Shown in pieces: positions 1 through 64,000 of a stretch of DNA of 64,000 nt; the stretch's first letter is position 1, and every line of letters starts with the position of its first letter. Below the pieces are notes generated by a model. That model was given only the letters and a program-made list of their open reading frames with translations, ran no database searches and was not told where the DNA came from. The DNA comes from an uncultured Bacteroidota bacterium (GTDB taxonomy: Bacteria; Bacteroidota; Bacteroidia; B-17B0; Aurantibacillaceae). The stretch spans positions 62,001 to 126,000 of the forward strand of contig CALMVZ010000004.1 in the NCBI GenBank assembly GCA_937873155.1, read 5' to 3'. The position numbers and the translations under genes are program-made.

Positions 1-810
1 GATGATGGTTCCATTGATGATTCAGTTGAATTATTGAAAAATTCTTCCTGCAATTTTAAAAGCTCAATCATCAAATTATCAAAGAATTTCGGAGCGCACG
101 CTGCATTAAGAGCAGGTATTTTAAAAGCAACGGGCAATTATATCACTTTCATGTACGCCGATCTTCAGGATCCTTTAGACCTGATCAATCGCCTTTATGA
201 GAAATGTAAAAAGGAATCGAACGATGTATGCTGGGCTAGCCGTGAGAATTTCACTACAGGTATTTTCCAGCGTATGTTCAGTAAACGATATGCAGCGCTG
301 ATCAAGAAACACGTGTCAAAAGATTTTCCTGAGAATGGATTTGACATCGTTATGTTTAACGGGAAAGTCAAAGAAGTACTGAATTCAAATATTGAAAGTA
401 ATTCTTCGGTCTTCCTGCAGATCCTGACGCTTGGATTCAAGAGTACATCGATCCGCTATGAAAAAGTGGAAAGAAAAGCCGGTAAATCCAAATGGACATT
501 TTCGAAGAGAGTAAAATTATTGATCGATTCCTTCGTTTCGTTCTCTTATGCTCCAATAAGATTTGTTACGATCGTTGGATTTGCATTATTTTTTCTCGGA
601 CTTTTATTATCACTTTATTTAGTGATCCGAAAATTCATTTGGAATGATCTTGCAGAAGGCTGGCCAATGCTAATTTCGATCCTGATTCTGGGTTTTGGAA
701 TAACAAACATTTCTCTCGGCATTATTGCCGAATATTTATGGCGCACATTAGACAGCAGTCGTAAACGTCCTGTATTTATTATTGATGAGATCATAGAAAT
801 AAAAAAATGA
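1..810 (+). CDS. Family 2 glycosyltransferase, polyisoprenyl-phosphate type (5' truncated)
   Basis: The reading frame is open to the first base and begins with DDGSIDD, the nucleotide-sugar-binding DDGS motif of GT2 enzymes, so the gene starts upstream of the window; an in-frame TTG at 34 is not the true start. A YADLQDP segment (about residue 54) supplies the second acidic motif, and a SKWTFSKR stretch matches the DPM1/GtrB/ArnC subgroup. Two C-terminal membrane helices follow (about residues 185-210 and 223-248), as in bactoprenyl-phosphate glycosyltransferases. The likely role is transfer of a sugar from a nucleotide donor to undecaprenyl phosphate at the inner membrane. The stop overlaps the next start by 4 bases (ATGA), so it is the visible head of the glycan operon. 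The sugar cannot be told from sequence. Confidence 0.88.
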   Translation, partial: DDGSIDDSVELLKNSSCNFKSSIIKLSKNFGAHAALRAGILKATGNYITFMYADLQDPLDLINRLYEKCKKESNDVCWASRENFTTGIFQRMFSKRYAALIKKHVSKDFPENGFDIVMFNGKVKEVLNSNIESNSSVFLQILTLGFKSTSIRYEKVERKAGKSKWTFSKRVKLLIDSFVSFSYAPIRFVTIVGFALFFLGLLLSLYLVIRKFIWNDLAEGWPMLISILILGFGITNISLGIIAEYLWRTLDSSRKRPVFIIDEIIEIKK

Positions 811-1796
811 AATTGAATATTTTAGTCACCGGTGGCGCCGGCTTTATTGGCTCGCATTTAACTGATAAATTGGTATCGTTAGGTCATAATGTTTCTGTAT
901 TGGATAATTTAGTGAATGGGAAAGAAGAAAATCTTGCAGAAGCAGCGAAGAACAGTTCATTCAAATTCATTAAAGGTGATATTTTAGATAAAGGGACTTG
1001 CGATAATGCATTAAAAGGAATTGATATTGTTTACCATCTCGCTTGCTTGGGTGTCCGTCATTCACTTCATAGTCCTTTCGAAAATCATCGTGTGAATGCA
1101 GAAGGTACTTTGAATGTATTGGAAGCTGCACATACACATAAAGCGAAGCGTTTCTTTTATATCTCCACCTCTGAAATTTACGGAGATATAAAACAGTTCC
1201 CGATCGATGAGAATGGCGTTCCGCTTCCGAAAACAGTTTACGGTTCAAGTAAATTGGCAGGAGAGAATTATGCGTATTCCTACAATAAATGTTTTGGAAT
1301 GGATGTGACCGTTTTGCGTATCTTTAATAATTACGGGCCGCGTGCCCATTATGAAGGTGATGCAGGAGAAATTATTCCACGTAGTATTGTAAACCTTTTA
1401 TACGGCAAAGCGCCAATTGTATTTGGTGACGGAAGTGTGACCCGTGATTTCTTCTATGTAAAAGATACAGCTGCTGCTTTAGCACAATTGTTAGATCAAA
1501 AAGGAATAACAGGAGAAATAATCAATATTGGTACAGGTGAAGAGATCACCATGAAAAATTTGTTGGAAGAGTTGATCCGCGCGATGAAATCTCCTCTGAA
1601 AATTGAGTACCATGAAGACCGTCCTGCTGACGTACCGCGTTTATGGGTGAATCCTTCAAAATTCAAAAGGATCACGGGTTTCAAGTCAGCATACACCTTT
1701 GAGGAAGGATTAAAAGAAACTGTAAAATTCTATACTGAATTGAAAAACAAAAAAGATCTTTTATCAGAAATAAAACTAAAAAATTGGGAGAAGTAA
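807..1796 (+). CDS. NAD-dependent sugar-nucleotide epimerase/dehydratase (extended SDR)
   Basis: The protein has 329 residues. The N-terminal Rossmann motif GGAGFIGSHL (about residues 9-18) binds NAD. The catalytic set is visible as STSEIYGD (about 119-126) and YGSSK (about 145-149), the YxxxK pair of extended short-chain dehydrogenases. RDFFYVKD and an NIGTGEEIT segment are typical of UDP-sugar epimerases, decarboxylases and dehydratases of this family. It acts on a nucleotide sugar in the cytoplasm. STSE instead of TDE argues against a classical RmlB dTDP-glucose dehydratase, but epimerase and decarboxylase or dehydratase activities are not separable by eye. It starts inside the stop of the glycosyltransferase and ends 2 bases before the next start. 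Confidence 0.88.
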   Translation: MKLNILVTGGAGFIGSHLTDKLVSLGHNVSVLDNLVNGKEENLAEAAKNSSFKFIKGDILDKGTCDNALKGIDIVYHLACLGVRHSLHSPFENHRVNAEGTLNVLEAAHTHKAKRFFYISTSEIYGDIKQFPIDENGVPLPKTVYGSSKLAGENYAYSYNKCFGMDVTVLRIFNNYGPRAHYEGDAGEIIPRSIVNLLYGKAPIVFGDGSVTRDFFYVKDTAAALAQLLDQKGITGEIINIGTGEEITMKNLLEELIRAMKSPLKIEYHEDRPADVPRLWVNPSKFKRITGFKSAYTFEEGLKETVKFYTELKNKKDLLSEIKLKNWEK

Positions 1797-1798
1797 TT

Positions 1799-2935
1799 AT
1801 GTCGAAATTACCAATAGCAAAACCTTATCTTACTGCTGATGAAGCACAGGGCGCTTATGATGTGATATTAACGAATTGGGTAACGCAGGGACCAAAAGTT
1901 CAGGAGTTCGAAGAAAAGTTTGCTGCGTATGTTGGTTCTAAATATGCAGTTGCTGTTTCTAACTGTACTACTGCCTTGCATTTAGCAATGATAGTTGCAG
2001 GTGTTAAAGAAGGAGATGAAGTTATTTGTCCTAGTATGAGTTATATCGCTACAGCAAATTCAGTGAAGTATGCCGGCGCAAAACCTGTATTCGCGGAAGT
2101 TGGACCGGATTATAATATCGATATCGAACATGTAAAGGCACTGATCACTCCAAAAACAAAAGCGATCCTCATCGTTCATCAGATCGGAATTCCTTCCGAT
2201 ATAGATGCATACTCGAAATTGTGTAAGGAAAAGAATTTAGTATTGATCGAAGACGCTGCCTGTGCTGCAGGTTCTTCTTATAAAGGGAAGAAGATCGGAT
2301 CACACAGCGATCTTGTTTGTTTCTCATTTCATCCAAGAAAAGTAATTACAACCGGTGACGGTGGTATGATCTCGACCAACCGTGAAGATTATAGTACGCG
2401 TTTAAAATTACTGAGACAGCATGGGATGTCGGTTAACGACAGGGTAAGACATGCTTCAGATAAGATAATTTTTGAAGAGCATGTTGAAGTGGGCTATAAT
2501 TATAGAATGACGGATATCCAGGCTGCAGTTGGTATTAAACAATTGGAGAAATTGGATATGATAGTTGAAGCGAGAAGGAAAATTGCCGAAAGATATAATG
2601 AAGCTTTTAAGAACATTCCTCAGATCGAATTATACAAAGAGAACACGGATCATCATGTGAATTATCAATCGTATGTGATCTTTATTAAGCCGGGAGGAAA
2701 ATTAACACGTAACACTTTCATGGAAGCTATGAACGCTGAAGGTGTGTCTACACGACGTGGAGTAATGACAACCCACCGTGAACCTGCTTATGAAAAAGAA
2801 TGTAAAGGATTAAAATTGCCCAAGTCTGAATTTTATTCGGATAATAGTGTTGTACTGCCTTTATTTTACCCAATGACGAATGAAGAGATCGAAAGAGTGA
2901 TCTCTACTGTTCGGAAAATATTTAATGCTGCTTAA
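1799..2935 (+). CDS. DegT/DnrJ/EryC1/StrS family PLP sugar aminotransferase
   Basis: I chose the ATG at 1799 (MSKLPIAKPYL), giving 378 residues. It is preceded by GGGAGAAG, one of the few Shine-Dalgarno-like sites here; a TTG at 1784 would add five unlikely residues. It is a PLP-dependent aminotransferase that converts a 4-keto sugar nucleotide to a 4-amino sugar. The Schiff-base lysine is K181 in FHPRKVITTGDGG, and EDAAC (151-155) carries the aspartate that contacts the PLP ring nitrogen. In the pathway it is the natural partner of the 4,6-dehydratase at 4664 (the PseC step), but the FHPRKVITTGDGG context is closer to the broad perosamine-synthase-like group, so I do not assign pseC. Confidence 0.9.
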   Translation: MSKLPIAKPYLTADEAQGAYDVILTNWVTQGPKVQEFEEKFAAYVGSKYAVAVSNCTTALHLAMIVAGVKEGDEVICPSMSYIATANSVKYAGAKPVFAEVGPDYNIDIEHVKALITPKTKAILIVHQIGIPSDIDAYSKLCKEKNLVLIEDAACAAGSSYKGKKIGSHSDLVCFSFHPRKVITTGDGGMISTNREDYSTRLKLLRQHGMSVNDRVRHASDKIIFEEHVEVGYNYRMTDIQAAVGIKQLEKLDMIVEARRKIAERYNEAFKNIPQIELYKENTDHHVNYQSYVIFIKPGGKLTRNTFMEAMNAEGVSTRRGVMTTHREPAYEKECKGLKLPKSEFYSDNSVVLPLFYPMTNEEIERVISTVRKIFNAA

Positions 2936-4637
2936 GCTTCAACGTATTTCTTTGATTGAATCTGCAACTGCCTTGCTTTTTGCGATAGCATTTTGCATTT
3001 ATTTTTATCCTACAGAAGATAGTTATATAAAGATCCATGATACATACGATGGCAATTTTTCCACCAGGCATGTTTTAATTGAATCCGGAAATTTTTTCGA
3101 AACTGATCCTAACGCGATCGTTCCGGGAATTATGAATGGATTGCCAAGAGGCTTGTTCCCGAAATTCACTGATATTAATTGTTTGCTAATGTACTTTTTC
3201 GGAACGCTTGGGGGATTTGCTGTTAATTTTATTTTGTTACGCCTGATAGCTTTTTTTGGAATTTATTTATTTGCAAGGGATCATTTTGGATTCAGAGAAG
3301 AACAAAAAGGGTTAGTTCTTTTGATCTCAGTTGCTTTTGCCTGTCTGCCTTTCTTTACTATTCACGGTATAACTACAGCAGGAATTCCGCTTTTGTTCTG
3401 GGCTTTTTTTAATCTTGTCAGGCATGAAAGAAAGAAGATATCTTATCTCATCTTCTGCCTGTTTGCTTTATGGGCCAATTTTGTTCTGGTCGGCATTCAT
3501 GCCATCCTTACGTTCGGATCCCTGGCTGTATATTATTCCTTTAAAGAAAAGAAGATTCTCTACCATACTTTTGGGGCAATAATATTGCTTGTTGGCATCT
3601 ATGTTATATCAGAGTATATGATGTTTTACATGCACTGGTTCAATACGGATTACCAGTCTTCACGAAGCGGTTTCGAAAAACATTTAGGGCTCAATTTTTT
3701 TGGAGTTGCGGGGAATAGCATAAAACTATTTTTCCTTGGTCATTATGAATCTGCGAACTATTTAGGCTCTGTTTTCGTGCCTTTTATTGTTTTCTTTGTT
3801 TTTGATCACTTCCGGTTTAAAGCTCCAATTCATAAACGGGCTATGTTATTAATGATAATGACTATTTTATTCTCGTTAATAATTTCCGTTTTAGATTGGA
3901 AGTCTTTTGCTTTTTTTTATGATTCATTCCCGATCGCAAAAGATCTTAATTTTAAAAGATTTTTCAATTTTTTACCTGGATTATTCTTTTTATTGGTCGC
4001 AGCTTGTGTGATCGTTGTTAACAAAGGCGGCATCCCGATCAGGATATTAAGTTCTGTTACTATTGCAGGTTTTTTGATCTGCATCTGGCGCGGTAATATT
4101 TCCTTTAACCAGGATGGAGCTGATGCGTTCGGCATCGAAATAACATCAGGAGAAAAATACAGGTTCAAAGAATTTTTCGATACCGAATTATACGCTTCCA
4201 TCAAGAAAGAGATGGGTGCTGATACTGTGAACAATGTTATCCATTTAGGGATTTCCCCATCACCTTCTAAGTATGCAGGATTAAATGTGCTTGATGATTA
4301 CCAGGGAGATTATCCTAAAAACTATAAAGATCAATTCAGGATCATTATAGAAGGAGAATTAAATAAATCGAAGAAGTACAAAGCTTATTTTGATGGATGG
4401 GGCGGCAGATGTTATATGTATTCGGCTGCTCTTTTCTCAGGTGAGATTGGCTCTGAGAATGGTTTGTTGGTTGAAAAAGAATTGACGGTTAATACCGGAC
4501 AGATCCGGAAAATGAATGGCAGATATATTTTATCTTCAGTTGTTATAGGAAACACTAAAGATTTGGATCTTGATCTTAAAAAAGTTTTTGTGAGCGCTTT
4601 AGATCAGAAGAAAGTGTTCCTGTATAAAATAATGTAA
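2925..4637 (+). CDS. Polytopic membrane protein, unrecognised (glycan-cluster associated)
   Basis: The protein has 570 residues with roughly ten or more hydrophobic helices spread over residues 10-400, followed by a hydrophilic C-terminal part of about 170 residues. The first exterior loop after helix 1 is rich in acidic residues and asparagine (IHDTYDGNF, about 36-44), which resembles the acidic first loop of GT-C type lipid-linked glycosyltransferases; this is an analogy, not a family match. Its ATG overlaps the aminotransferase stop by 11 bases, so translation is probably coupled. Candidate roles are a polyprenyl-phosphate-sugar-dependent glycosyltransferase, a polymerase or a glycan-transfer protein. 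Reality as a gene is sure; function is not. Confidence 0.75.
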   Translation: MLLKLQRISLIESATALLFAIAFCIYFYPTEDSYIKIHDTYDGNFSTRHVLIESGNFFETDPNAIVPGIMNGLPRGLFPKFTDINCLLMYFFGTLGGFAVNFILLRLIAFFGIYLFARDHFGFREEQKGLVLLISVAFACLPFFTIHGITTAGIPLLFWAFFNLVRHERKKISYLIFCLFALWANFVLVGIHAILTFGSLAVYYSFKEKKILYHTFGAIILLVGIYVISEYMMFYMHWFNTDYQSSRSGFEKHLGLNFFGVAGNSIKLFFLGHYESANYLGSVFVPFIVFFVFDHFRFKAPIHKRAMLLMIMTILFSLIISVLDWKSFAFFYDSFPIAKDLNFKRFFNFLPGLFFLLVAACVIVVNKGGIPIRILSSVTIAGFLICIWRGNISFNQDGADAFGIEITSGEKYRFKEFFDTELYASIKKEMGADTVNNVIHLGISPSPSKYAGLNVLDDYQGDYPKNYKDQFRIIIEGELNKSKKYKAYFDGWGGRCYMYSAALFSGEIGSENGLLVEKELTVNTGQIRKMNGRYILSSVVIGNTKDLDLDLKKVFVSALDQKKVFLYKIM

Positions 4638-4663
4638 TTGATTAATAATAAAAAAACAGAATA

Positions 4664-5680
4664 ATGTTAGACCTAAACGGAAAGCATGTTTTAATTACCG
4701 GGGGAACAGGTTCCCTTGGTAAACAATTGGTAAAAACGATCTTAAAGCGTTGGCCGAATGTAAAACGACTCATCATCTTCTCACGTGACGAGCAAAAACA
4801 ATTCCAAATGAATATGGAGTATCCAAGCGTTCCCGGAGGGAACATGAGATATTTTATCGGTGATGTGCGGGATGCCGACCGGTTAAAAACTGCATTTAAA
4901 GGAGTGACGCATGTTATTCATGCTGCAGCTATGAAGCATGTTCACATTGCAGAGTACAATCCAATGGAATGTGTAATGACCAATGTAATGGGAGCAGAGA
5001 ATGTAATTAATGCGGCTATGGAAGCCGGCGTTGAGAATGTTGTTGCATTATCAACCGATAAAGCTGCGGCACCAATCAATTTGTATGGCGCAACAAAATT
5101 ATGTTCCGATAAATTATTTGTAGCGGCTAATAATATAAAAGGGTTTTCAAACATCAAATTCTCAGTTGTACGTTATGGCAACGTAATGGGTTCGAATGGT
5201 TCTGTTATTCCGTTTTTCATGGACCGTAAGAAAACAGGTGTATTGCCAATCACTGATCCGAATATGACGCGATTCAATATTTCTTTACAGGAAGGTGCAG
5301 ATCTTGTTCTTCACGCAATGGAACATGCCTGGGGCGGAGAGATCTTCGTTCCAAAGATCCCTTCTTATAAACTGACCGATGTGGCAAAAGCAATTGGCCC
5401 TGAATGTAAAGTTGAGATAGTAGGCATCCGCCCGGGAGAGAAAGTACATGAAGAAATGATCACAGAATCAGATTCATTCAGCACTTATGATCTTGGAAAG
5501 TATTATGCGATCCTTCCTCAGGTCCCGGCATTTAAAATTGAAGATTATATAAAGAATTTCAACGCTAAAAAAGTGAAGGAAGGATTTAAATTCAATTCCG
5601 GGCAAAATACAGAGTGGGTAGATGCTGAACAATTACGTGAACTGATAAAAGTGCATTTAGACCCGGATTTTAAAGTTTAA
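4664..5680 (+). CDS. pseB: UDP-N-acetylglucosamine 4,6-dehydratase, PseB/FlaA1 type
   Basis: The protein has 338 residues, the size of soluble PseB. TGGTGSLG (12-19) is the NADP-binding loop. SRDEQKQFQM (40-49), the AAAMKHVHIAEYNPMEC segment (87-103), STDKA (130-134) and YGATK (141-145) reproduce the PseB signature from end to end, with TDK and YxxxK as catalytic residues. The family converts UDP-GlcNAc to a UDP-4-keto-6-deoxy sugar, the first step of pseudaminic acid (inverting) or bacillosamine and legionaminic acid (retaining) synthesis. The nearby pseG-type gene makes the inverting pseudaminate reading more likely. A 26-base AT-rich gap precedes it and a 17-base gap follows. Confidence 0.88.
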   Translation: MLDLNGKHVLITGGTGSLGKQLVKTILKRWPNVKRLIIFSRDEQKQFQMNMEYPSVPGGNMRYFIGDVRDADRLKTAFKGVTHVIHAAAMKHVHIAEYNPMECVMTNVMGAENVINAAMEAGVENVVALSTDKAAAPINLYGATKLCSDKLFVAANNIKGFSNIKFSVVRYGNVMGSNGSVIPFFMDRKKTGVLPITDPNMTRFNISLQEGADLVLHAMEHAWGGEIFVPKIPSYKLTDVAKAIGPECKVEIVGIRPGEKVHEEMITESDSFSTYDLGKYYAILPQVPAFKIEDYIKNFNAKKVKEGFKFNSGQNTEWVDAEQLRELIKVHLDPDFKV

Positions 5681-5698
5681 TCAATTAAAGAAAAAATT

Positions 5699-6340
5699 AT
5701 GCAAACAGAGCAAACCAAATTTTGGGAAAGTGAATTCGGTAAAGAGTATACCGACAGAAATACATTTGATGCGAATGAATGGAACAAGTGGTACAAGGAT
5801 AATTTTGGTATTACGAAAGACGAGCTGAACAAAAAATTCCTGGCGGATCTTCCTAAAGATGCAAAGATATTAGAAGTAGGCTGTAATGTTGGCCAACAGC
5901 TGATAGCGCTACAGCGGATCGGTTTTACCAATTTGTATGGTATAGAATTGCAATCTTATGCTGTAGAAAAAGCGAAGGCAACTACGCAAGGCATCAATAT
6001 CATTAAAGGCTCAGGATTTGATACGCCGTTTAAAGATGGTTATTTCGATCTCGTATTCACGAATGGTGTTTTGATCCATATTCATCCTAACGATATTCCA
6101 ACTATCCTGAAAGAAATGATACGGGTAAGTAGCAAATACATTTGGGGCTTCGAATATTATAATGACGAGCCAAAGCAAATAAAATACCGTGGTCATGATG
6201 GTTTTATGTGGAAGATGGATTATGCTAAGAAATTCAATGAGATCAATCCTTCATTAAAAGTGGTAAAGAAGGAAGTTCTTCCGTACATCAGTGAAGCGCA
6301 TAAAGGAAATTCGGATTGTATGTATCTGTTAAGCAAATAA
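5699..6340 (+). CDS. SAM-dependent methyltransferase, pseudaminic-acid-cluster type
   Basis: The protein has 213 residues with a class I methyltransferase motif I, ILEVGCNVGQQL (about 58-69), an acidic GIEL at the end of strand 2, and FDLVFTNGVLIHI as the motif IV region. The opening TKFWESEFGKEYTDRN resembles the small group of methylases described as associated with pseudaminic acid operons. It could methylate the nonulosonate or a sugar intermediate; no substrate has been shown by the sequence. It lies between pseB and the synthase/cytidylyltransferase fusion, and its TAA stop overlaps the next ATG (TAATG). Confidence 0.82.
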   Translation: MQTEQTKFWESEFGKEYTDRNTFDANEWNKWYKDNFGITKDELNKKFLADLPKDAKILEVGCNVGQQLIALQRIGFTNLYGIELQSYAVEKAKATTQGINIIKGSGFDTPFKDGYFDLVFTNGVLIHIHPNDIPTILKEMIRVSSKYIWGFEYYNDEPKQIKYRGHDGFMWKMDYAKKFNEINPSLKVVKKEVLPYISEAHKGNSDCMYLLSK

Positions 6341-8148
6341 TGGAACCTTATATAATTTTAGAAATAGCAAATACACACGCCGGTGACAAGAACTATGTAT
6401 TCAGGCTGCTGGATGAATATGCTTCCTATAAGAATTGCGGGATCAAATTCCAGCCTTTCAAATATGACGAGATCGCTCGTGAGGATTATGAGTGGTATCC
6501 AGTGTATCAAACCTTATTCTTTGATGAGCAAACCTGGAAAAGTATAATTGATAAGGCGGCAGAAACAAAAGATGTTTGGTTCGATGTCTCAAATGCCTAC
6601 TCGGTAAAAATAGTAAAGCAGAATTTAAAGAATGTAAAGGGTATAAAGTTCCAGGCTTCAATTCTTGATAACATTCTTCTTATAAAAGAATTAAGAACAG
6701 TTGATTTTTCAGATAAAACTGTAATTATAAATGTGGCGTCGCTTTCATTAGAGCAGATCGCTTCACATTTGAATTTTATTCGGAAAAGCTTAAAGGCAAA
6801 AGAAACAGTGCTTCAGATCGGTTTCCAGGATTACCCTACTAAACTGGAAGATTCAGGTCTTTCAAAAATCGAAGTGCTTCAGAAAAAATTTAAGTTGCCA
6901 TTATCATTCGCAGATCATATTGACGGTACACATGAAGACGCTATTGATCTTCCTTTAGCTGCTTGTTTAAAGGGTGTTGGCATAATAGAAAAGCATGTGA
7001 TGTGCAGTGGAGAAAAAGCGAAGTATGATCATTTTTCGAGTGTAGTTCCTTCGGTTTTTGATATTTTATTTAAGAAACTTCATAATTTAAATTCAGAAGC
7101 GAAAAGAGTAGAAGAAAAGTACGCAGAGTTAATGGATCAGCCTTTTATTAATGAAAGGGAGATCTTATATTATAAGAAGACGGCCATGAAACCAACTCTA
7201 TGCAGGGATATGCAGAAAGGCCAGATCGTGTCGTTGGAATTTGATGTGAATTACAAGCGTACCAACGAAGAAGGTTTGGATATTGAAACTATTCGGTCAC
7301 TCAATGCAGATTATCACGTATTGAAAACTTCCAAAAAAGACGGACAGGTATTGAAGCAGGAAGATTTTAAAAAAGCTAAGATCGCCTCTATAATTGCGTG
7401 TCGTCTTAAATCAACACGTTTACCACAAAAAGCAATTTTAAAGGTTAATAAAGATATCAGTTCTGTAGAATTATGTATTAAGAACTCGATGTTGTTCAAA
7501 AATGTAGACCACACGATATTGGCCACATCAACTTCTCCTGAAGATGATGAATTAAAAAATTACACCTATCATAAAGATGTAATATTTCATAAAGGCGATC
7601 CCGATGATGTGATACAACGTTACCTGGATGTAATAAATAAATTAGATATCGATGTTTTTGTCCGCATCACTGCGGATATGCCTTATGTATCTGAAGAGAT
7701 CGTAAATTACATGCTGAACTCACATTTTGAGACCGGTGCAGATTATACCGCTTGTAAAAAGGCAGCCATAGGTCAGGGAGTACAAATTTTAAATGCTTCT
7801 GCACTTAAAAAAGTAAGAGAGTATTTTCCTGTAAGTGATTATTCGGAATATATGAATGCTTATATTTTCAACAATCCTTCACTCTTTAAAATAAATGATA
7901 TCGATCTTCCTGAAGAATGGATAAGGGATTACCGCCTGACATTGGATTATCCGGAAGATCTTGAACTGATCAAAAAGATAGAGGAACATTTTGAAACTTC
8001 AGGAAAACCGTATAATATTAAGAATCTCTTTGAATTCTTAGATAATAATCCGAAGATCGCCTCTGTAAATAAGGATAAAGCCCTTATTTATAAAGTGGAT
8101 CCTGAACTGATCGCTACAATTAAGAAGAAAACAACTTTAAGTGCCTAA
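6340..8148 (+). CDS. Fusion: NeuB-family nonulosonate synthase + SAF-like + cytidylyltransferase
   Basis: I chose the ATG at 6340, which overlaps the previous stop (TAATG) and opens directly with MEPYIILEIANTHAGD; a TTG at 6316 is less likely. The protein has 602 residues. Residues 1-285 are a NeuB-type barrel: EIANTHAG, GIKFQPF, ADHIDG and IEKHVM correspond to the family's EIGxNHxG, VKFQ, SDH and EKH motifs. About 265-345 look like an SAF antifreeze-like domain. About 346-590 are an SpsF/NeuA-type nucleotidyltransferase: IIACRLKSTRLPQKA at its start, DVFVRITADMP for the metal site and RLTLDYPEDLELI near the end. One polypeptide could therefore condense PEP with a hexose derivative and activate the product with CTP. 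The operon has no other cytidylyltransferase, so this fusion would supply the PseF/NeuA step. Confidence 0.88.
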   Translation: MEPYIILEIANTHAGDKNYVFRLLDEYASYKNCGIKFQPFKYDEIAREDYEWYPVYQTLFFDEQTWKSIIDKAAETKDVWFDVSNAYSVKIVKQNLKNVKGIKFQASILDNILLIKELRTVDFSDKTVIINVASLSLEQIASHLNFIRKSLKAKETVLQIGFQDYPTKLEDSGLSKIEVLQKKFKLPLSFADHIDGTHEDAIDLPLAACLKGVGIIEKHVMCSGEKAKYDHFSSVVPSVFDILFKKLHNLNSEAKRVEEKYAELMDQPFINEREILYYKKTAMKPTLCRDMQKGQIVSLEFDVNYKRTNEEGLDIETIRSLNADYHVLKTSKKDGQVLKQEDFKKAKIASIIACRLKSTRLPQKAILKVNKDISSVELCIKNSMLFKNVDHTILATSTSPEDDELKNYTYHKDVIFHKGDPDDVIQRYLDVINKLDIDVFVRITADMPYVSEEIVNYMLNSHFETGADYTACKKAAIGQGVQILNASALKKVREYFPVSDYSEYMNAYIFNNPSLFKINDIDLPEEWIRDYRLTLDYPEDLELIKKIEEHFETSGKPYNIKNLFEFLDNNPKIASVNKDKALIYKVDPELIATIKKKTTLSA

Positions 8149-9160
8149 AACGAAAGTTTATTTCAGAACAGATGCAAATCCCGAGATCGGAATGGGACAC
8201 CTTGTGCGTTGTTCGGCCTTAGCGAATATGATCTCGTCTGAATTCGATATTCATTTTGTGACCGCTAATACACCACAGCCTGTTCTTAAAAAATTTCTTT
8301 CTTCAGAGTATAAAACTGAAACTGTAAACAATAGTGGTGATGTTGAATTTGTAAGAAAAATTCAGAAGGGAGACCTGATCGTTCTGGATCATTATTCTTT
8401 TGATTCTGCCTACCAGGATAAGATCAGACAAAATGGAAATAAAGTGGTGTTCATTGATGATCTTATCGGTTTCAATTATAATGTTGACCTGATCATCAAT
8501 CAGGCCGAAAATGTAACAAAGGATCAATACAAAATTGTTGGTCCAACTAAATTTTGCCTCGGTACAGACTATATTTTATTGCGGAAACCATTTTTAAAAG
8601 CAGCAAGATCTGAAAGAGACCTAAAAAAAATTGAATCTGTTTTTGTTTCGTTTGGCGGGGCGGATATGGATAATGTTTCTCAGAGAACAGTCAAGGTATT
8701 ATTAAAATTTCCGCAATTGAAGAAGATACATGTTCTTTCTTCTTCAGTAAATGAGAATATTGATAAATGGAAAAGTGAATTCAAGAATTCTGAAAAAGTA
8801 AAATTCCATAATGACCTTAATGCAGAAGAAGTTTGTACTTTAATGCAGCAATGTGAATTAGCATTAGGCCCATGTTCGAACTTATCTTTGGAATTGTGTT
8901 CTGTAGGAATTGTATTTATTACAGGCATAACTGCTTCCAACCAGGATAATTATTATAAAGCCCTCACTGCAAAAAGTTGCGTACTTGGCATAGGCAAATG
9001 GCAGGAATTAAGCGAACAGGCACTTTACGATAAACTTGCTTCAGTAATGATCTATGATGAAAAGGATATCAAATGGTTCATTAATAATCAAAGGAGTTTT
9101 ATCGATGGAAGATCCGGAGAACGTTTGCTTCAGGAATTTTTGAAACTTGCAGGACAATGA
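8141..9160 (+). CDS. pseG: PseG-type UDP-2,4-diacetamido-2,4,6-trideoxy-altropyranose hydrolase
   Basis: The protein has 339 residues, starting with GTG at 8141, eight bases inside the previous gene. The first 28 residues (FRTDANPEIGMGHLVRC) carry the PseG signature; H20 aligns with the proposed catalytic histidine of the family, which is related to MurG and the GT-B fold. LIVLDHYSFD, VVFIDDL, CLGTDYILLR and VSFGGADMDN occur in the expected order. The enzyme removes UDP from the 2,4-diamino sugar so that the free sugar can be condensed with PEP. It is slightly longer than the Campylobacter enzyme (about 275), chiefly at the C-terminus. It is the strongest evidence that the operon makes a pseudaminic-type acid. 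Confidence 0.88.
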   Translation: MPKTKVYFRTDANPEIGMGHLVRCSALANMISSEFDIHFVTANTPQPVLKKFLSSEYKTETVNNSGDVEFVRKIQKGDLIVLDHYSFDSAYQDKIRQNGNKVVFIDDLIGFNYNVDLIINQAENVTKDQYKIVGPTKFCLGTDYILLRKPFLKAARSERDLKKIESVFVSFGGADMDNVSQRTVKVLLKFPQLKKIHVLSSSVNENIDKWKSEFKNSEKVKFHNDLNAEEVCTLMQQCELALGPCSNLSLELCSVGIVFITGITASNQDNYYKALTAKSCVLGIGKWQELSEQALYDKLASVMIYDEKDIKWFINNQRSFIDGRSGERLLQEFLKLAGQ

Positions 9161-10086
9161 TCGATATCTCAAATAAACAATTGCCCTTAAAAATTATTTT
9201 CTGGGGATATCATTTCAGTGGACATGAAACTTATTTACAACTAAGAAAGTCTTTAGTTTTTAAAGTGGTAGGTCTTGTGTTACCTTCTAACCGTGAGCAT
9301 GAAACTATAACTACAATGCAAAAGGATGCTGAAGGTGCGGGTATTCCGGTTTTCAGACCTGATAAATTATCAGACGAAAAATTTGTGAACCAATTAGCCG
9401 CTTTAAAAGCTGATCTTCATTTTGTGGATTCCTATTCTAAATTGATCCCGAAAAAAATAATCGATATCACAGGAATAGGTTTTAACCTTCATCCCGGACT
9501 TTTACCACAGTACAGAGGCGCTCATGTGTTGAATTGGGTTTTAGTGAATGGTGAAAAGGAATCAGGTTTGTCGTTACACATTTTAACTGACAAATTCGAT
9601 GAAGGGCCTGTTATTGCTTATGCTAAAACTGAAATTACTTTAACAGACACTGCAGCGAGTCTTGATAAAAAACTGATCAAAAAAATTCCTGAGCTGATCA
9701 ATTCACTCGAACAACAAATAAAAAGCGGAAAGATCGAATTCCAGGATCAGGAAGGCGAATCGCATCATTGGCCGGCACGAACACCAAAGGACGGTGAAAT
9801 ATTAAATACGGATACTGCTATGCAAGCACATAATAAGGTAAGAGCGGTATCATATCCCTGGAACGGCGCATTCATTAATAAGGACGGAAAAAAGATCGTG
9901 ATCTGGGAGTCATTTCCGACTGAAAGAACAAGCGATGGATCGGGATTTATAAAGAAGGATTCTGAATTATTTTATATTGGTTCGGATAAAAAACTGCTTC
10001 AGATCAGATCGATCAATCAGATCGGTAGTGAGGATTATAAACCGCTGACAGGTGAAGCTATGCTAAAAGAATTAAAAATGAATTAA
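9157..10086 (+). CDS. Formyl-tetrahydrofolate-dependent sugar N-formyltransferase
   Basis: The protein has 309 residues and starts at ATG 9157, overlapping the previous stop by 4 bases (ATGA). It is related to methionyl-tRNA formyltransferase. The catalytic triad of the fold is present as N110, H112 and D148 in FNLHPGLLPQYRGAH and the DKFDEGPV segment. The C-terminal part (about 205-309) resembles an OB-like Fmt C-domain, with HHWPARTPKDGEI at its start. Within an amino-sugar operon the likely substrate is a free amino group of a UDP- or dTDP-amino sugar rather than Met-tRNA. N-formyl pseudaminic acid is known from Pseudomonas aeruginosa O antigens, so formylation of a nonulosonate precursor is plausible. 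A WlaRD- or VioF-like role on the 4-amino-4,6-dideoxy sugar is the alternative. Confidence 0.85.
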   Translation: MIDISNKQLPLKIIFWGYHFSGHETYLQLRKSLVFKVVGLVLPSNREHETITTMQKDAEGAGIPVFRPDKLSDEKFVNQLAALKADLHFVDSYSKLIPKKIIDITGIGFNLHPGLLPQYRGAHVLNWVLVNGEKESGLSLHILTDKFDEGPVIAYAKTEITLTDTAASLDKKLIKKIPELINSLEQQIKSGKIEFQDQEGESHHWPARTPKDGEILNTDTAMQAHNKVRAVSYPWNGAFINKDGKKIVIWESFPTERTSDGSGFIKKDSELFYIGSDKKLLQIRSINQIGSEDYKPLTGEAMLKELKMN

Positions 10087-11102
10087 TGACAATGAAAAGA
10101 TCATATATCATATCCGAAATAGGCAATAATCATAATGGCAGTGTTGAAAAAGCAATTGCTATGATCGATGCCAGTAAAGCGGCAAACGTAGATGCTGTAA
10201 AATTCCAGACCTTCAGGGGGATCGATATTGTAAGTCCTAAAGTAAAAGCAGATGAATACAAGGGCTGGGATGTTAAGGGCGTTGAATTCTGGTATCAATT
10301 CTTAGATACGATAGCATTAAAATTGGAAGATCATCAAAAAGTGATCGATCATTCTCTGAAACTTGGGTTAGATTTTATCACAACTCCAACTTCGCCTTAT
10401 ATTGTAGAGTATCTTGAAAAATTAAAGGGTATTAAGGCCTACAAGATCGCATCGATGGACCTGAACAACACCCCATTGCTTGAGGCGGTTGCTAAAACAA
10501 AAAAAGAGATCATTATGTCAACCGGAATGGGCGAGATGGCAGAGGTTCATAGAGCAGTTGATATATTTAAAAACCATAAGTTATCTGTTCTGCATTGTGT
10601 AAGTGATTATCCTTTGGATCCTGATAAAGCCTTTTTAAATAACATCACTTCGCTTATTCAAGAATTTCCTAAATTGGATATCGGTTTTTCAGATCATTCT
10701 TTAGGCCATGAATTATGTGTGGCAGCAAGATGTTTGGGTGCAGTGGTATTTGAAAAACATATTACGTTAGACAGAAAAGATCCGAATCCGGCAGAACATC
10801 ATTTCTCAATGGAGCCAAACGAATTTAAAGAGCTGGTGAATTGGATCAGGCACATTGATGTGAACCTGAATACCACAGGTTTCTCGAGAAGTGAAACAGA
10901 AAAAGTGAACCGCTTAAAGTACCGAAGAAGTTATCATTATAATGCTGACCTTAAGCAAGGCGAAAAAATGAGTATTGATAAATTATCGTTTGTAAGGCCG
11001 GGAGATGGTATAGATAATGAAGAACTAAAAGATTTTATTGGAAAAACACTGAATAAGGATGTGAAAGCGTATGATCCTTGTCAATTAAATGATATAAAGT
11101 AA
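10086..11102 (+). CDS. NeuB-family nonulosonic acid synthase (PseI/NeuB-like)
   Basis: The protein has 338 residues. ISEIGNNHNGS (about 9-19), AVKFQTF, STGMGEM, GFSDHSLGHE and EKHITLDRKDPNPAEHHFS are the complete NeuB barrel motifs, and an SAF domain (RRSYHYNADLKQGE to the end) closes the protein. It condenses phosphoenolpyruvate with a free six-carbon amino sugar to give a nine-carbon acid. ATG 10086 overlaps the previous stop; ATG 10092 is an equally possible start. It sits three genes after pseG's start, so the PseI reaction is a good guess, but PseI, LegI and NeuB cannot be separated without a tree. It is the second synthase in the operon; the first is the fusion at 6340. Confidence 0.9.
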   Translation: MTMKRSYIISEIGNNHNGSVEKAIAMIDASKAANVDAVKFQTFRGIDIVSPKVKADEYKGWDVKGVEFWYQFLDTIALKLEDHQKVIDHSLKLGLDFITTPTSPYIVEYLEKLKGIKAYKIASMDLNNTPLLEAVAKTKKEIIMSTGMGEMAEVHRAVDIFKNHKLSVLHCVSDYPLDPDKAFLNNITSLIQEFPKLDIGFSDHSLGHELCVAARCLGAVVFEKHITLDRKDPNPAEHHFSMEPNEFKELVNWIRHIDVNLNTTGFSRSETEKVNRLKYRRSYHYNADLKQGEKMSIDKLSFVRPGDGIDNEELKDFIGKTLNKDVKAYDPCQLNDIK

Positions 11103-11105
11103 AAA

Positions 11106-11978
11106 ATGGAATTGGATAAATTTGTTTTCGATTCGCAATTCATCTTTCTTAAAGAGGAAAAGAAATTGCAGGAAGCGTTCAAACGCACAACTCTGAAAAA
11201 TGCAGAGGAAATGTATTTTGGTGATCTGGTAGGGTATACCCGTAAAGAGAACTGGGATTCAAGTAAAATGGAAAAGTATATCGGCCGTCTTACATGGTTG
11301 GAAGATAAGATCACTTCTGCAGCCATGTTCAAGGAAACAGTTGAAGAACTGAATGAATTCGATTGCTGTTATATACGCTTGAATGCGGAACACAGTTTTT
11401 GCAAGTATGCAGAAAAAGGCGGATTACAATTATTAAGCACAAAAGCTTCACAGTATCTCGATCTTAATGAACATCGTCCTTTGTATGATAAGAATCTTAC
11501 TTATTTGCCTTATTCAACAGACATGAAGAATGGGAGAGAAATCACGTTACAGATCCTTGAATTATCAAAGAACTCTTTCAATCATGGTCGTTTCAGGGCT
11601 GATAAGAATTTTTCTAAGGAATTGGTTGATGATATATACCGTTCATGGATCGTGAATGAAATTAAGAATAAAACCTCAAAATTGTATTTAGCAATGGAAG
11701 GTGATAAAGTAGCCGCTTTCTTTTTGTATAAGGAAAACATAAGCCCGATCGGGGACTACGTAATCGGATTTGTATCCCTGATTGCTTCTTCACCGGAGTT
11801 TAAAGGAAAAAAGTACGCTTCCAATTTATTGAATTATGTTCTGCATTCTGCCAAACTAAAAGGAACCAATTATGTAATTGCGAATACAGAGGTCAGCAAT
11901 ACGGATGCCATTAATTTTTTTAAAAAGAATGAATTTAAATCGGAGGTTAACCTAAACGAATATCATATATGGAATTAA
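11106..11978 (+). CDS. GNAT acetyltransferase, WecD-like
   Basis: The protein has 290 residues. The C-terminal half (about 140-290) is a GNAT fold; the acetyl-CoA loop is in PEFKGKKYASNLL and the final motif is AINFFKKNEFKSE. The HGRFRADKNFSKELVDDIYRSW segment closely resembles the HSRFRxD...LYxxW block of WecD, which N-acetylates dTDP-4-amino-4,6-dideoxy-galactose. The N-terminal half has no motif I can name but fits the two-domain WecD layout. Its partner would be the WecE-like aminotransferase at 14749. It could instead do the PseH acetylation. It ends 10 bases inside the deacetylase gene. Confidence 0.78.
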   Translation: MELDKFVFDSQFIFLKEEKKLQEAFKRTTLKNAEEMYFGDLVGYTRKENWDSSKMEKYIGRLTWLEDKITSAAMFKETVEELNEFDCCYIRLNAEHSFCKYAEKGGLQLLSTKASQYLDLNEHRPLYDKNLTYLPYSTDMKNGREITLQILELSKNSFNHGRFRADKNFSKELVDDIYRSWIVNEIKNKTSKLYLAMEGDKVAAFFLYKENISPIGDYVIGFVSLIASSPEFKGKKYASNLLNYVLHSAKLKGTNYVIANTEVSNTDAINFFKKNEFKSEVNLNEYHIWN

Positions 11979-12679
11979 TGTTTAAGAACAAAAGGATCAT
12001 GCTCGTAGTAGCTCATCCCGATGATGAATTATTAGGCCTTGGTGCAAGTATGCATAAACTCATTAAGAAATTTGGCTGTAAAGTTAAAGTGGTTATTCTG
12101 GGAGAAGGAATTACCTCCCGAAGTGATGCGCGGGATGTAAAAAAATGGAAAAAGGAGTTAGCTACCCATAAACAGAATATTAAAAATGCTGCAAAGGCAA
12201 TTGGTTATCATGAAGTGAAAACTTATGATTTTCCGGATAACCGCTTTGATTCAGTTGCTTTATTGGATCTTGTAAAGGTGATCGAGAAAGAAAAAAATGA
12301 ATTTAAACCTGAAATTATTTTTACGCATCATGGCGGCGATACAAATGTTGATCACCGTCAGACGTTTGATGCTGTGATCACGGCTACACGTCCGATGAGC
12401 CATGAAGTGGTTAAGACTATTATAGCTTTTGAAACTCCATCTTCTACAGAATGGCAGGCGTTTAATCATCCTAACTACTTCAAGCCAAATTTGTTTTTGG
12501 AAGTATCTAAAAAGGATCTGGATGCTAAAATAAAGGGCATGGAGAGCTATGAATTTGAAAAGCGTAAGTATCCTCATCCGCGTTCACCAAAAGCTTTGGA
12601 AATTCAATGTCAGCGTAATGGTGTTATTGTGGGGAAAGAATACGCTGAAGCTTTTATGTTAATACGTAGCATTCAATAA
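11969..12679 (+). CDS. PIG-L (LmbE) family deacetylase
   Basis: The protein has 236 residues. VVAHPDDELLGLG (about 13-25) is the zinc-binding AHPDDE motif of GlcNAc-PI and bacillithiol-type deacetylases, and THHGGDTNVDHR (about 114-125) provides the third zinc ligand. Such enzymes remove N-acetyl groups from a sugar or sugar conjugate. Here it may free an amino group that the formyltransferase or another acyltransferase then modifies; this is inference from context. ATG 11969 and ATG 11978 are both possible starts; the second overlaps the previous stop (TAATG). Confidence 0.86.
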   Translation: MELMFKNKRIMLVVAHPDDELLGLGASMHKLIKKFGCKVKVVILGEGITSRSDARDVKKWKKELATHKQNIKNAAKAIGYHEVKTYDFPDNRFDSVALLDLVKVIEKEKNEFKPEIIFTHHGGDTNVDHRQTFDAVITATRPMSHEVVKTIIAFETPSSTEWQAFNHPNYFKPNLFLEVSKKDLDAKIKGMESYEFEKRKYPHPRSPKALEIQCQRNGVIVGKEYAEAFMLIRSIQ

Positions 12680-13405
12680 GTGATCCTTACTGCGCATCAG
12701 CCTGCTTATATGCCGTGGTTAGGTTATTTTCATAAGATAGCTTTAGCAGATAATTTTGTGATGCTGGATGCTGTGCAGTTCGAAAAGAACAGTTTTACCA
12801 ATAGAAATAAGATCAAAACTTCCAATGGGGAAGCATGGCTGACTATTCCTGTTGAGATGAAAGGTCATTTGGATAAGCAGATCAACCAGATCCAAATGGA
12901 TTCAAGGTCTAACTGGAAGAAAAAGCATTGGAATACGTTGTTATTGAATTATAAAAAAGCGCCTTTCTTTGATCAATACGCCGGTTTTTTTGAGAAATAT
13001 TATCAGAGCGAAACAAATGATCTTTTCGGTTTCATTCAGTTATCAAGCAATTTCTTTTTTCAGGAACTAAAGATCACCCCACAAACAAAAAAACTATCTG
13101 AGTTAAATGTCGAAAGTAAAAAGCAGGATCTGATCATTGACCTGTGTAAAAGGACAGGTTCAAATGCTTTTGTATTCGGAGCATTGGGTAAGAATTATGC
13201 AGATAAAAATTTGTTTGATGAGAATGGGATTTCAATATATTTCCAGGAGTATAAACATCCTTCCTATCAGCAGTTGTGGCAGGGTTATTTGCCTTATATG
13301 GGAATAGTTGACGCACTCTTCAATTTAGGGCCGCAGCGTACCAAAGAACTTATTTTTGAAGGGAATATAACCAAACAGGAATTGGAGAAGATACTAAAGC
13401 AATGA
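12680..13405 (+). CDS. WbqC-family protein
   Basis: The protein has 241 residues and starts with GTG at 12680, directly after the preceding stop. ILTAHQPAYMPWLGYFHKI followed by FVMLDAVQFEKNSF and NRNKIK is the characteristic WbqC-like opening. Members occur in O-antigen and exopolysaccharide loci; some are annotated as glycine transferases, but the biochemistry of the family is thin. The conserved H, D and N residues are all in the first 45 positions. It overlaps the following gene by 4 bases, so it belongs to the operon. Confidence 0.85.
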   Translation: MILTAHQPAYMPWLGYFHKIALADNFVMLDAVQFEKNSFTNRNKIKTSNGEAWLTIPVEMKGHLDKQINQIQMDSRSNWKKKHWNTLLLNYKKAPFFDQYAGFFEKYYQSETNDLFGFIQLSSNFFFQELKITPQTKKLSELNVESKKQDLIIDLCKRTGSNAFVFGALGKNYADKNLFDENGISIYFQEYKHPSYQQLWQGYLPYMGIVDALFNLGPQRTKELIFEGNITKQELEKILKQ

Positions 13406-14748
13406 TCGGTTCTTATTTTTCTGTTCTTTTCAAACTGTTTGGCGGTTGGTTCCTTTATATTTTCGGTATAAAAGGATCCAAATTATATTATTCCTCAATT
13501 TACTTATTCAGTAAACAATCTTTCAGAATGCCACAATCGGCCAAAGCTGATCTTTTGGTGGTATTCAAGAGTTATTTTAAAACGGTGAAAATGATATTTA
13601 ATAAAAGGCCTGAAGTAAAAGCTATTGGAGAAAGTCCTGTTGCGATCCTGGATTCTTCTTTTAACGGAATGGACATGCGCTTGAATTATCTGCATTACTT
13701 TAATGTTGTTCCGGGTATTTTTTTATCCCGCGGGAATTTATCAGGCGCGGTGAACTTTGGAAGTAGGCTCCTGAATTTCCTTCTAATTACTAAATTATTT
13801 TCTTTTTTCTGGCTGGGTTCTTTTTCGAGGAACAGGGTTAATTATGCTTTGTTGCTTAGTGAAGCAGTAGAGTGGATGAATTGTATTCACAGTCTGGCAC
13901 AAAACAAGATCGCGAAGATCTATATGTTCTCTATTTATGAAAAGGATTGTAATTTTCTTGCTTACCTATTAATGAAGAAGAATATCAAAGTAAGTAAAGT
14001 AACAAGTGAAGTTCCGTTAACATTCGCGAATAAGATAATTGTAACGAACGAGCTCGATCTTTGTTTTTCGTATCAAAAGGAGGAAGTGGAAGCTTATAAA
14101 AGAACTTTGTTCTATGATTCATTAGAAGTTTGGTTCCCGGAGGCACAGGCGGGTTATCTGAATCATTATGTAAAAAAAACGTTTGATGTACCTGAAAAAG
14201 CCATAGGATTTTACAGCAGTGCTCTTTGGTTAAGAAAAAAACTGAATCACTCTCTTACAACAGTAGGTTCTTATGACGCGGAAGAGACAGTATTAAAGTT
14301 CGTTGCAGAATACCTGAAATTAAGAACGGATATTAATCTGGTGATCTTTGCACATCCTTATGAAAAGCGCACGGATGAACTTTTTAAAGACGCTCTTCAA
14401 TATTACAGATCTATATTCGGCAATGAGTTAAGTGAAAGGGTAGAAGTGAAAGGCAAGGAAACAAATTCTACTCTTAATTTTGACAAGGTCAATGTAGGAA
14501 TCTCGTTGTTCTCAACTGTTATGTTCGAAAGGTTGAATCTTGGATTCAAGACCATATTAACACCTATTGATAAAACAGATTTTCCTTTATTGGAAAGCCC
14601 GTTCCGCAATATTTGTGCTTATTCGAAGCAGGAATTATTCGGGAAGCTGGATAAGAATATACCTTTAAGCAAGAAGGACTTCTTTAAAGTGAATGGAATT
14701 GAAAGTTACGAAAGCAAACGAGCCGATTTTAATTATATCTTAGTATAA
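13402..14748 (+). CDS. Unrecognised protein, possible glycosyltransferase
   Basis: The protein has 448 residues. I do not recognise the family. It begins with a hydrophobic stretch (about 1-25) without a cleavable look, and a second hydrophobic segment lies at about 125-140. The second half shows alternating strand/helix segments ending in LVIFAHPYEKR and NVGISLFSTVMFERLNLGFKTILTP, which resembles the C-terminal Rossmann half of GT-B transferases (a small-residue/serine loop before a donor-site helix). As every other gene around it makes or activates sugars, it could be the transferase that attaches the nonulosonate. It overlaps wbqC-like by 4 bases, and the next ATG follows its stop directly. 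Confidence 0.65.
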   Translation: MIGSYFSVLFKLFGGWFLYIFGIKGSKLYYSSIYLFSKQSFRMPQSAKADLLVVFKSYFKTVKMIFNKRPEVKAIGESPVAILDSSFNGMDMRLNYLHYFNVVPGIFLSRGNLSGAVNFGSRLLNFLLITKLFSFFWLGSFSRNRVNYALLLSEAVEWMNCIHSLAQNKIAKIYMFSIYEKDCNFLAYLLMKKNIKVSKVTSEVPLTFANKIIVTNELDLCFSYQKEEVEAYKRTLFYDSLEVWFPEAQAGYLNHYVKKTFDVPEKAIGFYSSALWLRKKLNHSLTTVGSYDAEETVLKFVAEYLKLRTDINLVIFAHPYEKRTDELFKDALQYYRSIFGNELSERVEVKGKETNSTLNFDKVNVGISLFSTVMFERLNLGFKTILTPIDKTDFPLLESPFRNICAYSKQELFGKLDKNIPLSKKDFFKVNGIESYESKRADFNYILV

Positions 14749-15843
14749 ATGAAATTCAATATTCCGTACTTAACAGGTAAAGAAAAGGAATACGTTTCTC
14801 AATCCATTGAGAGCAGAAGTATTTCAGGTGATGGAGCATTCACTAAAAAATGTCAGCAATGGTTCGAAAGAAAATTCGGGTTCAAAAAAACTTTTTTGAC
14901 AACTTCTTGTACGGATGCTTTAGAAATGGCGGCGATTCTTTTGGATATTAAAGCAGGAGATGAAGTCATTGTTCCTTCTTTCACTTTCGTATCAACTGCC
15001 AACGCCTTTTTATTACGTGGAGGGAGAATAGTTTTTACCGATTCTTCATCAGGCAATCCAAATATGGATGCAGATCAGTTGGAAAAACTGATAACACTCC
15101 GGACCAAAGTTATTTTAGTGATGCATTATGCAGGTTTTTCATGCGATTTGGAAAAAATCATGACGTTAGCTAAAAAGTACAATTTATATGTGGTTGAAGA
15201 TGCTGCTTTGGCTTTGGGAAGTAGTTATAAAGGAAAACCACTTGGCACTTTCGGGCATTTAGCTGCATTTTCATTTCATGAGACGAAAAATATTTCGTGT
15301 GGAGAGGGAGGGTTATTGGTTGTTAATGAAGAGAAATTCATTAAACGCGCCGAGATCATTCGTGAGAAAGGAACGAACAGAAGTGCATTTTTCAGAGGAG
15401 AAGTAGATAAGTATGGTTGGAGTGATATCGGCTCTTCATTTTTACCTTCCGATCTTTTAGCTGCTTACTTGTACGCGCAACTAGAATCATTCGATCATAT
15501 TCAGGATTCGAGAATGAAAATCTGGAATTTATATTATGAAGGATTGAAAGAACTGAAACAGATCACTCTTCCGACATTAGGAGAGCATAACGCGAGTATT
15601 TTTTATTTCACTTGCAATTCGCTTGAAAACAGGACCAAGTTAATAACTCATTTAAAGAACAGTAATATTCCGGCCACTTTTCATTACCAGGCTCTCCATA
15701 AAAGTTCATTTGCTAATTCCGGCAAAATACTCCCCAATGCTGTAAAATATTCAGATACGTTAGTTCGTTTGCCTTTGTATGTTGATTTGAAGGAAAGTGA
15801 GGCAAAAAAAATCGTAGAACAAATTAATTTGTTCTATAAATAA
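14749..15843 (+). CDS. wecE: dTDP-4-amino-4,6-dideoxygalactose transaminase (WecE/RffA)
   Basis: The protein has 364 residues, close to E. coli WecE (376). Blocks diagnostic of this DegT subgroup occur in order: ISGDGAFTKKCQQW (25-38), TTSCTDALEMAAILLDI, PSFTFVSTANAFLLRGG (76-92), HYAGFSCDLEKI, SFHETKNISCGEGG (175-188) with PLP lysine K180, and IREKGTNRSAFFRG. The enzyme transfers an amino group to C4 of dTDP-4-keto-6-deoxy-glucose to give dTDP-4-amino-4,6-dideoxy-galactose, which WecD then acetylates; the WecD-like gene at 11106 fits. No rmlA or rmlB is in the window, so the dTDP-sugar would be made elsewhere. Confidence 0.9.
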   Translation: MKFNIPYLTGKEKEYVSQSIESRSISGDGAFTKKCQQWFERKFGFKKTFLTTSCTDALEMAAILLDIKAGDEVIVPSFTFVSTANAFLLRGGRIVFTDSSSGNPNMDADQLEKLITLRTKVILVMHYAGFSCDLEKIMTLAKKYNLYVVEDAALALGSSYKGKPLGTFGHLAAFSFHETKNISCGEGGLLVVNEEKFIKRAEIIREKGTNRSAFFRGEVDKYGWSDIGSSFLPSDLLAAYLYAQLESFDHIQDSRMKIWNLYYEGLKELKQITLPTLGEHNASIFYFTCNSLENRTKLITHLKNSNIPATFHYQALHKSSFANSGKILPNAVKYSDTLVRLPLYVDLKESEAKKIVEQINLFYK

Positions 15844-15846
15844 TCT

Positions 15847-16884
15847 TTGAAACTCTCCTACTGTCCATATTCTTTAGAATTTAAACATCCTTTTGGTTTA
15901 GCTTATGGTTCGAGGACTAAAACGGATGTGGTCTTTATTAAATTGGAAAGTGATGGTTTTGTGGGGTATGGAGAATCATCATTGCCACCGTATTTAGGAG
16001 AAACTCATGAATCAGTGATTTCATTTTTGGATAAAGCAAGACCAATTTTAGAGAAAGCGGATCTAAGCTCCGGACATGGAAAATTAACTATCGAAATTCA
16101 TAAACTGGCTGAAAGCAATAATGCTGCTAAAGCGGGACTCGATATCGCCCTTCATGATCTGTATGCCAAAGCGAATAACAAAACTGTTTGGCAATATTTA
16201 GGTTTTGAAAAGCCTGTCGCTAAAAATACATCTGTAACAATTAGTATTGGCGATCTGAATTTGATCCCTCAAAAAATTGAGGAGGTAGAGGATTTCAATA
16301 TTTTAAAAGTGAAGTTGGGAAGTGAGAATGATAAAGAAATCATTGAAACGATCAGGAAGTATTCGGATAAACCTTTAGTGGTTGATGCCAATCAAGGTTG
16401 GAAAGACAAACACTTCGCATTGGAGATGATCAATTGGCTCTCTGATAAGAATGTTTTGTTTGTAGAGCAACCAATGCCAAAGGAAAATTCAGATGATATG
16501 GCTTGGGTGACGGAAAGAAGTCCGCTGCCAACGATGGCGGATGAAAGTGTAAAAGTATTAAGTGATGCCGAAAGAGTGGTGGGGGCATTCTCAGGAATAA
16601 ATTTAAAACTCATGAAGTGCACCGGCTTGCATGAAGCTAAAAAAATAATAGATTTCTGTAAGGCAAAAAATTTAAAATTAAATGTGGGCTGCATGACCGA
16701 AAGTTCCTGTGGGATCTCTGCCGCAGCACAATTAACTGCTTATGCCGATTGGGTCGACCTTGATGGCCCGACACTCGTCAAAAATAATCCCTTCTCAGGG
16801 ATAGAGTATAAAAATGGTAAGGTTGAATTATCTGGCTTACCTGGATTAGGAGTTCTTCCTAAGGCTGAATTGAAATTCCAATAA
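15847..16884 (+). CDS. Dipeptide epimerase (L-Ala-D/L-Glu type), enolase superfamily
   Basis: The protein has 345 residues; the start is TTG at 15847, three bases after the previous stop, as no better codon precedes the conserved N-terminus. The muconate-cycloisomerase layout is complete: capping domain 1-110, then the barrel with ILKVKLG (KxK acid/base lysine, about 155-161), VVDANQGW (D), FVEQP (E), MADES (D) and NLKLMKCTG (second catalytic lysine). CMTESSCGISA and a terminal DLDGP motif fit dipeptide epimerases, which recycle murein peptides. It ends the operon and has no evident link to nonulosonate synthesis. It converges on the gene at 16889 with 4 bases between the stops. Confidence 0.88.
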   Translation: MKLSYCPYSLEFKHPFGLAYGSRTKTDVVFIKLESDGFVGYGESSLPPYLGETHESVISFLDKARPILEKADLSSGHGKLTIEIHKLAESNNAAKAGLDIALHDLYAKANNKTVWQYLGFEKPVAKNTSVTISIGDLNLIPQKIEEVEDFNILKVKLGSENDKEIIETIRKYSDKPLVVDANQGWKDKHFALEMINWLSDKNVLFVEQPMPKENSDDMAWVTERSPLPTMADESVKVLSDAERVVGAFSGINLKLMKCTGLHEAKKIIDFCKAKNLKLNVGCMTESSCGISAAAQLTAYADWVDLDGPTLVKNNPFSGIEYKNGKVELSGLPGLGVLPKAELKFQ

Positions 16885-16888
16885 GTAT

Positions 16889-17551
16889 TTATTCCTTAAC
16901 TACTTTTCTTGAGACAGATCCTATTTTCACAAAGTAGATGCCATCCGGTTCTTTGCTCAGATCAATTTCAATTTTTCCCTGTTCAGTTTCATGCTTTGAA
17001 ATGAGTTTACCTAATACATTAAAGATCTGAACGGACTGAGATGTTTGTACTGAACGGATCGTTATTTTATTAGAAAAAGGATTAGGGAAAACTGAAAAAA
17101 ATTGATCTGCCTCATATGCAGACCTAACGCTTGAAACATAACATGTAGCTCCATTGGGTGGCGGAAGCGAAGGACATGAAGTAACTGTTCCTGCAGGAAG
17201 TCCTGTTAAAATTGAGCCGGGTTGTGCTTCTACATATATAAGATTAGCACCGCCAACTATATTTAATTTACCACCTGATTTTACCTGTATAAAAGAGTTT
17301 TGAAATGCTTTTAAAGTAACATCTCCGCCTGTATTTATGAAATAATAGCGGGTTGCATTGCCACCACAAGTATCAGTTACAATTCCCGTCGTGCAAACTT
17401 CATAGTGAAGCATAGTAATAAAAGGTGGTGGCGCAGGACAAAGATTCATCGTTCCTGTTATAGATGTAAAAACAGTTCCTCCTGGAGCGCAGGATTGAGA
17501 ATAAGACCAGCATCTTATTAATAGAAGAAAAGCTATTAGTTTAATTCTCAT
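16889..17551 (-). CDS. Small T9SS type A cargo protein
   Basis: The protein has 220 residues. Residues 1-19 are a signal peptide (MRIKLIAFLLLIRCWSYSQ). The middle part (about 20-135) is rich in Gly, Thr and Cys, has alternating beta character (GGDVTLKAFQNSFIQVKSGGKLNI) and resembles no enzyme I know. The last 75 residues are a T9SS type A sorting domain: FFSVFPNPFSNKITI, VQIFNVLGKLISKHE and PDGIYFVKIG, ending in basic KVVKE. It should be exported by the Sec and type IX systems and attached to or shed from the surface. It begins 15 bases after pyrH, where many relatives carry frr, and may be co-transcribed with it. Confidence 0.88.
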   Translation of the reverse strand: MRIKLIAFLLLIRCWSYSQSCAPGGTVFTSITGTMNLCPAPPPFITMLHYEVCTTGIVTDTCGGNATRYYFINTGGDVTLKAFQNSFIQVKSGGKLNIVGGANLIYVEAQPGSILTGLPAGTVTSCPSLPPPNGATCYVSSVRSAYEADQFFSVFPNPFSNKITIRSVQTSQSVQIFNVLGKLISKHETEQGKIEIDLSKEPDGIYFVKIGSVSRKVVKE

Positions 17552-17566
17552 ATGAAATTTAAATTA

Positions 17567-18274
17567 CTAAACCTCCACCAAAGTCCCAACTTTATCACCT
17601 TTCAATAATTTCTGTAGGTTACCGGCTTTGTTCATGTCGAATACGATGATCGGTAAATTGTTTTCTTTGCAAAGTGTGAAGGCTGTCATATCCATAACCT
17701 CTAAACCTTTTTTGTACACTTCATCAAACTTAATGGTTTCGTATTTGGTTGCTGATTTATCTTTTTCAGGATCGGCAGTGTAAATGCCATCTACACGTGT
17801 TCCTTTTAAAATTACATTCGCTTCAATTTCAATAGCGCGTAATGTTGCCGCAGTATCAGTAGTGAAATATGGGTTTCCTGTTCCTGCACCAAATATAACA
17901 ACACGGTTCTTTTCTAAATGGCGTACAGCTTTACGGCGGATAAATGCTTCGCAGATCTGTTCCATTTTAATAGCGCTTTGTAAGCGGGTCTCAACCCCTA
18001 ATCCTTCTAATGCAGCTTGTATAGCCATCGAATTAATTACAGTAGCAAGCATTCCCATATAATCACCATGTACGCGGTCCATACCACCTTTTTCGGCTTG
18101 TATACCGCGGAAAATATTTCCGCCTCCGATAACGATCGCGATCTGGCATCCGGATTCTTGCGCACTTTTAATTTCTTTGGCGTACATCATTAAACGTTCC
18201 TGGTCAATTCCGAAACCTTTATTTCCCATTAAGGCTTCACCACTTAGTTTCAATAAAATTCTTTTGTACTTCAT
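17567..18274 (-). CDS. pyrH: Uridylate kinase (UMP kinase)
   Basis: The protein has 235 residues, typical for Pyr[15 protein letters not shown] (4-17), [11 protein letters not shown] (48-58), [18 protein letters not shown] and a [16 protein letters not shown] segment are the amino-acid-kinase-fold signatures of hexameric bacterial UMP kinase, which makes UDP from UMP and ATP. It is the last conserved gene of the rplM-rpsI-rpsB-tsf-pyrH cluster. A terminator and a REP-like palindrome separate it from tsf, so it probably has its own promoter in the 115-base gap. Confidence 0.97.
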
Positions 18275-18306
18275 ATTCTAAATTTACAATTCCTTTTTAT
18301 TTTTTT

Positions 18307-18347
18307 GGTCCCTGAGCCGCCCGTGTTAAGCTTGTGGAGTCGAAGGG
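18307..18347. repeat. REP-like imperfect palindrome
   Basis: CCCTGAGCCG near 18310 and TCGAAGGG ending at 18347 are the outer arms of the CCCTGAGC...GTCGAAGGG type of short dispersed palindrome seen in many bacterial genomes. The pyrimidine/purine arms CCCT and AGGG close it, with an inner AAGCTT. It lies between tsf and pyrH, adjacent to the tsf terminator. It is only inferred to be dispersed; the window holds no second copy that I found. Confidence 0.5.
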
Positions 18348-18348
18348 C

Positions 18349-18378
18349 AAAAAAAATCCCGACTTAAAAGCCGGGATT
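18349..18378 (-). terminator. Rho-independent terminator after tsf
   Basis: The 7-bp perfect arms AATCCCG (18355-18361) and CGGGATT (18372-18378) can extend through CTT/AAG across one mismatch. Read on the - strand the hairpin is followed by a run of eight T (18349-18356). It lies 11 bases beyond the tsf stop. Confidence 0.85.
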
Positions 18379-18389
18379 AATAAAATTTA

Positions 18390-19208
18390 TTAAGACAACG
18401 AGAAACGTTTGAAGGCCGTTACCGTTAAGTCTTTGTTCAGACTTTGTAAGTATTGACGGATGCTCATCTTGTTATCTTTAATATATTCCTGGTTCAATAA
18501 AGTAGATTCTTTATAGAACTTGTTTAATTTACCTTGGGCGATCTTCTCAACCATGTCTTCAGCTTTACCTTCAGCGCGTGTAGCTTCGCGGGCAATTTCT
18601 AATTCTCTTTCTAAAGTTGCAGTATCAACATCACCTTTATCAACAGCTACAGGAGCCATGGCAGCAGTTTGCATTGCAACGTTCTTCGCAGCTTCATCAT
18701 CTATTGCAGCGTTGAAACCAACAACAACTGCTAAGCGGTTACCAGGGTGATTGTAAGCAACCACTTTCTCAGCAGTAACAGAGCTATAATATCCGATATC
18801 GATCTTCTCACCGATCTTACCAACTTGTTCCATGAATTTATCACCTACAGTAATGTTGTTATCGTAAGGTAATGCTTTGAATGCATCGATGTTCGCAGGA
18901 TTTTTTTCTAATGCGATCTTCGCAATACTTTCAGCGAAAGCAATAAAATCAGCATTCTTAGCAACGAAATCTGTTTCGCAGTTAACGCTTACTAATACGC
19001 CGTTCTTGCCGCTTACTTTTGCTAACACAACACCTTCTTTTGCGTCGCGGTCAGCACGGTTAGCTGCAACCTTTGCACCTTTTTTTCTTAAAAAATCAAT
19101 TGCTTTTTCAAAATCACCATTGCTTTCTTCCAATGCTTTTTTGCAATCCATCATACCTGCACCTGTTTGCTGGCGTAATTTGTTCACTTCTGCTGCTGTA
19201 ATTGCCAT
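18390..19208 (-). CDS. tsf: Translation elongation factor Ts
   Basis: The protein has 272 residues. It starts MAITAAEVNKLRQQTGAGMMDCKKALEE, the TGAGMMDCKKAL block that defines EF-Ts, then FLRKKGAKVAANRADRDAKEG and VNCETDFVAKN (the TDFV motif that inserts at the EF-Tu GTPase core). It exchanges GDP for GTP on EF-Tu. The C-terminal LLNQEYIKDNKMSIRQYL is also family-typical. It follows rpsB after 150 bases that contain a terminator and a second hairpin, so its expression is probably partly independent of rpsB. Confidence 0.97.
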   Translation of the reverse strand: MAITAAEVNKLRQQTGAGMMDCKKALEESNGDFEKAIDFLRKKGAKVAANRADRDAKEGVVLAKVSGKNGVLVSVNCETDFVAKNADFIAFAESIAKIALEKNPANIDAFKALPYDNNITVGDKFMEQVGKIGEKIDIGYYSSVTAEKVVAYNHPGNRLAVVVGFNAAIDDEAAKNVAMQTAAMAPVAVDKGDVDTATLERELEIAREATRAEGKAEDMVEKIAQGKLNKFYKESTLLNQEYIKDNKMSIRQYLQSLNKDLTVTAFKRFSLS

Positions 19209-19264
19209 TTTAGTAATGTTATTGATTAATAGTTATTAGTTGTCTGTTATTCTTTTTACTTAGA

Positions 19265-19294
19265 GAATGAAGCGTGTTTTGCTCTACTTCATTC
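19265..19294 (-). other. Hairpin in the tsf leader
   Basis: GAATGAAG (19265-19272) and CTTCATTC (19287-19294) are perfect 8-bp arms around a 14-base loop. The hairpin lies 57-86 bases upstream of the tsf start and has no T-run, so it is not a terminator. It may be a leader structure or a protein-binding site. Confidence 0.45.
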
Positions 19295-19303
19295 CTTCAC
19301 ACT

Positions 19304-19339
19304 AAAAAAAACGGTCAGCCTGTTACCAGAATGACCGTT
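19304..19339 (-). terminator. Terminator between rpsB and tsf
   Basis: AACGGTCA (19310-19317) pairs with TGACCGTT (19332-19339), an 8-bp perfect stem with a 14-base loop. On the - strand it is followed by eight T (19304-19311). It lies 20 bases beyond the rpsB stop and should at least partly uncouple tsf from the ribosomal genes. Confidence 0.8.
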
Positions 19340-19358
19340 CTATAAATTTAGTTTTAAA

Positions 19359-20216
19359 TTATTTTTTCGCGGTCGTTACTCTCTTACGAGGACGTTTAGC
19401 GCCACCTTTTTCAGTTTCATCGTCGTCTTTCGCGCCTTTAATTTTTAGTCCTTCTGCTAACTCTTCAGCTTCGTGTTTAGAATCTTCTTTAGTTTCTTTT
19501 TCTTCAGCCGCCTGGGTTTCTTTATCAATTTTACGCTCTGCCAAACCTTCCTGGATAGCATTTGCCATTAATTGAGTAATAAAAGCAATTGAAGTTGAAG
19601 CATCGTCATTTGCAGGAATTGCAAAGTCAACTTCATTTGGGTTAGAGTTAGTATCAACGATAGCAAAAGTTGGTATGTTCAAACGTTTTGCTTCTTTAAC
19701 TGCAATGTGTTCTTTAGTGATATCAACAATAAATAACGCAGCGGGTAAACGAGATAAGTCAGCGATAGAACCGAACTGAGTTTCTAATTTAGCACGCTCA
19801 CGGGAAAACTGTAAACGCTCTTTTTTAGAGATATTATCGAAAGTTCCGTCAGTTGTCATTTTATCTAATTGACTCATACGACGGATCGATTTACGGATAG
19901 TAGCAAAGTTAGTTAACATACCGCCCGGCCAACGCTCAGTTACATACGGCATGTTCAAAGGTTTGATACGGTCGGCAACGATATCTTTCGCTTGTTTTTT
20001 AGTAGCTACGAATAATATTTTTTTACCTGAGCGTGCAATTTGCTGAAGTGCTGTAGCAGCTTCATCAATTTTCACAACAGTTTTGTTAAGATCGATGATG
20101 TGGATCCCGTTCTTCTCAGCGTAGATATACGGAGCCATTGCAGGATTCCATTTACGTTTAAGGTGACCAAAATGTGCACCTGACTCAAGTAATTCGTTAA
20201 AAGTTGTTCTAGGCAT
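19359..20216 (-). CDS. rpsB: 30S ribosomal protein S2
   Basis: The protein has 285 residues. LLESGAHFGHLKRKWNPAM (9-27), YIYAEKNGIHIIDLNKT, VATKKQAKDIV, RWPGGMLTNFATIRKS and PTFAIVDTNSNPNEVDFAIPAND are the S2 signatures. The last 55 residues form a highly charged Glu/Lys-rich tail ending in basic residues (KRPRKRVTTAKK), an extension beyond the usual core of about 230 and common in Bacteroidota. It follows rpsI by 21 bases. Confidence 0.97.
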   Translation of the reverse strand: MPRTTFNELLESGAHFGHLKRKWNPAMAPYIYAEKNGIHIIDLNKTVVKIDEAATALQQIARSGKKILFVATKKQAKDIVADRIKPLNMPYVTERWPGGMLTNFATIRKSIRRMSQLDKMTTDGTFDNISKKERLQFSRERAKLETQFGSIADLSRLPAALFIVDITKEHIAVKEAKRLNIPTFAIVDTNSNPNEVDFAIPANDDASTSIAFITQLMANAIQEGLAERKIDKETQAAEEKETKEDSKHEAEELAEGLKIKGAKDDDETEKGGAKRPRKRVTTAKK

Positions 20217-20237
20217 TTCTTTCTGTATATTAAAATA

Positions 20238-20624
20238 TTAACGTTTGCTGAATTGGAAGCGAGCACGCGCTTTTTTCTGACCGAACTTCTTACGTTCAAC
20301 CATGCGTGGGTCACGTGTCATTAAACCTTCTGCCCTTAAGTCTTTCTTAAGTTCAGGATTGATCTCAACTAAAGCTTTAGCGATAGCTAAACGGATAGCT
20401 TGCGCCTGTCCGGTAATTCCGCCACCTTTTACGTTCGCTTTTACATCGTACTGATCAAGAACCTTAGAGATAGTTAATGATTGGGTTACGTAATAATGTA
20501 ACGTTGGTGTTTTGAAATATTCTTTATAGTCTTTACCGTTAACTTCGATGCTGCCTTTACCTTTTGTGATATAAGCGCGGGCTACTGAAGTTTTTCTGCG
20601 ACCTGATGTATTAGTTACTTCCAT
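20238..20624 (-). CDS. rpsI: 30S ribosomal protein S9
   Basis: The protein has 128 residues. TSGRRKTSVARAYI (about 5-18), the VKGGGITGQAQAIRLAIAKAL block and the C-terminal LMTRDPRMVERKKFGQKKARARFQFSKR pattern are those of S9, whose C-terminal tail reaches the P-site tRNA. It ends in SKR as S9 should. It lies 8 bases downstream of rplM in the conserved rplM-rpsI pair. Confidence 0.98.
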   Translation of the reverse strand: MEVTNTSGRRKTSVARAYITKGKGSIEVNGKDYKEYFKTPTLHYYVTQSLTISKVLDQYDVKANVKGGGITGQAQAIRLAIAKALVEINPELKKDLRAEGLMTRDPRMVERKKFGQKKARARFQFSKR

Positions 20625-20632
20625 TATCTTGA

Positions 20633-21091
20633 TTAAGCTTTAATTGTATTTAAATCGATCTTCTTAGGCTGTTGCGCTTCATGTTTATGCTCTGTACCTG
20701 CATAAATGAAGATATTCGTGTTCAAACGGCGGCCTAAACGGTTTTTAGGAAGCATACCGTGTACGGCATGGCTGATCACTTCAGCAGGTTTTGTTCCTAA
20801 TAAAAACTTAGGGGTAGCAAAACGCTGACCTCCCGGGTAACCGGTATAGCGGATATATTCTTTCTCAGTTAATTTCTTACCTGTGAAACGAACTTTATCT
20901 GCATTGATAATAACCACATTCGCACCACAATCCACATACGGAGTGAAGTCTGCTCTGTGCTTACCGCGTAATAGATACGCTACTTTCGAGGCTAAACGGC
21001 CTACTACTTCATTTTCTGCGTCAACCAATAACCATTCCTTCTTAGAAGTTGCCTGATTAACAAACTTTGTTTTATAACTTAAAGCGTCCAC
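20633..21091 (-). CDS. rplM: 50S ribosomal protein L13
   Basis: The protein has 152 residues. WLLVDAENEVVGRLASKVAYLLRGK (about 20-44), FTPYVDCGANVVIINADKVRFTGKK, YIRYTGYPGG and HAVHGMLPKNRLGR are L13 signatures. It is the first gene of the translation cluster. A Bacteroidota-type promoter is visible 40-70 bases upstream. Confidence 0.98.
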   Translation of the reverse strand: MDALSYKTKFVNQATSKKEWLLVDAENEVVGRLASKVAYLLRGKHRADFTPYVDCGANVVIINADKVRFTGKKLTEKEYIRYTGYPGGQRFATPKFLLGTKPAEVISHAVHGMLPKNRLGRRLNTNIFIYAGTEHKHEAQQPKKIDLNTIKA

Positions 21092-21131
21092 TGTTCTAAA
21101 ATATTTGTTTTTTCCCTAAAATTAGGGGCTG

Positions 21132-21163
21132 CAAATCTATGAAGTTTTTTTCTCCTGCACAAA
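21132..21163 (-). promoter_or_regulatory. Probable promoter of rplM operon
   Basis: Read on the - strand, TTTG (21160-21163) is followed after 20 bases by TAGATTTG (21132-21139), an exact fit to the Bacteroidota -33 TTTG / -7 TAnnTTTG consensus. The predicted start would leave a leader of about 35 bases before the rplM ATG. Confidence 0.7.
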
Positions 21164-21269
21164 CTTTTAGGGTATTATTTTAGACTAACAACCGCAAAAA
21201 CAGCTATTAAACCCTAATAAAAGGGATTTTGCCGCTCCGAGAGAAAAAGTAAAGAAAACATTTTAAATT

Positions 21270-21310
21270 TTAATTTATAATACATTGATTATCAATGTAT
21301 TATAAATTAA
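21270..21310. repeat. 41-bp perfect AT-rich palindrome
   Basis: Arms of 20 bases (21270-21289 and 21291-21310) are perfect inverted copies around a single T at 21290. It lies in the 277-base gap between the M16 peptidase stop and the rplM start, between the peptidase terminator and the rplM promoter. It has only A/T apart from one C or G pair per few bases and no T-run, so it is not a standard terminator. It could act as an operator, a cruciform or an mRNA end structure. Confidence 0.8.
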
Positions 21311-21333
21311 TGTAAAATATACCTTATTATGTC

Positions 21334-21368
21334 AAAAAGGCGGCTTTACAACCTGCCTTTAAAAGCCG
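21334..21368 (-). terminator. Terminator after M16 peptidase gene
   Basis: CGGCTTT (21341-21347) pairs with AAAGCCG (21362-21368); an alternative stem uses AAAGGC (21336-21341) with GCCTTT (21355-21360). On the - strand a T-run (21334-21338) follows. The hairpin abuts the gene's stop. Confidence 0.65.
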
Positions 21369-24230
21369 TTATTTGGTCACAGGAGCCGTTGCTTTGATCT
21401 CGTTACCATTCAGGTCTAATTCCGTCACATCATATCCTAAAGCCTTTACTTTATCGAAATTTGTTGCTTTATCGCCTACAACAAGGATCGCCATATTATT
21501 ATATGGAAGATATTTCTTAGCACGTGCGTTGATATCATCTTTTGTGATGTTCTTTAAGATATCAGCTTGTTGTTTCACGTAATCTTTTGGCAGATCATAA
21601 TCTAATATGCGTTTCACGAATCCTAATTTCTGGAATGGTGATTCGTATTTTAAAGCATCAGCCTGCGCCATCGCATTCTTAGCAAAACTCAACTCATCAT
21701 CTTTAATACCGCTATCAGCATATTTTTTTAATTCACCCATGATGTCTACCAAAGCACTGTCAGTTGAATTAGCCCTGAAACCGCCGCTGATAGTATATGG
21801 CCCTGCATATTTATTCCCACCTGAGAAACCGCCGCGAACACCATAAGTGAATCCGCGAACCTCGCGCTCTAAATAATTCACGCGGCTGTTGAATGCACCT
21901 GCGAATGAGAAATTCATAATTTGATTTTTGAAGAACTCTCCGGTCGCATCATAAGGAAGGTCCGTCATGTAACCAATGCGAAGTTCTGATTGGGGAGCAG
22001 CTTTTTTATCTACAAAATAAATTTTTGTTTTTGAAATAGCCGGGGTTGCAGGTTGTTTAATGATAGCAAGGGTACTGTTCTTTAATTTTGACATGAAAGC
22101 AAGTTTAGAAACTATCTCTTCTTTTTTCACATCACCGCTGATAGCGATCGAAGTTTCATTGGAAGAAAGTCCGTTGTAAAAAGTTTTCAGGTCTTCCAAA
22201 GTGATATTTGTAACAGTTTCAGGAGTTCCGTCGCCATTGATCCCAAGAATGTGCTCCGGGCCGTAAAGTAATTTCGCATAGATATTATTAGCGATGTTTG
22301 CTGCTGATGTTTGTTGTTGTGCCAAACCATCCAATTGTTCTTTCTTCACTAATTCAAAATCTTCTTTGTCAAATTTCGGAGTGAAGATGATCTCTTCCGC
22401 TATCTTTAAGGTTGCATCGAGGTTTGTTTTTAAACTGGAAATACTTACCTGGAATTCTTCTGCGTTAGAACTAACATTGATCGAACTTCCCAATTTATCC
22501 AACATCTTTTCAATGTCTTCCGAACTGTGTTGCACTGTACTTTCTTCCATCATACTAGCAAGTAAACTTGAGATACCTGCTTTTTCTTTTGTTTCGTAAC
22601 GATGACCCGCTTTAAAGCTCATCAATATATTCACTTTCGGGATTTCATTGCTCGTTACACCGATCACTTTAATATTGTTACTTGTTTTATCGATCCAGAA
22701 ATCAGGAACAGGAACTAAAGACGCAGCTTTTGCATCCGGCATTTTACTCCTGTTAAAATTATCTTTCGGTTCAGTATAACTCAAATTCTTGTACTCAGCA
22801 CTTTCCTGCTGGATATTCCTTGTGTACATTTTCCAGGTCTCATCGTGCGCCTTTAATTCTGTTTTTCCTTTCGGAACACAACTTAAAATAACAGCATTTT
22901 TACCTTTAATATATGTATTATAAACACGCATGATATCAGCTTTTGTTACTTTTAAATAAGCTGCGATCTCTTTTTTCAGGTAATTTCCATCACCCGTAAA
23001 AGTATAATACGCTGCTAATTGCGCGCCTTTTCCCTGTACAGTTGCTAAACCATCATATAAACTGCTTTGAAATCCCGCTTTGAATTTTTCGATGTCTTCG
23101 TCAGTTGCACCTGTTTTTTCCCAATTCTCGAGAGTGGTTTTTAATTCTTTTTCAATATCAGCTAAAGCTTCACCGCCATTGGCGCGGATAGCAAATTCGA
23201 ATTGCCCCGCTAATTCACGGCTGTATTGGAAACAATTTGCAGAAACTGCTTTTTTAGTTTTGATGAAGGCTTCATATAAAGGAGAACTTTTTGAACCACC
23301 TAAGATTTGCCCTAATACAGTTAACGGTGCATCATCTTCAGCACGCGCAGCTACAGTTGGAAAAGCAACACGGATCATCGGGAATTTCACATTATCCTCG
23401 TAATGGATATAACGGTTCTCTGCCAATGTCACTTTCGCGATCTGCTGGGCTTTTACTTCCGGGCCACGTGGAATTGAACCAAAATATTTTTCCGCCATCT
23501 TAACAACTTCATCAGTATTGACATCACCTGCAACAGTGAGAACTGCATTGTTCGGCCCGTACCAACGCATGTAAAAACGTTTAAGATCGTTTACATCAAC
23601 GCGGTTTAGATCTTCAATATAGCCAATGGTCGTCCAGCTATAAGGATGTCCTTGCGGGTACAATGCTTCACCTATTTTTTCAGAAACTAAACCATAAGGA
23701 CGGTTATCGTAATTTTGTCCGCGCTCATTTTTTACCGTGGCGCGTTGTACTTCAAATTTCTTTTGTGTTACTGAATCTAATAAGAAACCCATTCGGTCAG
23801 CTTCTAACCACAACATTTTTTCTACCTGGTTGCTCGGAACTGTTTCGTAATAATTGGTGCGGTCTGAATTTGTGGAACCATTCAAACTTCCTCCGGCTTC
23901 CGTAATAACTTTAAAGTGTTGTTCATCGGCAACGTTCTTCGATCCCTGGAACATCATGTGTTCAAAGAAGTGAGCGAAACCTGAACGGCCTTCCTGTTCG
24001 CGTGCAGAACCTACGTGATAAGTTACGTCAACATAGGCAACAGGATCAGAATGATCTTCGTGTACCAAAATGGATAAGCCATTCGGAAGAACATATTTTT
24101 TATAAGTGATAACAATTTCATTTCCTGTCTTTTTTACTTCTTCAACAAATTTTGCCTGTGAAAAAGCTTTTTGCGAACCGGCTAATAAACTAATAACCAA
24201 TCCTGCTGAAACGATAAATTTTGACGTCAT
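21369..24230 (-). CDS. Two-domain M16 (insulinase-like) zinc peptidase
   Basis: The protein has 953 residues with a signal peptide (MTSKFIVSAGLVISLLAGSQKAFSQ). The first M16 unit carries the inverted zinc motif HFFEH (in FAHFFEHMMFQG, about residues 87-91) and the downstream glutamate in VKNERGQNYDNRP. The second unit (about 500-940) lacks HxxEH and would be the non-catalytic half that closes the chamber. This architecture fits PqqL-like periplasmic peptidases that degrade peptides. It stands alone on the - strand with its own terminator. TACTTTCG, one mismatch from the -7 consensus, lies about 20 bases upstream of the ATG. Confidence 0.92.
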   Translation of the reverse strand: MTSKFIVSAGLVISLLAGSQKAFSQAKFVEEVKKTGNEIVITYKKYVLPNGLSILVHEDHSDPVAYVDVTYHVGSAREQEGRSGFAHFFEHMMFQGSKNVADEQHFKVITEAGGSLNGSTNSDRTNYYETVPSNQVEKMLWLEADRMGFLLDSVTQKKFEVQRATVKNERGQNYDNRPYGLVSEKIGEALYPQGHPYSWTTIGYIEDLNRVDVNDLKRFYMRWYGPNNAVLTVAGDVNTDEVVKMAEKYFGSIPRGPEVKAQQIAKVTLAENRYIHYEDNVKFPMIRVAFPTVAARAEDDAPLTVLGQILGGSKSSPLYEAFIKTKKAVSANCFQYSRELAGQFEFAIRANGGEALADIEKELKTTLENWEKTGATDEDIEKFKAGFQSSLYDGLATVQGKGAQLAAYYTFTGDGNYLKKEIAAYLKVTKADIMRVYNTYIKGKNAVILSCVPKGKTELKAHDETWKMYTRNIQQESAEYKNLSYTEPKDNFNRSKMPDAKAASLVPVPDFWIDKTSNNIKVIGVTSNEIPKVNILMSFKAGHRYETKEKAGISSLLASMMEESTVQHSSEDIEKMLDKLGSSINVSSNAEEFQVSISSLKTNLDATLKIAEEIIFTPKFDKEDFELVKKEQLDGLAQQQTSAANIANNIYAKLLYGPEHILGINGDGTPETVTNITLEDLKTFYNGLSSNETSIAISGDVKKEEIVSKLAFMSKLKNSTLAIIKQPATPAISKTKIYFVDKKAAPQSELRIGYMTDLPYDATGEFFKNQIMNFSFAGAFNSRVNYLEREVRGFTYGVRGGFSGGNKYAGPYTISGGFRANSTDSALVDIMGELKKYADSGIKDDELSFAKNAMAQADALKYESPFQKLGFVKRILDYDLPKDYVKQQADILKNITKDDINARAKKYLPYNNMAILVVGDKATNFDKVKALGYDVTELDLNGNEIKATAPVTK

Positions 24231-24337
24231 GTTAGTTAAATTGATGAATAACGAAAGTAAGCCTAATTAGCTTAATAATGTAAAACCTCCTCTAAAAAAT
24301 TGTAAAAAAGCCTGGATTATCACGCAGTATGGGGGAC

Positions 24338-24372
24338 AAAAAAACCCCTGAAGTACAGAGACTTCAGGGGTT
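24338..24372 (-). terminator. Terminator after giant adhesin A
   Basis: AACCCCTGAAGT (24343-24354) and ACTTCAGGGGTT (24361-24372) form a perfect 12-bp stem with a 6-base loop, followed on the - strand by seven T. Its core stem is almost the same as that of the terminator at 49242. Confidence 0.92.
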
Positions 24373-24392
24373 AAAAATATTCAATGAAATAA

Positions 24393-27300
24393 TTACCTTA
24401 TCAGCGTCACATGTCCTTTGAGTTCATGGGATTTACCGAATACATCTGTACAGGTGATCAGCCAAACGTAGACATCTTCTTTACAGATCTTAGTTCCTCT
24501 GCCCTGGAATGTGCCGTCCCAGCCTTCAGTGAATTCTTTGGTATGGAATACTTTCTCACCCCAACGGTCGAAGATATGTAATTCATATTTCACGATCCCG
24601 AACCCTTTTGGCTGGAAGACGTTATTCCATTCATCATTGTTTGGTGTAAACGCATTCGGTACATAAATTCCGAAATCTTCACCTACAACTAAAGGACGTA
24701 ATAGAGTATCGCTACAGCCTTTATCGCTTTTTACAACAAGCGCTACAACATAATTACCCGGTTCAGTATATAAGAATGTTGGATTTTGTTCTACAGACGT
24801 GTATTGTGCTGTATTCATGAAATACCAGTTCCATGAAACGATCGGTGCACCCCATGATGCATCCGTGAATACAACATCACCATCGATATTAATGATCGGT
24901 TTAATTGGCGCATGATTGAAATCTGCAGTAGGTTTCGGATAAACTTCTGCTGTCCATGTCGCTGAAGCCATACAGCCGTTAACGTCAACTACAGTTGCAT
25001 TAATAGTATAGATTCCCGGAGCATTATAACATGCAATGGAATTCAATACTCCATTCGCAGATTCACCGTTACCAAATGTCCAATACGCAGTTGAAGCTGT
25101 TGGAATACTTTGAACAGTATATGTAACACATAAAGGAGCACAACCTACATTTGGTCCGGATGTGATCTGAGGTACAGGTAATGGATTTACAACCGCATTA
25201 ATAGTTGTTGAAGCAGAACAAGTGTTAGCATCAGTAACTGTTACCTGGTAGATACCGCTTACAGAAGTTGAACTTGCTAATACAGTCGGACTTTGTACAG
25301 AAGAGAAGAATCCGTTCGGGCCACTCCAGGAATAAGTAATACCGCCTCCGGCAGTTAAATTCATTACATCATTCAAACAAATAGGGCTGTTTACATTTAC
25401 AGTCGGGATTGGAGCAGGGTTAATGCCGATGTTTGCAACCGCAGTGTTGGTACAAGTATTAGCATCTGTAATAAACACAGTATATTGTCCTGCACTCGCC
25501 GGACCGGCATTGAATACAACCGGGTTCTGCGCATTAGAAGTAAATCCTAAAGGACCAACCCATGAATAAACTACACCGCCGCTAGAAGTTAGCTGTGCAT
25601 TTGAGTTCTGGCAAACAGTAGTGCCTGTAGCAGAAACAACAGGTTGATTATTTACAACAACATTAGCAGTTGTAAAGTTGATACAACCATTAGCATCTGT
25701 AACAACAACAGTATAAGTTCCCGCATTTACCGGAGTAGCCGCAGTAATTGTTTCAGTTTGATTTGCGCTTAAGAATGAATTAGGCCCGGCCCACGCATAA
25801 GCGGTTCCGCCTGTAGCAGCTAAATTGATATCCTTACCAATACAAATAGGGCTGTTAGTTACAATGTTCGGATTAGGAAGAGGATTAACAACAATAACAG
25901 CAGTGATACTTGCAGAACAAGTTCCTGCAGAAGCAATCAAAGTATAAGTTCCGTTAGCAGCCATTGTAACAGGATTGATACTTGGGTTTTGGTTAGTATC
26001 AGAGAAACTGCCGGGGCCTGTCCATTGATAAGTAGCACCACCGCTACCATTCAATGATAATTGTCCACCCACGCAAGGCGTATTGCTTGTGATCGCAGGT
26101 GTTGGTAAAGGATATACACTCACAGAAGAAACTGCTGTATTTGTGCAACCTGCTGCAGTAGTTAAAAGCACTGTATAAGCACCATTCATCGCCAGAGTGG
26201 CATTTGGGATATTTGGATTTTGTGCTGCAGAAGTGAATCCTCCCGGACCTGTCCATGCATAAGTTGCACCACCCGCAGTAGCAGTTAAGTTAATTGTTTG
26301 ATTTAAGCAAACAGTAGGGCTGTTAACCGTTAGAGGTGGATTAGCATTTACAACAACAACAGTTGTAACCGAATTCGTACAGTTGTTACCATCAACAACA
26401 ATAAAGGTATAGGTGCCTGTTGCGTTTGTAGATGCTGTTGGGATACTAGGACTTTGCGCATTGCTTGAGAAGCTGTTCGGTCCTGTCCATGTATAAGTTG
26501 TGTGAGCGCTGCCGGTAAAGTTAAGGGTTTGGCCTTCACAAATAGGACTATTGCTGTTTGCATTTGGTAATGGTAAAGCATTTACGGTAACGTTTGTTGA
26601 ACCGCTTGCAAAACAACCTCCGAGATCCACAGTGAAGCTATAAGTGCCGCTCATTGCGGGTGTTGAGTTTGGAATAGTAGGGTTTTGTCCGCTTCCGGTA
26701 TAAGCCGATGGGCCTGTCCAGGTGTATGTCCCGGCTGTAGTTCCGTTCAATTGAATTGTTTGTCCGGCACAATAAGGACCAGTATTACTTGCCGCTGCCG
26801 TTGGTGTTGATATAGTCACTTGTGTTGTGGCAGAACCTACGCATCCACTAAGATTAACGGTAACACTGTAGATGCCCGCTCCGGCCATTGTGATACCGGT
26901 AATAGTTGGATTTTGAACCGCAGAAGCAAAACTGTTTGGCCCGGTCCATGAATAAGTTCCTCCGCCTGGTGTACTATTGAAGATGACATTGCCACCGACA
27001 CAAATAGGGCTGTTATTACCTGCAGTTACTGTTGGTTGAGGATTGATGACGAGGACGGAAGTTGTTTGTGCGGTACAACCTGCATTCGTAAGAATATGTG
27101 TTACCGTATATGTTCCTGGTTGTGTAAAGCTAACCGGGCCATAAGGATTTGTTGTGCCTGCCGCAGGGGCGCCAACCGTTGGATTAAAATTATAAGTATG
27201 TGTACCCGCAGCTTGTGTAGCTGTAAACACAAAACTGTTCCCTGTTAAACATTGTGTCCATGTTGGTGTTGTAAAGGCAGGATTTGGCCCGGCAGGAACG

Positions 27301-28745
27301 TTGACGACGGATTGGACGGTGGCCGTACAACCGACCGTGTTTGTTATCGTCTGCATTATCGTATACGTACCCGCGACCGGAAATGTGACGGGACTCGTCG
27401 GACTAGTAGTGGTAAAACTGGCCGGAGCACTAGGTCCTGTAAAGGAGTACGTTTGCGTGGACGGTGAAGCCGATCCGGTGTTCGTTATTGTAAAACTATT
27501 ACAACTGTTCGCTGTAGTAAAACCGGTAACAGGAGGTGTTCCGAATGATAATGTAACGATACGTACAATTGGAGTACAAGAACCCGGAGGATTCATGGTT
27601 AATGTATAGTTACCACCGACTGTTGTGGTGAATGTTTGATTTGGATTGTTCGTTACACCACTACCGGCTGGTCCGTTCCAGGTATAAGGCTGAAGTCCGG
27701 GAGGAGCAGAAACAGTTGCAGTTCCTGCGGAACATGCAGTAACAGTTACGTTAGAAGTTGAACCTACAGGGAAAGCAGTATTATTTACGTTAATTGTCAT
27801 TGGGGAACACAACATATCAACGAATGCCATTCCGGGATGCGCCCAACCTGAACAGTCACCAACAGTGATCTGGATAGTTACACAAGAACCTAAGTACGGA
27901 GTTAAGTCAACTGAATACATTTGCCATGCAGTGGTCCATGAAATACCTGATGAGTTGGTTGTCCAGCCTGCAGGAACCGTTGAAGCACATGATGCACCAG
28001 GAGCATTTAAACTTAAACTCGGACAAGCCAAAGGCTGATTCGAGCAGTTTAACATTGTTAATTTTAAATAAGGTTGATCGCAACAAACATGGCCGGAACC
28101 ATCCATTTGGGCCATGTAACATAATTGGAATAATGCATTTGTAGAAGTAACGGGGAATGTCTGCTCGATACGCACTACCTCACCTTGATTGGTAACGAAA
28201 TCATTCATCTGTAAAATTTTGGTTCCTCCTAATGGTGAGTTAGGGATAGTTCCAATCAACAAACCACTGACGTATGGTGTAGTACGTACCCAAGCATCTA
28301 AACCGCCTGCAGTTGGGCAACAACCACCCATCGTACAAGAGCTGGTATTAGAACCTTCAGAAATTGTCCAACCTGCAAGAGTAGGGCCAACCAACCCAAC
28401 CGGCGAAGCTTCAAAACCTTCATTCACGCAAGGTGCAGCATTGATAGTTGGCATGGGACCTTTTGCGTTATCCATCGATGGAGGCAAGCTATATTTATAT
28501 TTTTTATTGATGAAATTCCGCTTTGCACGGTACATGTAAACTTTGTATTCTATACCGAAGAACCCGCCCTTAAGCGCAGCGTTGCTGTTCCCTACTTCGT
28601 TGAACCCGCTTAATGAATCCGCAGGAAAAACATAGTTCAGATACTTTAGGGTTACAGCTTGTTTTTCTGATTGTGAAAATAAATTTTGATTGCAGAATAA
28701 AACACAAACAAAAATTAATGCCGAGATGTTGAATATTTTTTTCAT
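24393..28745 (-). CDS. Giant T9SS type B surface protein A (type 1 head)
   Basis: I chose the ATG at 28745 (MKKIFNISALIFVCVL), a clean signal peptide; an upstream ATG at 28787 would bury it. The protein has about 1450 residues. Residues 20-320 form the type 1 head, with paired-Cys motifs (SCTMGGCCPTAGG, GHVCCDQPY) and a GFFGIEYKVYMYRAKR segment. Then come about eight Ig-like repeats of about 75 residues built on YxWxGPxxFxSxxQNPxI and GxYTVxVTxxxGC, then two PKD-like domains and finally CHU_C (FGIYVPNAFTPNND to HVTLIR), the gliding-motility-type T9SS type B signal. The product should be a filamentous adhesin secreted to the surface. Its last 880 or so bases, apart from the extreme end, are identical to those of gene B. 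Confidence 0.93.
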   Translation of the reverse strand: MKKIFNISALIFVCVLFCNQNLFSQSEKQAVTLKYLNYVFPADSLSGFNEVGNSNAALKGGFFGIEYKVYMYRAKRNFINKKYKYSLPPSMDNAKGPMPTINAAPCVNEGFEASPVGLVGPTLAGWTISEGSNTSSCTMGGCCPTAGGLDAWVRTTPYVSGLLIGTIPNSPLGGTKILQMNDFVTNQGEVVRIEQTFPVTSTNALFQLCYMAQMDGSGHVCCDQPYLKLTMLNCSNQPLACPSLSLNAPGASCASTVPAGWTTNSSGISWTTAWQMYSVDLTPYLGSCVTIQITVGDCSGWAHPGMAFVDMLCSPMTINVNNTAFPVGSTSNVTVTACSAGTATVSAPPGLQPYTWNGPAGSGVTNNPNQTFTTTVGGNYTLTMNPPGSCTPIVRIVTLSFGTPPVTGFTTANSCNSFTITNTGSASPSTQTYSFTGPSAPASFTTTSPTSPVTFPVAGTYTIMQTITNTVGCTATVQSVVNVPAGPNPAFTTPTWTQCLTGNSFVFTATQAAGTHTYNFNPTVGAPAAGTTNPYGPVSFTQPGTYTVTHILTNAGCTAQTTSVLVINPQPTVTAGNNSPICVGGNVIFNSTPGGGTYSWTGPNSFASAVQNPTITGITMAGAGIYSVTVNLSGCVGSATTQVTISTPTAAASNTGPYCAGQTIQLNGTTAGTYTWTGPSAYTGSGQNPTIPNSTPAMSGTYSFTVDLGGCFASGSTNVTVNALPLPNANSNSPICEGQTLNFTGSAHTTYTWTGPNSFSSNAQSPSIPTASTNATGTYTFIVVDGNNCTNSVTTVVVVNANPPLTVNSPTVCLNQTINLTATAGGATYAWTGPGGFTSAAQNPNIPNATLAMNGAYTVLLTTAAGCTNTAVSSVSVYPLPTPAITSNTPCVGGQLSLNGSGGATYQWTGPGSFSDTNQNPSINPVTMAANGTYTLIASAGTCSASITAVIVVNPLPNPNIVTNSPICIGKDINLAATGGTAYAWAGPNSFLSANQTETITAATPVNAGTYTVVVTDANGCINFTTANVVVNNQPVVSATGTTVCQNSNAQLTSSGGVVYSWVGPLGFTSNAQNPVVFNAGPASAGQYTVFITDANTCTNTAVANIGINPAPIPTVNVNSPICLNDVMNLTAGGGITYSWSGPNGFFSSVQSPTVLASSTSVSGIYQVTVTDANTCSASTTINAVVNPLPVPQITSGPNVGCAPLCVTYTVQSIPTASTAYWTFGNGESANGVLNSIACYNAPGIYTINATVVDVNGCMASATWTAEVYPKPTADFNHAPIKPIINIDGDVVFTDASWGAPIVSWNWYFMNTAQYTSVEQNPTFLYTEPGNYVVALVVKSDKGCSDTLLRPLVVGEDFGIYVPNAFTPNNDEWNNVFQPKGFGIVKYELHIFDRWGEKVFHTKEFTEGWDGTFQGRGTKICKEDVYVWLITCTDVFGKSHELKGHVTLIR

Positions 28746-28763
28746 TAGTAATATAGCTTGCTG

Positions 28764-28828
28764 TAAATATAAAAATCCGAAGGGCATTTCCTAGCACCAT
28801 TCACACATTTGTACGGCTACTTCACTAA
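28764..28828 (-). promoter_or_regulatory. Upstream region of adhesin A: -7-like box and two TTCAC boxes
   Basis: In + strand notation the boxes are TAAATATA (28764-28771, TANNTTTA on the - strand), ATTCACACA (28799-28807) and TTCACTAAAT (28821-28830). The first TTCAC lies 28 bases from the -7-like box, and the two TTCAC boxes are 21 bases apart. The same arrangement recurs before four other units. Confidence 0.6.
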
Positions 28829-28867
28829 ATGGTGAAAAAAGCATTGACAAAATAATGACAATTGCAG

Positions 28868-28875
28868 CCCCCCCC
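28868..28875. repeat. Homopolymer C8 tract between adhesins
   Basis: Eight consecutive C on the + strand (G8 in the sense of the adhesin genes) lie about 125 bases upstream of adhesin A's start and just past adhesin B's terminator. It is unusual in this AT-rich DNA. Confidence 0.6.
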
Positions 28876-28883
28876 GGATTTTT

Positions 28884-28919
28884 AAAAAACAACCAAAAAT
28901 TCATCATTTTTGGTTGTTT
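28884..28919 (-). terminator. Terminator after giant adhesin B
   Basis: A perfect 13-bp stem (28887-28899 with 28907-28919) surrounds a 7-base loop and is followed on the - strand by a run of T at 28884-28889. Confidence 0.85.
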
Positions 28920-28955
28920 AAAGCGAGTTTTGAGGGATTATTTGTTAAAAAATAG

Positions 28956-31900
28956 CTATCTGATCAAAGTTACGTGTCCTTTGAGTTCATGTGACTTGCC
29001 GAATACATCCGTGCAGGTGATCAGCCATGTATACACATCTTCCTTGCAAATCTTTGTACCCCTGCCCTGGAATGTGCCGTCCCAGCCTTCAGTGAATTCT
29101 TTGGTATGGAATACTTTCTCACCCCAACGGTCGAAGATATGTAATTCATATTTCACGATCCCGAACCCTTTTGGCTGGAAGACGTTATTCCATTCATCAT
29201 TGTTTGGTGTAAACGCATTCGGTACATAAATTCCGAAATCTTCACCTACAACTAAAGGACGTAATAGAGTATCGCTACAGCCTTTATCGCTTTTTACAAC
29301 AAGCGCTACAACATAATTACCCGGTTCAGTATATAAGAATGTTGGATTTTGTTCTACAGACGTGTATTGTGCTGTATTCATGAAATACCAGTTCCATGAA
29401 ACGATCGGTGCACCCCATGATGCATCCGTGAATACAACATCACCATCGATATTAATGATCGGTTTAATTGGCGCATGATTGAAATCTGCAGTAGGTTTCG
29501 GATAAACTTCTGCTGTCCATGTCGCTGAAGCCATACAGCCGTTAACGTCAACTACAGTTGCATTAATAGTATAGATTCCCGGAGCATTATAACATGCAAT
29601 GGAATTCAATACTCCATTCGCAGATTCACCGTTACCAAATGTCCAATACGCAGTTGAAGCTGTTGGAATACTTTGAACAGTATATGTAACACATAAAGGA
29701 GCACAACCTACATTTGGTCCGGATGTGATCTGAGGTACAGGTAATGGATTTACAACCGCATTAATAGTTGTTGAAGCAGAACAAGTGTTAGCATCAGTAA
29801 CTGTTACCTGGTAGATACCGCTTACAGAAGTTGAACTTGCTAATACAGTCGGACTTTGTACAGAAGAGAAGAATCCGTTCGGGCCACTCCAGGAATAAGT
29901 AATACCGCCTCCGGCAGTTAAATTCATTACATCATTCAAACAGATCGGGCTGTTAGAATTTATGGTTGGAACCGGTGCAGGATTGATGATCACGTTAGCT
30001 ACCGCAGTGTTTGAACAGCCTGCTGCGGTCGTTAATGTAACGGAGTATGCACCGCTCATTCCTAAGTTTGAGTTTGGAATAATAGGATTTTGGGCCGAAG
30101 AAGTAAAGCCCAACGGACCAACCCAGGCATAAGTAGCACCACCTGCAGTGGCAGTTAAATTAATAGTTGAATTTTCGCATAGAGTAGGGTTGTTGACTAG
30201 AAGTTGTGGATTCGGACTAATAACTACAACAGTTGTAACAGAGTTTGTACAATTATTACCATCTATCACTGTCAGCGTATATGTACCTTGTGCATTAGAT
30301 TGCGCGATTGGAATTGTTGGATTTTGTAAATTACTTTGGAAACTGTTTGGCCCGTTCCATGTATAAGTTGCAGCAGCGCTTCCGGTTAAGTTTAATGGAT
30401 TACCGGCACAGAAAGGACTATTGCTGTTAGCAACAGGTGTTGGTAAAGGATTTACTGTAACGTTAGTTGAACCGTTAGCAAAACAACCTCCGAGATCAAC
30501 AGTGAAATTATAAGTACCGCTCATTGCAGGTGCAGAATTTGGAATAGCAGGGTTTTGTCCGCTGCCATTATAAGCCGGTGGACCTGTCCATGTATAGGTA
30601 CCAGGTGCAGAACCGTTCAATTGAATAGTTTGTCCTGCACAATATGGTCCTGTGTTATTAGCCGCAGCTGTTGGTGTGGAAATAACTACTGTTGTAGTAG
30701 CAACACCTGTACAACCCAGAACAGTCACATTGATTGTATAAACTCCGGCTGCTGCAGTTGTAGCGCCGGTAAGAGTTGGGTTTTGAACCGCAGAAGCAAA
30801 ACTGTTTGGACCGGTCCACGAATAAGTTCCTCCGCCGGGTGTACATGAAAATGCAACGTTACCTCCTGTACAAACAGGGCTGGTGTTGTTTGCGGTTACA
30901 ACAGGATCAGGATTAATTACAATGAGTGAATTCGTTGTAGCAGTACACCCTGCATTGGTAAGAATGTGTGTAATGGTATAAGTACCCGGTGCAGTAAAGC
31001 TTACCGGTCCGTAAGGATTAGCATTGCTTGACGCAGGGGCGCCGACCGTTGGATTAAAATTATAAGTATGTGTACCTGCAGCTTGTGTAGCTGTGAAAAC
31101 AAAACTGTTTCCTGTTAAACATTGTGTCCATGTTGGTGTTGTAAGAGCAGGATTTGGTCCTGCAGGAACGTTCACAACCGCTTGGACAGAGGCTGTACAT
31201 CCGACCGTATTAGTTATAGTTTGCGTTATAGTAAATGTACCTGCTGCGGGGAATGTTATTGAACTTGTTGCATTGGTAGTAGTGAAAGACGGAGGCGCAC
31301 CCGGACCTGTGAACGAATACGTTTGTGAGGATGGAGATGCAGATCCTGTATTAGTGATCGTATAGCTGTTACAGCTATTCACAGTAGTAAAACCTGCAAC
31401 CGGTGCGGCAGCGAAAGATAAATTAACGATACGCACAATTGGAGTACAAGAGCCAGGAGGATTCATGGTTAATGTATAGTTACCGGCCATTGTAGTTGTA
31501 AATGTTTGATTTGGATTATTTGTTACACCGCTGCCCGGAGGACCGTTCCATGTGTAAGGGCTTAATCCCGGAGGTGCAGAAACTGTAGCGGTTCCCAATG
31601 AACAAGCAGATACACTTACTGTTGCTGCTGTTCCAACAGGGAACGGAATGTTATTTACATTGATGGTCATTGGTGAACATAAGCAATCAACAAATGCCAT
31701 GCCGTGGTGACCCCATCCTGTGCAATCACTCGCAGTAATTTGAATTGTAACGCAAGAACCTAAATAAGGAGTTAAATCCAGAGAATACATTTGCCATGCG
31801 GTGGTCCATGAGATACCTGAAGAGTTGGTTGTCCAACCTGCAGGAACTGAAGAAGCACATGATGCACCCGGTGCGTTAACGCTAAGGCTTGGACAAGCTA

Positions 31901-32615
31901 AAGGAACGTTCGTACAATTCAGCATTGTAACCTTAAGATATGGTTGATCACAACATGCGTGGCCGGAACCATCCATTTGCGCCATGTAAGCTAATTGAAA
32001 TAACGCGTTAGTAGATGTAACAGGGAATGTTTGCTCGATACGTACACACTCACCAATGTTGATCACGAAGTCATTCATTTGTAAAATTTTTGTTCCACCT
32101 AATGGTGAAGCAGGGATCGTTCCTATCAATTGACCAGTTACGTAAGGCGTATTTCGGATGTAGGCATCTAATCCGCCGGCTGTAGGGCAACATCCGCCCA
32201 TTGTACATGAACTGGTGTTCTGTCCCTGGGAAATTATCCAACCCGAAAGCGTAGCGCCAACTTGTCCTAAAGGTGAAGCTTCAAAATCTTCATTCACACA
32301 AGGTGCAGCATTGATAACAGGTGTAGATCCTTTAAAAGAATCCATTGAAGGAGGGGGACTGTAATGATATTTTTTATTGATGTAATTACGTTTTGCACGG
32401 TACATGTATATTTTATATTCTATACCGAAGAAGCCGCCGCTCAAAGCAGCATTACTATTACCAACTTCGTTGAATCCGCTTAATGAATCCGCAGGAAAAA
32501 CGTAGCTGAGGTATTTCAATCGGGTAGATTGTTTGTCGGTTTGTGAATATAAATCCTGGTTGCAAAATAGCAAGTAAACGAGGATCAAAACCGAAATATT
32601 AAATATCTTTTTCAT
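28956..32615 (-). CDS. Giant T9SS type B surface protein B (type 1 head)
   Basis: The protein has 1219 residues and is a close paralogue of A. It has a signal peptide (MKKIFNISVLILVYLLF), the same type 1 head (SCTMGGCCPTAGG, GHACCDQPY) and the same GPPGSGVTNNPNQT link domain. It has fewer Ig-like repeats (about five against eight), then identical PKD domains and a nearly identical CHU_C domain. The difference in length is whole repeat units, as expected from recombination between repeats. The gene has its own terminator and its own copy of the shared upstream motif, so A and B are probably separate transcripts. It is presumably anchored to or released from the outer membrane via T9SS. Confidence 0.93.
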   Translation of the reverse strand: MKKIFNISVLILVYLLFCNQDLYSQTDKQSTRLKYLSYVFPADSLSGFNEVGNSNAALSGGFFGIEYKIYMYRAKRNYINKKYHYSPPPSMDSFKGSTPVINAAPCVNEDFEASPLGQVGATLSGWIISQGQNTSSCTMGGCCPTAGGLDAYIRNTPYVTGQLIGTIPASPLGGTKILQMNDFVINIGECVRIEQTFPVTSTNALFQLAYMAQMDGSGHACCDQPYLKVTMLNCTNVPLACPSLSVNAPGASCASSVPAGWTTNSSGISWTTAWQMYSLDLTPYLGSCVTIQITASDCTGWGHHGMAFVDCLCSPMTINVNNIPFPVGTAATVSVSACSLGTATVSAPPGLSPYTWNGPPGSGVTNNPNQTFTTTMAGNYTLTMNPPGSCTPIVRIVNLSFAAAPVAGFTTVNSCNSYTITNTGSASPSSQTYSFTGPGAPPSFTTTNATSSITFPAAGTFTITQTITNTVGCTASVQAVVNVPAGPNPALTTPTWTQCLTGNSFVFTATQAAGTHTYNFNPTVGAPASSNANPYGPVSFTAPGTYTITHILTNAGCTATTNSLIVINPDPVVTANNTSPVCTGGNVAFSCTPGGGTYSWTGPNSFASAVQNPTLTGATTAAAGVYTINVTVLGCTGVATTTVVISTPTAAANNTGPYCAGQTIQLNGSAPGTYTWTGPPAYNGSGQNPAIPNSAPAMSGTYNFTVDLGGCFANGSTNVTVNPLPTPVANSNSPFCAGNPLNLTGSAAATYTWNGPNSFQSNLQNPTIPIAQSNAQGTYTLTVIDGNNCTNSVTTVVVISPNPQLLVNNPTLCENSTINLTATAGGATYAWVGPLGFTSSAQNPIIPNSNLGMSGAYSVTLTTAAGCSNTAVANVIINPAPVPTINSNSPICLNDVMNLTAGGGITYSWSGPNGFFSSVQSPTVLASSTSVSGIYQVTVTDANTCSASTTINAVVNPLPVPQITSGPNVGCAPLCVTYTVQSIPTASTAYWTFGNGESANGVLNSIACYNAPGIYTINATVVDVNGCMASATWTAEVYPKPTADFNHAPIKPIINIDGDVVFTDASWGAPIVSWNWYFMNTAQYTSVEQNPTFLYTEPGNYVVALVVKSDKGCSDTLLRPLVVGEDFGIYVPNAFTPNNDEWNNVFQPKGFGIVKYELHIFDRWGEKVFHTKEFTEGWDGTFQGRGTKICKEDVYTWLITCTDVFGKSHELKGHVTLIR

Positions 32616-32631
32616 TGTAATATAGCTTAAT

Positions 32632-32675
32632 CAAATTTAGAAAAATCGGGCACATTTCCTAGCAGTATTCACTCA
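32632..32675 (-). promoter_or_regulatory. Upstream region of adhesin B: -7 box and TTCACTCA box
   Basis: CAAATTTA (32632-32639; TAAATTTG on the - strand) is an exact -7 consensus 17 bases upstream of the ATG. ATTCACTCA (32667-32675) starts 28 bases beyond it. A degenerate second box (GCCAATAAT) is at 32689, the 21-base position. Confidence 0.65.
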
Positions 32676-32736
32676 TTTTAAAGGGGTTGCCAATAATTTT
32701 TCACAATGGAGAAGACGGTCTAAATCGATAAAACGC

Positions 32737-32762
32737 AAAAAAGCCACCCGGAGGTGGCTTTT
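32737..32762 (-). terminator. Terminator after giant adhesin C
   Basis: AAAAGCCACC (32739-32748) and GGTGGCTTTT (32753-32762) form a perfect 10-bp stem with a CGGA tetraloop, with T-run on the - strand side. Confidence 0.93.
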
Positions 32763-32782
32763 AAAATATTCATGATACTAAA

Positions 32783-35700
32783 TTATTTCATTAGAACTAC
32801 GTGGCCTTTCAGTTCATGAGATTTGCCGAATACGTTGGTTAAATTGATCAACCAGGTATAAGTTCCCTCTTCTATGATCTTATTGCTACGGCCCTGGAAT
32901 GTACCATCCCAGCCTTCTTCAAATACGTTGGTTTGGAATACTTTTTCACCCCAACGGTCGAAGATACTTATTTCATATTTCACGATACCAAATCCTTTTG
33001 GCTGGAATACATCGTTCAATCCGTCAGCGTTAGGAGTGAAAGCATTCGGAACATAAATTCCGTAATCTTCACCAACAACCAATGGTCTAACAAGAGTATC
33101 CGAACAACCTTTATCACTCTTAACTACTAAAGCTACAGCGTAAGTTCCAGGGTCAGTATACATGAAAGTTGGATTTTGTAATACTGAAGTGTATTGTGCA
33201 GTATTCATAAAGTACCAGTTCCAGCTCACGATATTAGCGTTCCATGAAGCATCAGTGAATACAACTTCACCATCAATATTAATGATAGGTTTGATAGGTG
33301 CGTGGTTGAAATCAGCAACAGGAATAGGATATACTTCAACAGTATTTGTATTGCTTCCTGTACATCCGTTCGCATCGGTTGCAGTTACACCTACAGTATA
33401 AATTCCCGGTGTAGTATAACAACGTTCTGAAACAGTCTGTCCATTCACATAAGAACCATCTCCCATTACCCAATTCGCGTTAACGATGCCTGTGCCTGAA
33501 ACTGTGAATGTAGCACAAACAGGAGAACAACCTTTATTGTTAGCTGAAATTATTGCAGCAGTTGGTAATGCATTTACAATAGCATTAACCTGTGTTGTAG
33601 CGCTACATCCGTTAGGACCGGATGCAGTTAAGTTATATGTACCTCCGAAAGAAGTTGAAGTAGCAAGAACGCTGAATGTTGGTCCTGAACCAAAAGTTCC
33701 ATTAGGGCCGCTCCATAAATAGTTAACACCACCTGTAGCGGAGAAGCTTAAAGCATATCCGACACAAACAGGACCCATAACACTCGCTACCGGAGTAGGG
33801 ATCGGATCAACAGTTGCGGTTGTAACCGCTGTGTTTGTACAACCTTGAGCACTTGTTACAAAAACAGTGTACATGCCATTCATCGACATTGTTGCGCCGG
33901 GGATATTTGGATTTTGTACAGAAGATGTAAATCCACCCGGACCAGTCCAAGAATACGTAGCGCCCCCGCTTGAATTTAAAATGATAGTGCCATTCTCACA
34001 AACAGAAGCTGTGCTTGCGCTTACAATTGGAGTAGGGTTAACTGTAACGTTAGTGTTATTAGTATTCACACAACCGTTCATATCAGTTACTGTAACAACA
34101 TAAGAACCGCTATTACCAACTACTGCACCGGGTAAAGTTGGATTCTGTGTATTCGAATTGAAACCAGTTGCACTCCACGTATAAGAAACAAAAGAACCAA
34201 CGTTCAATTGAATTGTTTGGCCGGGACAATACGGTCCTGTATTAGTTGGGTTAACAACAGGAAGTGGGTTTACAGTCACAGAGGTTGTTGCGAATGAAAG
34301 GCAACCACCATTCGAAGTAGTAACACTATAAGTTCCCGACATAGCAGACGTAGAAGCGCCAATTGTCGGATTTTGTACGTTAGAACTAAAGCCGGGACCT
34401 GTCCATGTATAAGATGTACCTGCCGGTGTATTTAATTGAATTGTTGCACCTGCACAATAAGGCCCGGTGTTTCCTGCAGTTGTTGTTGGAGTGGTAACCG
34501 TCACACCAATAGTTCCTGTATTCTTACAACCGAATGTATTAGTGACTGTAACCGTGTAAACACCTGCCATGGCTGTGGTGGCACCGACTATTGTCGGATT
34601 CTGCAGCAAAGACGTAAAGCTGTTAGGCCCGACCCACGAATAGGTTCCGCCTCCCGTTGTGGAAAGAGTAATGTTATTACCCAAACAGACCGGACTATTA
34701 CTTCCCATTATAGGATTTGGTAATGGATTAATGACAACTGTTGTTGACTTAACGCTTGTACAAGCACCGACGCCGGCTGTAACAGTGTAAACACCTGCTA
34801 GTGTTGTGCTTGAAGCTGTAAGAGTTGGATTTTGAATTGTAGAGCTAAATCCTCCGGGACCAGACCATGTATAAGTAGCACTTCCACCTGCGTTAGCGTT
34901 TAACTGTATAGTTGCACCAACACAATATGGCCCTGTATTTGAAACTGTAGTTGAGGCTGCACTTACTATAACAACACTAGTTGTATAGATCTGAACAGGG
35001 CATCCTGTGTAACCTACATAGAATGAATATGTACCCGCACTTGCTGTTGTTGTTACAGCAATTGTTGGAGAACCTACCATATAACCACCGTAATAATAAG
35101 GGGTATTTTTCATCCAATACCAATACGAAGCACCGCCCGGAATTGAAGCGCTGAATGAAAGAGGAGACCCCAAACAAACAGGGCCTGAGTTAGAAATTGT
35201 TGCAGATGGTGTTACTCCCATAACTAAGTTAACGGTCTTGGTAGTGATACAACCGAAGTTGTTTACCGTTAAAGTATACACACCGTTATTTACAGTTTGC
35301 CAATTAGTAACTGTTGCATTTAATCCAACGCCTGTCCAGCTATTCGGACCTGCCCATGTTAACGTACCAGGACCACCGGCACCTGATAAAGAACCTGTAG
35401 CACCGGCACATGGAGGCGCAGCTGCTGAAAGAATAGAAGCGGTTGGTGCAGCCATAATAGCTACTACCGATTGGGTTGAAGACACACACCCGCCGGAGTT
35501 GATCGTGTGTGTTACAGTAAAGTTACCCGTTGCACTAAAACTAACCGGTCCGTATGGATTTGTTAAGCCGGTAGCAGGGGCGCCGGCCGTTGGGTTGAAT
35601 GCAAATGTATGTGAACCTGCTGCAGTTGTAGCATTGAAAGTAAATGCGTTTCCGGCTAAACATTGTGTCCATGACGGAGCTGCTGTAAATGCAGGGCTCG

Positions 35701-37183
35701 GTCCGGGAGGTGTAGTTATCACCATCGAGAATGTTGCAGGACAATTCTGCGGATTCGTTACAGTTTGATAAATGGTATACGTTGTTGAAGGTCCGAAATT
35801 GACGACACTCGTTGCATTCGTCGTAGTAAATGACGAAGGAGCTCCAGGTCCCGTAAATGAATAACTCTGGACTGAAGGCGGCCCTGTTCCTGTATTTGTT
35901 ATGGTGTAAGTAGTACATGTATTACCGACCGTAAATCCTGCATTCGGGAATGAACCGAATTGTAAGTTCACGGTTTTTGTAATTGGTGTACAGATACCAA
36001 TAGGATTCATTGTTAAAGTATAGTTACCGGGTGTTGTAGTTGTGATCGTTTGATTTGGATTAGCAGTAATACCACTACCGGGAGGACCAGTCCAACTATA
36101 AGGCCCTAGTCCCGGAGGGGCGACCATCGTTCCTGTTGTGACACCACAAGCAGCAACACCTACTACAGCATTACCGGCAGGGAATTGAATATTGTTGACA
36201 GTTACTGTCATTGGTAAACATTGAGTATCAAAGAAAGCGTAACCATAATGTGCCCAACCGTCACAGTCACCTACAGTGATCTTGATCGTAACGCAAGAGC
36301 CTAAATATGGAGTTAAGTCTATCGCTTTGATGATCCAGTTTGGAGTGTAAGAAATGTTTCCGCTTGTAGTCCAACCCACAGCGCTTACTGTAGCGCATGA
36401 CGGACCCGGAGGTGTGATACTAACTTGCGGACAAGCTAAAATATTATTCATACAATCCAATAATTCAACACGGATGTAAGGCTGATCGCAACATGCGTGA
36501 CCGGAGCCATCCATAGCTGCTTTATAGCAGAATTGGAATAAACAGTTTGAAGAAGTAACAGGAAATGTTTGCTGGATACGAACAACCTCACCTTTCATAG
36601 TGATGTTATCGTTCATCTGGATAACTTTTGTTCCGCCGAAAGGAGAGTTAGGAATAACTCCTAATGGAGCCGGAGCAGTCCAAGGTGTGGTACGGATCCA
36701 TGCATCAGTACTTCCCGGATTTGGACAACAGCCTGCCTGTGTACAAGAACCGTTAATACCTGAGTTCTGACCCCATGAAGCTTGCCATCCTAACAGACCG
36801 GTACCGATAGTACCGACAGTACTTGTAGAAGTGGTAGACGGCGACGATTCGAAATCTTCATTCACACAAGGCGCTGCGTTGATACTTGGAGTTGATGGTC
36901 CGCCTTTAGCGGTCATTGAATTAAAACCACCGGTTGAATAACCGTATTTTTTATTAATGAAATCACGTTTCTGACTATACATGATAACGTGATATTCCGA
37001 GCCGAAAAAACCACGGCTTAGCGCTTCTTTGTTGGCGGCTGCTTCATCAAATCCTCTTAAGGAATCGGCCGGAAAAATATACGTTAAATACTTAAATGGC
37101 GCCTGGGCATTAATGTTACCACTGATAACAAGTGCTAAAACGCACACCACTAATTTCAAAATATTCTTCTTCATTTTATTCAT
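32783..37183 (-). CDS. Giant T9SS type B surface protein C (type 1 head)
   Basis: The protein has 1466 residues; the second Met (MKKNILKLVV) may be the real start of the signal peptide, with cleavage near NINAQ. The type 1 head (about 27-330) is close to that of E: FKYLTYIFPADSLRGFDEAA, SCTQAGCCPN, GHACCDQPYIRVE and PYLGSCVTIKITVGDCDGWAHYGYAFFD. About eight Ig-like repeats follow, one of them divergent and Tyr/Trp-rich (YWYWMKNTPYYYGGYM). Two PKD-like domains (the last with ADFNHAPIKPIINIDGEV) and a CHU_C domain ending HVVLMK complete it. A 72-base tract (35681-35752) is identical to one in E. Confidence 0.93.
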   Translation of the reverse strand: MNKMKKNILKLVVCVLALVISGNINAQAPFKYLTYIFPADSLRGFDEAAANKEALSRGFFGSEYHVIMYSQKRDFINKKYGYSTGGFNSMTAKGGPSTPSINAAPCVNEDFESSPSTTSTSTVGTIGTGLLGWQASWGQNSGINGSCTQAGCCPNPGSTDAWIRTTPWTAPAPLGVIPNSPFGGTKVIQMNDNITMKGEVVRIQQTFPVTSSNCLFQFCYKAAMDGSGHACCDQPYIRVELLDCMNNILACPQVSITPPGPSCATVSAVGWTTSGNISYTPNWIIKAIDLTPYLGSCVTIKITVGDCDGWAHYGYAFFDTQCLPMTVTVNNIQFPAGNAVVGVAACGVTTGTMVAPPGLGPYSWTGPPGSGITANPNQTITTTTPGNYTLTMNPIGICTPITKTVNLQFGSFPNAGFTVGNTCTTYTITNTGTGPPSVQSYSFTGPGAPSSFTTTNATSVVNFGPSTTYTIYQTVTNPQNCPATFSMVITTPPGPSPAFTAAPSWTQCLAGNAFTFNATTAAGSHTFAFNPTAGAPATGLTNPYGPVSFSATGNFTVTHTINSGGCVSSTQSVVAIMAAPTASILSAAAPPCAGATGSLSGAGGPGTLTWAGPNSWTGVGLNATVTNWQTVNNGVYTLTVNNFGCITTKTVNLVMGVTPSATISNSGPVCLGSPLSFSASIPGGASYWYWMKNTPYYYGGYMVGSPTIAVTTTASAGTYSFYVGYTGCPVQIYTTSVVIVSAASTTVSNTGPYCVGATIQLNANAGGSATYTWSGPGGFSSTIQNPTLTASSTTLAGVYTVTAGVGACTSVKSTTVVINPLPNPIMGSNSPVCLGNNITLSTTGGGTYSWVGPNSFTSLLQNPTIVGATTAMAGVYTVTVTNTFGCKNTGTIGVTVTTPTTTAGNTGPYCAGATIQLNTPAGTSYTWTGPGFSSNVQNPTIGASTSAMSGTYSVTTSNGGCLSFATTSVTVNPLPVVNPTNTGPYCPGQTIQLNVGSFVSYTWSATGFNSNTQNPTLPGAVVGNSGSYVVTVTDMNGCVNTNNTNVTVNPTPIVSASTASVCENGTIILNSSGGATYSWTGPGGFTSSVQNPNIPGATMSMNGMYTVFVTSAQGCTNTAVTTATVDPIPTPVASVMGPVCVGYALSFSATGGVNYLWSGPNGTFGSGPTFSVLATSTSFGGTYNLTASGPNGCSATTQVNAIVNALPTAAIISANNKGCSPVCATFTVSGTGIVNANWVMGDGSYVNGQTVSERCYTTPGIYTVGVTATDANGCTGSNTNTVEVYPIPVADFNHAPIKPIINIDGEVVFTDASWNANIVSWNWYFMNTAQYTSVLQNPTFMYTDPGTYAVALVVKSDKGCSDTLVRPLVVGEDYGIYVPNAFTPNADGLNDVFQPKGFGIVKYEISIFDRWGEKVFQTNVFEEGWDGTFQGRSNKIIEEGTYTWLINLTNVFGKSHELKGHVVLMK

Positions 37184-37197
37184 TAAATAATTACCAA

Positions 37198-37240
37198 CGA
37201 AATTACATCAAATAGCAATAGAATTGAGTTTATTCACTCA
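37198..37240 (-). promoter_or_regulatory. Upstream region of adhesin C: -7-like box and TTCACTCA box
   Basis: CGAAATTA (37198-37205; TAATTTCG on the - strand) is one mismatch from the -7 consensus and 15 bases upstream of the ATG. ATTCACTCA (37232-37240) starts 27 bases beyond it. No convincing second box is 21 bases further. Confidence 0.55.
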
Positions 37241-37263
37241 TTTTAACTGGATTCCCACGAACT

Positions 37264-37290
37264 AAAAAAGGGGGTTTTTAGCCCCCTTTT
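37264..37290 (-). terminator. Terminator after giant adhesin D
   Basis: GGGGG (37270-37274) pairs with CCCCC (37282-37286), extended by AAAA/TTTT, and is followed on the - strand by a T-run. Confidence 0.85.
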
Positions 37291-37315
37291 CGTCGATATA
37301 ATAGATACGTTGGTC

Positions 37316-40300
37316 TTATTTCATAAGGGTTACATGGCCTTTCAATTCATGAGATTTACCAAATACACTTGTAGCTTCAATTAACCATGAATAAACCCCA
37401 TTTTCGAGGATGCCGTATTTAACGTCTTTCTTCGATTGCATAGTTCCGTCCCATCCCTGCTCAAAATCCTTGGTAGAGAACACCTTTTCGCCCCAACGGT
37501 CGAAAATGTTGAGTTCATATTTCACTACACCAAATCCTTTTGGCTGGAAGATATCATTCAATCCGTCACCATTTGGTGTAAATGCATTAGGAACATAAAT
37601 TCCAAAGTCTTCACCAACAACTAACGGACGAATTAAAGTATCGTAACAGCCCTGATCACTCTTCACTACTAAAACAACAGGATAGGTTCCCGGTTCAGTA
37701 TAAGCGAAAGTCGGATTTTGTTCAACAGAAGTGTATTGAGCTGTATTCATGAAATACCAGTTCCAGCTAACAATTGTGGCACCCCATGATGCATCAGTGA
37801 ATGTCACATACTGATCTATATTAATGATCGGTTTAATCGGTGCGTGATTGAAATCGGCAACAGGCTGGGCATAAATGTCAATTGTTACAGGAACAACTGT
37901 GCTTGTACAACCAAATGCATCCATCACTGTTAATCCTAAAGTATATTGGGCTGCTTCATCAAAACAATAAGCACCATTCACTGATCCTGTAATTCCTGCT
38001 CCATTCAGGATCCAGTTATAACTTTGAATAGATGAACTTGAACCGGCCGTAAATGTTACACAAGCCGGGACACATCCTTTCGCATTCCCTAAACTGATGT
38101 TTGAATTTGGAATAGGATTCACCATGATGTTTGTGTTAGCAGAATTACTGCAACCATTTGCTGTACCAACAACGCTGACGTTGATGGAAGTGTTGCCGCT
38201 GTATGGATAAGTTGGCCCTGTGATATTGCCCGGCTGCCATACATAAGTATTAGCACCGCTTGCGGTTACCACTGCAGGCTGTCCGGCACATACTGTAGCA
38301 CTTGTTGCTGTTACGGTTGGTTGAGGGAAGAAAGTTAAATTAATAATATCAGTGGCAGGACAATTGAATGCATCTGTTGCGTTAACGGTGTAAATATAAT
38401 TTCCTGCTAAAGTTTCATTTATAGAATATCCCGATGTTGCAGGACCGGATACCCAATTGTAATTATAAGGACCGGTTCCGCCTGCACCAATTGCTGTTAC
38501 ATTTATCGGCGTATTTGCACAAGCAGAGAATGTAGCACTATTGATAGAAACTGAAAATGCTGTTGGTTGAGTAATTTGCGTAGATGCCATGCTTGTACAG
38601 CCATTTGCATCTGTTACAACACAAGTATAGGTTCCCGCAGCTAAATTAGAAGCATTTTGACTTGTTTGTGATGGAATGGTACTCCAGTTATAATTGAAAG
38701 GTCCTGTCCCCACGGTCACATTCACTGTTGAGGTTCCATTGCTCTGTCCGTTACACATTACATTACTTCCAGTGAAATTGAAAACAGGAAGAGGATTAAT
38801 AACAACTGTGTATGTAGTACTTGCTGTGCAACTTCCGGAGCTTACTAATAATGTATAAACTCCGCTTGCTGATGCTGTAACATTATTTATTGTAGGATTT
38901 TGATTTGATCCGGTGTAACCTGGGCCGCTCCATGCATAACTTGCACCACCGCTGCCAAATAAGTTTAAAGTACCACCTGCACAAACAGGACTATTACCTG
39001 CTGCGTTAGGAGTCGGAACAGGTAATACAGATACGTTTGCTGTTGCTGTATTCACACAACCACTGGCATTGGTAACCGTTACTACATATGCACCGGACAT
39101 AGTTAATTGTGCAGAAGGAATATTTGGATTCTGAGCAGCAGATGTGAATCCTCCGGGACCAGACCAGGAGTAGGTCACCCCACCGTTGGATGTTAAATTG
39201 ATGGTTGTGTTAACACAGGTAGTTGGATTATTTACTACAATAGTTGGTAAAGCATTTACAACAACGTTAGTAGTAGCAAAAGCTGAACATCCTTGAGCAT
39301 TGGTTACACTAACTGTATATACGCCACCATTAGTAGTTTGTGCATTTGAAATAGTCGGATTTTGTAAATTAGAGTTGAAAGCAGGACCGGTCCATGTATA
39401 AGAATTAGATGCGCCAACATTTAATTGAATAGTATTTCCTACGCAATAAGGCCCGGTATTACCTGGTGCAACAACAGGAACAGGATTTACAGTTACCATT
39501 GTTGTAGCTGTAGATACACAACCACTCGTCGAAGCAGTCACAGAATACACTCCTGTCATTGCTGTAGTTGAAGACGGAATGTTTGGATTTTGAACACTTG
39601 AAGAATATCCTCCGGGGCCACTCCATGTAAATGAAGTCGCAGCAGGAGTACTCAAATTAATTGTCTGTCCGGCGCAATAAGGTCCTGTATTAGATGCTGT
39701 GCTTGTTGGTGTATTAATTGTTACGTTCACGTTCGCTGTACTTGTACAACCTGCATTTGTAACAGTAACTGAATACACACCTGTATTTACTGCAGAAGTT
39801 ACGGGTATAGTTGGATTTTGTAATGTTGAAGTGAATGCGTTTGGCCCGGTCCACGAATAAGTTCCGCCGCCGGTTGAAGTTAAATTAAGAGGATTACCGG
39901 CACAAATCGGGCTATTGCTTCCGATAACGATCGCAGGTGAAGGATTCACAATTACGTTTGTTGTTGCTACACCTTTACATCCTTGGGCGTTTGTAACGGT
40001 TACTGTATATACACCTCCCATTGCTGTTGTAGCTGCGGGAATAGTCGGGTTTTGCAAATTAGAATTGAATGAATTTGGTCCTGTCCATGTATAAGATGCG
40101 GAAGCTCCAACATTCAATTGAATAGTCGCGCCAGGACAATAAGGTCCTGTATTACCGGCAACAGGAGTTGGATTTGGATTCACGGTAACGTTTGTAACTG
40201 AAGTTGTAGTACAAGCGCCATTTGAAACTGTTAATGTATAACTGCCGGAATGACCAGTTGTAGAAACAGGAATAACCGGATTCTGTGCAGTAGAAGTAAA

Positions 40301-41245
40301 ACCTCCCGGACCTGCCCAGGAATAAGTTCCGCCACCTGTACCAAATAAACCGAAAGCTGTACCTGCACAAACAGGACTGTTATTTGTTGCAGTAATTGTA
40401 GGAGTAGGAACAACACTAACAGTAGCAGTGATAGTTCCTGTTCCGCAACCACCCGGTTTGTTAGCGGTATATGTTGTGGTTGCTGAAGGAGAAACAATTA
40501 AAGTATTGGTAACGCTTGGTCCGGGTGTCCATGTTGCTGTTCCTGTTCCACCGGTTACGATCAAAGTTGCAGTACCACCTGAACAGATGGTTGCGTTATT
40601 TACCGCAAGTGGTGTACCTACAGGAGCACAGGAAATAACGGCCGTGCCGAAAAAGTTAATAGGAACAGTTGCATTAACACTGCTATAGTTTGAAATACAA
40701 AGGATAAATCTGTCACCGCAATTCACATTTAATGCAGCGCCAAAATTGTTGGCAGATGCACCAGCCGGAATTGGGGTTCCTATACCTGTGCCTCCGCTAC
40801 AAGCAGAATTCCAGCAGCATCTTACAGGAGGTAATGTGTTACCGCTGATACCTGCACAAGTTGCAGCTGTATAATTCCAAAGCGTCCAATCATAACAACC
40901 TAATTGCACACCGGGGCCTGCTGCTATTGAGAACATAAGCGTACCTGGTGATTGACAAGTAAAAATTAAAAAATGCGGATTGATCTCACCACCAAGGAAG
41001 CAACCTGAACCTCCCACCGGAACAATCCCCGCAGGGCTGGTTTGAGGATTTGAAACAGAAGTAGCAGTCGTGAAATCAACAAACATTCCGCTGCCGCTGG
41101 AACCAACAAAAGTGACATTGGTGTTACCACAAATAGTAGGTGCTGTTACACAATCCGGAGAACTTGTGGGTTGTGCAAAGAGATCCAAATTTCCCAAAGA
41201 AAAACTTAAAGCTAGTATGAGGGATATTTTTTTAGTTAAATGCAT
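37316..41245 (-). CDS. Giant T9SS type B surface protein D (type 2 head)
   Basis: The protein has 1309 residues with a signal peptide (MHLTKKISLILALSFSLGNLDLFAQ). Its head (about 26-215) differs wholly from that of A, B, C and E: it contains GCYDWTLW, RCCWNSACSGGTG, NCGDRFILCISNYSSV and NFFGTAVISC. This type 2 head is shared only with protein F. Seven Ig-like repeats, SprB-like repeats (CNGQSNGTSTVNVTVGTGPF), two PKD-like domains and CHU_C follow, very like the second half of E. Only one base separates it from the small gene at 41247, whose stop precedes its ATG, so the two are surely co-transcribed and probably coupled in translation. Confidence 0.93.
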   Translation of the reverse strand: MHLTKKISLILALSFSLGNLDLFAQPTSSPDCVTAPTICGNTNVTFVGSSGSGMFVDFTTATSVSNPQTSPAGIVPVGGSGCFLGGEINPHFLIFTCQSPGTLMFSIAAGPGVQLGCYDWTLWNYTAATCAGISGNTLPPVRCCWNSACSGGTGIGTPIPAGASANNFGAALNVNCGDRFILCISNYSSVNATVPINFFGTAVISCAPVGTPLAVNNATICSGGTATLIVTGGTGTATWTPGPSVTNTLIVSPSATTTYTANKPGGCGTGTITATVSVVPTPTITATNNSPVCAGTAFGLFGTGGGTYSWAGPGGFTSTAQNPVIPVSTTGHSGSYTLTVSNGACTTTSVTNVTVNPNPTPVAGNTGPYCPGATIQLNVGASASYTWTGPNSFNSNLQNPTIPAATTAMGGVYTVTVTNAQGCKGVATTNVIVNPSPAIVIGSNSPICAGNPLNLTSTGGGTYSWTGPNAFTSTLQNPTIPVTSAVNTGVYSVTVTNAGCTSTANVNVTINTPTSTASNTGPYCAGQTINLSTPAATSFTWSGPGGYSSSVQNPNIPSSTTAMTGVYSVTASTSGCVSTATTMVTVNPVPVVAPGNTGPYCVGNTIQLNVGASNSYTWTGPAFNSNLQNPTISNAQTTNGGVYTVSVTNAQGCSAFATTNVVVNALPTIVVNNPTTCVNTTINLTSNGGVTYSWSGPGGFTSAAQNPNIPSAQLTMSGAYVVTVTNASGCVNTATANVSVLPVPTPNAAGNSPVCAGGTLNLFGSGGASYAWSGPGYTGSNQNPTINNVTASASGVYTLLVSSGSCTASTTYTVVINPLPVFNFTGSNVMCNGQSNGTSTVNVTVGTGPFNYNWSTIPSQTSQNASNLAAGTYTCVVTDANGCTSMASTQITQPTAFSVSINSATFSACANTPINVTAIGAGGTGPYNYNWVSGPATSGYSINETLAGNYIYTVNATDAFNCPATDIINLTFFPQPTVTATSATVCAGQPAVVTASGANTYVWQPGNITGPTYPYSGNTSINVSVVGTANGCSNSANTNIMVNPIPNSNISLGNAKGCVPACVTFTAGSSSSIQSYNWILNGAGITGSVNGAYCFDEAAQYTLGLTVMDAFGCTSTVVPVTIDIYAQPVADFNHAPIKPIINIDQYVTFTDASWGATIVSWNWYFMNTAQYTSVEQNPTFAYTEPGTYPVVLVVKSDQGCYDTLIRPLVVGEDFGIYVPNAFTPNGDGLNDIFQPKGFGVVKYELNIFDRWGEKVFSTKDFEQGWDGTMQSKKDVKYGILENGVYSWLIEATSVFGKSHELKGHVTLMK

Positions 41246-41246
41246 T

Positions 41247-41729
41247 TTATCTTGTTATTAAGTTACGGATTGAATTAAGAAATGTCGTATTCTGTAAATT
41301 TTCAAAAAGCATGTTACCGTTAGAGTCGAATCCAACATTGTAGCCGGCTGTTTTTCCATTTAATGAAATGATCTGTGCAGCATCAGCAGCATTGATCCTG
41401 ATAAGTGTATTAATGTCATCCTTCTTTAAAGCAATATTACTGGTCACCTGATCATTGTCGGTACAGATAACAATTCCAATTACGCCCTTAGAACCATTTT
41501 TTAATTTTGCATTTTTATAAATAGTGGTGGTATTATTCAGGTCTATATTTCCATCACGGCTGGTCTTATCAGAGGCTGACCAAACATTCACAGCAATGAT
41601 CTTGTCTTTCGGGTCTTCTTTCGTGTAGGTTTTGATATAAGACACCAAAGAATTGTAGTCCAGGGTTTGAGACTTGAGCATAAAACTTAAAAAGCCGAAG
41701 CACAGAAACAAAAGAAGATGTTTTTTCAT
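41247..41729 (-). CDS. Small secreted protein, Cys-less thioredoxin-like, partner of D
   Basis: I chose the ATG at 41729 (MKKHLLLFLCFGFLSFMLKSQ), a signal peptide; an upstream ATG at 41762 adds a non-signal stretch. The mature part has about 140 residues. IIAVNVWSASDKTSRD resembles the strand and active-site helix of thioredoxin/TlpA proteins (xxNFWASWCPPC), but the CxxC is absent. A strand with VIGIVICTDND and a late GFDSNGNMLFENL hairpin fit that fold. It is a paralogue of the protein at 52552: KAKLKNGSxGV in the middle and LITR at the end are shared. I know no named family. The fold assignment is inference. Confidence 0.8.
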   Translation of the reverse strand: MKKHLLLFLCFGFLSFMLKSQTLDYNSLVSYIKTYTKEDPKDKIIAVNVWSASDKTSRDGNIDLNNTTTIYKNAKLKNGSKGVIGIVICTDNDQVTSNIALKKDDINTLIRINAADAAQIISLNGKTAGYNVGFDSNGNMLFENLQNTTFLNSIRNLITR

Positions 41730-41751
41730 TTTTAGGATGTTAGAGACCCTA

Positions 41752-41815
41752 TAAAGGTACAATTAATGCATGTTTTAACCGATTTTCTCACTCAGCCATA
41801 TTGTTACTTCACTAA
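41752..41815 (-). promoter_or_regulatory. Upstream region of the D operon: -7-like box and two TCAC boxes
   Basis: TAAAGGTA (41752-41759; TACCTTTA on the - strand) lies 23 bases upstream of the ATG. CTCACTCA (41787-41794) and TTCACTAA (41808-41815) are 21 bases apart, and the first lies 27-28 bases past the -7-like box. Confidence 0.6.
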
Positions 41816-41835
41816 ATCGCAAAATTCTATAAATG

Positions 41836-41858
41836 AAAAAAGGGGGCCGAAACCCCCT
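41836..41858 (-). terminator. Terminator after giant adhesin E
   Basis: AGGGGG (41841-41846) pairs with CCCCCT (41853-41858) around CCGAAA, and on the - strand a run of six T follows. Confidence 0.85.
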
Positions 41859-41885
41859 GATTTATAGATAAATTTAGTCTTGATC

Positions 41886-44800
41886 TTATTTCATCAAAGT
41901 CACGTGGCCTTTCAATTCATGAGATTTTCCGAATACGCTTGTACAGTTAATTAACCATGTATAAGTGTCTTCTTTAATGATCTCAGAACCTTTGCGGCCC
42001 TGGAAAGTACCATCCCAACCTTCAGTGAATTCTTTCGTTGAGAATACTTTTTCACCCCAACGGTCGAAGATGTTCAATTCATATTCCACAACACCAAATC
42101 CTTTTGGCTGGAAGATATCATTCACGCCATCACCATTCGGTGTAAATGCATTCGGCACATAGATCCCGAAATCTTCACCTACAACTAAAGGTCTGATGAT
42201 AGTATCTGTACATCCATGATCGCTCTTAACAACTAAAGCAACCGGATAAGTACCGGGCTCTGTGTACATGAATTGAGGATTTTGCTCAATAGAAGTGTAT
42301 TGTGCTGTGCTCATGAAATACCAGTTCCATGATACGATATTAGCACCCCATGAAGCATCAGTGAATGTTACAAATGGATCCTGGTTGATAATTGGTTTAA
42401 TAGGAGCGTGATTGAAATCAGCAACCGGCTGAGGATGTATATTAACGATCACAGGAGTAGCATTGCTTGTACACCCATAAGCATCCATTACAGTTAATCC
42501 CAAGGTATATTGAGCCGCTTCATCAAAACAATACGCGCCGTTTTGAGCACCTGTAATCCCTACACCATTCAACATCCAGCCATAACTTGTAATACTTGAA
42601 CTTCCAGTTGCAGTAAAGTTCAGACAAGAAGGAACACAACCGGTAATGTTACTTACACTGATGTTAGCATTTGGAGTCGGATTAACAAATACACTTGCAT
42701 TTGCTGAGTTACTACAACCGTTAGAAGTACCAACAACAGTCACAGCGATAGAAGTACTGCCGCTGTATGGATAAGTAGGCCCGGTGATATTACCCGGCTG
42801 CCATACATAAGTTGTTGCACCGCTTGCTTGTAATACTGCATTGCCTTGACCTGCACAAACTGTTGCGCTTGTGGCAGAAACCGTAGGCTGTGCGAAGTAA
42901 GTTAAAGTAATGTTTGCAGTTGCAGGACAATTGAACGCATCAACCGCATTAACTATATAATTATAGTTTCCGGCAACAGTTTCTGTAATTGAATAAGCAC
43001 TTGTAGACGGACCTGCTACCCAATTGTAAGTGTATGGACCTGTTCCGCCACTTCCATTCGCGTTGATGTTGATCGGGTTGTTAGCACAAGCTGCTAATGT
43101 TGTACTGCTGATCGCAACATTAAATTGAGTAGGCTGCGTAATTTGTGTTGAAGCCATACTTGTACAACCATTCGCATCCGTTACAGTACAAGTATAAGTT
43201 CCCATTGCCAGGCCGGTTGCATTTTGTGAGGTCTGAACAGGACTTGTGCTCCAGTTATAATTGAATGGTCCTGTACCTACCGTTACGTTCACAGTTGATG
43301 TTCCGTTACTTTGTCCGAAACACAACACATTACTTCCTGTAAAGTTGAATACAGGTAAAGGGTTAATTAATACAGTGAATGTTGTGCTTGCAGTACAGCT
43401 TCCTAAACTGGCTAATAAAGTATACACGCCGCTTGCAGATGCATTCACGTTATTGATAGTTGGGTTTTGAGTTGGTCCGGTATAACCTGGTCCGCTCCAT
43501 GCGTATGTTGTTCCGCCGCTTCCGAATAAATTTAAAATACCGCCTGCACAAACAGGACTGTTGCTTGTAATATTAGGTGTAGGTAAAGGGAATACATTAA
43601 CACTTGCATTAGCAGTGTTCACGCAACCATTCGCGTCCGTTACAGTTACAACATATGTTCCCGACATAGTTAATTGCGCCGCAGGAATATTTGGATTCTG
43701 AGCAGTTGAAGTAAATCCGCCAGGGCCAGACCATGCATAAGCAGTACCGCCTGTAGCAGTTAATCCAATAGTTGTATTCACACAATTAGTAGGGTTATTC
43801 ACTGTAATAAGAGGTAAAGCATTTACTACAACGTTCGCATTAGTTGAATTCACACAACCATTAGCATCTGTAACACTCAGAACATAGTTACCTGCATTTG
43901 ATGTTGCAGAAGTTCCTATGTTAGGTGTTGCGGAATTAGAACTAAATGAACCAGGGCCTGTCCACGTATAAGTTGTACCACCTGTTCCTGTAAAGTTAAT
44001 TGGTTGTCCAACGCAAACAGGGCTATTGCTGACAATGTTTGGAGTTGGAAGCGGATTAACAAGAACGTTCGTAGTTGCAGAAGCAGTACATGTTCCTATA
44101 GAAACGATCACAGTATATGTACCCGACATTAATGTTGTAGCAGAAGGTTGGGTTGCATTCTGTGAATTGGAGCTGTATCCGCCCGGGCCGCTCCATGTAT
44201 AAGATGAAGCAGTTGCTGCATTTAAATTGATTGTAGTTCCTGCACAATAAGGCCCTGTGTTTGCTGCAGAAGTTGTTGGCGTTGTAACAACAACATTCAG
44301 GGTTCCTGTACTTGAACAACCTAATGCAGTTACAGTTACTGTATATACTCCTGCCTCAGCAGTCGTAGCATTTGGAATGTTCGGATTTTGTAATGCAGAT
44401 GTAAATGCATTTGGTCCGCTCCATGAATAAGTAGTTCCGCCGCTTGAAGTTAAATTGATCGGAGTATTGATACAAACAGGACTATTGCTTCCCATTACAA
44501 CAACCGGACTTGGATTAACAACAACGTTAGTTACTGCAGTATTCGTACAACCATTAGCATCAGTAACGGTAACAGTATAGTTACCCGAATTAGCTACAAC
44601 TGCATTTGTTTGAGTTGGGTTTTGAGCATTTGAACTGAATGAACTTGGGCCACTCCATGTATAAGTACTGAATGCACCTACACTTAACGAGATCGTATTA
44701 CCCGGACAATATGCACCAGTATTATTAGCTACCGGCGTTGGTAATGGATTTACAAGAACGTTTGTAGTTGCAGCAGCAGTACAAGTACCAACTGAAACTG

Positions 44801-47800
44801 TAACACTATAAACACCACTCATACCTGTTGTTGAAGCAGGAATTGTTGGGTTTTGTGCAGTGGAAGTAAATCCTAAAGGCCCTGTCCAGTTATAAGTAGT
44901 AGCAGCAGGCGTACTTAAGTTAATAGTTTGTCCGGCACAATACGCCCCTGTATTAGCAGCAGAGGTTGTCGGGCTTAATACCGATACACTCACTGTTCCG
45001 GTATTTGTACAACCCAATGCAGTAACTGTTACAGTATAAATACCCGCATTAGCAGCTGTCGCATTAGGGATAGTAGGATTTTGTAATGCAGATGTGAAAG
45101 CGCTTGGCCCGCTCCATGCGTAACCTGTTCCACCACCTGAAGTAAGGTTTAATGCTGTATTCAAACAGATAGGGCTATTGCTTCCGATCACAACAACAGG
45201 TGTAGGGTTAACTACCACAGTAGTTGTTGCACTGTTAACACAACCATTAGCATCAGTAACAGTAACCACATAGTTACCACCGTTTGTTGTCTGCGCATTT
45301 GTTTGTGTAGGGTTTTGTGCGTTCGAAGTAAATGCACTTGGTCCGCTCCAAGTATAAGTAGTAAATGCACCAACGTTCAACTGTATTGTATTACCGGGAC
45401 AATAAGGTCCGGTATTTGTAGGCGCTGGAGTTGGTAATGCATTAATTACAACGTTTGTCGTTGCATTTGCTGTACAAGTACCTGCTGAAACCAATACACT
45501 GTAAGTTCCTGCCATTGCAGCTGTAGCATTAGCAATTGTCGGATTTTGTGCATTAGAAGTAAATCCACCAGGACCGCTCCATGTATAAGATGTAGCAGAA
45601 GGCGTATTTAATTGTATGGTAGAACCTACACAAAAAGGTCCGGTGTTAGAAGCACTTGTGGTAGGTGTGAGGACCGTTACGTTAACTGTTCCTGTATTTG
45701 TACAACCTAAAGCTGTTACGGTTACTGTATAAACACCCGCATTCACAGCAGTAGCAGCTGCAACAACCGGATTTTGAACCGCCGACGTGAACGCGTTCGG
45801 TCCGCTCCATGAATAACCGGTGCCACCACTTGCTGTTAAGTTGATATTAGAATTCAAACAAACCGGGCTGTTACTTCCAACTACAACTGTCGGAGTTGGA
45901 TTAACTACCACGTTAGTAATTGCAGTATTTGTACAACCCGTGGCATTTGTTACGGTAACCGTATAATTACCACTGTTTGTTGTCTGGGCATTGGTTTGAG
46001 TTGGATTCTGCGCATTCGAAGCAAATGAACTTGGCCCACTCCATGTATAAGTATTGAATGCACCAACATTCAACTGAATGGTATTGCCGGGACAATAAGG
46101 TCCGGTATTTGTTGGAGCAGGAGCAGGTAAAGGATTTACAACAACGTTTGTCGTTGCAGTTGCTTTACATAAACCTGTTGTAGTAGTTACGGTATATACA
46201 CCTGACATTGCAGTCGTAGAATTAGCAATGGTTGGATTCTGATTATTTGAAGTGAATGCGCTAGGACCTGTCCAGGTATAAGATGTACCTGCCGGCGTGT
46301 TTAAACTAATGGTTTGTCCGGCGCAATACGGTCCGGTATTAGAAGCTGATGTGGTAGGTGTAGTAACCGTTACATTAATTGTTGCAGTTGCTTTACAACC
46401 TGCTGCATTTGCAATTGTGACAGTGTACACTCCCGCCATTGTAGATGTTGCACTCGCGATGGTTGGACTCTGGACACTTGAAGTAAATCCTCCCGGTCCG
46501 CTCCAGGTATAACTTGTTGCAGCAGTGGTAGAGAAAGTGAGAGGTGATCCTGCACAGACAGGACTATTACTTGTTATGGTAGGACTGGCCAGTGGTGTAA
46601 CGACAACTGACGTGACGGCTGCAGCTGTACACGATCCGTTTCCGATCATAACAGTATAATTTCCGCTTGTAGAGGCAGTAGTGGTAGGATTTTGTACTGA
46701 AGAGCTGAATGAACTTGGTCCTGTCCAAGTGTAACTGCCGGCAGCAGTTGGAGTATTTAACTGAATAGTTGCACCCGGACAATAAGGTCCGGTGTTAGAT
46801 GCAGAAACTGTTGGTGTATTCACAACCTGAACAGTTGTAGAAGCTTGTGCCCAACAACCTCCTGCCCATGATACATAGAACCAATAAACTCCTGAAGAGG
46901 TTGTTTGCGCATTTGAGATCGTTGGTGTTAATGTGGAACTGAAGTTGGTCCATGTCCATGTTGAATTATACCAATACGACCATGAAATATTTGTTGAAGA
47001 AGTAACAGCATTTAACTGAATGGTCTGTCCAACACAATATGGCCCCGTATTAGTTACAGTTACCGATGGTACCGCCGGCATTGTAATATTTACAGTTGTA
47101 GTAGTGATACAGCCAAAGTTGTTTACTGTCATAGTATATGTACCCTGGTTGCCTGTTGTAAAGTTATTTACCGCAACAGGAGTACCAACTCCCGTCCAGC
47201 CTAATGGTCCGGCCCATGTGATGCTTCCTGGTCCGCCTACACCTGTTAATACAGCCTGACCACCCGAACATGCAGGAGGTGTTGCAGTAGCACTTGCAGT
47301 TGGTTTCGCATTAACTACCACAACAGATTGTGTAGAAGAAACACAACCCGCCGAATTCACAGTATGAGTAACAGTGTAATTACCGGGCGCTGTAAAGCTT
47401 ACCGGTCCATATGGATTTGTATTTCCTGTAGGAGGGGAGCCGACCGTTGGATTAAAATTGTAAGTATGCGTTCCCGTTGTTGTTGTTGCGTTGAATGTAA
47501 ATGCATTTCCTGTTAAACATTGGGTGAATGAAGGAGATGCTGTAAATGCAGGGCTCGGTCCGGGAGGTGTAGTTATCACCATCGAGAATGTTGCAGGACA
47601 ATTCTGCGGGTTCGTGACCGTTTGGATTATTGTGTACGTTGTAGAAGGCGCGAAATTGACGACACTGGTTGCGTTCGTTGTTGTGAAAGAAGTTGGAGCG
47701 CCCGGACCGACAAAGGAATAGGTCTGGACGGAAGGTGGCCCTGTTCCTGTATTCGTTAACGTATAGGTTGTACAACTATTGGCGGAAGTAAATCCGGCAG

Positions 47801-49037
47801 TTGGAAATGTACCAAATTGTAAGTTCACTGTTTTTGTAATTGGTGTACAGATGCCAATAGGATTCATTGTTAAGGTGTAGTTACCCGGCATTGTAGTTGT
47901 AATGGTTTGATTTGGATTAGCAGTAATACCACTACCCGGAGGGCCGTTCCAAGTATATGGCCCGAGTCCCGGAGGGGCGACCATTGTTCCTGTTGTGACA
48001 CCACATGCAGCTACTGCTACTACTGCATTACCGGCAGGGAATTGAATATTGTTAACAGTAACTGTCATTGGTAAACACTGGAAATCGAAAAACGCATAAC
48101 CATAATGCGCCCAACCGTCACAATCACCAACTGTTACTTTGATTGTGACACAAGAGCCTAAATAAGGAGAAAGATCAATTGCTTTAATGATCCAGTTTGG
48201 AGTGTAAGAAATATTTCCACTTGTAGTCCAGCCTACAGCACTAACAGTAGCGCAAGATGGGCCGGGAGGCGTGATACTAACTTGCGGACAAGCTAAAATA
48301 TTATTCATGCAATCCAATAATTCAACACGGATGTAAGGCTGGTCACAACATGCGTGACCTGAACCATCCATTGCCGCTTTATAGGCAAACTGAAATAACG
48401 CGTTTGAAGCAGTAACAGGAAATGTTTGCTGGATACGAACAACCTCACCTTTCATAGTAATGTTATCGTTCATCTGGATAACTTTTGTTCCACCAAACGG
48501 AGACGCAGGAATAACACCTAAAGGAGCCGGTGCGGTCCAAGGTGTGGTACGGATCCATGCATCAGTACTTCCTGCGTTCGGACAACAACCTGCCTGTGTA
48601 CACGAACCGTTAATACCTGAATTTTGTCCCCATGATGCTTGCCATCCTAACAAGCTTGTACCAATAGTACCAACAGTAGTTGTGGAAGTTGATGAAGGTG
48701 AAGATTCGAAATCTTCATTTACACAAGGTGCTGCGTTAATACTTGGAGTTGATGGCCCTCCTTTTGCATTTGAACCCATGGTTGTTCCATAAGTATAACC
48801 GTATTTCTTATTAATGAAATCACGTTTCTGACTATACATGATAACATGATATTCAGAACCAAAGAATCCGCGGTCCAATGCTTCTTTATTGGCAGCCGCT
48901 TCATCAAATCCCTTCAATGAATCTGAAGGAAAAATGTAAGTTAAATATTTAAACGGAGCCTGTGCTTTTACAACGTTAGTATTGAAAATAAAAAGTGTAA
49001 AAAGACTTAAAATGAGAGGCAGGGATTTATTCTTCAT
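41886..49037 (-). CDS. Giant T9SS type B surface protein E, largest (type 1 head)
   Basis: I chose the ATG at 49037 (MKNKSLPLILSLFTLFIF), a signal peptide cut near VVKAQ; an ATG at 49088 would add 17 residues before it. The protein has about 2380 residues. The type 1 head (to about 330) is nearly that of C. About 15 clear Ig-like units follow, part of them in a three-unit super-repeat of 231 codons present three times (44481-46562). SprB-like repeats, two PKD-like domains (ADFNHAPIKPIINQD) and CHU_C (YVPNAFTPNGDGVNDIFQPKGF to HVTLMK) end it. The tail is closer to D than to A or B, so head and tail have been shuffled among paralogues. Confidence 0.94.
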   Translation of the reverse strand: MKNKSLPLILSLFTLFIFNTNVVKAQAPFKYLTYIFPSDSLKGFDEAAANKEALDRGFFGSEYHVIMYSQKRDFINKKYGYTYGTTMGSNAKGGPSTPSINAAPCVNEDFESSPSSTSTTTVGTIGTSLLGWQASWGQNSGINGSCTQAGCCPNAGSTDAWIRTTPWTAPAPLGVIPASPFGGTKVIQMNDNITMKGEVVRIQQTFPVTASNALFQFAYKAAMDGSGHACCDQPYIRVELLDCMNNILACPQVSITPPGPSCATVSAVGWTTSGNISYTPNWIIKAIDLSPYLGSCVTIKVTVGDCDGWAHYGYAFFDFQCLPMTVTVNNIQFPAGNAVVAVAACGVTTGTMVAPPGLGPYTWNGPPGSGITANPNQTITTTMPGNYTLTMNPIGICTPITKTVNLQFGTFPTAGFTSANSCTTYTLTNTGTGPPSVQTYSFVGPGAPTSFTTTNATSVVNFAPSTTYTIIQTVTNPQNCPATFSMVITTPPGPSPAFTASPSFTQCLTGNAFTFNATTTTGTHTYNFNPTVGSPPTGNTNPYGPVSFTAPGNYTVTHTVNSAGCVSSTQSVVVVNAKPTASATATPPACSGGQAVLTGVGGPGSITWAGPLGWTGVGTPVAVNNFTTGNQGTYTMTVNNFGCITTTTVNITMPAVPSVTVTNTGPYCVGQTIQLNAVTSSTNISWSYWYNSTWTWTNFSSTLTPTISNAQTTSSGVYWFYVSWAGGCWAQASTTVQVVNTPTVSASNTGPYCPGATIQLNTPTAAGSYTWTGPSSFSSSVQNPTTTASTSGNYTVMIGNGSCTAAAVTSVVVTPLASPTITSNSPVCAGSPLTFSTTAATSYTWSGPGGFTSSVQSPTIASATSTMAGVYTVTIANAAGCKATATINVTVTTPTTSASNTGPYCAGQTISLNTPAGTSYTWTGPSAFTSNNQNPTIANSTTAMSGVYTVTTTTGLCKATATTNVVVNPLPAPAPTNTGPYCPGNTIQLNVGAFNTYTWSGPSSFASNAQNPTQTNAQTTNSGNYTVTVTNATGCTNTAITNVVVNPTPTVVVGSNSPVCLNSNINLTASGGTGYSWSGPNAFTSAVQNPVVAAATAVNAGVYTVTVTALGCTNTGTVNVTVLTPTTSASNTGPFCVGSTIQLNTPSATSYTWSGPGGFTSNAQNPTIANATAAMAGTYSVLVSAGTCTANATTNVVINALPTPAPTNTGPYCPGNTIQLNVGAFTTYTWSGPSAFTSNAQNPTQTNAQTTNGGNYVVTVTDANGCVNSATTTVVVNPTPVVVIGSNSPICLNTALNLTSGGGTGYAWSGPSAFTSALQNPTIPNATAANAGIYTVTVTALGCTNTGTVSVSVLSPTTSAANTGAYCAGQTINLSTPAATTYNWTGPLGFTSTAQNPTIPASTTGMSGVYSVTVSVGTCTAAATTNVLVNPLPTPVANNTGAYCPGNTISLSVGAFSTYTWSGPSSFSSNAQNPTQTNAVVANSGNYTVTVTDANGCTNTAVTNVVVNPSPVVVMGSNSPVCINTPINLTSSGGTTYSWSGPNAFTSALQNPNIPNATTAEAGVYTVTVTALGCSSTGTLNVVVTTPTTSAANTGPYCAGTTINLNAATASSYTWSGPGGYSSNSQNATQPSATTLMSGTYTVIVSIGTCTASATTNVLVNPLPTPNIVSNSPVCVGQPINFTGTGGTTYTWTGPGSFSSNSATPNIGTSATSNAGNYVLSVTDANGCVNSTNANVVVNALPLITVNNPTNCVNTTIGLTATGGTAYAWSGPGGFTSTAQNPNIPAAQLTMSGTYVVTVTDANGCVNTANASVNVFPLPTPNITSNSPVCAGGILNLFGSGGTTYAWSGPGYTGPTQNPTINNVNASASGVYTLLASLGSCTASTTFTVLINPLPVFNFTGSNVLCFGQSNGTSTVNVTVGTGPFNYNWSTSPVQTSQNATGLAMGTYTCTVTDANGCTSMASTQITQPTQFNVAISSTTLAACANNPININANGSGGTGPYTYNWVAGPSTSAYSITETVAGNYNYIVNAVDAFNCPATANITLTYFAQPTVSATSATVCAGQGNAVLQASGATTYVWQPGNITGPTYPYSGSTSIAVTVVGTSNGCSNSANASVFVNPTPNANISVSNITGCVPSCLNFTATGSSSITSYGWMLNGVGITGAQNGAYCFDEAAQYTLGLTVMDAYGCTSNATPVIVNIHPQPVADFNHAPIKPIINQDPFVTFTDASWGANIVSWNWYFMSTAQYTSIEQNPQFMYTEPGTYPVALVVKSDHGCTDTIIRPLVVGEDFGIYVPNAFTPNGDGVNDIFQPKGFGVVEYELNIFDRWGEKVFSTKEFTEGWDGTFQGRKGSEIIKEDTYTWLINCTSVFGKSHELKGHVTLMK
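44481..46562 (-). repeat. 693-bp super-repeat, three copies, inside adhesin E
   Basis: The same landmark (the GSNSPxC codons, a ctattgctt-like sequence on the + strand) recurs at 44481, 45174, 45867 and 46563, giving periods of 693, 693 and 696 bases. Each copy codes three successive Ig-like units: GSNSPVC...ALGC, NTGPYCAG...GTC and NTGPYCPGNTIQLNVGAF...ANGC. Copies differ at many synonymous sites. Confidence 0.9.
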
Positions 49038-49058
49038 TTTACTATGTTTTAGACTATA

Positions 49059-49122
49059 TAAATGTATAATTTGAAGAAAATAAATCAAGAGTATTCACTC
49101 ATTCAGAGAGACAGTTCACTAA
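49059..49122 (-). promoter_or_regulatory. Upstream region of adhesin E: -33/-7 boxes and two TTCAC boxes
   Basis: TAAATGTA (49059-49066; TACATTTA on the - strand) lies 22 bases upstream of the ATG; CAA (49086-49088; TTG on the - strand) sits at the -33 position. ATTCACTCA (49093-49101) and TTCACTAA (49115-49122) are 21 bases apart. Confidence 0.6.
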
Positions 49123-49241
49123 TTAATAAGACTGTTTTTTAGGATATTAACAAGTTATTAAGAATCTGAAGGTCTTCTAAGTGCTTAATTATCAATATAA
49201 AAATTAAAGAATTCTTTAGCTTTTCTTAACTTTTAGAAAAT

Positions 49242-49274
49242 AAAAAACCCTGAAGTACGAAGACTTCAGGGTTT
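49242..49274 (-). terminator. Terminator after giant adhesin F
   Basis: AAACCCTGAAGT (49245-49256) and ACTTCAGGGTTT (49263-49274) form a perfect 12-bp stem with a 6-base loop and a T-run on the - strand. The core CCCTGAAGT/ACTTCAGGG is shared with the terminator at 24338. Confidence 0.92.
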
Positions 49275-49294
49275 AAATTTATTTGGTTTAAGAA

Positions 49295-52200
49295 TTACCT
49301 GAATAAACTGATAGTTCCTTTTTCTTCGTAATCTTTAAGGTCTTTACCTTTCGCGTTTAAGATGTAGAAGTAAGTTCCAGCAGGCACATCTTTATTGCTA
49401 AAATTCTTACCATCCCACGAGATGTTTCCTTTATCTGCTGTTACATCGTACATCTTAACTCCCCAACGGTCAAAGATCGTACAAGTGATCTCAGTAAGGT
49501 TGGTTGTTTGTAACATGAACACATCATTCACCCCGTCACCATTTGGTGTGAATACGTTAGGTGTCTCAAGAGCAGATGGCAGATCAACATGTATCACAGC
49601 AGTTGCCGTTCCGATACAGGTATTCGTGCCGGTATTTTGAGTAATAACCAGGAATACAGTGTAATTACCTGCTGATTGATAGGTAGAACTTCCGTTAGGA
49701 CCGCCACTATTAGAATAAGATGAAGAAGAGCTCGTGGTGGTCACAGAGATACCATTACCATAATTCCATGTTGTAGTCACAGTGCCTGATGAAACATTCT
49801 GTAAAACAGTTGTGTTATCAAAGAAGGCAGACATCGGAGCAAATCCTGTATTTGGATCCACATTGAAACTTACGCCGGGTAGAACTCCGCCGTTGTCAAT
49901 TACAGCTACCGAGTTAGTAGCCCTGCAGCCATTAACAGTATTTAAAATTGTAACGTAATAATTTCCCGGTGTATTTGCAGTTGTGCTGTAACAACTGATA
50001 CCGCCCGGACAACTCATACCTGCTAAAGGAGGACTGCTCCAGGTATATGAAAATGTTCCGGCTGCAGCATTAGAACCTGTATGGCCTGCCATGATGGTAG
50101 CTGTAGTGGCGCCGCAATTCAGATTTATTGGTGCAATTGCAAATGTTGCAGGAGGTGTTACGTTCAATTGAACAGTTGTTGTAGCAACGTTCGTACAACC
50201 ATTGATGGCATTCTGATAGGTCATTGTATAAGGACCGGGTAAACACATCAGCGCTCCTAATGTTGTTGCGGTTTGTGTCGGAGGCGGTGATGTAAATGTA
50301 AATGTGATCGGTGTTGTATTAGAAGGCACACTGTTATTTGGTGAGAATGCCACACAAGGGTTCGCGCAGGTAATGGCTGTTGGTGTGAACACAACCGTAT
50401 AAGGTGGAACAGCAACATCTTTATAGAACCGGACTAATTTCCTTCCCACACAACCATTATTCGGATTCATCGCAAGTACAGTATAGTTGGTTGATGAAGG
50501 CATTGTAGCTGTAACATTCACCATAGATATGGTTGCTGTCTGGTTACTCTGAATTAAATTCGGTGGAATGGTCCAGCTGTAATTACTTGCAGGATACATC
50601 GGATTAGAAATACCGGTAACAACTATACTTGGAGTAAAACAGTTGATGGTATAACTATCAGGTGATAAACTTGCCAGAGTTGCAGTTGAAGTAGGTGCCG
50701 GACGTAACGTATCTATACCGATAGTTATGGTTTGAGTAATGGAACATCCTAATCCGTCTTTTATAGTGATCGCGTACTGACCGGGGACATTCGCACCTGT
50801 TCCGCAAACTGTATAACCCCCGGTTGCAGGCATTGTACTAACGTTTGTGGTTAAATTAGTCCATGTATAACTCGTAGGGCCCAAAACTACACTCGTGTTA
50901 ACGTTCAATGGCAAACATGGTTTTGTACATGTCACACTGAAGCCGCCTAACACCGAAGTAACAGTAAGTGTAGGAACAACTGTACTTGAAGTAACAGCAA
51001 CAGTTTGTGTATTCGTACAACCGGTTATAACATTTGTAAATGTGATCGCATAAGTTCCCGGTGTTCCTGCACATAATATAACTGTACCTCCCGAAGGACC
51101 AACCAATGGAACAGGCGGATTGCTTGTGATATCATACCATGTACCGAATATATTAGTAGTAGAAGTTGTTGTTGCTGTAAATTGTTTACATGGCTGGCCA
51201 CAACCAATAGTTTGTGTCGCAAGAGGTGAAACAGACATTGAAGGCGCTGTCAGATCTTGGCCAACCGAGATCGTTTGTGTGTCGGTACAGGAACTAACGG
51301 TCTGGTCCTGACCCACGACTGTATAAACACCGGCGGCAGTAGCGCTAAAAGCACTTCCGGTTACATTTCCCGGCATCCAGGTATATGTCACATTTGATAA
51401 AGTAGAAGTATTAGTTGCGTTTAAAACAACTGAAGTATTTATACAGGTAATTTGTCCGCCTCCACTTACTGAAAAACTGATAGGGGCAGGAGCGAAGATA
51501 CTTGTAGTAGAAGTAGCAGTACAGCCGATAGCGTCAGTGGCAGTTAAAGAGTACACGCCTGTTGTTAAATTAGAAGCTGATACGCTGGTACTTCCGCCCG
51601 GTGACCATGAATAAGTAAAGCCGCCAACACCACCTGTAACATTTGCTGTTGAAGAACCTAAAGTGGAAGGACAACTTCCGTTTGTATTAGAAAATGAGAT
51701 ACTGATTGGAGGTGAAACAACAACTGCAGACGTACCGGTTAAAACACCACAGGCATTCGCAGCAGTTAAAGTGTAAATAGTTGTAGACGCCGGCGACACT
51801 GTAATAGAAGGCGCTGTTTGTCCGCCCGGTTGCCAGGTATACGTTGTTCCCGGAGAAGAAGGTACAGATAAAGTCGCAACAGCACCGAAGCAGATCGATG
51901 GACTGTTAATTGATAAAGTACTTGACAACGGACTACAGGATACAACAGCGGTTCCGAAAAAATTTAAAGGAACCAAAGTGCTCACACTACTGTAATTTGA
52001 AAAACACATAATGAATCTGTCGCCGCAATTTGCATTTATAGGCGCGCCAAAATTATTCTGAAACGCACCTGCAGGAAGATTGGCAGGAGAAGATAAACCT
52101 GTTCCACCGGAACAAGCTACATTCCAGCAACAGCGGATAGGCGCCAGAGTATTTGTATTGATACCTGTACATGAGGAAGCATTGTAAACCCACATGCTCC

Positions 52201-52540
52201 AGTCGTAACAACCGGATTGCGCACCCGGGCCTGTACCTGCACCCATTGAGAATTCGAGGGTTCCCGGTGTTTGAATATTAATGATCATCCAGGTTGGATT
52301 TAGTTCGCCTGAATATAAACAACCGCCTCCTCCGGGAGGTATCATGGCAGCAGTACCCGGCAATGGATTTGATACAGATGACGCTGTTGTAAAATCAATG
52401 AAACCTGACCCGGCAGGTGCTACTGAAAATGAAGCGCTGGTACAAATATTGACCGCAGCGGTGCAATCTTTAGCGGTAACCTGCGCTTGTGTTTTTGTAA
52501 AAACAACCAGCGCTAAACAAGATAATAAATACTTTTTCAT
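49295..52540 (-). CDS. T9SS type B surface protein F (type 2 head)
   Basis: The protein has 1081 residues with a signal peptide (MKKYLLSCLALVVFTKTQAQ). The type 2 head (about 22-215) matches that of D: GCYDWSMW, RCCWNVACSGGTG, NCGDRFIMCFSNYSSV and NFFGTAVVSC. The stalk is different: divergent Ig-like and SprB-like units such as TYTWQPGG and GSSTANVTGGVGGFTYSWSPGGS, with many Cys-containing TNTQTVAV modules and few YxWxGP repeats. One PKD-like domain (VDPNTGFAPMSAFFDN) and a CHU_C domain (VFTPNGDGVNDVFML to GTISLFR) end it. It begins 11 bases after the small gene at 52552, the same arrangement as D with 41247. It is the least similar in stalk and tail of the six. Confidence 0.93.
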   Translation of the reverse strand: MKKYLLSCLALVVFTKTQAQVTAKDCTAAVNICTSASFSVAPAGSGFIDFTTASSVSNPLPGTAAMIPPGGGGCLYSGELNPTWMIINIQTPGTLEFSMGAGTGPGAQSGCYDWSMWVYNASSCTGINTNTLAPIRCCWNVACSGGTGLSSPANLPAGAFQNNFGAPINANCGDRFIMCFSNYSSVSTLVPLNFFGTAVVSCSPLSSTLSINSPSICFGAVATLSVPSSPGTTYTWQPGGQTAPSITVSPASTTIYTLTAANACGVLTGTSAVVVSPPISISFSNTNGSCPSTLGSSTANVTGGVGGFTYSWSPGGSTSVSASNLTTGVYSLTATDAIGCTATSTTSIFAPAPISFSVSGGGQITCINTSVVLNATNTSTLSNVTYTWMPGNVTGSAFSATAAGVYTVVGQDQTVSSCTDTQTISVGQDLTAPSMSVSPLATQTIGCGQPCKQFTATTTSTTNIFGTWYDITSNPPVPLVGPSGGTVILCAGTPGTYAITFTNVITGCTNTQTVAVTSSTVVPTLTVTSVLGGFSVTCTKPCLPLNVNTSVVLGPTSYTWTNLTTNVSTMPATGGYTVCGTGANVPGQYAITIKDGLGCSITQTITIGIDTLRPAPTSTATLASLSPDSYTINCFTPSIVVTGISNPMYPASNYSWTIPPNLIQSNQTATISMVNVTATMPSSTNYTVLAMNPNNGCVGRKLVRFYKDVAVPPYTVVFTPTAITCANPCVAFSPNNSVPSNTTPITFTFTSPPPTQTATTLGALMCLPGPYTMTYQNAINGCTNVATTTVQLNVTPPATFAIAPINLNCGATTATIMAGHTGSNAAAGTFSYTWSSPPLAGMSCPGGISCYSTTANTPGNYYVTILNTVNGCRATNSVAVIDNGGVLPGVSFNVDPNTGFAPMSAFFDNTTVLQNVSSGTVTTTWNYGNGISVTTTSSSSSYSNSGGPNGSSTYQSAGNYTVFLVITQNTGTNTCIGTATAVIHVDLPSALETPNVFTPNGDGVNDVFMLQTTNLTEITCTIFDRWGVKMYDVTADKGNISWDGKNFSNKDVPAGTYFYILNAKGKDLKDYEEKGTISLFR

Positions 52541-52551
52541 GGGGATAAATA

Positions 52552-53052
52552 TTAGCGGGTTATTAATGATAAGAATAATTTAAAGCAATCTTCTTTTTTA
52601 AGGTCTTTAGAAATGATAGTGCCATCATTCCCGATCACGAGACTGCCCGGTTTATGATCAAAATAATTTACCAGTGATTTATATTTCTGGGTCGAATTTT
52701 CGAGATTGTACTTTGAAACAATAGAGTCTCTCTTTGTACTAAGGACCCAGGTATAAAGATCAGGATCCAGACAGATATTTATAAAGACCACGCCTTGCGA
52801 ACCGTTCTTTAATTTTGCCTTATGATAAATATCACTCACGCGTAAGAACTCCTTATTGTTTTCACGCGATTCAATTGAACTGGATTGCCAAACATTTATG
52901 AAGAGGATCTTATTTTGGAGTTCTGCTTCAGGAATAAGATCTAAAGCTGTATTCCTTATATCAGTTCCGTTGAGTGTTTGTGCGTTCAACGAAAAATTGA
53001 ACAGGCCTAAGGATACAAGTAATAGAAATAATTTTATTTGTGTTTTTTTCAT
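52552..53052 (-). CDS. Small secreted protein, Cys-less thioredoxin-like, partner of F
   Basis: The protein has 166 residues, signal peptide MKKTQIKLFLLLVSLGLFNFSLNAQ. KILFINVWQSSSIESRENN stands where thioredoxin-like proteins have the strand and WCxxC helix, with serines in place of cysteines. VVFINICLDPD and PGSLVIGNDGTIISKDL resemble the following strand and the cis-Pro/beta-hairpin region. It is a paralogue of the 41247 protein (common IYxxAKLKNGSxGV and final LITR). Because both copies directly precede a type 2 head protein, a role in folding, export or surface binding of that head is likely but unproven. The upstream region lacks a clear copy of the shared two-box motif. Confidence 0.82.
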   Translation of the reverse strand: MKKTQIKLFLLLVSLGLFNFSLNAQTLNGTDIRNTALDLIPEAELQNKILFINVWQSSSIESRENNKEFLRVSDIYHKAKLKNGSQGVVFINICLDPDLYTWVLSTKRDSIVSKYNLENSTQKYKSLVNYFDHKPGSLVIGNDGTIISKDLKKEDCFKLFLSLITR

Positions 53053-53172
53053 GATTTTAATTTTTAATTATTGAATTCAGGAATGTTTTGCATTTCATGC
53101 TATTTGGTTTTAAAATGAATGACTCAGCAATTTAAGAAAATATTGATCACCTTTTTTAATAAAAAAACAGGC

Positions 53173-53202
53173 AAAAAAAAGGGGAAACCTTCATTTCCCC
53201 TT
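53173..53202 (-). terminator. Terminator after atpC
   Basis: AAGGGGAAA (53179-53187) and TTTCCCCTT (53194-53202) form a perfect 9-bp stem with a 6-base loop, followed on the - strand by eight T (53173-53180). Confidence 0.93.
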
Positions 53203-53224
53203 AGTTACAAATATAATGCCAAAA

Positions 53225-53461
53225 TTATTCGGCCAGAACAATTACTTTGTTCTTCAGAACTTCAACAACACCGCCCTTAACAGGAAAGCTTTGTTTAGTA
53301 TTTGAATCTTCAACGATCTCAATATTCCCTGCTTTTAAAGTAGCGATCATCGGCGCGTGTCCGTTCAATACACCGAACGAACCATCAGATCCGCTGAAAG
53401 AGGCAGATTTAACGTTCCCTTCGTACAATTTCTTATCAGGTGTTATTATCTCGAGTTTCAT
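53225..53461 (-). CDS. atpC: F-type ATP synthase subunit epsilon (short form)
   Basis: The protein has 78 residues. KLEIITPDKKLYEG, GSFGVLNGHAPMIATLKAG and FPVKGGVVEVLKNKVIVLAE are the beta-sandwich domain of epsilon. The C-terminal helical hairpin present in E. coli (about 139 residues) is missing, as is usual in Bacteroidota, so self-inhibition by the extended helices is not expected. It lies 8 bases downstream of atpD and should be co-transcribed with it. Confidence 0.93.
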   Translation of the reverse strand: MKLEIITPDKKLYEGNVKSASFSGSDGSFGVLNGHAPMIATLKAGNIEIVEDSNTKQSFPVKGGVVEVLKNKVIVLAE

Positions 53462-53469
53462 TTTATTTA

Positions 53470-54981
<1,512 letters not shown>

Positions 54982-55003
54982 TTACGTTTCTAAAATTTGG
55001 GTG

Positions 55004-55011
55004 CAAATGTA
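55004..55011 (-). promoter_or_regulatory. -7 promoter box of atpD
   Basis: CAAATGTA on the + strand reads TACATTTG on the - strand, an exact TAnnTTTG, 26 bases upstream of the atpD ATG. I see no good -33 TTTG at the proper distance. Confidence 0.5.
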
Positions 55012-55060
55012 GGTATTTTTTTAAATCTCATAAAAAATATGTTAATAACTTTGGAAGCTT

Positions 55061-55068
55061 TATTTTTG
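55061..55068 (+). promoter_or_regulatory. -7 promoter box of ribF
   Basis: TATTTTTG is an exact TAnnTTTG, 17 bases before the preferred ribF ATG at 55086; no clear -33 element is present. It would give a very short leader. Confidence 0.45.
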
Positions 55069-55085
55069 CGTTATTGTGCCCTAAA

Positions 55086-56021
55086 ATGGAAGTAGTCAAG
55101 GATTTAGATAAATGGAGTTTTGTCGACGATAGTATCGTTACCATCGGTACGTTTGACGGGGTTCATCGCGGGCATAAAAAACTGCTTCAAATGCTGGGTG
55201 AGATCAAAACGAAAAATGGGGGTAAAAGTGTGGTGTTTACTTTTGAGCCCCATCCCCGTAAAGTCCTTTTCCCGGACCAAAAAGACCTTCAGTTATTGTC
55301 AAACCCCGATGAAAAGACAGAGCTTATAAATAAGGAGGGGATCGATATAACAATTGTCTATCCTTTTACAACTGCCTTTTCACAAATTGAACCCGAAAAA
55401 TTCATAAAAGAGATATTGGTTGAAAAACTAAAAGTAAAGACCCTGGTTATAGGTTACGATCATAAATTCGGGAAAGATAGAAAGGGCGACATCAATACCT
55501 TTAAAGCAAATGCCGGTAAATATGGTTATGATGTTTTTGAAATTCCCGCCGAAGAAATAAATGATATTAATATCAGCTCCACTAAAATAAGAAAAGCACT
55601 TTTTGATGGTGATGTTAAAGTCGCAGCTGAATTTTTGGGATACACTTATTTCATAAGCGGATACATAGTGCATGGCAAGAAATTAGGTAAGAAGATCAGC
55701 TTTCCTACGGCGAATATTGTGTTACCTGATAAAGATAAGTTGGTTCCTAAGAATGGCGTTTACCTGGTGGGTGTTGAGGTTGAGGGTTTTAAAGGATATG
55801 GTATGATGAATGTTGGCACAAATCCAACAACTGATACGGATGAAAAGATAAAACTTGAGGTAAATATTTTTAACTTTGATAAAGACATTTACGGCGAATT
55901 GATCAAGGTTGAATTCATCGAACGTTTACGCGATGAAAAAAAGTTCAACTCGATAGAAGAACTGGTCACTGCCATTAAGAACGACGAACTAAATTGCAAA
56001 CGAATTTTAAATATTTCCTGA
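55086..56021 (+). CDS. ribF: Bifunctional riboflavin kinase / FAD synthetase
   Basis: I chose ATG 55086 (MEVVKDLDKW), giving 311 residues; a TTG at 55074 is possible but less likely. VTIGTFDGVHRGHKKLL is the FAD synthetase nucleotidyltransferase motif (GxFDGVHxGH), followed by FTFEPHPRKVLFP and GYDHKFGKDRKGD. ISSTKIRKAL starts the link to the kinase domain, where GKKISFPTANI contains the conserved PTAN motif. The enzyme makes FMN and FAD from riboflavin. It diverges from atpD across about 107 bases, and the LRR gene starts inside its end. Confidence 0.95.
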   Translation: MEVVKDLDKWSFVDDSIVTIGTFDGVHRGHKKLLQMLGEIKTKNGGKSVVFTFEPHPRKVLFPDQKDLQLLSNPDEKTELINKEGIDITIVYPFTTAFSQIEPEKFIKEILVEKLKVKTLVIGYDHKFGKDRKGDINTFKANAGKYGYDVFEIPAEEINDINISSTKIRKALFDGDVKVAAEFLGYTYFISGYIVHGKKLGKKISFPTANIVLPDKDKLVPKNGVYLVGVEVEGFKGYGMMNVGTNPTTDTDEKIKLEVNIFNFDKDIYGELIKVEFIERLRDEKKFNSIEELVTAIKNDELNCKRILNIS

Positions 56022-56599
56022 TCGCCTTTTTGTTCTTTGCTTTTTCACAAAGCGAAGCGCAATTATTAGATTCGGTTGCATTAGCTCATGCTGATGAGAT
56101 CACCAATATGGATTCTGCATTGGCAAATCCTGATAAAGTAATTAAACTTGTCCTCCGTAAGAAGCACCTTAAAAAATTTCCGGAAGAGATCTTAAAATTC
56201 AAGAACCTCCAGTACCTCGATCTTAGTAAAAACAGCATCAAAGAAATTCCGGATGGCATCGACGCTTTATCGCAATTGCAATTTTTATCGTTGAGCAAAA
56301 CGGGATTGGAACATGTTTCACGTGATATCGGTAAATTGAAAAATTTGCGTTGGATCAACTTAAATCAAAACGAACTTGTATTATTACCGCCTCAATTCGG
56401 CGATATGGAAAAATTAGAGATTGCTGATATGTGGAGTAATAATCTGAGTGAATTACCTTCAACGCTCCAAAAACTAAAAAATCTAAAAGTGCTGGATCTC
56501 CGCAATATCCTGTTCAGCGACGAACAGCACCGTTATATCCAGGAGCTTTTACCAAATACTACGGTTTATTTATCACCTTCCTGTAAATGTAAGTGGTGA
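55994..56599 (+). CDS. Secreted leucine-rich-repeat protein
   Basis: The protein has 201 residues. It starts with TTG at 55994, overlapping ribF by 28 bases; the start gives a signal peptide (MQTNFKYFLIAFLFFAFSQSEAQ), and no ATG is suitable. Residues 45-190 hold about five LRR units of 23 residues: LQYLDLSKNSIKEIPDGI, LQFLSLSKTGLEHVSRDI, LRWINLNQNELVLLPPQF, LEIADMWSNNLSELPSTL and LKVLDLRN. The protein should be periplasmic or on the outer surface and bind other proteins. It ends with Cys-Lys-Cys-Lys-Trp. There is no T9SS domain. Confidence 0.85.
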   Translation: MQTNFKYFLIAFLFFAFSQSEAQLLDSVALAHADEITNMDSALANPDKVIKLVLRKKHLKKFPEEILKFKNLQYLDLSKNSIKEIPDGIDALSQLQFLSLSKTGLEHVSRDIGKLKNLRWINLNQNELVLLPPQFGDMEKLEIADMWSNNLSELPSTLQKLKNLKVLDLRNILFSDEQHRYIQELLPNTTVYLSPSCKCKW

Positions 56600-56787
56600 T
56601 TATCAAAGTAGGATTGACGAATTACAATTGGCAAATGAGCTATAGAGGTGAAAAACTAAATAATCCTCATTTATGAGCCGAATCCGGCAAAATCAATCAA
56701 ATTGATCAAATAAAGAGCCTTAAATAGCTGTTCGTACTTCCTAATTTGAATTTTATTTCTTATTTTTATATCTCATAAAATTAAAAC

Positions 56788-59592
56788 ATGAAAAAATTTA
56801 CATTAAGCTTAAGCGCTTTATTTTTTTCGGTGGCGGCTTTTTCGCAAACCGGATACAAATTACCGCCAAACGTAACTGCTAACGATTATTTAGCTAATAC
56901 TATTATTATAAAAGTAAAAGACGGGTATCGTTCGTCTTGCAGCGAAGAAGGTGTTAATATACCCTCTCTTCAAAAAAGTTTCGCAACTATCGGTTTAACT
57001 GCGGTTACAAAAAAATTCAAGAACGAGCAGCCACCGGAAAAAAAGTTCAATAAGGATGGTTTAAGACTTGTTGACCTTTCTTTAATATACGAATGTAAAT
57101 ATTCAGGTGCGATGCCAATTGATAAAGCTATCAATTCGTTATTAGCAAGTAATGCTTTAGCTTATGCTGAACCGCATTTCGTGCCTGTTACAACTTATAC
57201 AACAAACGATCCGCAGGCAACAACAAGCGGACAGTATCACCTGAACCGTGTAAATGCTTATACCGGTTGGAATACAAGCAAAGGCGATACAACAATAATT
57301 ATCGGGATCACTGATACAGGTGTTGAATACACGCACTCTGATCTTGGTGGAAATATCAAATACAATTATGCCGATCCGATCAATAGTATTGATGACGACC
57401 TTGACGGATATGTAGATAATTTCAGGGGCTGGGACCTGGGTATGAATGATAATGATGCTACTTGGCAAGGTAATGCGCATGGGGTGCACGTTTCAGGTAT
57501 CGCAGCAGCAACAACAGATAATGCCAATGGTATTGCAGGTGTTGGATTTAAATGTAAATTCTTACCGGTTAAAATAGCTAACTCAACGGGTGCTTTAACT
57601 GCGGCTTATGATGGTATTAAATACGCTGCGGATCACGGATGTAAAGTAATTAATTGTTCCTGGGGCGGCCCGGGCGGCGGATCATTCGGCCAGGATATCT
57701 GTACTTATGCTTCGGTAAATAAAGATGCTTTAGTTATTGCAGCTGCGGGTAATACAGGATTAGACGAATTGTTCTATCCTGCAGCATATGATAATGTAAT
57801 GGCAGTTGTTAATACACAATCAAGCGATATTATCAATACAGGTTCTACTTACGGTTATTTTGCAGATGTAAGTGCGCCGGGTACAAATATCCAGGCTACA
57901 TGGACAGGAAATTCATATGTTCAGCAAACCGGAACTTCAATGGCTGCGCCGGTTACTGCAGGTGTTGTAGGAATTGTGAGAAGTTTCTTTCCTGCGTTCT
58001 CTGCATTACAGGCTTGCGAGCGGGTTAAAACAACAACAGATAATAATTACAGTTTGCCAATAAACAATAGCATTGCCCGTAAAGATAAATTAGGAACAGG
58101 ACGCGTAAATCTTGGCCGCGCTTTAACAGATCCGTTATCTCCTTCAGTTATTTATAGTAAACTGATGTTCGATGATAAGAACGATGATATTTTTAATAAT
58201 GGCGATACTTTAAGAATTGGCGGGCTTTTCACAAACTATCTTGCGCCAACAGCAGCCTGTACTGCAACATTGGCTACTCTTAACGCAGGTGTTACTAATC
58301 TGACAAACACTTATAACATCGGTGCTTTAGCGATGATGGGAACTTTATCAAATACTTCAACACCTTTCAGCTTTAAGATTGTTTCTACTTTCACCCCAAA
58401 TACACCGATCAATTATACATTAACTGTAAAAGACGGAACTTATACTGCACGCCAGTATTTTACTGTTTTAGCTAACGTTGATTACATCAACATTACAGTT
58501 AACGATGTTCTTACAACAGCAACAAGTAAGGGAAGGGATTTCTATAGCGCAGATGGCCAGTTGAACGGACTTGGTTTCCTTTACAAAGGCGCGAATTTAA
58601 TTTATGACGGAGGCTTGATGATAGGAGTTAGTTCAACGCAGGTATCAGATTGTGTCCGCGGAACAGCTGCTTCAAATGATGCAGAGTTCAAGATCCAGAC
58701 AAATATCTCTGAAGTTAAGATATCACCAAAAAGTAATTTTGATACCTATGCAAAATATACCGATTCAACTTCTGCATCTATAATCGGTGTGGATATTGAA
58801 CAACGTACATGGGCGTGGACCTCTACACCTGATAAGAAATATGTGATCTGGGAATACATTATCAAAAACAATTCTCCAACAACATATAATGCTTTATATG
58901 CAGGTATTTGCGCAGACTGGGATATTGATGCGGTTACTTTTGCCAATAATAAATCAGCCTACGATGCTACCAATAAAATGGGTTACAGCTGGTGTACAAA
59001 TCCGGGAGGATATTATGCAGGAATTAAATTATTGACCAGTACAGCTCCTCCTAATTTTTATGCCATTGATAACGTTACCGGTGGCGGCGGCGGTGTAGAT
59101 ATCTCGGCAGGTTACCCTACCAATATAAAATATCAAACCTTATCTACGCAGCGTTTGGCAGCAGGAAGTGTAAGTGTTACAGGTAATGATGTAATTAATG
59201 TGATGGGTGCAGGTCCTTATAATGTGGCTCCGGGCCAATCAATTGTTGTTGCATTTGCTTTAATAGCAGGAGACGATCTTATAGATCTTCAAAGCGGCGC
59301 CGTAGCGGCTCAAATAAAATATAATGGTTTAGCTACCGGTATAAATGGAAATAACCAGATCGTTGGTTCTGTTTCGGTTTATCCAAATCCTGCAACGGAT
59401 AAGATCAATGTGAATGTTAAGAATACTTACGATAATGATGTAATGGTTTACGACATCAACGGAAAATTAATTTACCAGAATAAGATCACTGCATCTACCA
59501 TCATTAATACTGAGAAGTGGAGCAGGGGTGTTTATTTTGTGAAGGTTTCTAATCCGGAACTGACGAATACCACTAAGATCGTGCTTCACTAA
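56788..59592 (+). CDS. T9SS-secreted subtilisin-like serine protease (S8)
   Basis: The protein has 934 residues. A signal peptide (to about 19, SVAAFSQ) and a propeptide-like region (about 30-130) precede the S8 domain. Catalytic residues are D in IIGITDTGVEYTH (about 176), H in AHGVHVSGIAA (about 231), the oxyanion N in AAAGNTG and S in TGTSMAAPVTAG (about 387). About 450-850 are beta-rich accessory domains (NDDIFNNGDTLRIGGLFTNY and others). The last 75 residues are a T9SS type A sorting domain (VSVYPNPATDKINV, VMVYDINGKLIYQ and RGVYFVKVSN). It should be a secreted or cell-surface protease. It is monocistronic, with a strong terminator. The 188 bases upstream hold no other gene I can support. 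Confidence 0.93.
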   Translation: MKKFTLSLSALFFSVAAFSQTGYKLPPNVTANDYLANTIIIKVKDGYRSSCSEEGVNIPSLQKSFATIGLTAVTKKFKNEQPPEKKFNKDGLRLVDLSLIYECKYSGAMPIDKAINSLLASNALAYAEPHFVPVTTYTTNDPQATTSGQYHLNRVNAYTGWNTSKGDTTIIIGITDTGVEYTHSDLGGNIKYNYADPINSIDDDLDGYVDNFRGWDLGMNDNDATWQGNAHGVHVSGIAAATTDNANGIAGVGFKCKFLPVKIANSTGALTAAYDGIKYAADHGCKVINCSWGGPGGGSFGQDICTYASVNKDALVIAAAGNTGLDELFYPAAYDNVMAVVNTQSSDIINTGSTYGYFADVSAPGTNIQATWTGNSYVQQTGTSMAAPVTAGVVGIVRSFFPAFSALQACERVKTTTDNNYSLPINNSIARKDKLGTGRVNLGRALTDPLSPSVIYSKLMFDDKNDDIFNNGDTLRIGGLFTNYLAPTAACTATLATLNAGVTNLTNTYNIGALAMMGTLSNTSTPFSFKIVSTFTPNTPINYTLTVKDGTYTARQYFTVLANVDYINITVNDVLTTATSKGRDFYSADGQLNGLGFLYKGANLIYDGGLMIGVSSTQVSDCVRGTAASNDAEFKIQTNISEVKISPKSNFDTYAKYTDSTSASIIGVDIEQRTWAWTSTPDKKYVIWEYIIKNNSPTTYNALYAGICADWDIDAVTFANNKSAYDATNKMGYSWCTNPGGYYAGIKLLTSTAPPNFYAIDNVTGGGGGVDISAGYPTNIKYQTLSTQRLAAGSVSVTGNDVINVMGAGPYNVAPGQSIVVAFALIAGDDLIDLQSGAVAAQIKYNGLATGINGNNQIVGSVSVYPNPATDKINVNVKNTYDNDVMVYDINGKLIYQNKITASTIINTEKWSRGVYFVKVSNPELTNTTKIVLH

Positions 59593-59623
59593 TTATTGCG
59601 TAAGGAGAATTTGTTTAAAATTG

Positions 59624-59657
59624 AACCGTCTGTCTAAAAAGACCGACGGTTTTTTTA
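59624..59657 (+). terminator. Terminator after S8 protease gene
   Basis: AACCGTC (59624-59630) pairs with GACGGTT (59645-59651), extended by GTC/GAC over one mismatch, and is followed by eight T (59650-59657). It overlaps the last codons of the convergent Fic gene. Confidence 0.9.
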
Positions 59658-61121
59658 TTCAATGGCTCCATCATACACAAGCATAACATCGAAGCTGAAT
59701 ACTTTTACAGGGCCTGAGATTTCTATCTTAACATTGAGAGGATATTCGTTAGCGTTTGGTGTGTCACCCCAAATTGATACCGGTACCTGAATGGGTGAGG
59801 GTAGTTTAAAAGAAGGTTCAAAATATGAACCATTGTTTTGGGCTGCGATAGAATAGGTTTGCTTTACTAAAACCCCACGATTGTTAGTTGTGCTGATCAT
59901 AATCACAATTCCTTCATTAATTAATTTCTTGCTCCACTCATCAGGATGTTTCCATTGAAATAATGGTGTCAGAATTATTTGTTTGATATCAATAAAAGAA
60001 TACTTGTTGTTAAGGGTAATTTCTTTAACAGGCTCAGCGGTTTTAAGAATAATAGTTTTATTTGTTTCAATGCTGGTGGTTTTTTCTATTGTATAATTAG
60101 TTGCTTTACCCACGCCGTATCTAACCAAATATTTAGCGTCGACCATTTCAGCGAGGATACGTTTTACTGTAGGCGCACTTAAATTTAATTTTTCTGCAAT
60201 CTCACCCGACTGGCAACCGGGATGACTTTCAATAAAATCAAAGATCATTTTTTGCCGTGGAGAAAGCGCAGCGGTATCTTTTTGATCATTGAGCTTACGA
60301 TCAAGCTTAGCCTGAATATTATCCATACAGGATAAAAAGAACATTACCCAGGGATAAACATTTTCACCGGGTCTCTGTTGCTGGCACTCCATTAAAACCT
60401 GGTAGTATTGCAACTTACGGTTTTCGATCTCGTGTTCAAAGGATATATATTGAATCCAGGTGTAATCATGTTTTAATAGTAATAATGTTCCCAGTAATCG
60501 GCTTAAACGGCCATTACCATCCTGAAAAGGATGAATGCTTAAAAACTCGTAAACAAAAACAGCGCATTTAATTAATGCAGGAGTTTCCTTATCGTTACGA
60601 TACCAATCAATCAAGGAACGCATTGCATCTTCAGTTTCTATACAGGGCGCAGCAGTTTCGAAAATGGTTGTTTTAATACCATTGTCATCTTTCTCAACAG
60701 AATTAGGAGTGGTTTTGTAATTGCCTTTATGATATTGATCCTTTGCAGAATGCTTCATAAGAATCTTGTGCAGATTCTTTATATGGTTTTCGGTAATGTC
60801 AATATCGCGATACGACTCAGAGATAATATCTAGCGCGTTGAAGTAGCCAACTACTTCTTGCTTATCCCTTTCTTCGAGCTTTTCAATTTTTACATTCTTA
60901 AGTAGGGCAGCGATCTCTTCGTTGGTCATTTTTGAACCTTCGATGCGTGTTGATGCACCTACACTCTGAACGGTTGCGATCATTTTTAGCTGTTTAAGTG
61001 TACGGCTCTCTCGTTTCTCAATGATAGACCAGGAGCCACCAAACTTGTCGATGCGATTGATCTCATTAATAAGTTTAAAATCCAGTGGCAGAATTAGAGT
61101 ATGTAATTTGTTGTTTTCCAT
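59655..61121 (-). CDS. Fic-domain AMP-transferase, class II, with C-terminal winged-helix
   Basis: The protein has 488 residues. The active motif HPFQDGNGRLSR is complete (HPFxDGNGRxxR), so it should transfer AMP or a related group to a hydroxyl on a target. An N-terminal inhibitory motif (STRIEG, SxxxEG) precedes it, marking class II self-inhibited Fic enzymes. About residues 275-345 form a winged-helix segment (SPRQKMIFDFIESHPGCQSGEIAEKLNLSAPTVKRIL), typical of chromosomal Fic/Filamentation proteins. The last 145 residues are a domain I do not recognise. No antitoxin gene adjoins it. The upstream region carries an array of 10-bp repeats that ends 2 bases from the ATG, suggesting autoregulation by the winged helix. 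Confidence 0.93.
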   Translation of the reverse strand: MENNKLHTLILPLDFKLINEINRIDKFGGSWSIIEKRESRTLKQLKMIATVQSVGASTRIEGSKMTNEEIAALLKNVKIEKLEERDKQEVVGYFNALDIISESYRDIDITENHIKNLHKILMKHSAKDQYHKGNYKTTPNSVEKDDNGIKTTIFETAAPCIETEDAMRSLIDWYRNDKETPALIKCAVFVYEFLSIHPFQDGNGRLSRLLGTLLLLKHDYTWIQYISFEHEIENRKLQYYQVLMECQQQRPGENVYPWVMFFLSCMDNIQAKLDRKLNDQKDTAALSPRQKMIFDFIESHPGCQSGEIAEKLNLSAPTVKRILAEMVDAKYLVRYGVGKATNYTIEKTTSIETNKTIILKTAEPVKEITLNNKYSFIDIKQIILTPLFQWKHPDEWSKKLINEGIVIMISTTNNRGVLVKQTYSIAAQNNGSYFEPSFKLPSPIQVPVSIWGDTPNANEYPLNVKIEISGPVKVFSFDVMLVYDGAIE

Positions 61122-61123
61122 GT

Positions 61124-61219
61124 GATCCGTATTGATCCGTAAAGATACGTATTTTTATCCGTATTTACATACATAAATGATACGTATTGATATGTAATGA
61201 TACGTATTTGGAGCGTATT
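61124..61219. promoter_or_regulatory. Array of eight 10-bp GATACGTATT repeats before fic
   Basis: Units on the + strand: 61124 GATCCGTATT, 61134 GATCCGTAAA, 61144 GATACGTATT, 61156 TATCCGTATT, 61179 GATACGTATT, 61189 GATATGTAAT, 61199 GATACGTATT, 61210 GGAGCGTATT. Two blocks of three units are exactly in tandem at 10-base spacing, one per helical turn, and the core ATACGTAT is itself palindromic. The array begins 2 bases upstream of the fic ATG and would overlap promoter and ribosome-binding region. It is most simply an operator. Confidence 0.8.
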
Positions 61220-61352
61220 GTAACCTTAATACACTGTACATCAAATTGTTAATAATTGTGGTTTAACTGAAAAATAATGTATAGAATAAAGTTCACACTA
61301 ACTAAGTGTTCAGGAAGTTTTTAATAAAAAGGAGCAGGAAGTAAACTAATTA

Positions 61353-64000
61353 TTAGATCTTAAAACCAAGCATGCAAATGTCGTCGGTTTGAGTTTGGGA
61401 ACCTTTCCACTTTAAATGCTCCTGCACTAAAATATCCTTTTGTTCATTTATGTTTTTATCGCAGATCTGCAAAAGCATTTGTTTTAAGCGCGCTTTGCCA
61501 TAACGTTTCTCAGTTTTATTTTCCAGTTGATCTGTGAAGCCATCTGTGGTGAAGTAAACTAAATCGTCGCTTTCTAATTGGATCATGTAAGTTGTAAAAT
61601 TATTTTCTTTATCGGTTGTGTTCGCACCGCCGATAGCTTTTCTGTTGCCTTTGTATTCGATCAATTCATTATGGCGTACTAAAAAGAAATGATGGATAGC
61701 CGATGAGAACAAAAGCATTTTTGTCGCCGGGTTGTAAATACCAAACGAAATATCCAACCCATCCAGGATCTCATCATCTGAATATTTATTCAAAGTGCCT
61801 TGTAATGAATTGCTCAAATATTCCAGTATAAGCGCCGGATCGGTATAACCTTTTCCCTCAACGGCTTGTTTAATATAATCAGACGCTAAAATGGTAAGTA
61901 ATGAACCTGAAACACCATGCCCGGTACAATCACCAACTGCTAAGAAAATATTTTCGCCTCTTTTTTCGAACCAGTAAAAATCTCCGCCTAATGAATCACG
62001 CTGATTGAATATTAAGAACGATTCCGGCAAGAGCTCTTTTAATAAGTCTTCACTTGGCATTAACGCACTTTGAATGCGGCGGGCGTAAGTAATATTGTCA
62101 TTAATGTCTTTATTCTTACGCGAAATAATTTCTTTGAACTGCAATTGCTCAATAACTGTAGCGGCCGATTCATTTATATCTTTTATCAACGCTTTATGCT
62201 GCTCGGTAAAATTATTAGCAACTTGCGAAAGCAGATTGACTGATGCGAATAATTTATCGTTGATGGTAATTGGCAAACTGATAACAGAACGTGCGCCTCG
62301 TGATTGCCACAGTTTATCTTCTTCGCTTAAATTCTCATCAGTTGTGAAATCCGGTTTTTCGTAGATCTGTCCTTTTAAATGCAACGGAACCGTTGGCACA
62401 TTTTTAGTGGAAATAAATCTGCTTGTTACCGTTCCTGTTTCCGTATCCTTAAAAAATAAGTTGCCATCGTTCCTTTCCAGGTCATGAACTAAAATACTTA
62501 CCCGCATTACATTCTCGATCTTCTCCGATAAAAGCTCAATGATGCCCTGATAGACATCATTTAAATTATTGTACGAGATCAGTTTTGTCTTTGATTCGTT
62601 AAGGATCTCCAATTGCTCAGAATAATTTTCGATGATCTGGTTCTGCTCATACTGCATGAAATAACTGGCGAAACTTGTCGCGATATCTTTCACCATGATC
62701 ATTGTATCAGCGGTGTAAAGATTAGCTTCTAGTGAATAAAAGCAAAAGAATCCGTAGGTCTTCGATGCATTGGCGATCGGGTAAATAACGGCCGACTTAT
62801 ACATATCAACAGGCTGATGGAGCTGAGCGAACAGATCCTTTCTTTTTTTATCGGTTTCGAATTCAAGAATATCACCTTTAAAGTTGCGGAACTCATTAAA
62901 CAGGTCATCATCTGTTGGATTTGAAGTTGAAACTATTTTTTTGTCTTTGTAATTTAAACCATGTGTGTGCAATACCGGGTAAAATTTATCAAATATGTTA
63001 ATGCTGAAGTAATGACTTTTATCTGAATTGTCGCCAAGTAACCTTAAGATCCTGGCATACATGTTTGTGGTTTCGTTCGATGAGAGGATGATCTCTTTCA
63101 CCTGGTTAATTACACTAAGATCGGCATTGTGCTGTTTTAATTTCTCTTCGGCGCGTACACGTTCAGTGATGTTCCTGCAGATCACCTGCGCACCGGAATA
63201 TACATTATTATTATCTTCATATTTGAACAGTACCGATTGCCCGACCCAAAGAGAACGGCCATCTTTTGTTGTGAAAGGGAATTCGATATAAGTTTCCCGT
63301 GTTTTATGTTTTATCTGTTCTTTGTAAAATGCTTCTATGGTGTGTTTATAATCTTCGCGCACCAGTAATTTGTAGCTTTTTCCAAGTAATTCCTGTTTGC
63401 TGTAACCTGTGTATTCTGCAGTTACATCGTTCGTATAAGTGAAATCCCCTTTTTTATCTGTGGTATAAATAATATCGTTCGCATTCTCAACTAATTTTCT
63501 GAATTGCTGTTCGTATTCTCTTCTTTCTGTTATATCATTCCCGATCCCGACAAAGATCCCGTTCTCTAATTTGGTATTGTTCCATTGTATCCAGCGGTGT
63601 GTTTTACTTTTCGTTTCAAGCAGAACAGTTGCAGTACTTGAGATCTCCCCTTTTGTGATCTTATCGAATGGGCTCTCATCATTATGGATCACTTTACGCA
63701 CTTTCCACCAGCCTTGCCCGAGAACTTCTTCTTCAGTGAACCCTAAAACTTTTGTAAATGTTTTGTTGATGTAAATTACATCGCCATTCTTATTAGCTGC
63801 CATAACTAATGAGCCGCCGTCATTTATTACTGTATTCGCAAATATCAACCGGTCTGACAAACGTAGTTTAACATGCGTTGCAATTATAGAAACGAATAAT
63901 ATGGAAACTGTAGCTATAACGTATAAACTCGGACTGAATTCTGTATTACCAAGCTCAACAGTTATCAACATGGATAGACCGGTAATAATGACACCAAGGA
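61353..64000 (-). CDS. PAS/GAF sensor with SpoIIE-type PP2C phosphatase output (5' truncated)
   Basis: The frame is open from the right edge (LGVIITGLS upstream of the first Met in the window), so the true start lies beyond 64000. The visible 882 residues begin with one complete membrane helix and part of another. Two PAS domains follow (SLVMAANKNGDVIYINKTF to VGIGNDITERREYE; DIIYTTDKKGDFTYTND to ICRNITERVRAEE), then two GAF-like domains (about 290-450 and 465-620). The PPM phosphatase domain has GGDFYWFEKRG and VGDCTGHGVSGSLL, the metal-binding aspartate motifs of SpoIIE/RsbU. It probably dephosphorylates an anti-sigma antagonist or a similar partner in response to a signal; no partner is adjacent. 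Confidence 0.9.
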   Translation of the reverse strand, partial: LGVIITGLSMLITVELGNTEFSPSLYVIATVSILFVSIIATHVKLRLSDRLIFANTVINDGGSLVMAANKNGDVIYINKTFTKVLGFTEEEVLGQGWWKVRKVIHNDESPFDKITKGEISSTATVLLETKSKTHRWIQWNNTKLENGIFVGIGNDITERREYEQQFRKLVENANDIIYTTDKKGDFTYTNDVTAEYTGYSKQELLGKSYKLLVREDYKHTIEAFYKEQIKHKTRETYIEFPFTTKDGRSLWVGQSVLFKYEDNNNVYSGAQVICRNITERVRAEEKLKQHNADLSVINQVKEIILSSNETTNMYARILRLLGDNSDKSHYFSINIFDKFYPVLHTHGLNYKDKKIVSTSNPTDDDLFNEFRNFKGDILEFETDKKRKDLFAQLHQPVDMYKSAVIYPIANASKTYGFFCFYSLEANLYTADTMIMVKDIATSFASYFMQYEQNQIIENYSEQLEILNESKTKLISYNNLNDVYQGIIELLSEKIENVMRVSILVHDLERNDGNLFFKDTETGTVTSRFISTKNVPTVPLHLKGQIYEKPDFTTDENLSEEDKLWQSRGARSVISLPITINDKLFASVNLLSQVANNFTEQHKALIKDINESAATVIEQLQFKEIISRKNKDINDNITYARRIQSALMPSEDLLKELLPESFLIFNQRDSLGGDFYWFEKRGENIFLAVGDCTGHGVSGSLLTILASDYIKQAVEGKGYTDPALILEYLSNSLQGTLNKYSDDEILDGLDISFGIYNPATKMLLFSSAIHHFFLVRHNELIEYKGNRKAIGGANTTDKENNFTTYMIQLESDDLVYFTTDGFTDQLENKTEKRYGKARLKQMLLQICDKNINEQKDILVQEHLKWKGSQTQTDDICMLGFKI

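Follow-up and report, generated by a model that had tools for sequence, protein, structure and literature searches.

A thioredoxin-like protein without redox cysteines is encoded directly ahead of giant T9SS type B proteins and goes with their type 2 head

Introduction

In a 64,000-nucleotide stretch of DNA from an uncultured Bacteroidota bacterium (hereafter the window), two genes for giant T9SS type B proteins are each directly preceded by a gene for a small, secreted-looking protein, which raises the question of whether the small protein is a dedicated partner of the giant and, if so, which part of the giant it serves. To our knowledge, how giant T9SS adhesins of thousands of residues stay export-competent before their C-terminal signal exists is an open question. 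The dedicated factors for type B substrates that are described in two studies act on the C-terminus (PMC12618676, PMC9143113).

Results

Two modules of the window share their layout and their head

The two modules (Table 1) had been proposed in a sequence-only reading of the window, and their layout held in both pairs in coordinates, strands and spacing: the stop of small gene A is separated from giant A by 1 base and that of small gene B from giant B by 11 bases, small gene B being the first gene past a terminator-like stretch. Each of the signatures picked out in that reading, GCYDW, RCCWNxACSGGTG and NCGDRFI in the heads and AKLKNGSxGV and the LITR end in the small proteins, was present in both pairs. 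The type 2 heads of giants A and B are 58% identical, and both giants carry a C-terminal CHU_C/TIGR04131 sorting domain of T9SS type B that scores above cut-off. The four giants with a type 1 head (24393, 28956, 32783 and 41886) had been described as having no such partner, and no small ORF lies in front of any of them, the longest ATG run within their 132-254 nt of upstream sequence being 38 codons. On another contig of the same genome a third small gene adjoins a third type 2 head (3/3 paired); three weaker small-gene matches in this genome are two other thioredoxin-like proteins (L004, L005) and one unrelated ORF (L006). A PADLOC anti-phage search of the four module proteins returned no match.

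Table 1. Features of the two modules and their surroundings, and loci outside the order with another small secreted protein in the upstream position
Feature	Position	Strand	Description
Small gene A	41247-41729	minus	160 aa from ATG 41729; ORF open from TTG 41762; thioredoxin-related, Asp/Ser at catalytic positions, C-terminus LITR
Giant A	37316-41245	minus	1309 aa, T9SS type B, type 2 head
Giant A, signal peptide-like stretch and type 2 head	40636-41245	minus	
Small gene B	52552-53052	minus	166 aa, signal peptide-like N-terminus, thioredoxin-related, C-terminus LITR
Giant B	49295-52540	minus	1081 aa; type 2 head at about residues 20-203, stalk, sorting domain
Giant B, signal peptide-like stretch and type 2 head	51931-52540	minus	
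Type 1-head giant	41886-49088	minus	2400 aa as listed from TTG; no partner gene
Loci with another small secreted protein upstream	L180-L186, L188, L190-L193, L195-L201, L210-L212		class Bacteroidia

In giant A, a type 2 head is joined to a stalk and sorting domain that are type 1-like, yet the small gene is still in place. Its last 350 aa are 77.8% identical to the type 1-head giant 41886, with which it has stalk and sorting domain in common, and 27.5% identical to giant B. Because giant A keeps the small gene despite its type 1-like stalk, the small gene within the window goes with the head and not with the stalk or the sorting domain. This is support and not proof, because a recombination event in the stalk would leave the adjoining small gene and head linked even in the absence of selection. 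Two of the type 1-head giants, 24393 and 28956 (window 24393-32615), are 98.3% identical over their last 350 residues, which reads as a sign of recent duplication or gene conversion.

Full-length small genes are always paired within the order

We next considered 87 genomes of the window's order, which represent one family and ten genera. All 87 genomes were searched with two profiles, one (A1) made from 31 small proteins and the other (A2) from 22 heads, and the best 65 small-protein matches and best 88 head matches of the resulting lists were compared by genome position. All 60 full-length small-family matches (E <= 2.2e-16) in these genomes lie directly upstream of a type 2 head on the same strand, the spacing from small gene to head gene ranging from -4 to 112 nt in the 60 re-extracted pairs. 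The next five matches (E from 5.4e-16 up), the strongest of the weaker list, were checked by place, and none is paired (0/5). At the level of genomes (n = 87), 45 contain both genes, none the small gene only, four the head only and 38 neither (Fisher p = 1.7e-20, a value that treats the genomes as independent although they are related).

Since the inputs of both profiles were the paired genes themselves, this procedure favours finding pairs. In a search with a single small protein, blind to heads, the small gene preceded a head in 31 of 32 inspected loci (L001-L003, L014-L042), the exception, L042, being an ordinary TlpA-like protein. With 3/3 small genes paired in the window's own genome and 60/60 in the order, the pairing is not due to chance. 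The claim of a dedicated pair is supported from the side of the small gene, which was never found without a type 2 head in the order. The converse does not hold: of the strong heads in the order (n = 86, E <= 2.3e-58), 26 lack a small gene against 60 that have one, and heads without it occur across the class. The small gene thus goes with the head, and the head does not need the small gene.

By sequence, the small protein is a TlpA relative that has lost the redox cysteines

Judged by profile comparison, the small protein is a member of the thioredoxin superfamily of the TlpA-like/Thioredoxin_8 kind. Profile A1 matched the PDB entries 3fw2 (3.9e-7), 3fkf (1.5e-6) and 4fo5 (9.9e-6), and the aligned stretch of 3fw2, WASWNDS, belongs to a solved structure that likewise has no CxxC there. 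Pfam Thioredoxin_8 recognized 15 of 31 small proteins at E <= 0.1, the best at 2.3e-8; of the window proteins, B scored below cut-off (E 0.12) and A gave no match. When the small family was aligned by hhalign with the WCRPC TlpA-like protein of its own genome plus two relatives, the probability was 98.7 over 119 columns, and the AKLKNG signature is partly inherited from this ordinary TlpA-like protein. The thioredoxin-like character ascribed to the small protein is therefore upheld as kinship by PDB, Pfam and hhalign profiles, but structure prediction did not settle the fold. From a three-row alignment (window and L126), AlphaFold2 gave a mean pLDDT of 56.5 and a pTM of 0.46 for the small protein; with this low-confidence model, Foldseek returned nothing at E <= 0.001 (first row 1.0e-3, a C-Ala domain; TlpA 4txo at 0.026 and 4grf at 0.030), and the best VIA-align matches, up to Z 7.1, were to other folds. 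The head, predicted from three rows of the same origin (window and L126), reached a mean pLDDT of 40.9, likewise too low to decide its fold.

None of the 60 small proteins has a CxxC or a cysteine at either catalytic position, and the description of the small protein as lacking redox cysteines was borne out throughout. Serines in place of the thioredoxin CxxC, as first read, occur in B (Ser59, Ser62), while A has serine only at the second position and Asp at the first; among the 60 homologues, 53 have Ser at the second position and 52 have Asp or Asn at the first. A proline at the cis-Pro position is found in 11 of the 60, B among them. Bacteroidota oxidoreductases of the TlpA-like/Thioredoxin_8 kind share the W, R, N and KLKNG positions with the small family, which differs from them in having no CxxC, mostly no cis-Pro and a LITR-like end, and in always standing beside a giant in the searched genomes. 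At the N-terminus, a Gln at position 25, just past the signal-peptide-like stretch, is present in 58/60 small proteins, so that this region looks like a signal peptide ending before Gln.

The short or overlapping spacing of the two genes would suit a small ORF that serves only the expression of the giant, as a leader or through translational coupling, its protein being functionless. We regard this as very improbable, given that dN/dS was 0.06-0.13 in four pairwise comparisons (one with saturated dS), that the last residue is Arg in 60/60 small proteins, that W, SR, N and KLK.G positions are conserved, and that different secreted folds hold the same position outside the order (see below). The small protein is under purifying selection as a protein.

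No T9SS sorting domain above cut-off was found on small proteins A and B. A likeness to CHU_C in 2 of 31 small homologues (best E 0.0013, 19.2 bits against a cut-off of 27), which covers about 50 residues round an FDxxGNxVYEN-like string, was judged to be chance. In two genomes, a Cys-less thioredoxin-like protein of about 406 aa with a C-terminal extension (L004, 245-1465, minus; L042, 254-1480, minus) adjoins an ordinary TlpA-like (WCxxC) gene.

Heads without a small gene keep their core cysteines

The surroundings of 20 of the 26 unpaired strong heads were read, and a quick head tree, with some long branches, was made from 60 paired and 21 unpaired rows, the latter including the second, weaker head of G014. 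Nine unpaired heads, each belonging to a long giant, group in a single clade that sits within the paired heads; the others are scattered, two of them beside the paired head of the same genome. For one unpaired head (L097) the contig ends 293 bases upstream. Since 26 of 86 strong heads in the order are unpaired, the nine-giant clade included, the head can do without a linked copy of the small gene. As read from this tree, whose root is uncertain, the distribution is more suggestive of the linked gene having been lost, or the head reused, than of a late gain of the small gene.

Upstream of the unpaired head at L096 (G043) we noted a 157-aa ORF whose second half resembles the small family by eye; it has no profile match (1.9 bits) and was left uncounted. 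Separately, the heads at L113, L114 and L115 lie in open frames of only about 280-300 aa, with no stalk and no small-family gene in front, and the head protein at G041:C2:179249 has a likewise short open frame (about 280-300 aa) without a stalk. L112 (G014) contains tandem copies of a 132-aa ORF and a head protein with another domain in front.

The partner had also been tied to the cysteine richness of the head, and this tie was not supported in that form: six core head cysteines are present in 60/60 paired heads and in 17-20 of 21 unpaired ones, and eight heads of the unpaired clade of nine have all six. Cysteine content does not separate heads with a partner from heads without. The cysteines of GCYDW and CSGGTG (head residues 111 and 143 in the numbering of giant 49295) are both present in 16 and both absent in 44 of the 60 paired heads, with corresponding counts of 2 and 19 among 21 unpaired heads, and the second Cys of RCCW occurs in 8/60 paired heads. 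Because these cysteines are limited to 16/60 and 8/60 paired heads, the GCYDW, CSGGTG and RCCW signatures do not define the head family, for which, as had been supposed, no named family was found in the searches made.

Residues 111 and 143 co-occur strictly, as disulfide partners would, and this all-or-none pattern (n = 60) would suit a small protein that acts on another step without a lasting complex with the head, for instance by guarding head cysteines from a periplasmic oxidoreductase or by handing the giant to a PorP/SprF-type shuttle. The shuttle variant gains from the finding that cognate PorP/SprF shuttles are required by those type B substrates that have been tested in F. johnsoniae (PMC12618676, PMC9143113), and from the genome itself, in which none of the 19 PorP/SprF (PF11751) genes lies in the window or adjoins its giants, leaving these unlinked to a shuttle gene. 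Such shuttles, however, recognise the C-terminal domain, whereas the small gene goes with the head. The guarding variant is weakened in turn, as the six core cysteines are retained in most unpaired heads and 44/60 paired heads lack the disulfide-like pair. Overall we consider action on another step improbable.

Outside the order, other small secreted proteins precede strong heads

In the wider class we sampled 395 genomes, in each of which only a few first-look candidates were scored (at most nine for the small family and at most seven for the head). Among the candidates scored, the small family appeared in ten genomes, all in the window's order, and a head match (E <= 1e-8) in 149/395 genomes. 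At one locus (L119, G462; 1486-1959, plus) a Cys-less TlpA relative (E 4.8e-16) has no head neighbour; it carries SxxS for CxxC (WASWSKAS), keeps the cis-Pro and has no LITR end.

We then read the upstream regions of all 36 strong heads outside the order that this head search listed (E <= 5.3e-39), of which one (L208) was cut by a contig end, leaving 35. A small ORF with a signal-peptide-like start was counted if it lay -40 to +60 bases from the start of the giant, a rule that was fixed after the first twelve regions, and related genomes were counted apart. By this measure, a different small secreted protein is encoded directly upstream of 22 of the 35 strong heads that are uncut (Table 1), 19 by the scripted rule and three (L188, L196, L200) after start codons had been corrected by eye; L189 looks alike and was left uncounted, the start of its giant being unclear. 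As controls, 18 proteins with weaker heads were hand-picked from the same list, and 16 remained once one without a giant ORF and one that was cut had been removed. Only one of these 16 (L230) has an upstream small secreted ORF, and L227 just misses at 69 bases (strong heads versus weak-head controls, Fisher p = 1.7e-4; 1.5e-3 with the 19 alone). No match to the small thioredoxin-related family was found among the 679 ORFs of these 52 outside-order loci.

Most of the outside-order upstream proteins resemble HMA metal domains. A 14-row HMA-like profile (A6) matched 1p6t in the PDB (2.7e-10) together with many HMA chains of copper ATPases; taken singly, each 1p6t domain scores weakly (i-Evalue 4e-4 and 0.014), and seven members scanned singly gave no Pfam HMA match. 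None of the 14 rows has a CxxC after residue 22, and where 1p6t has its GMTCxxC loop the aligned part of the profile contains no cysteine. In a search of 390 class genomes with the HMA-like core, all nine strong matches were known pairs, and two weaker matches (G206) also precede large secreted-looking proteins; a match with a real CxxC (G150) is followed by no such protein.

A third family (A7) showed no PDB match at E below 0.1 and, for the two members scanned, none in Pfam. Its class search yielded 27 further matches, and in 20 of the 21 loci read (L238-L258) the small gene precedes a large secreted-looking protein; part of these loci lie in the window's own order (G006, G035, G041). A CxxC is present in 2/7 A7 rows, and several third-family members carry one (e.g. 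CPECP). Of eight downstream proteins scanned, seven from third-family and one from HMA-like loci, six have a domain above the Pfam cut-off, of CUB, PPC, GEVED or T9SS-associated galactose-binding-like type. It may thus be a general layout in the class for a giant with a beta-sandwich head to be preceded by a small exported protein.

The small partner evolves faster than the head

Distances between small proteins follow those between heads (Mantel r 0.66, reached by 0/2000 permutations), and when partners were swapped within the 14 genomes that have at least two modules, 0/5000 swaps reached the observed agreement. Such agreement is expected from linkage alone. In only 20/60 modules do the small protein and the head point to the same nearest relative in another genome. 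With a median difference of 0.67 against 0.51 for the head, the small partner is the faster-evolving of the two.

This variability is one of the features that would suit a surface subunit. In that model the small protein, having bound the head in the periplasm, would leave the cell with it through the T9SS and become the tip of the adhesin, adding or shaping ligand binding. Being N-terminal, the head lies at the end away from the anchored C-terminus; outside the order the same position is held by other small folds (HMA-like and third family); and the invariant C-terminal Arg (60/60) suggests a structural contact. Against this, a subunit of this kind needs T9SS carriage of a protein on which no sorting domain was found, and no fusion of giant and partner was seen among 432 ORFs of at least 330 aa at the loci examined, many of which are cut by locus ends. 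We therefore hold a tip subunit to be possible, though rather unlikely.

Discussion

Our preferred reading, tentatively held and just short of an even chance, is that each pair works as a unit of two genes, one for a giant T9SS type B surface protein and the other for a partner dedicated to the N-terminal head of that giant. An ancestral TlpA-type thioredoxin would have lost its CxxC, and usually its cis-proline too, and would have been retained by selection as a protein. We infer that the two genes form one transcript, from which the small partner would be made first and would probably cross the inner membrane by its signal peptide. Since the small gene comes first, the partner could already be in the periplasm when the head emerges, and it has been published that gene order can help complex assembly (PMC4742563). 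There it would most likely bind the head as the giant emerges and hold or escort it until the sorting domain is made and the T9SS takes over, given that the export signal of the giant is C-terminal and comes last.

The sequence-only reading had left the choice between chaperone, export adaptor and surface subunit open; the dedicated pairing was supported, the roles themselves are inferred, and the argument from cysteine richness was not supported as stated. The best fit is a role in holding or escorting the head, followed by that of a co-exported tip subunit, and the faster evolution of the partner and the other folds found in its place are no less compatible with a surface subunit than with a chaperone.

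Like the modules of the window, SprB-SprF and PG1035-PorP combine a type B surface protein with a dedicated, often genetically linked partner. The SprF/PorP partner is an outer-membrane beta-barrel that is commonly encoded directly downstream and serves the C-terminal domain (PMC12618676, PMC9143113); the window partner, unlike it, is a small exported protein that is encoded upstream and linked to the N-terminal head. Orphans without an adjacent shuttle gene also exist among the known type B substrates (PMC12618676). Because of these orphans, the missing PorP/SprF neighbour does not exclude the window giants from type B. In Flavobacterium johnsoniae, accessory genes beside a giant gliding adhesin offer a likeness in gene layout: Rhodes et al. 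2011 reportedly placed sprC and sprD in a sprC-sprD-sprB-sprF operon. SprC moves on the gliding track (PMC12635249).

For an upstream, N-terminus-linked, redox-dead thioredoxin partner of a type B giant we found no precedent in the open-licence literature, nor was a report found there of a T9SS with a heavy-metal-associated domain partner. Giant type B substrates with linked helpers as such are known. TraF of the F plasmid is not known to have a CxxC. It is a periplasmic protein of F-plasmid type IV secretion with a thioredoxin-like domain and a proposed chaperone ability, needed for the assembly of a surface structure (PMC7555446); it belongs to another secretion system and is likened to the small protein by description.

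Taken together, these results raise a wider and slightly more tentative possibility, namely that Bacteroidia have a general and so far undescribed two-gene surface module in which a small exported partner comes first and is followed by a giant T9SS protein whose N-terminal beta-sandwich head it serves. Unrelated proteins would have come to occupy the partner position on at least three occasions. Two of these would derive from folds that normally carry a CxxC, thioredoxin and the HMA metal domain, both having lost it, so that former thiol or metal handlers would now do nothing but bind giant adhesins. A small partner tied to the N-terminus and encoded by a gene of about 500 bases offers a direct handle on whether the head is escorted or gains an extra subunit and, if the reading is true, would point to a role for several small exported protein families that now have no assigned function.
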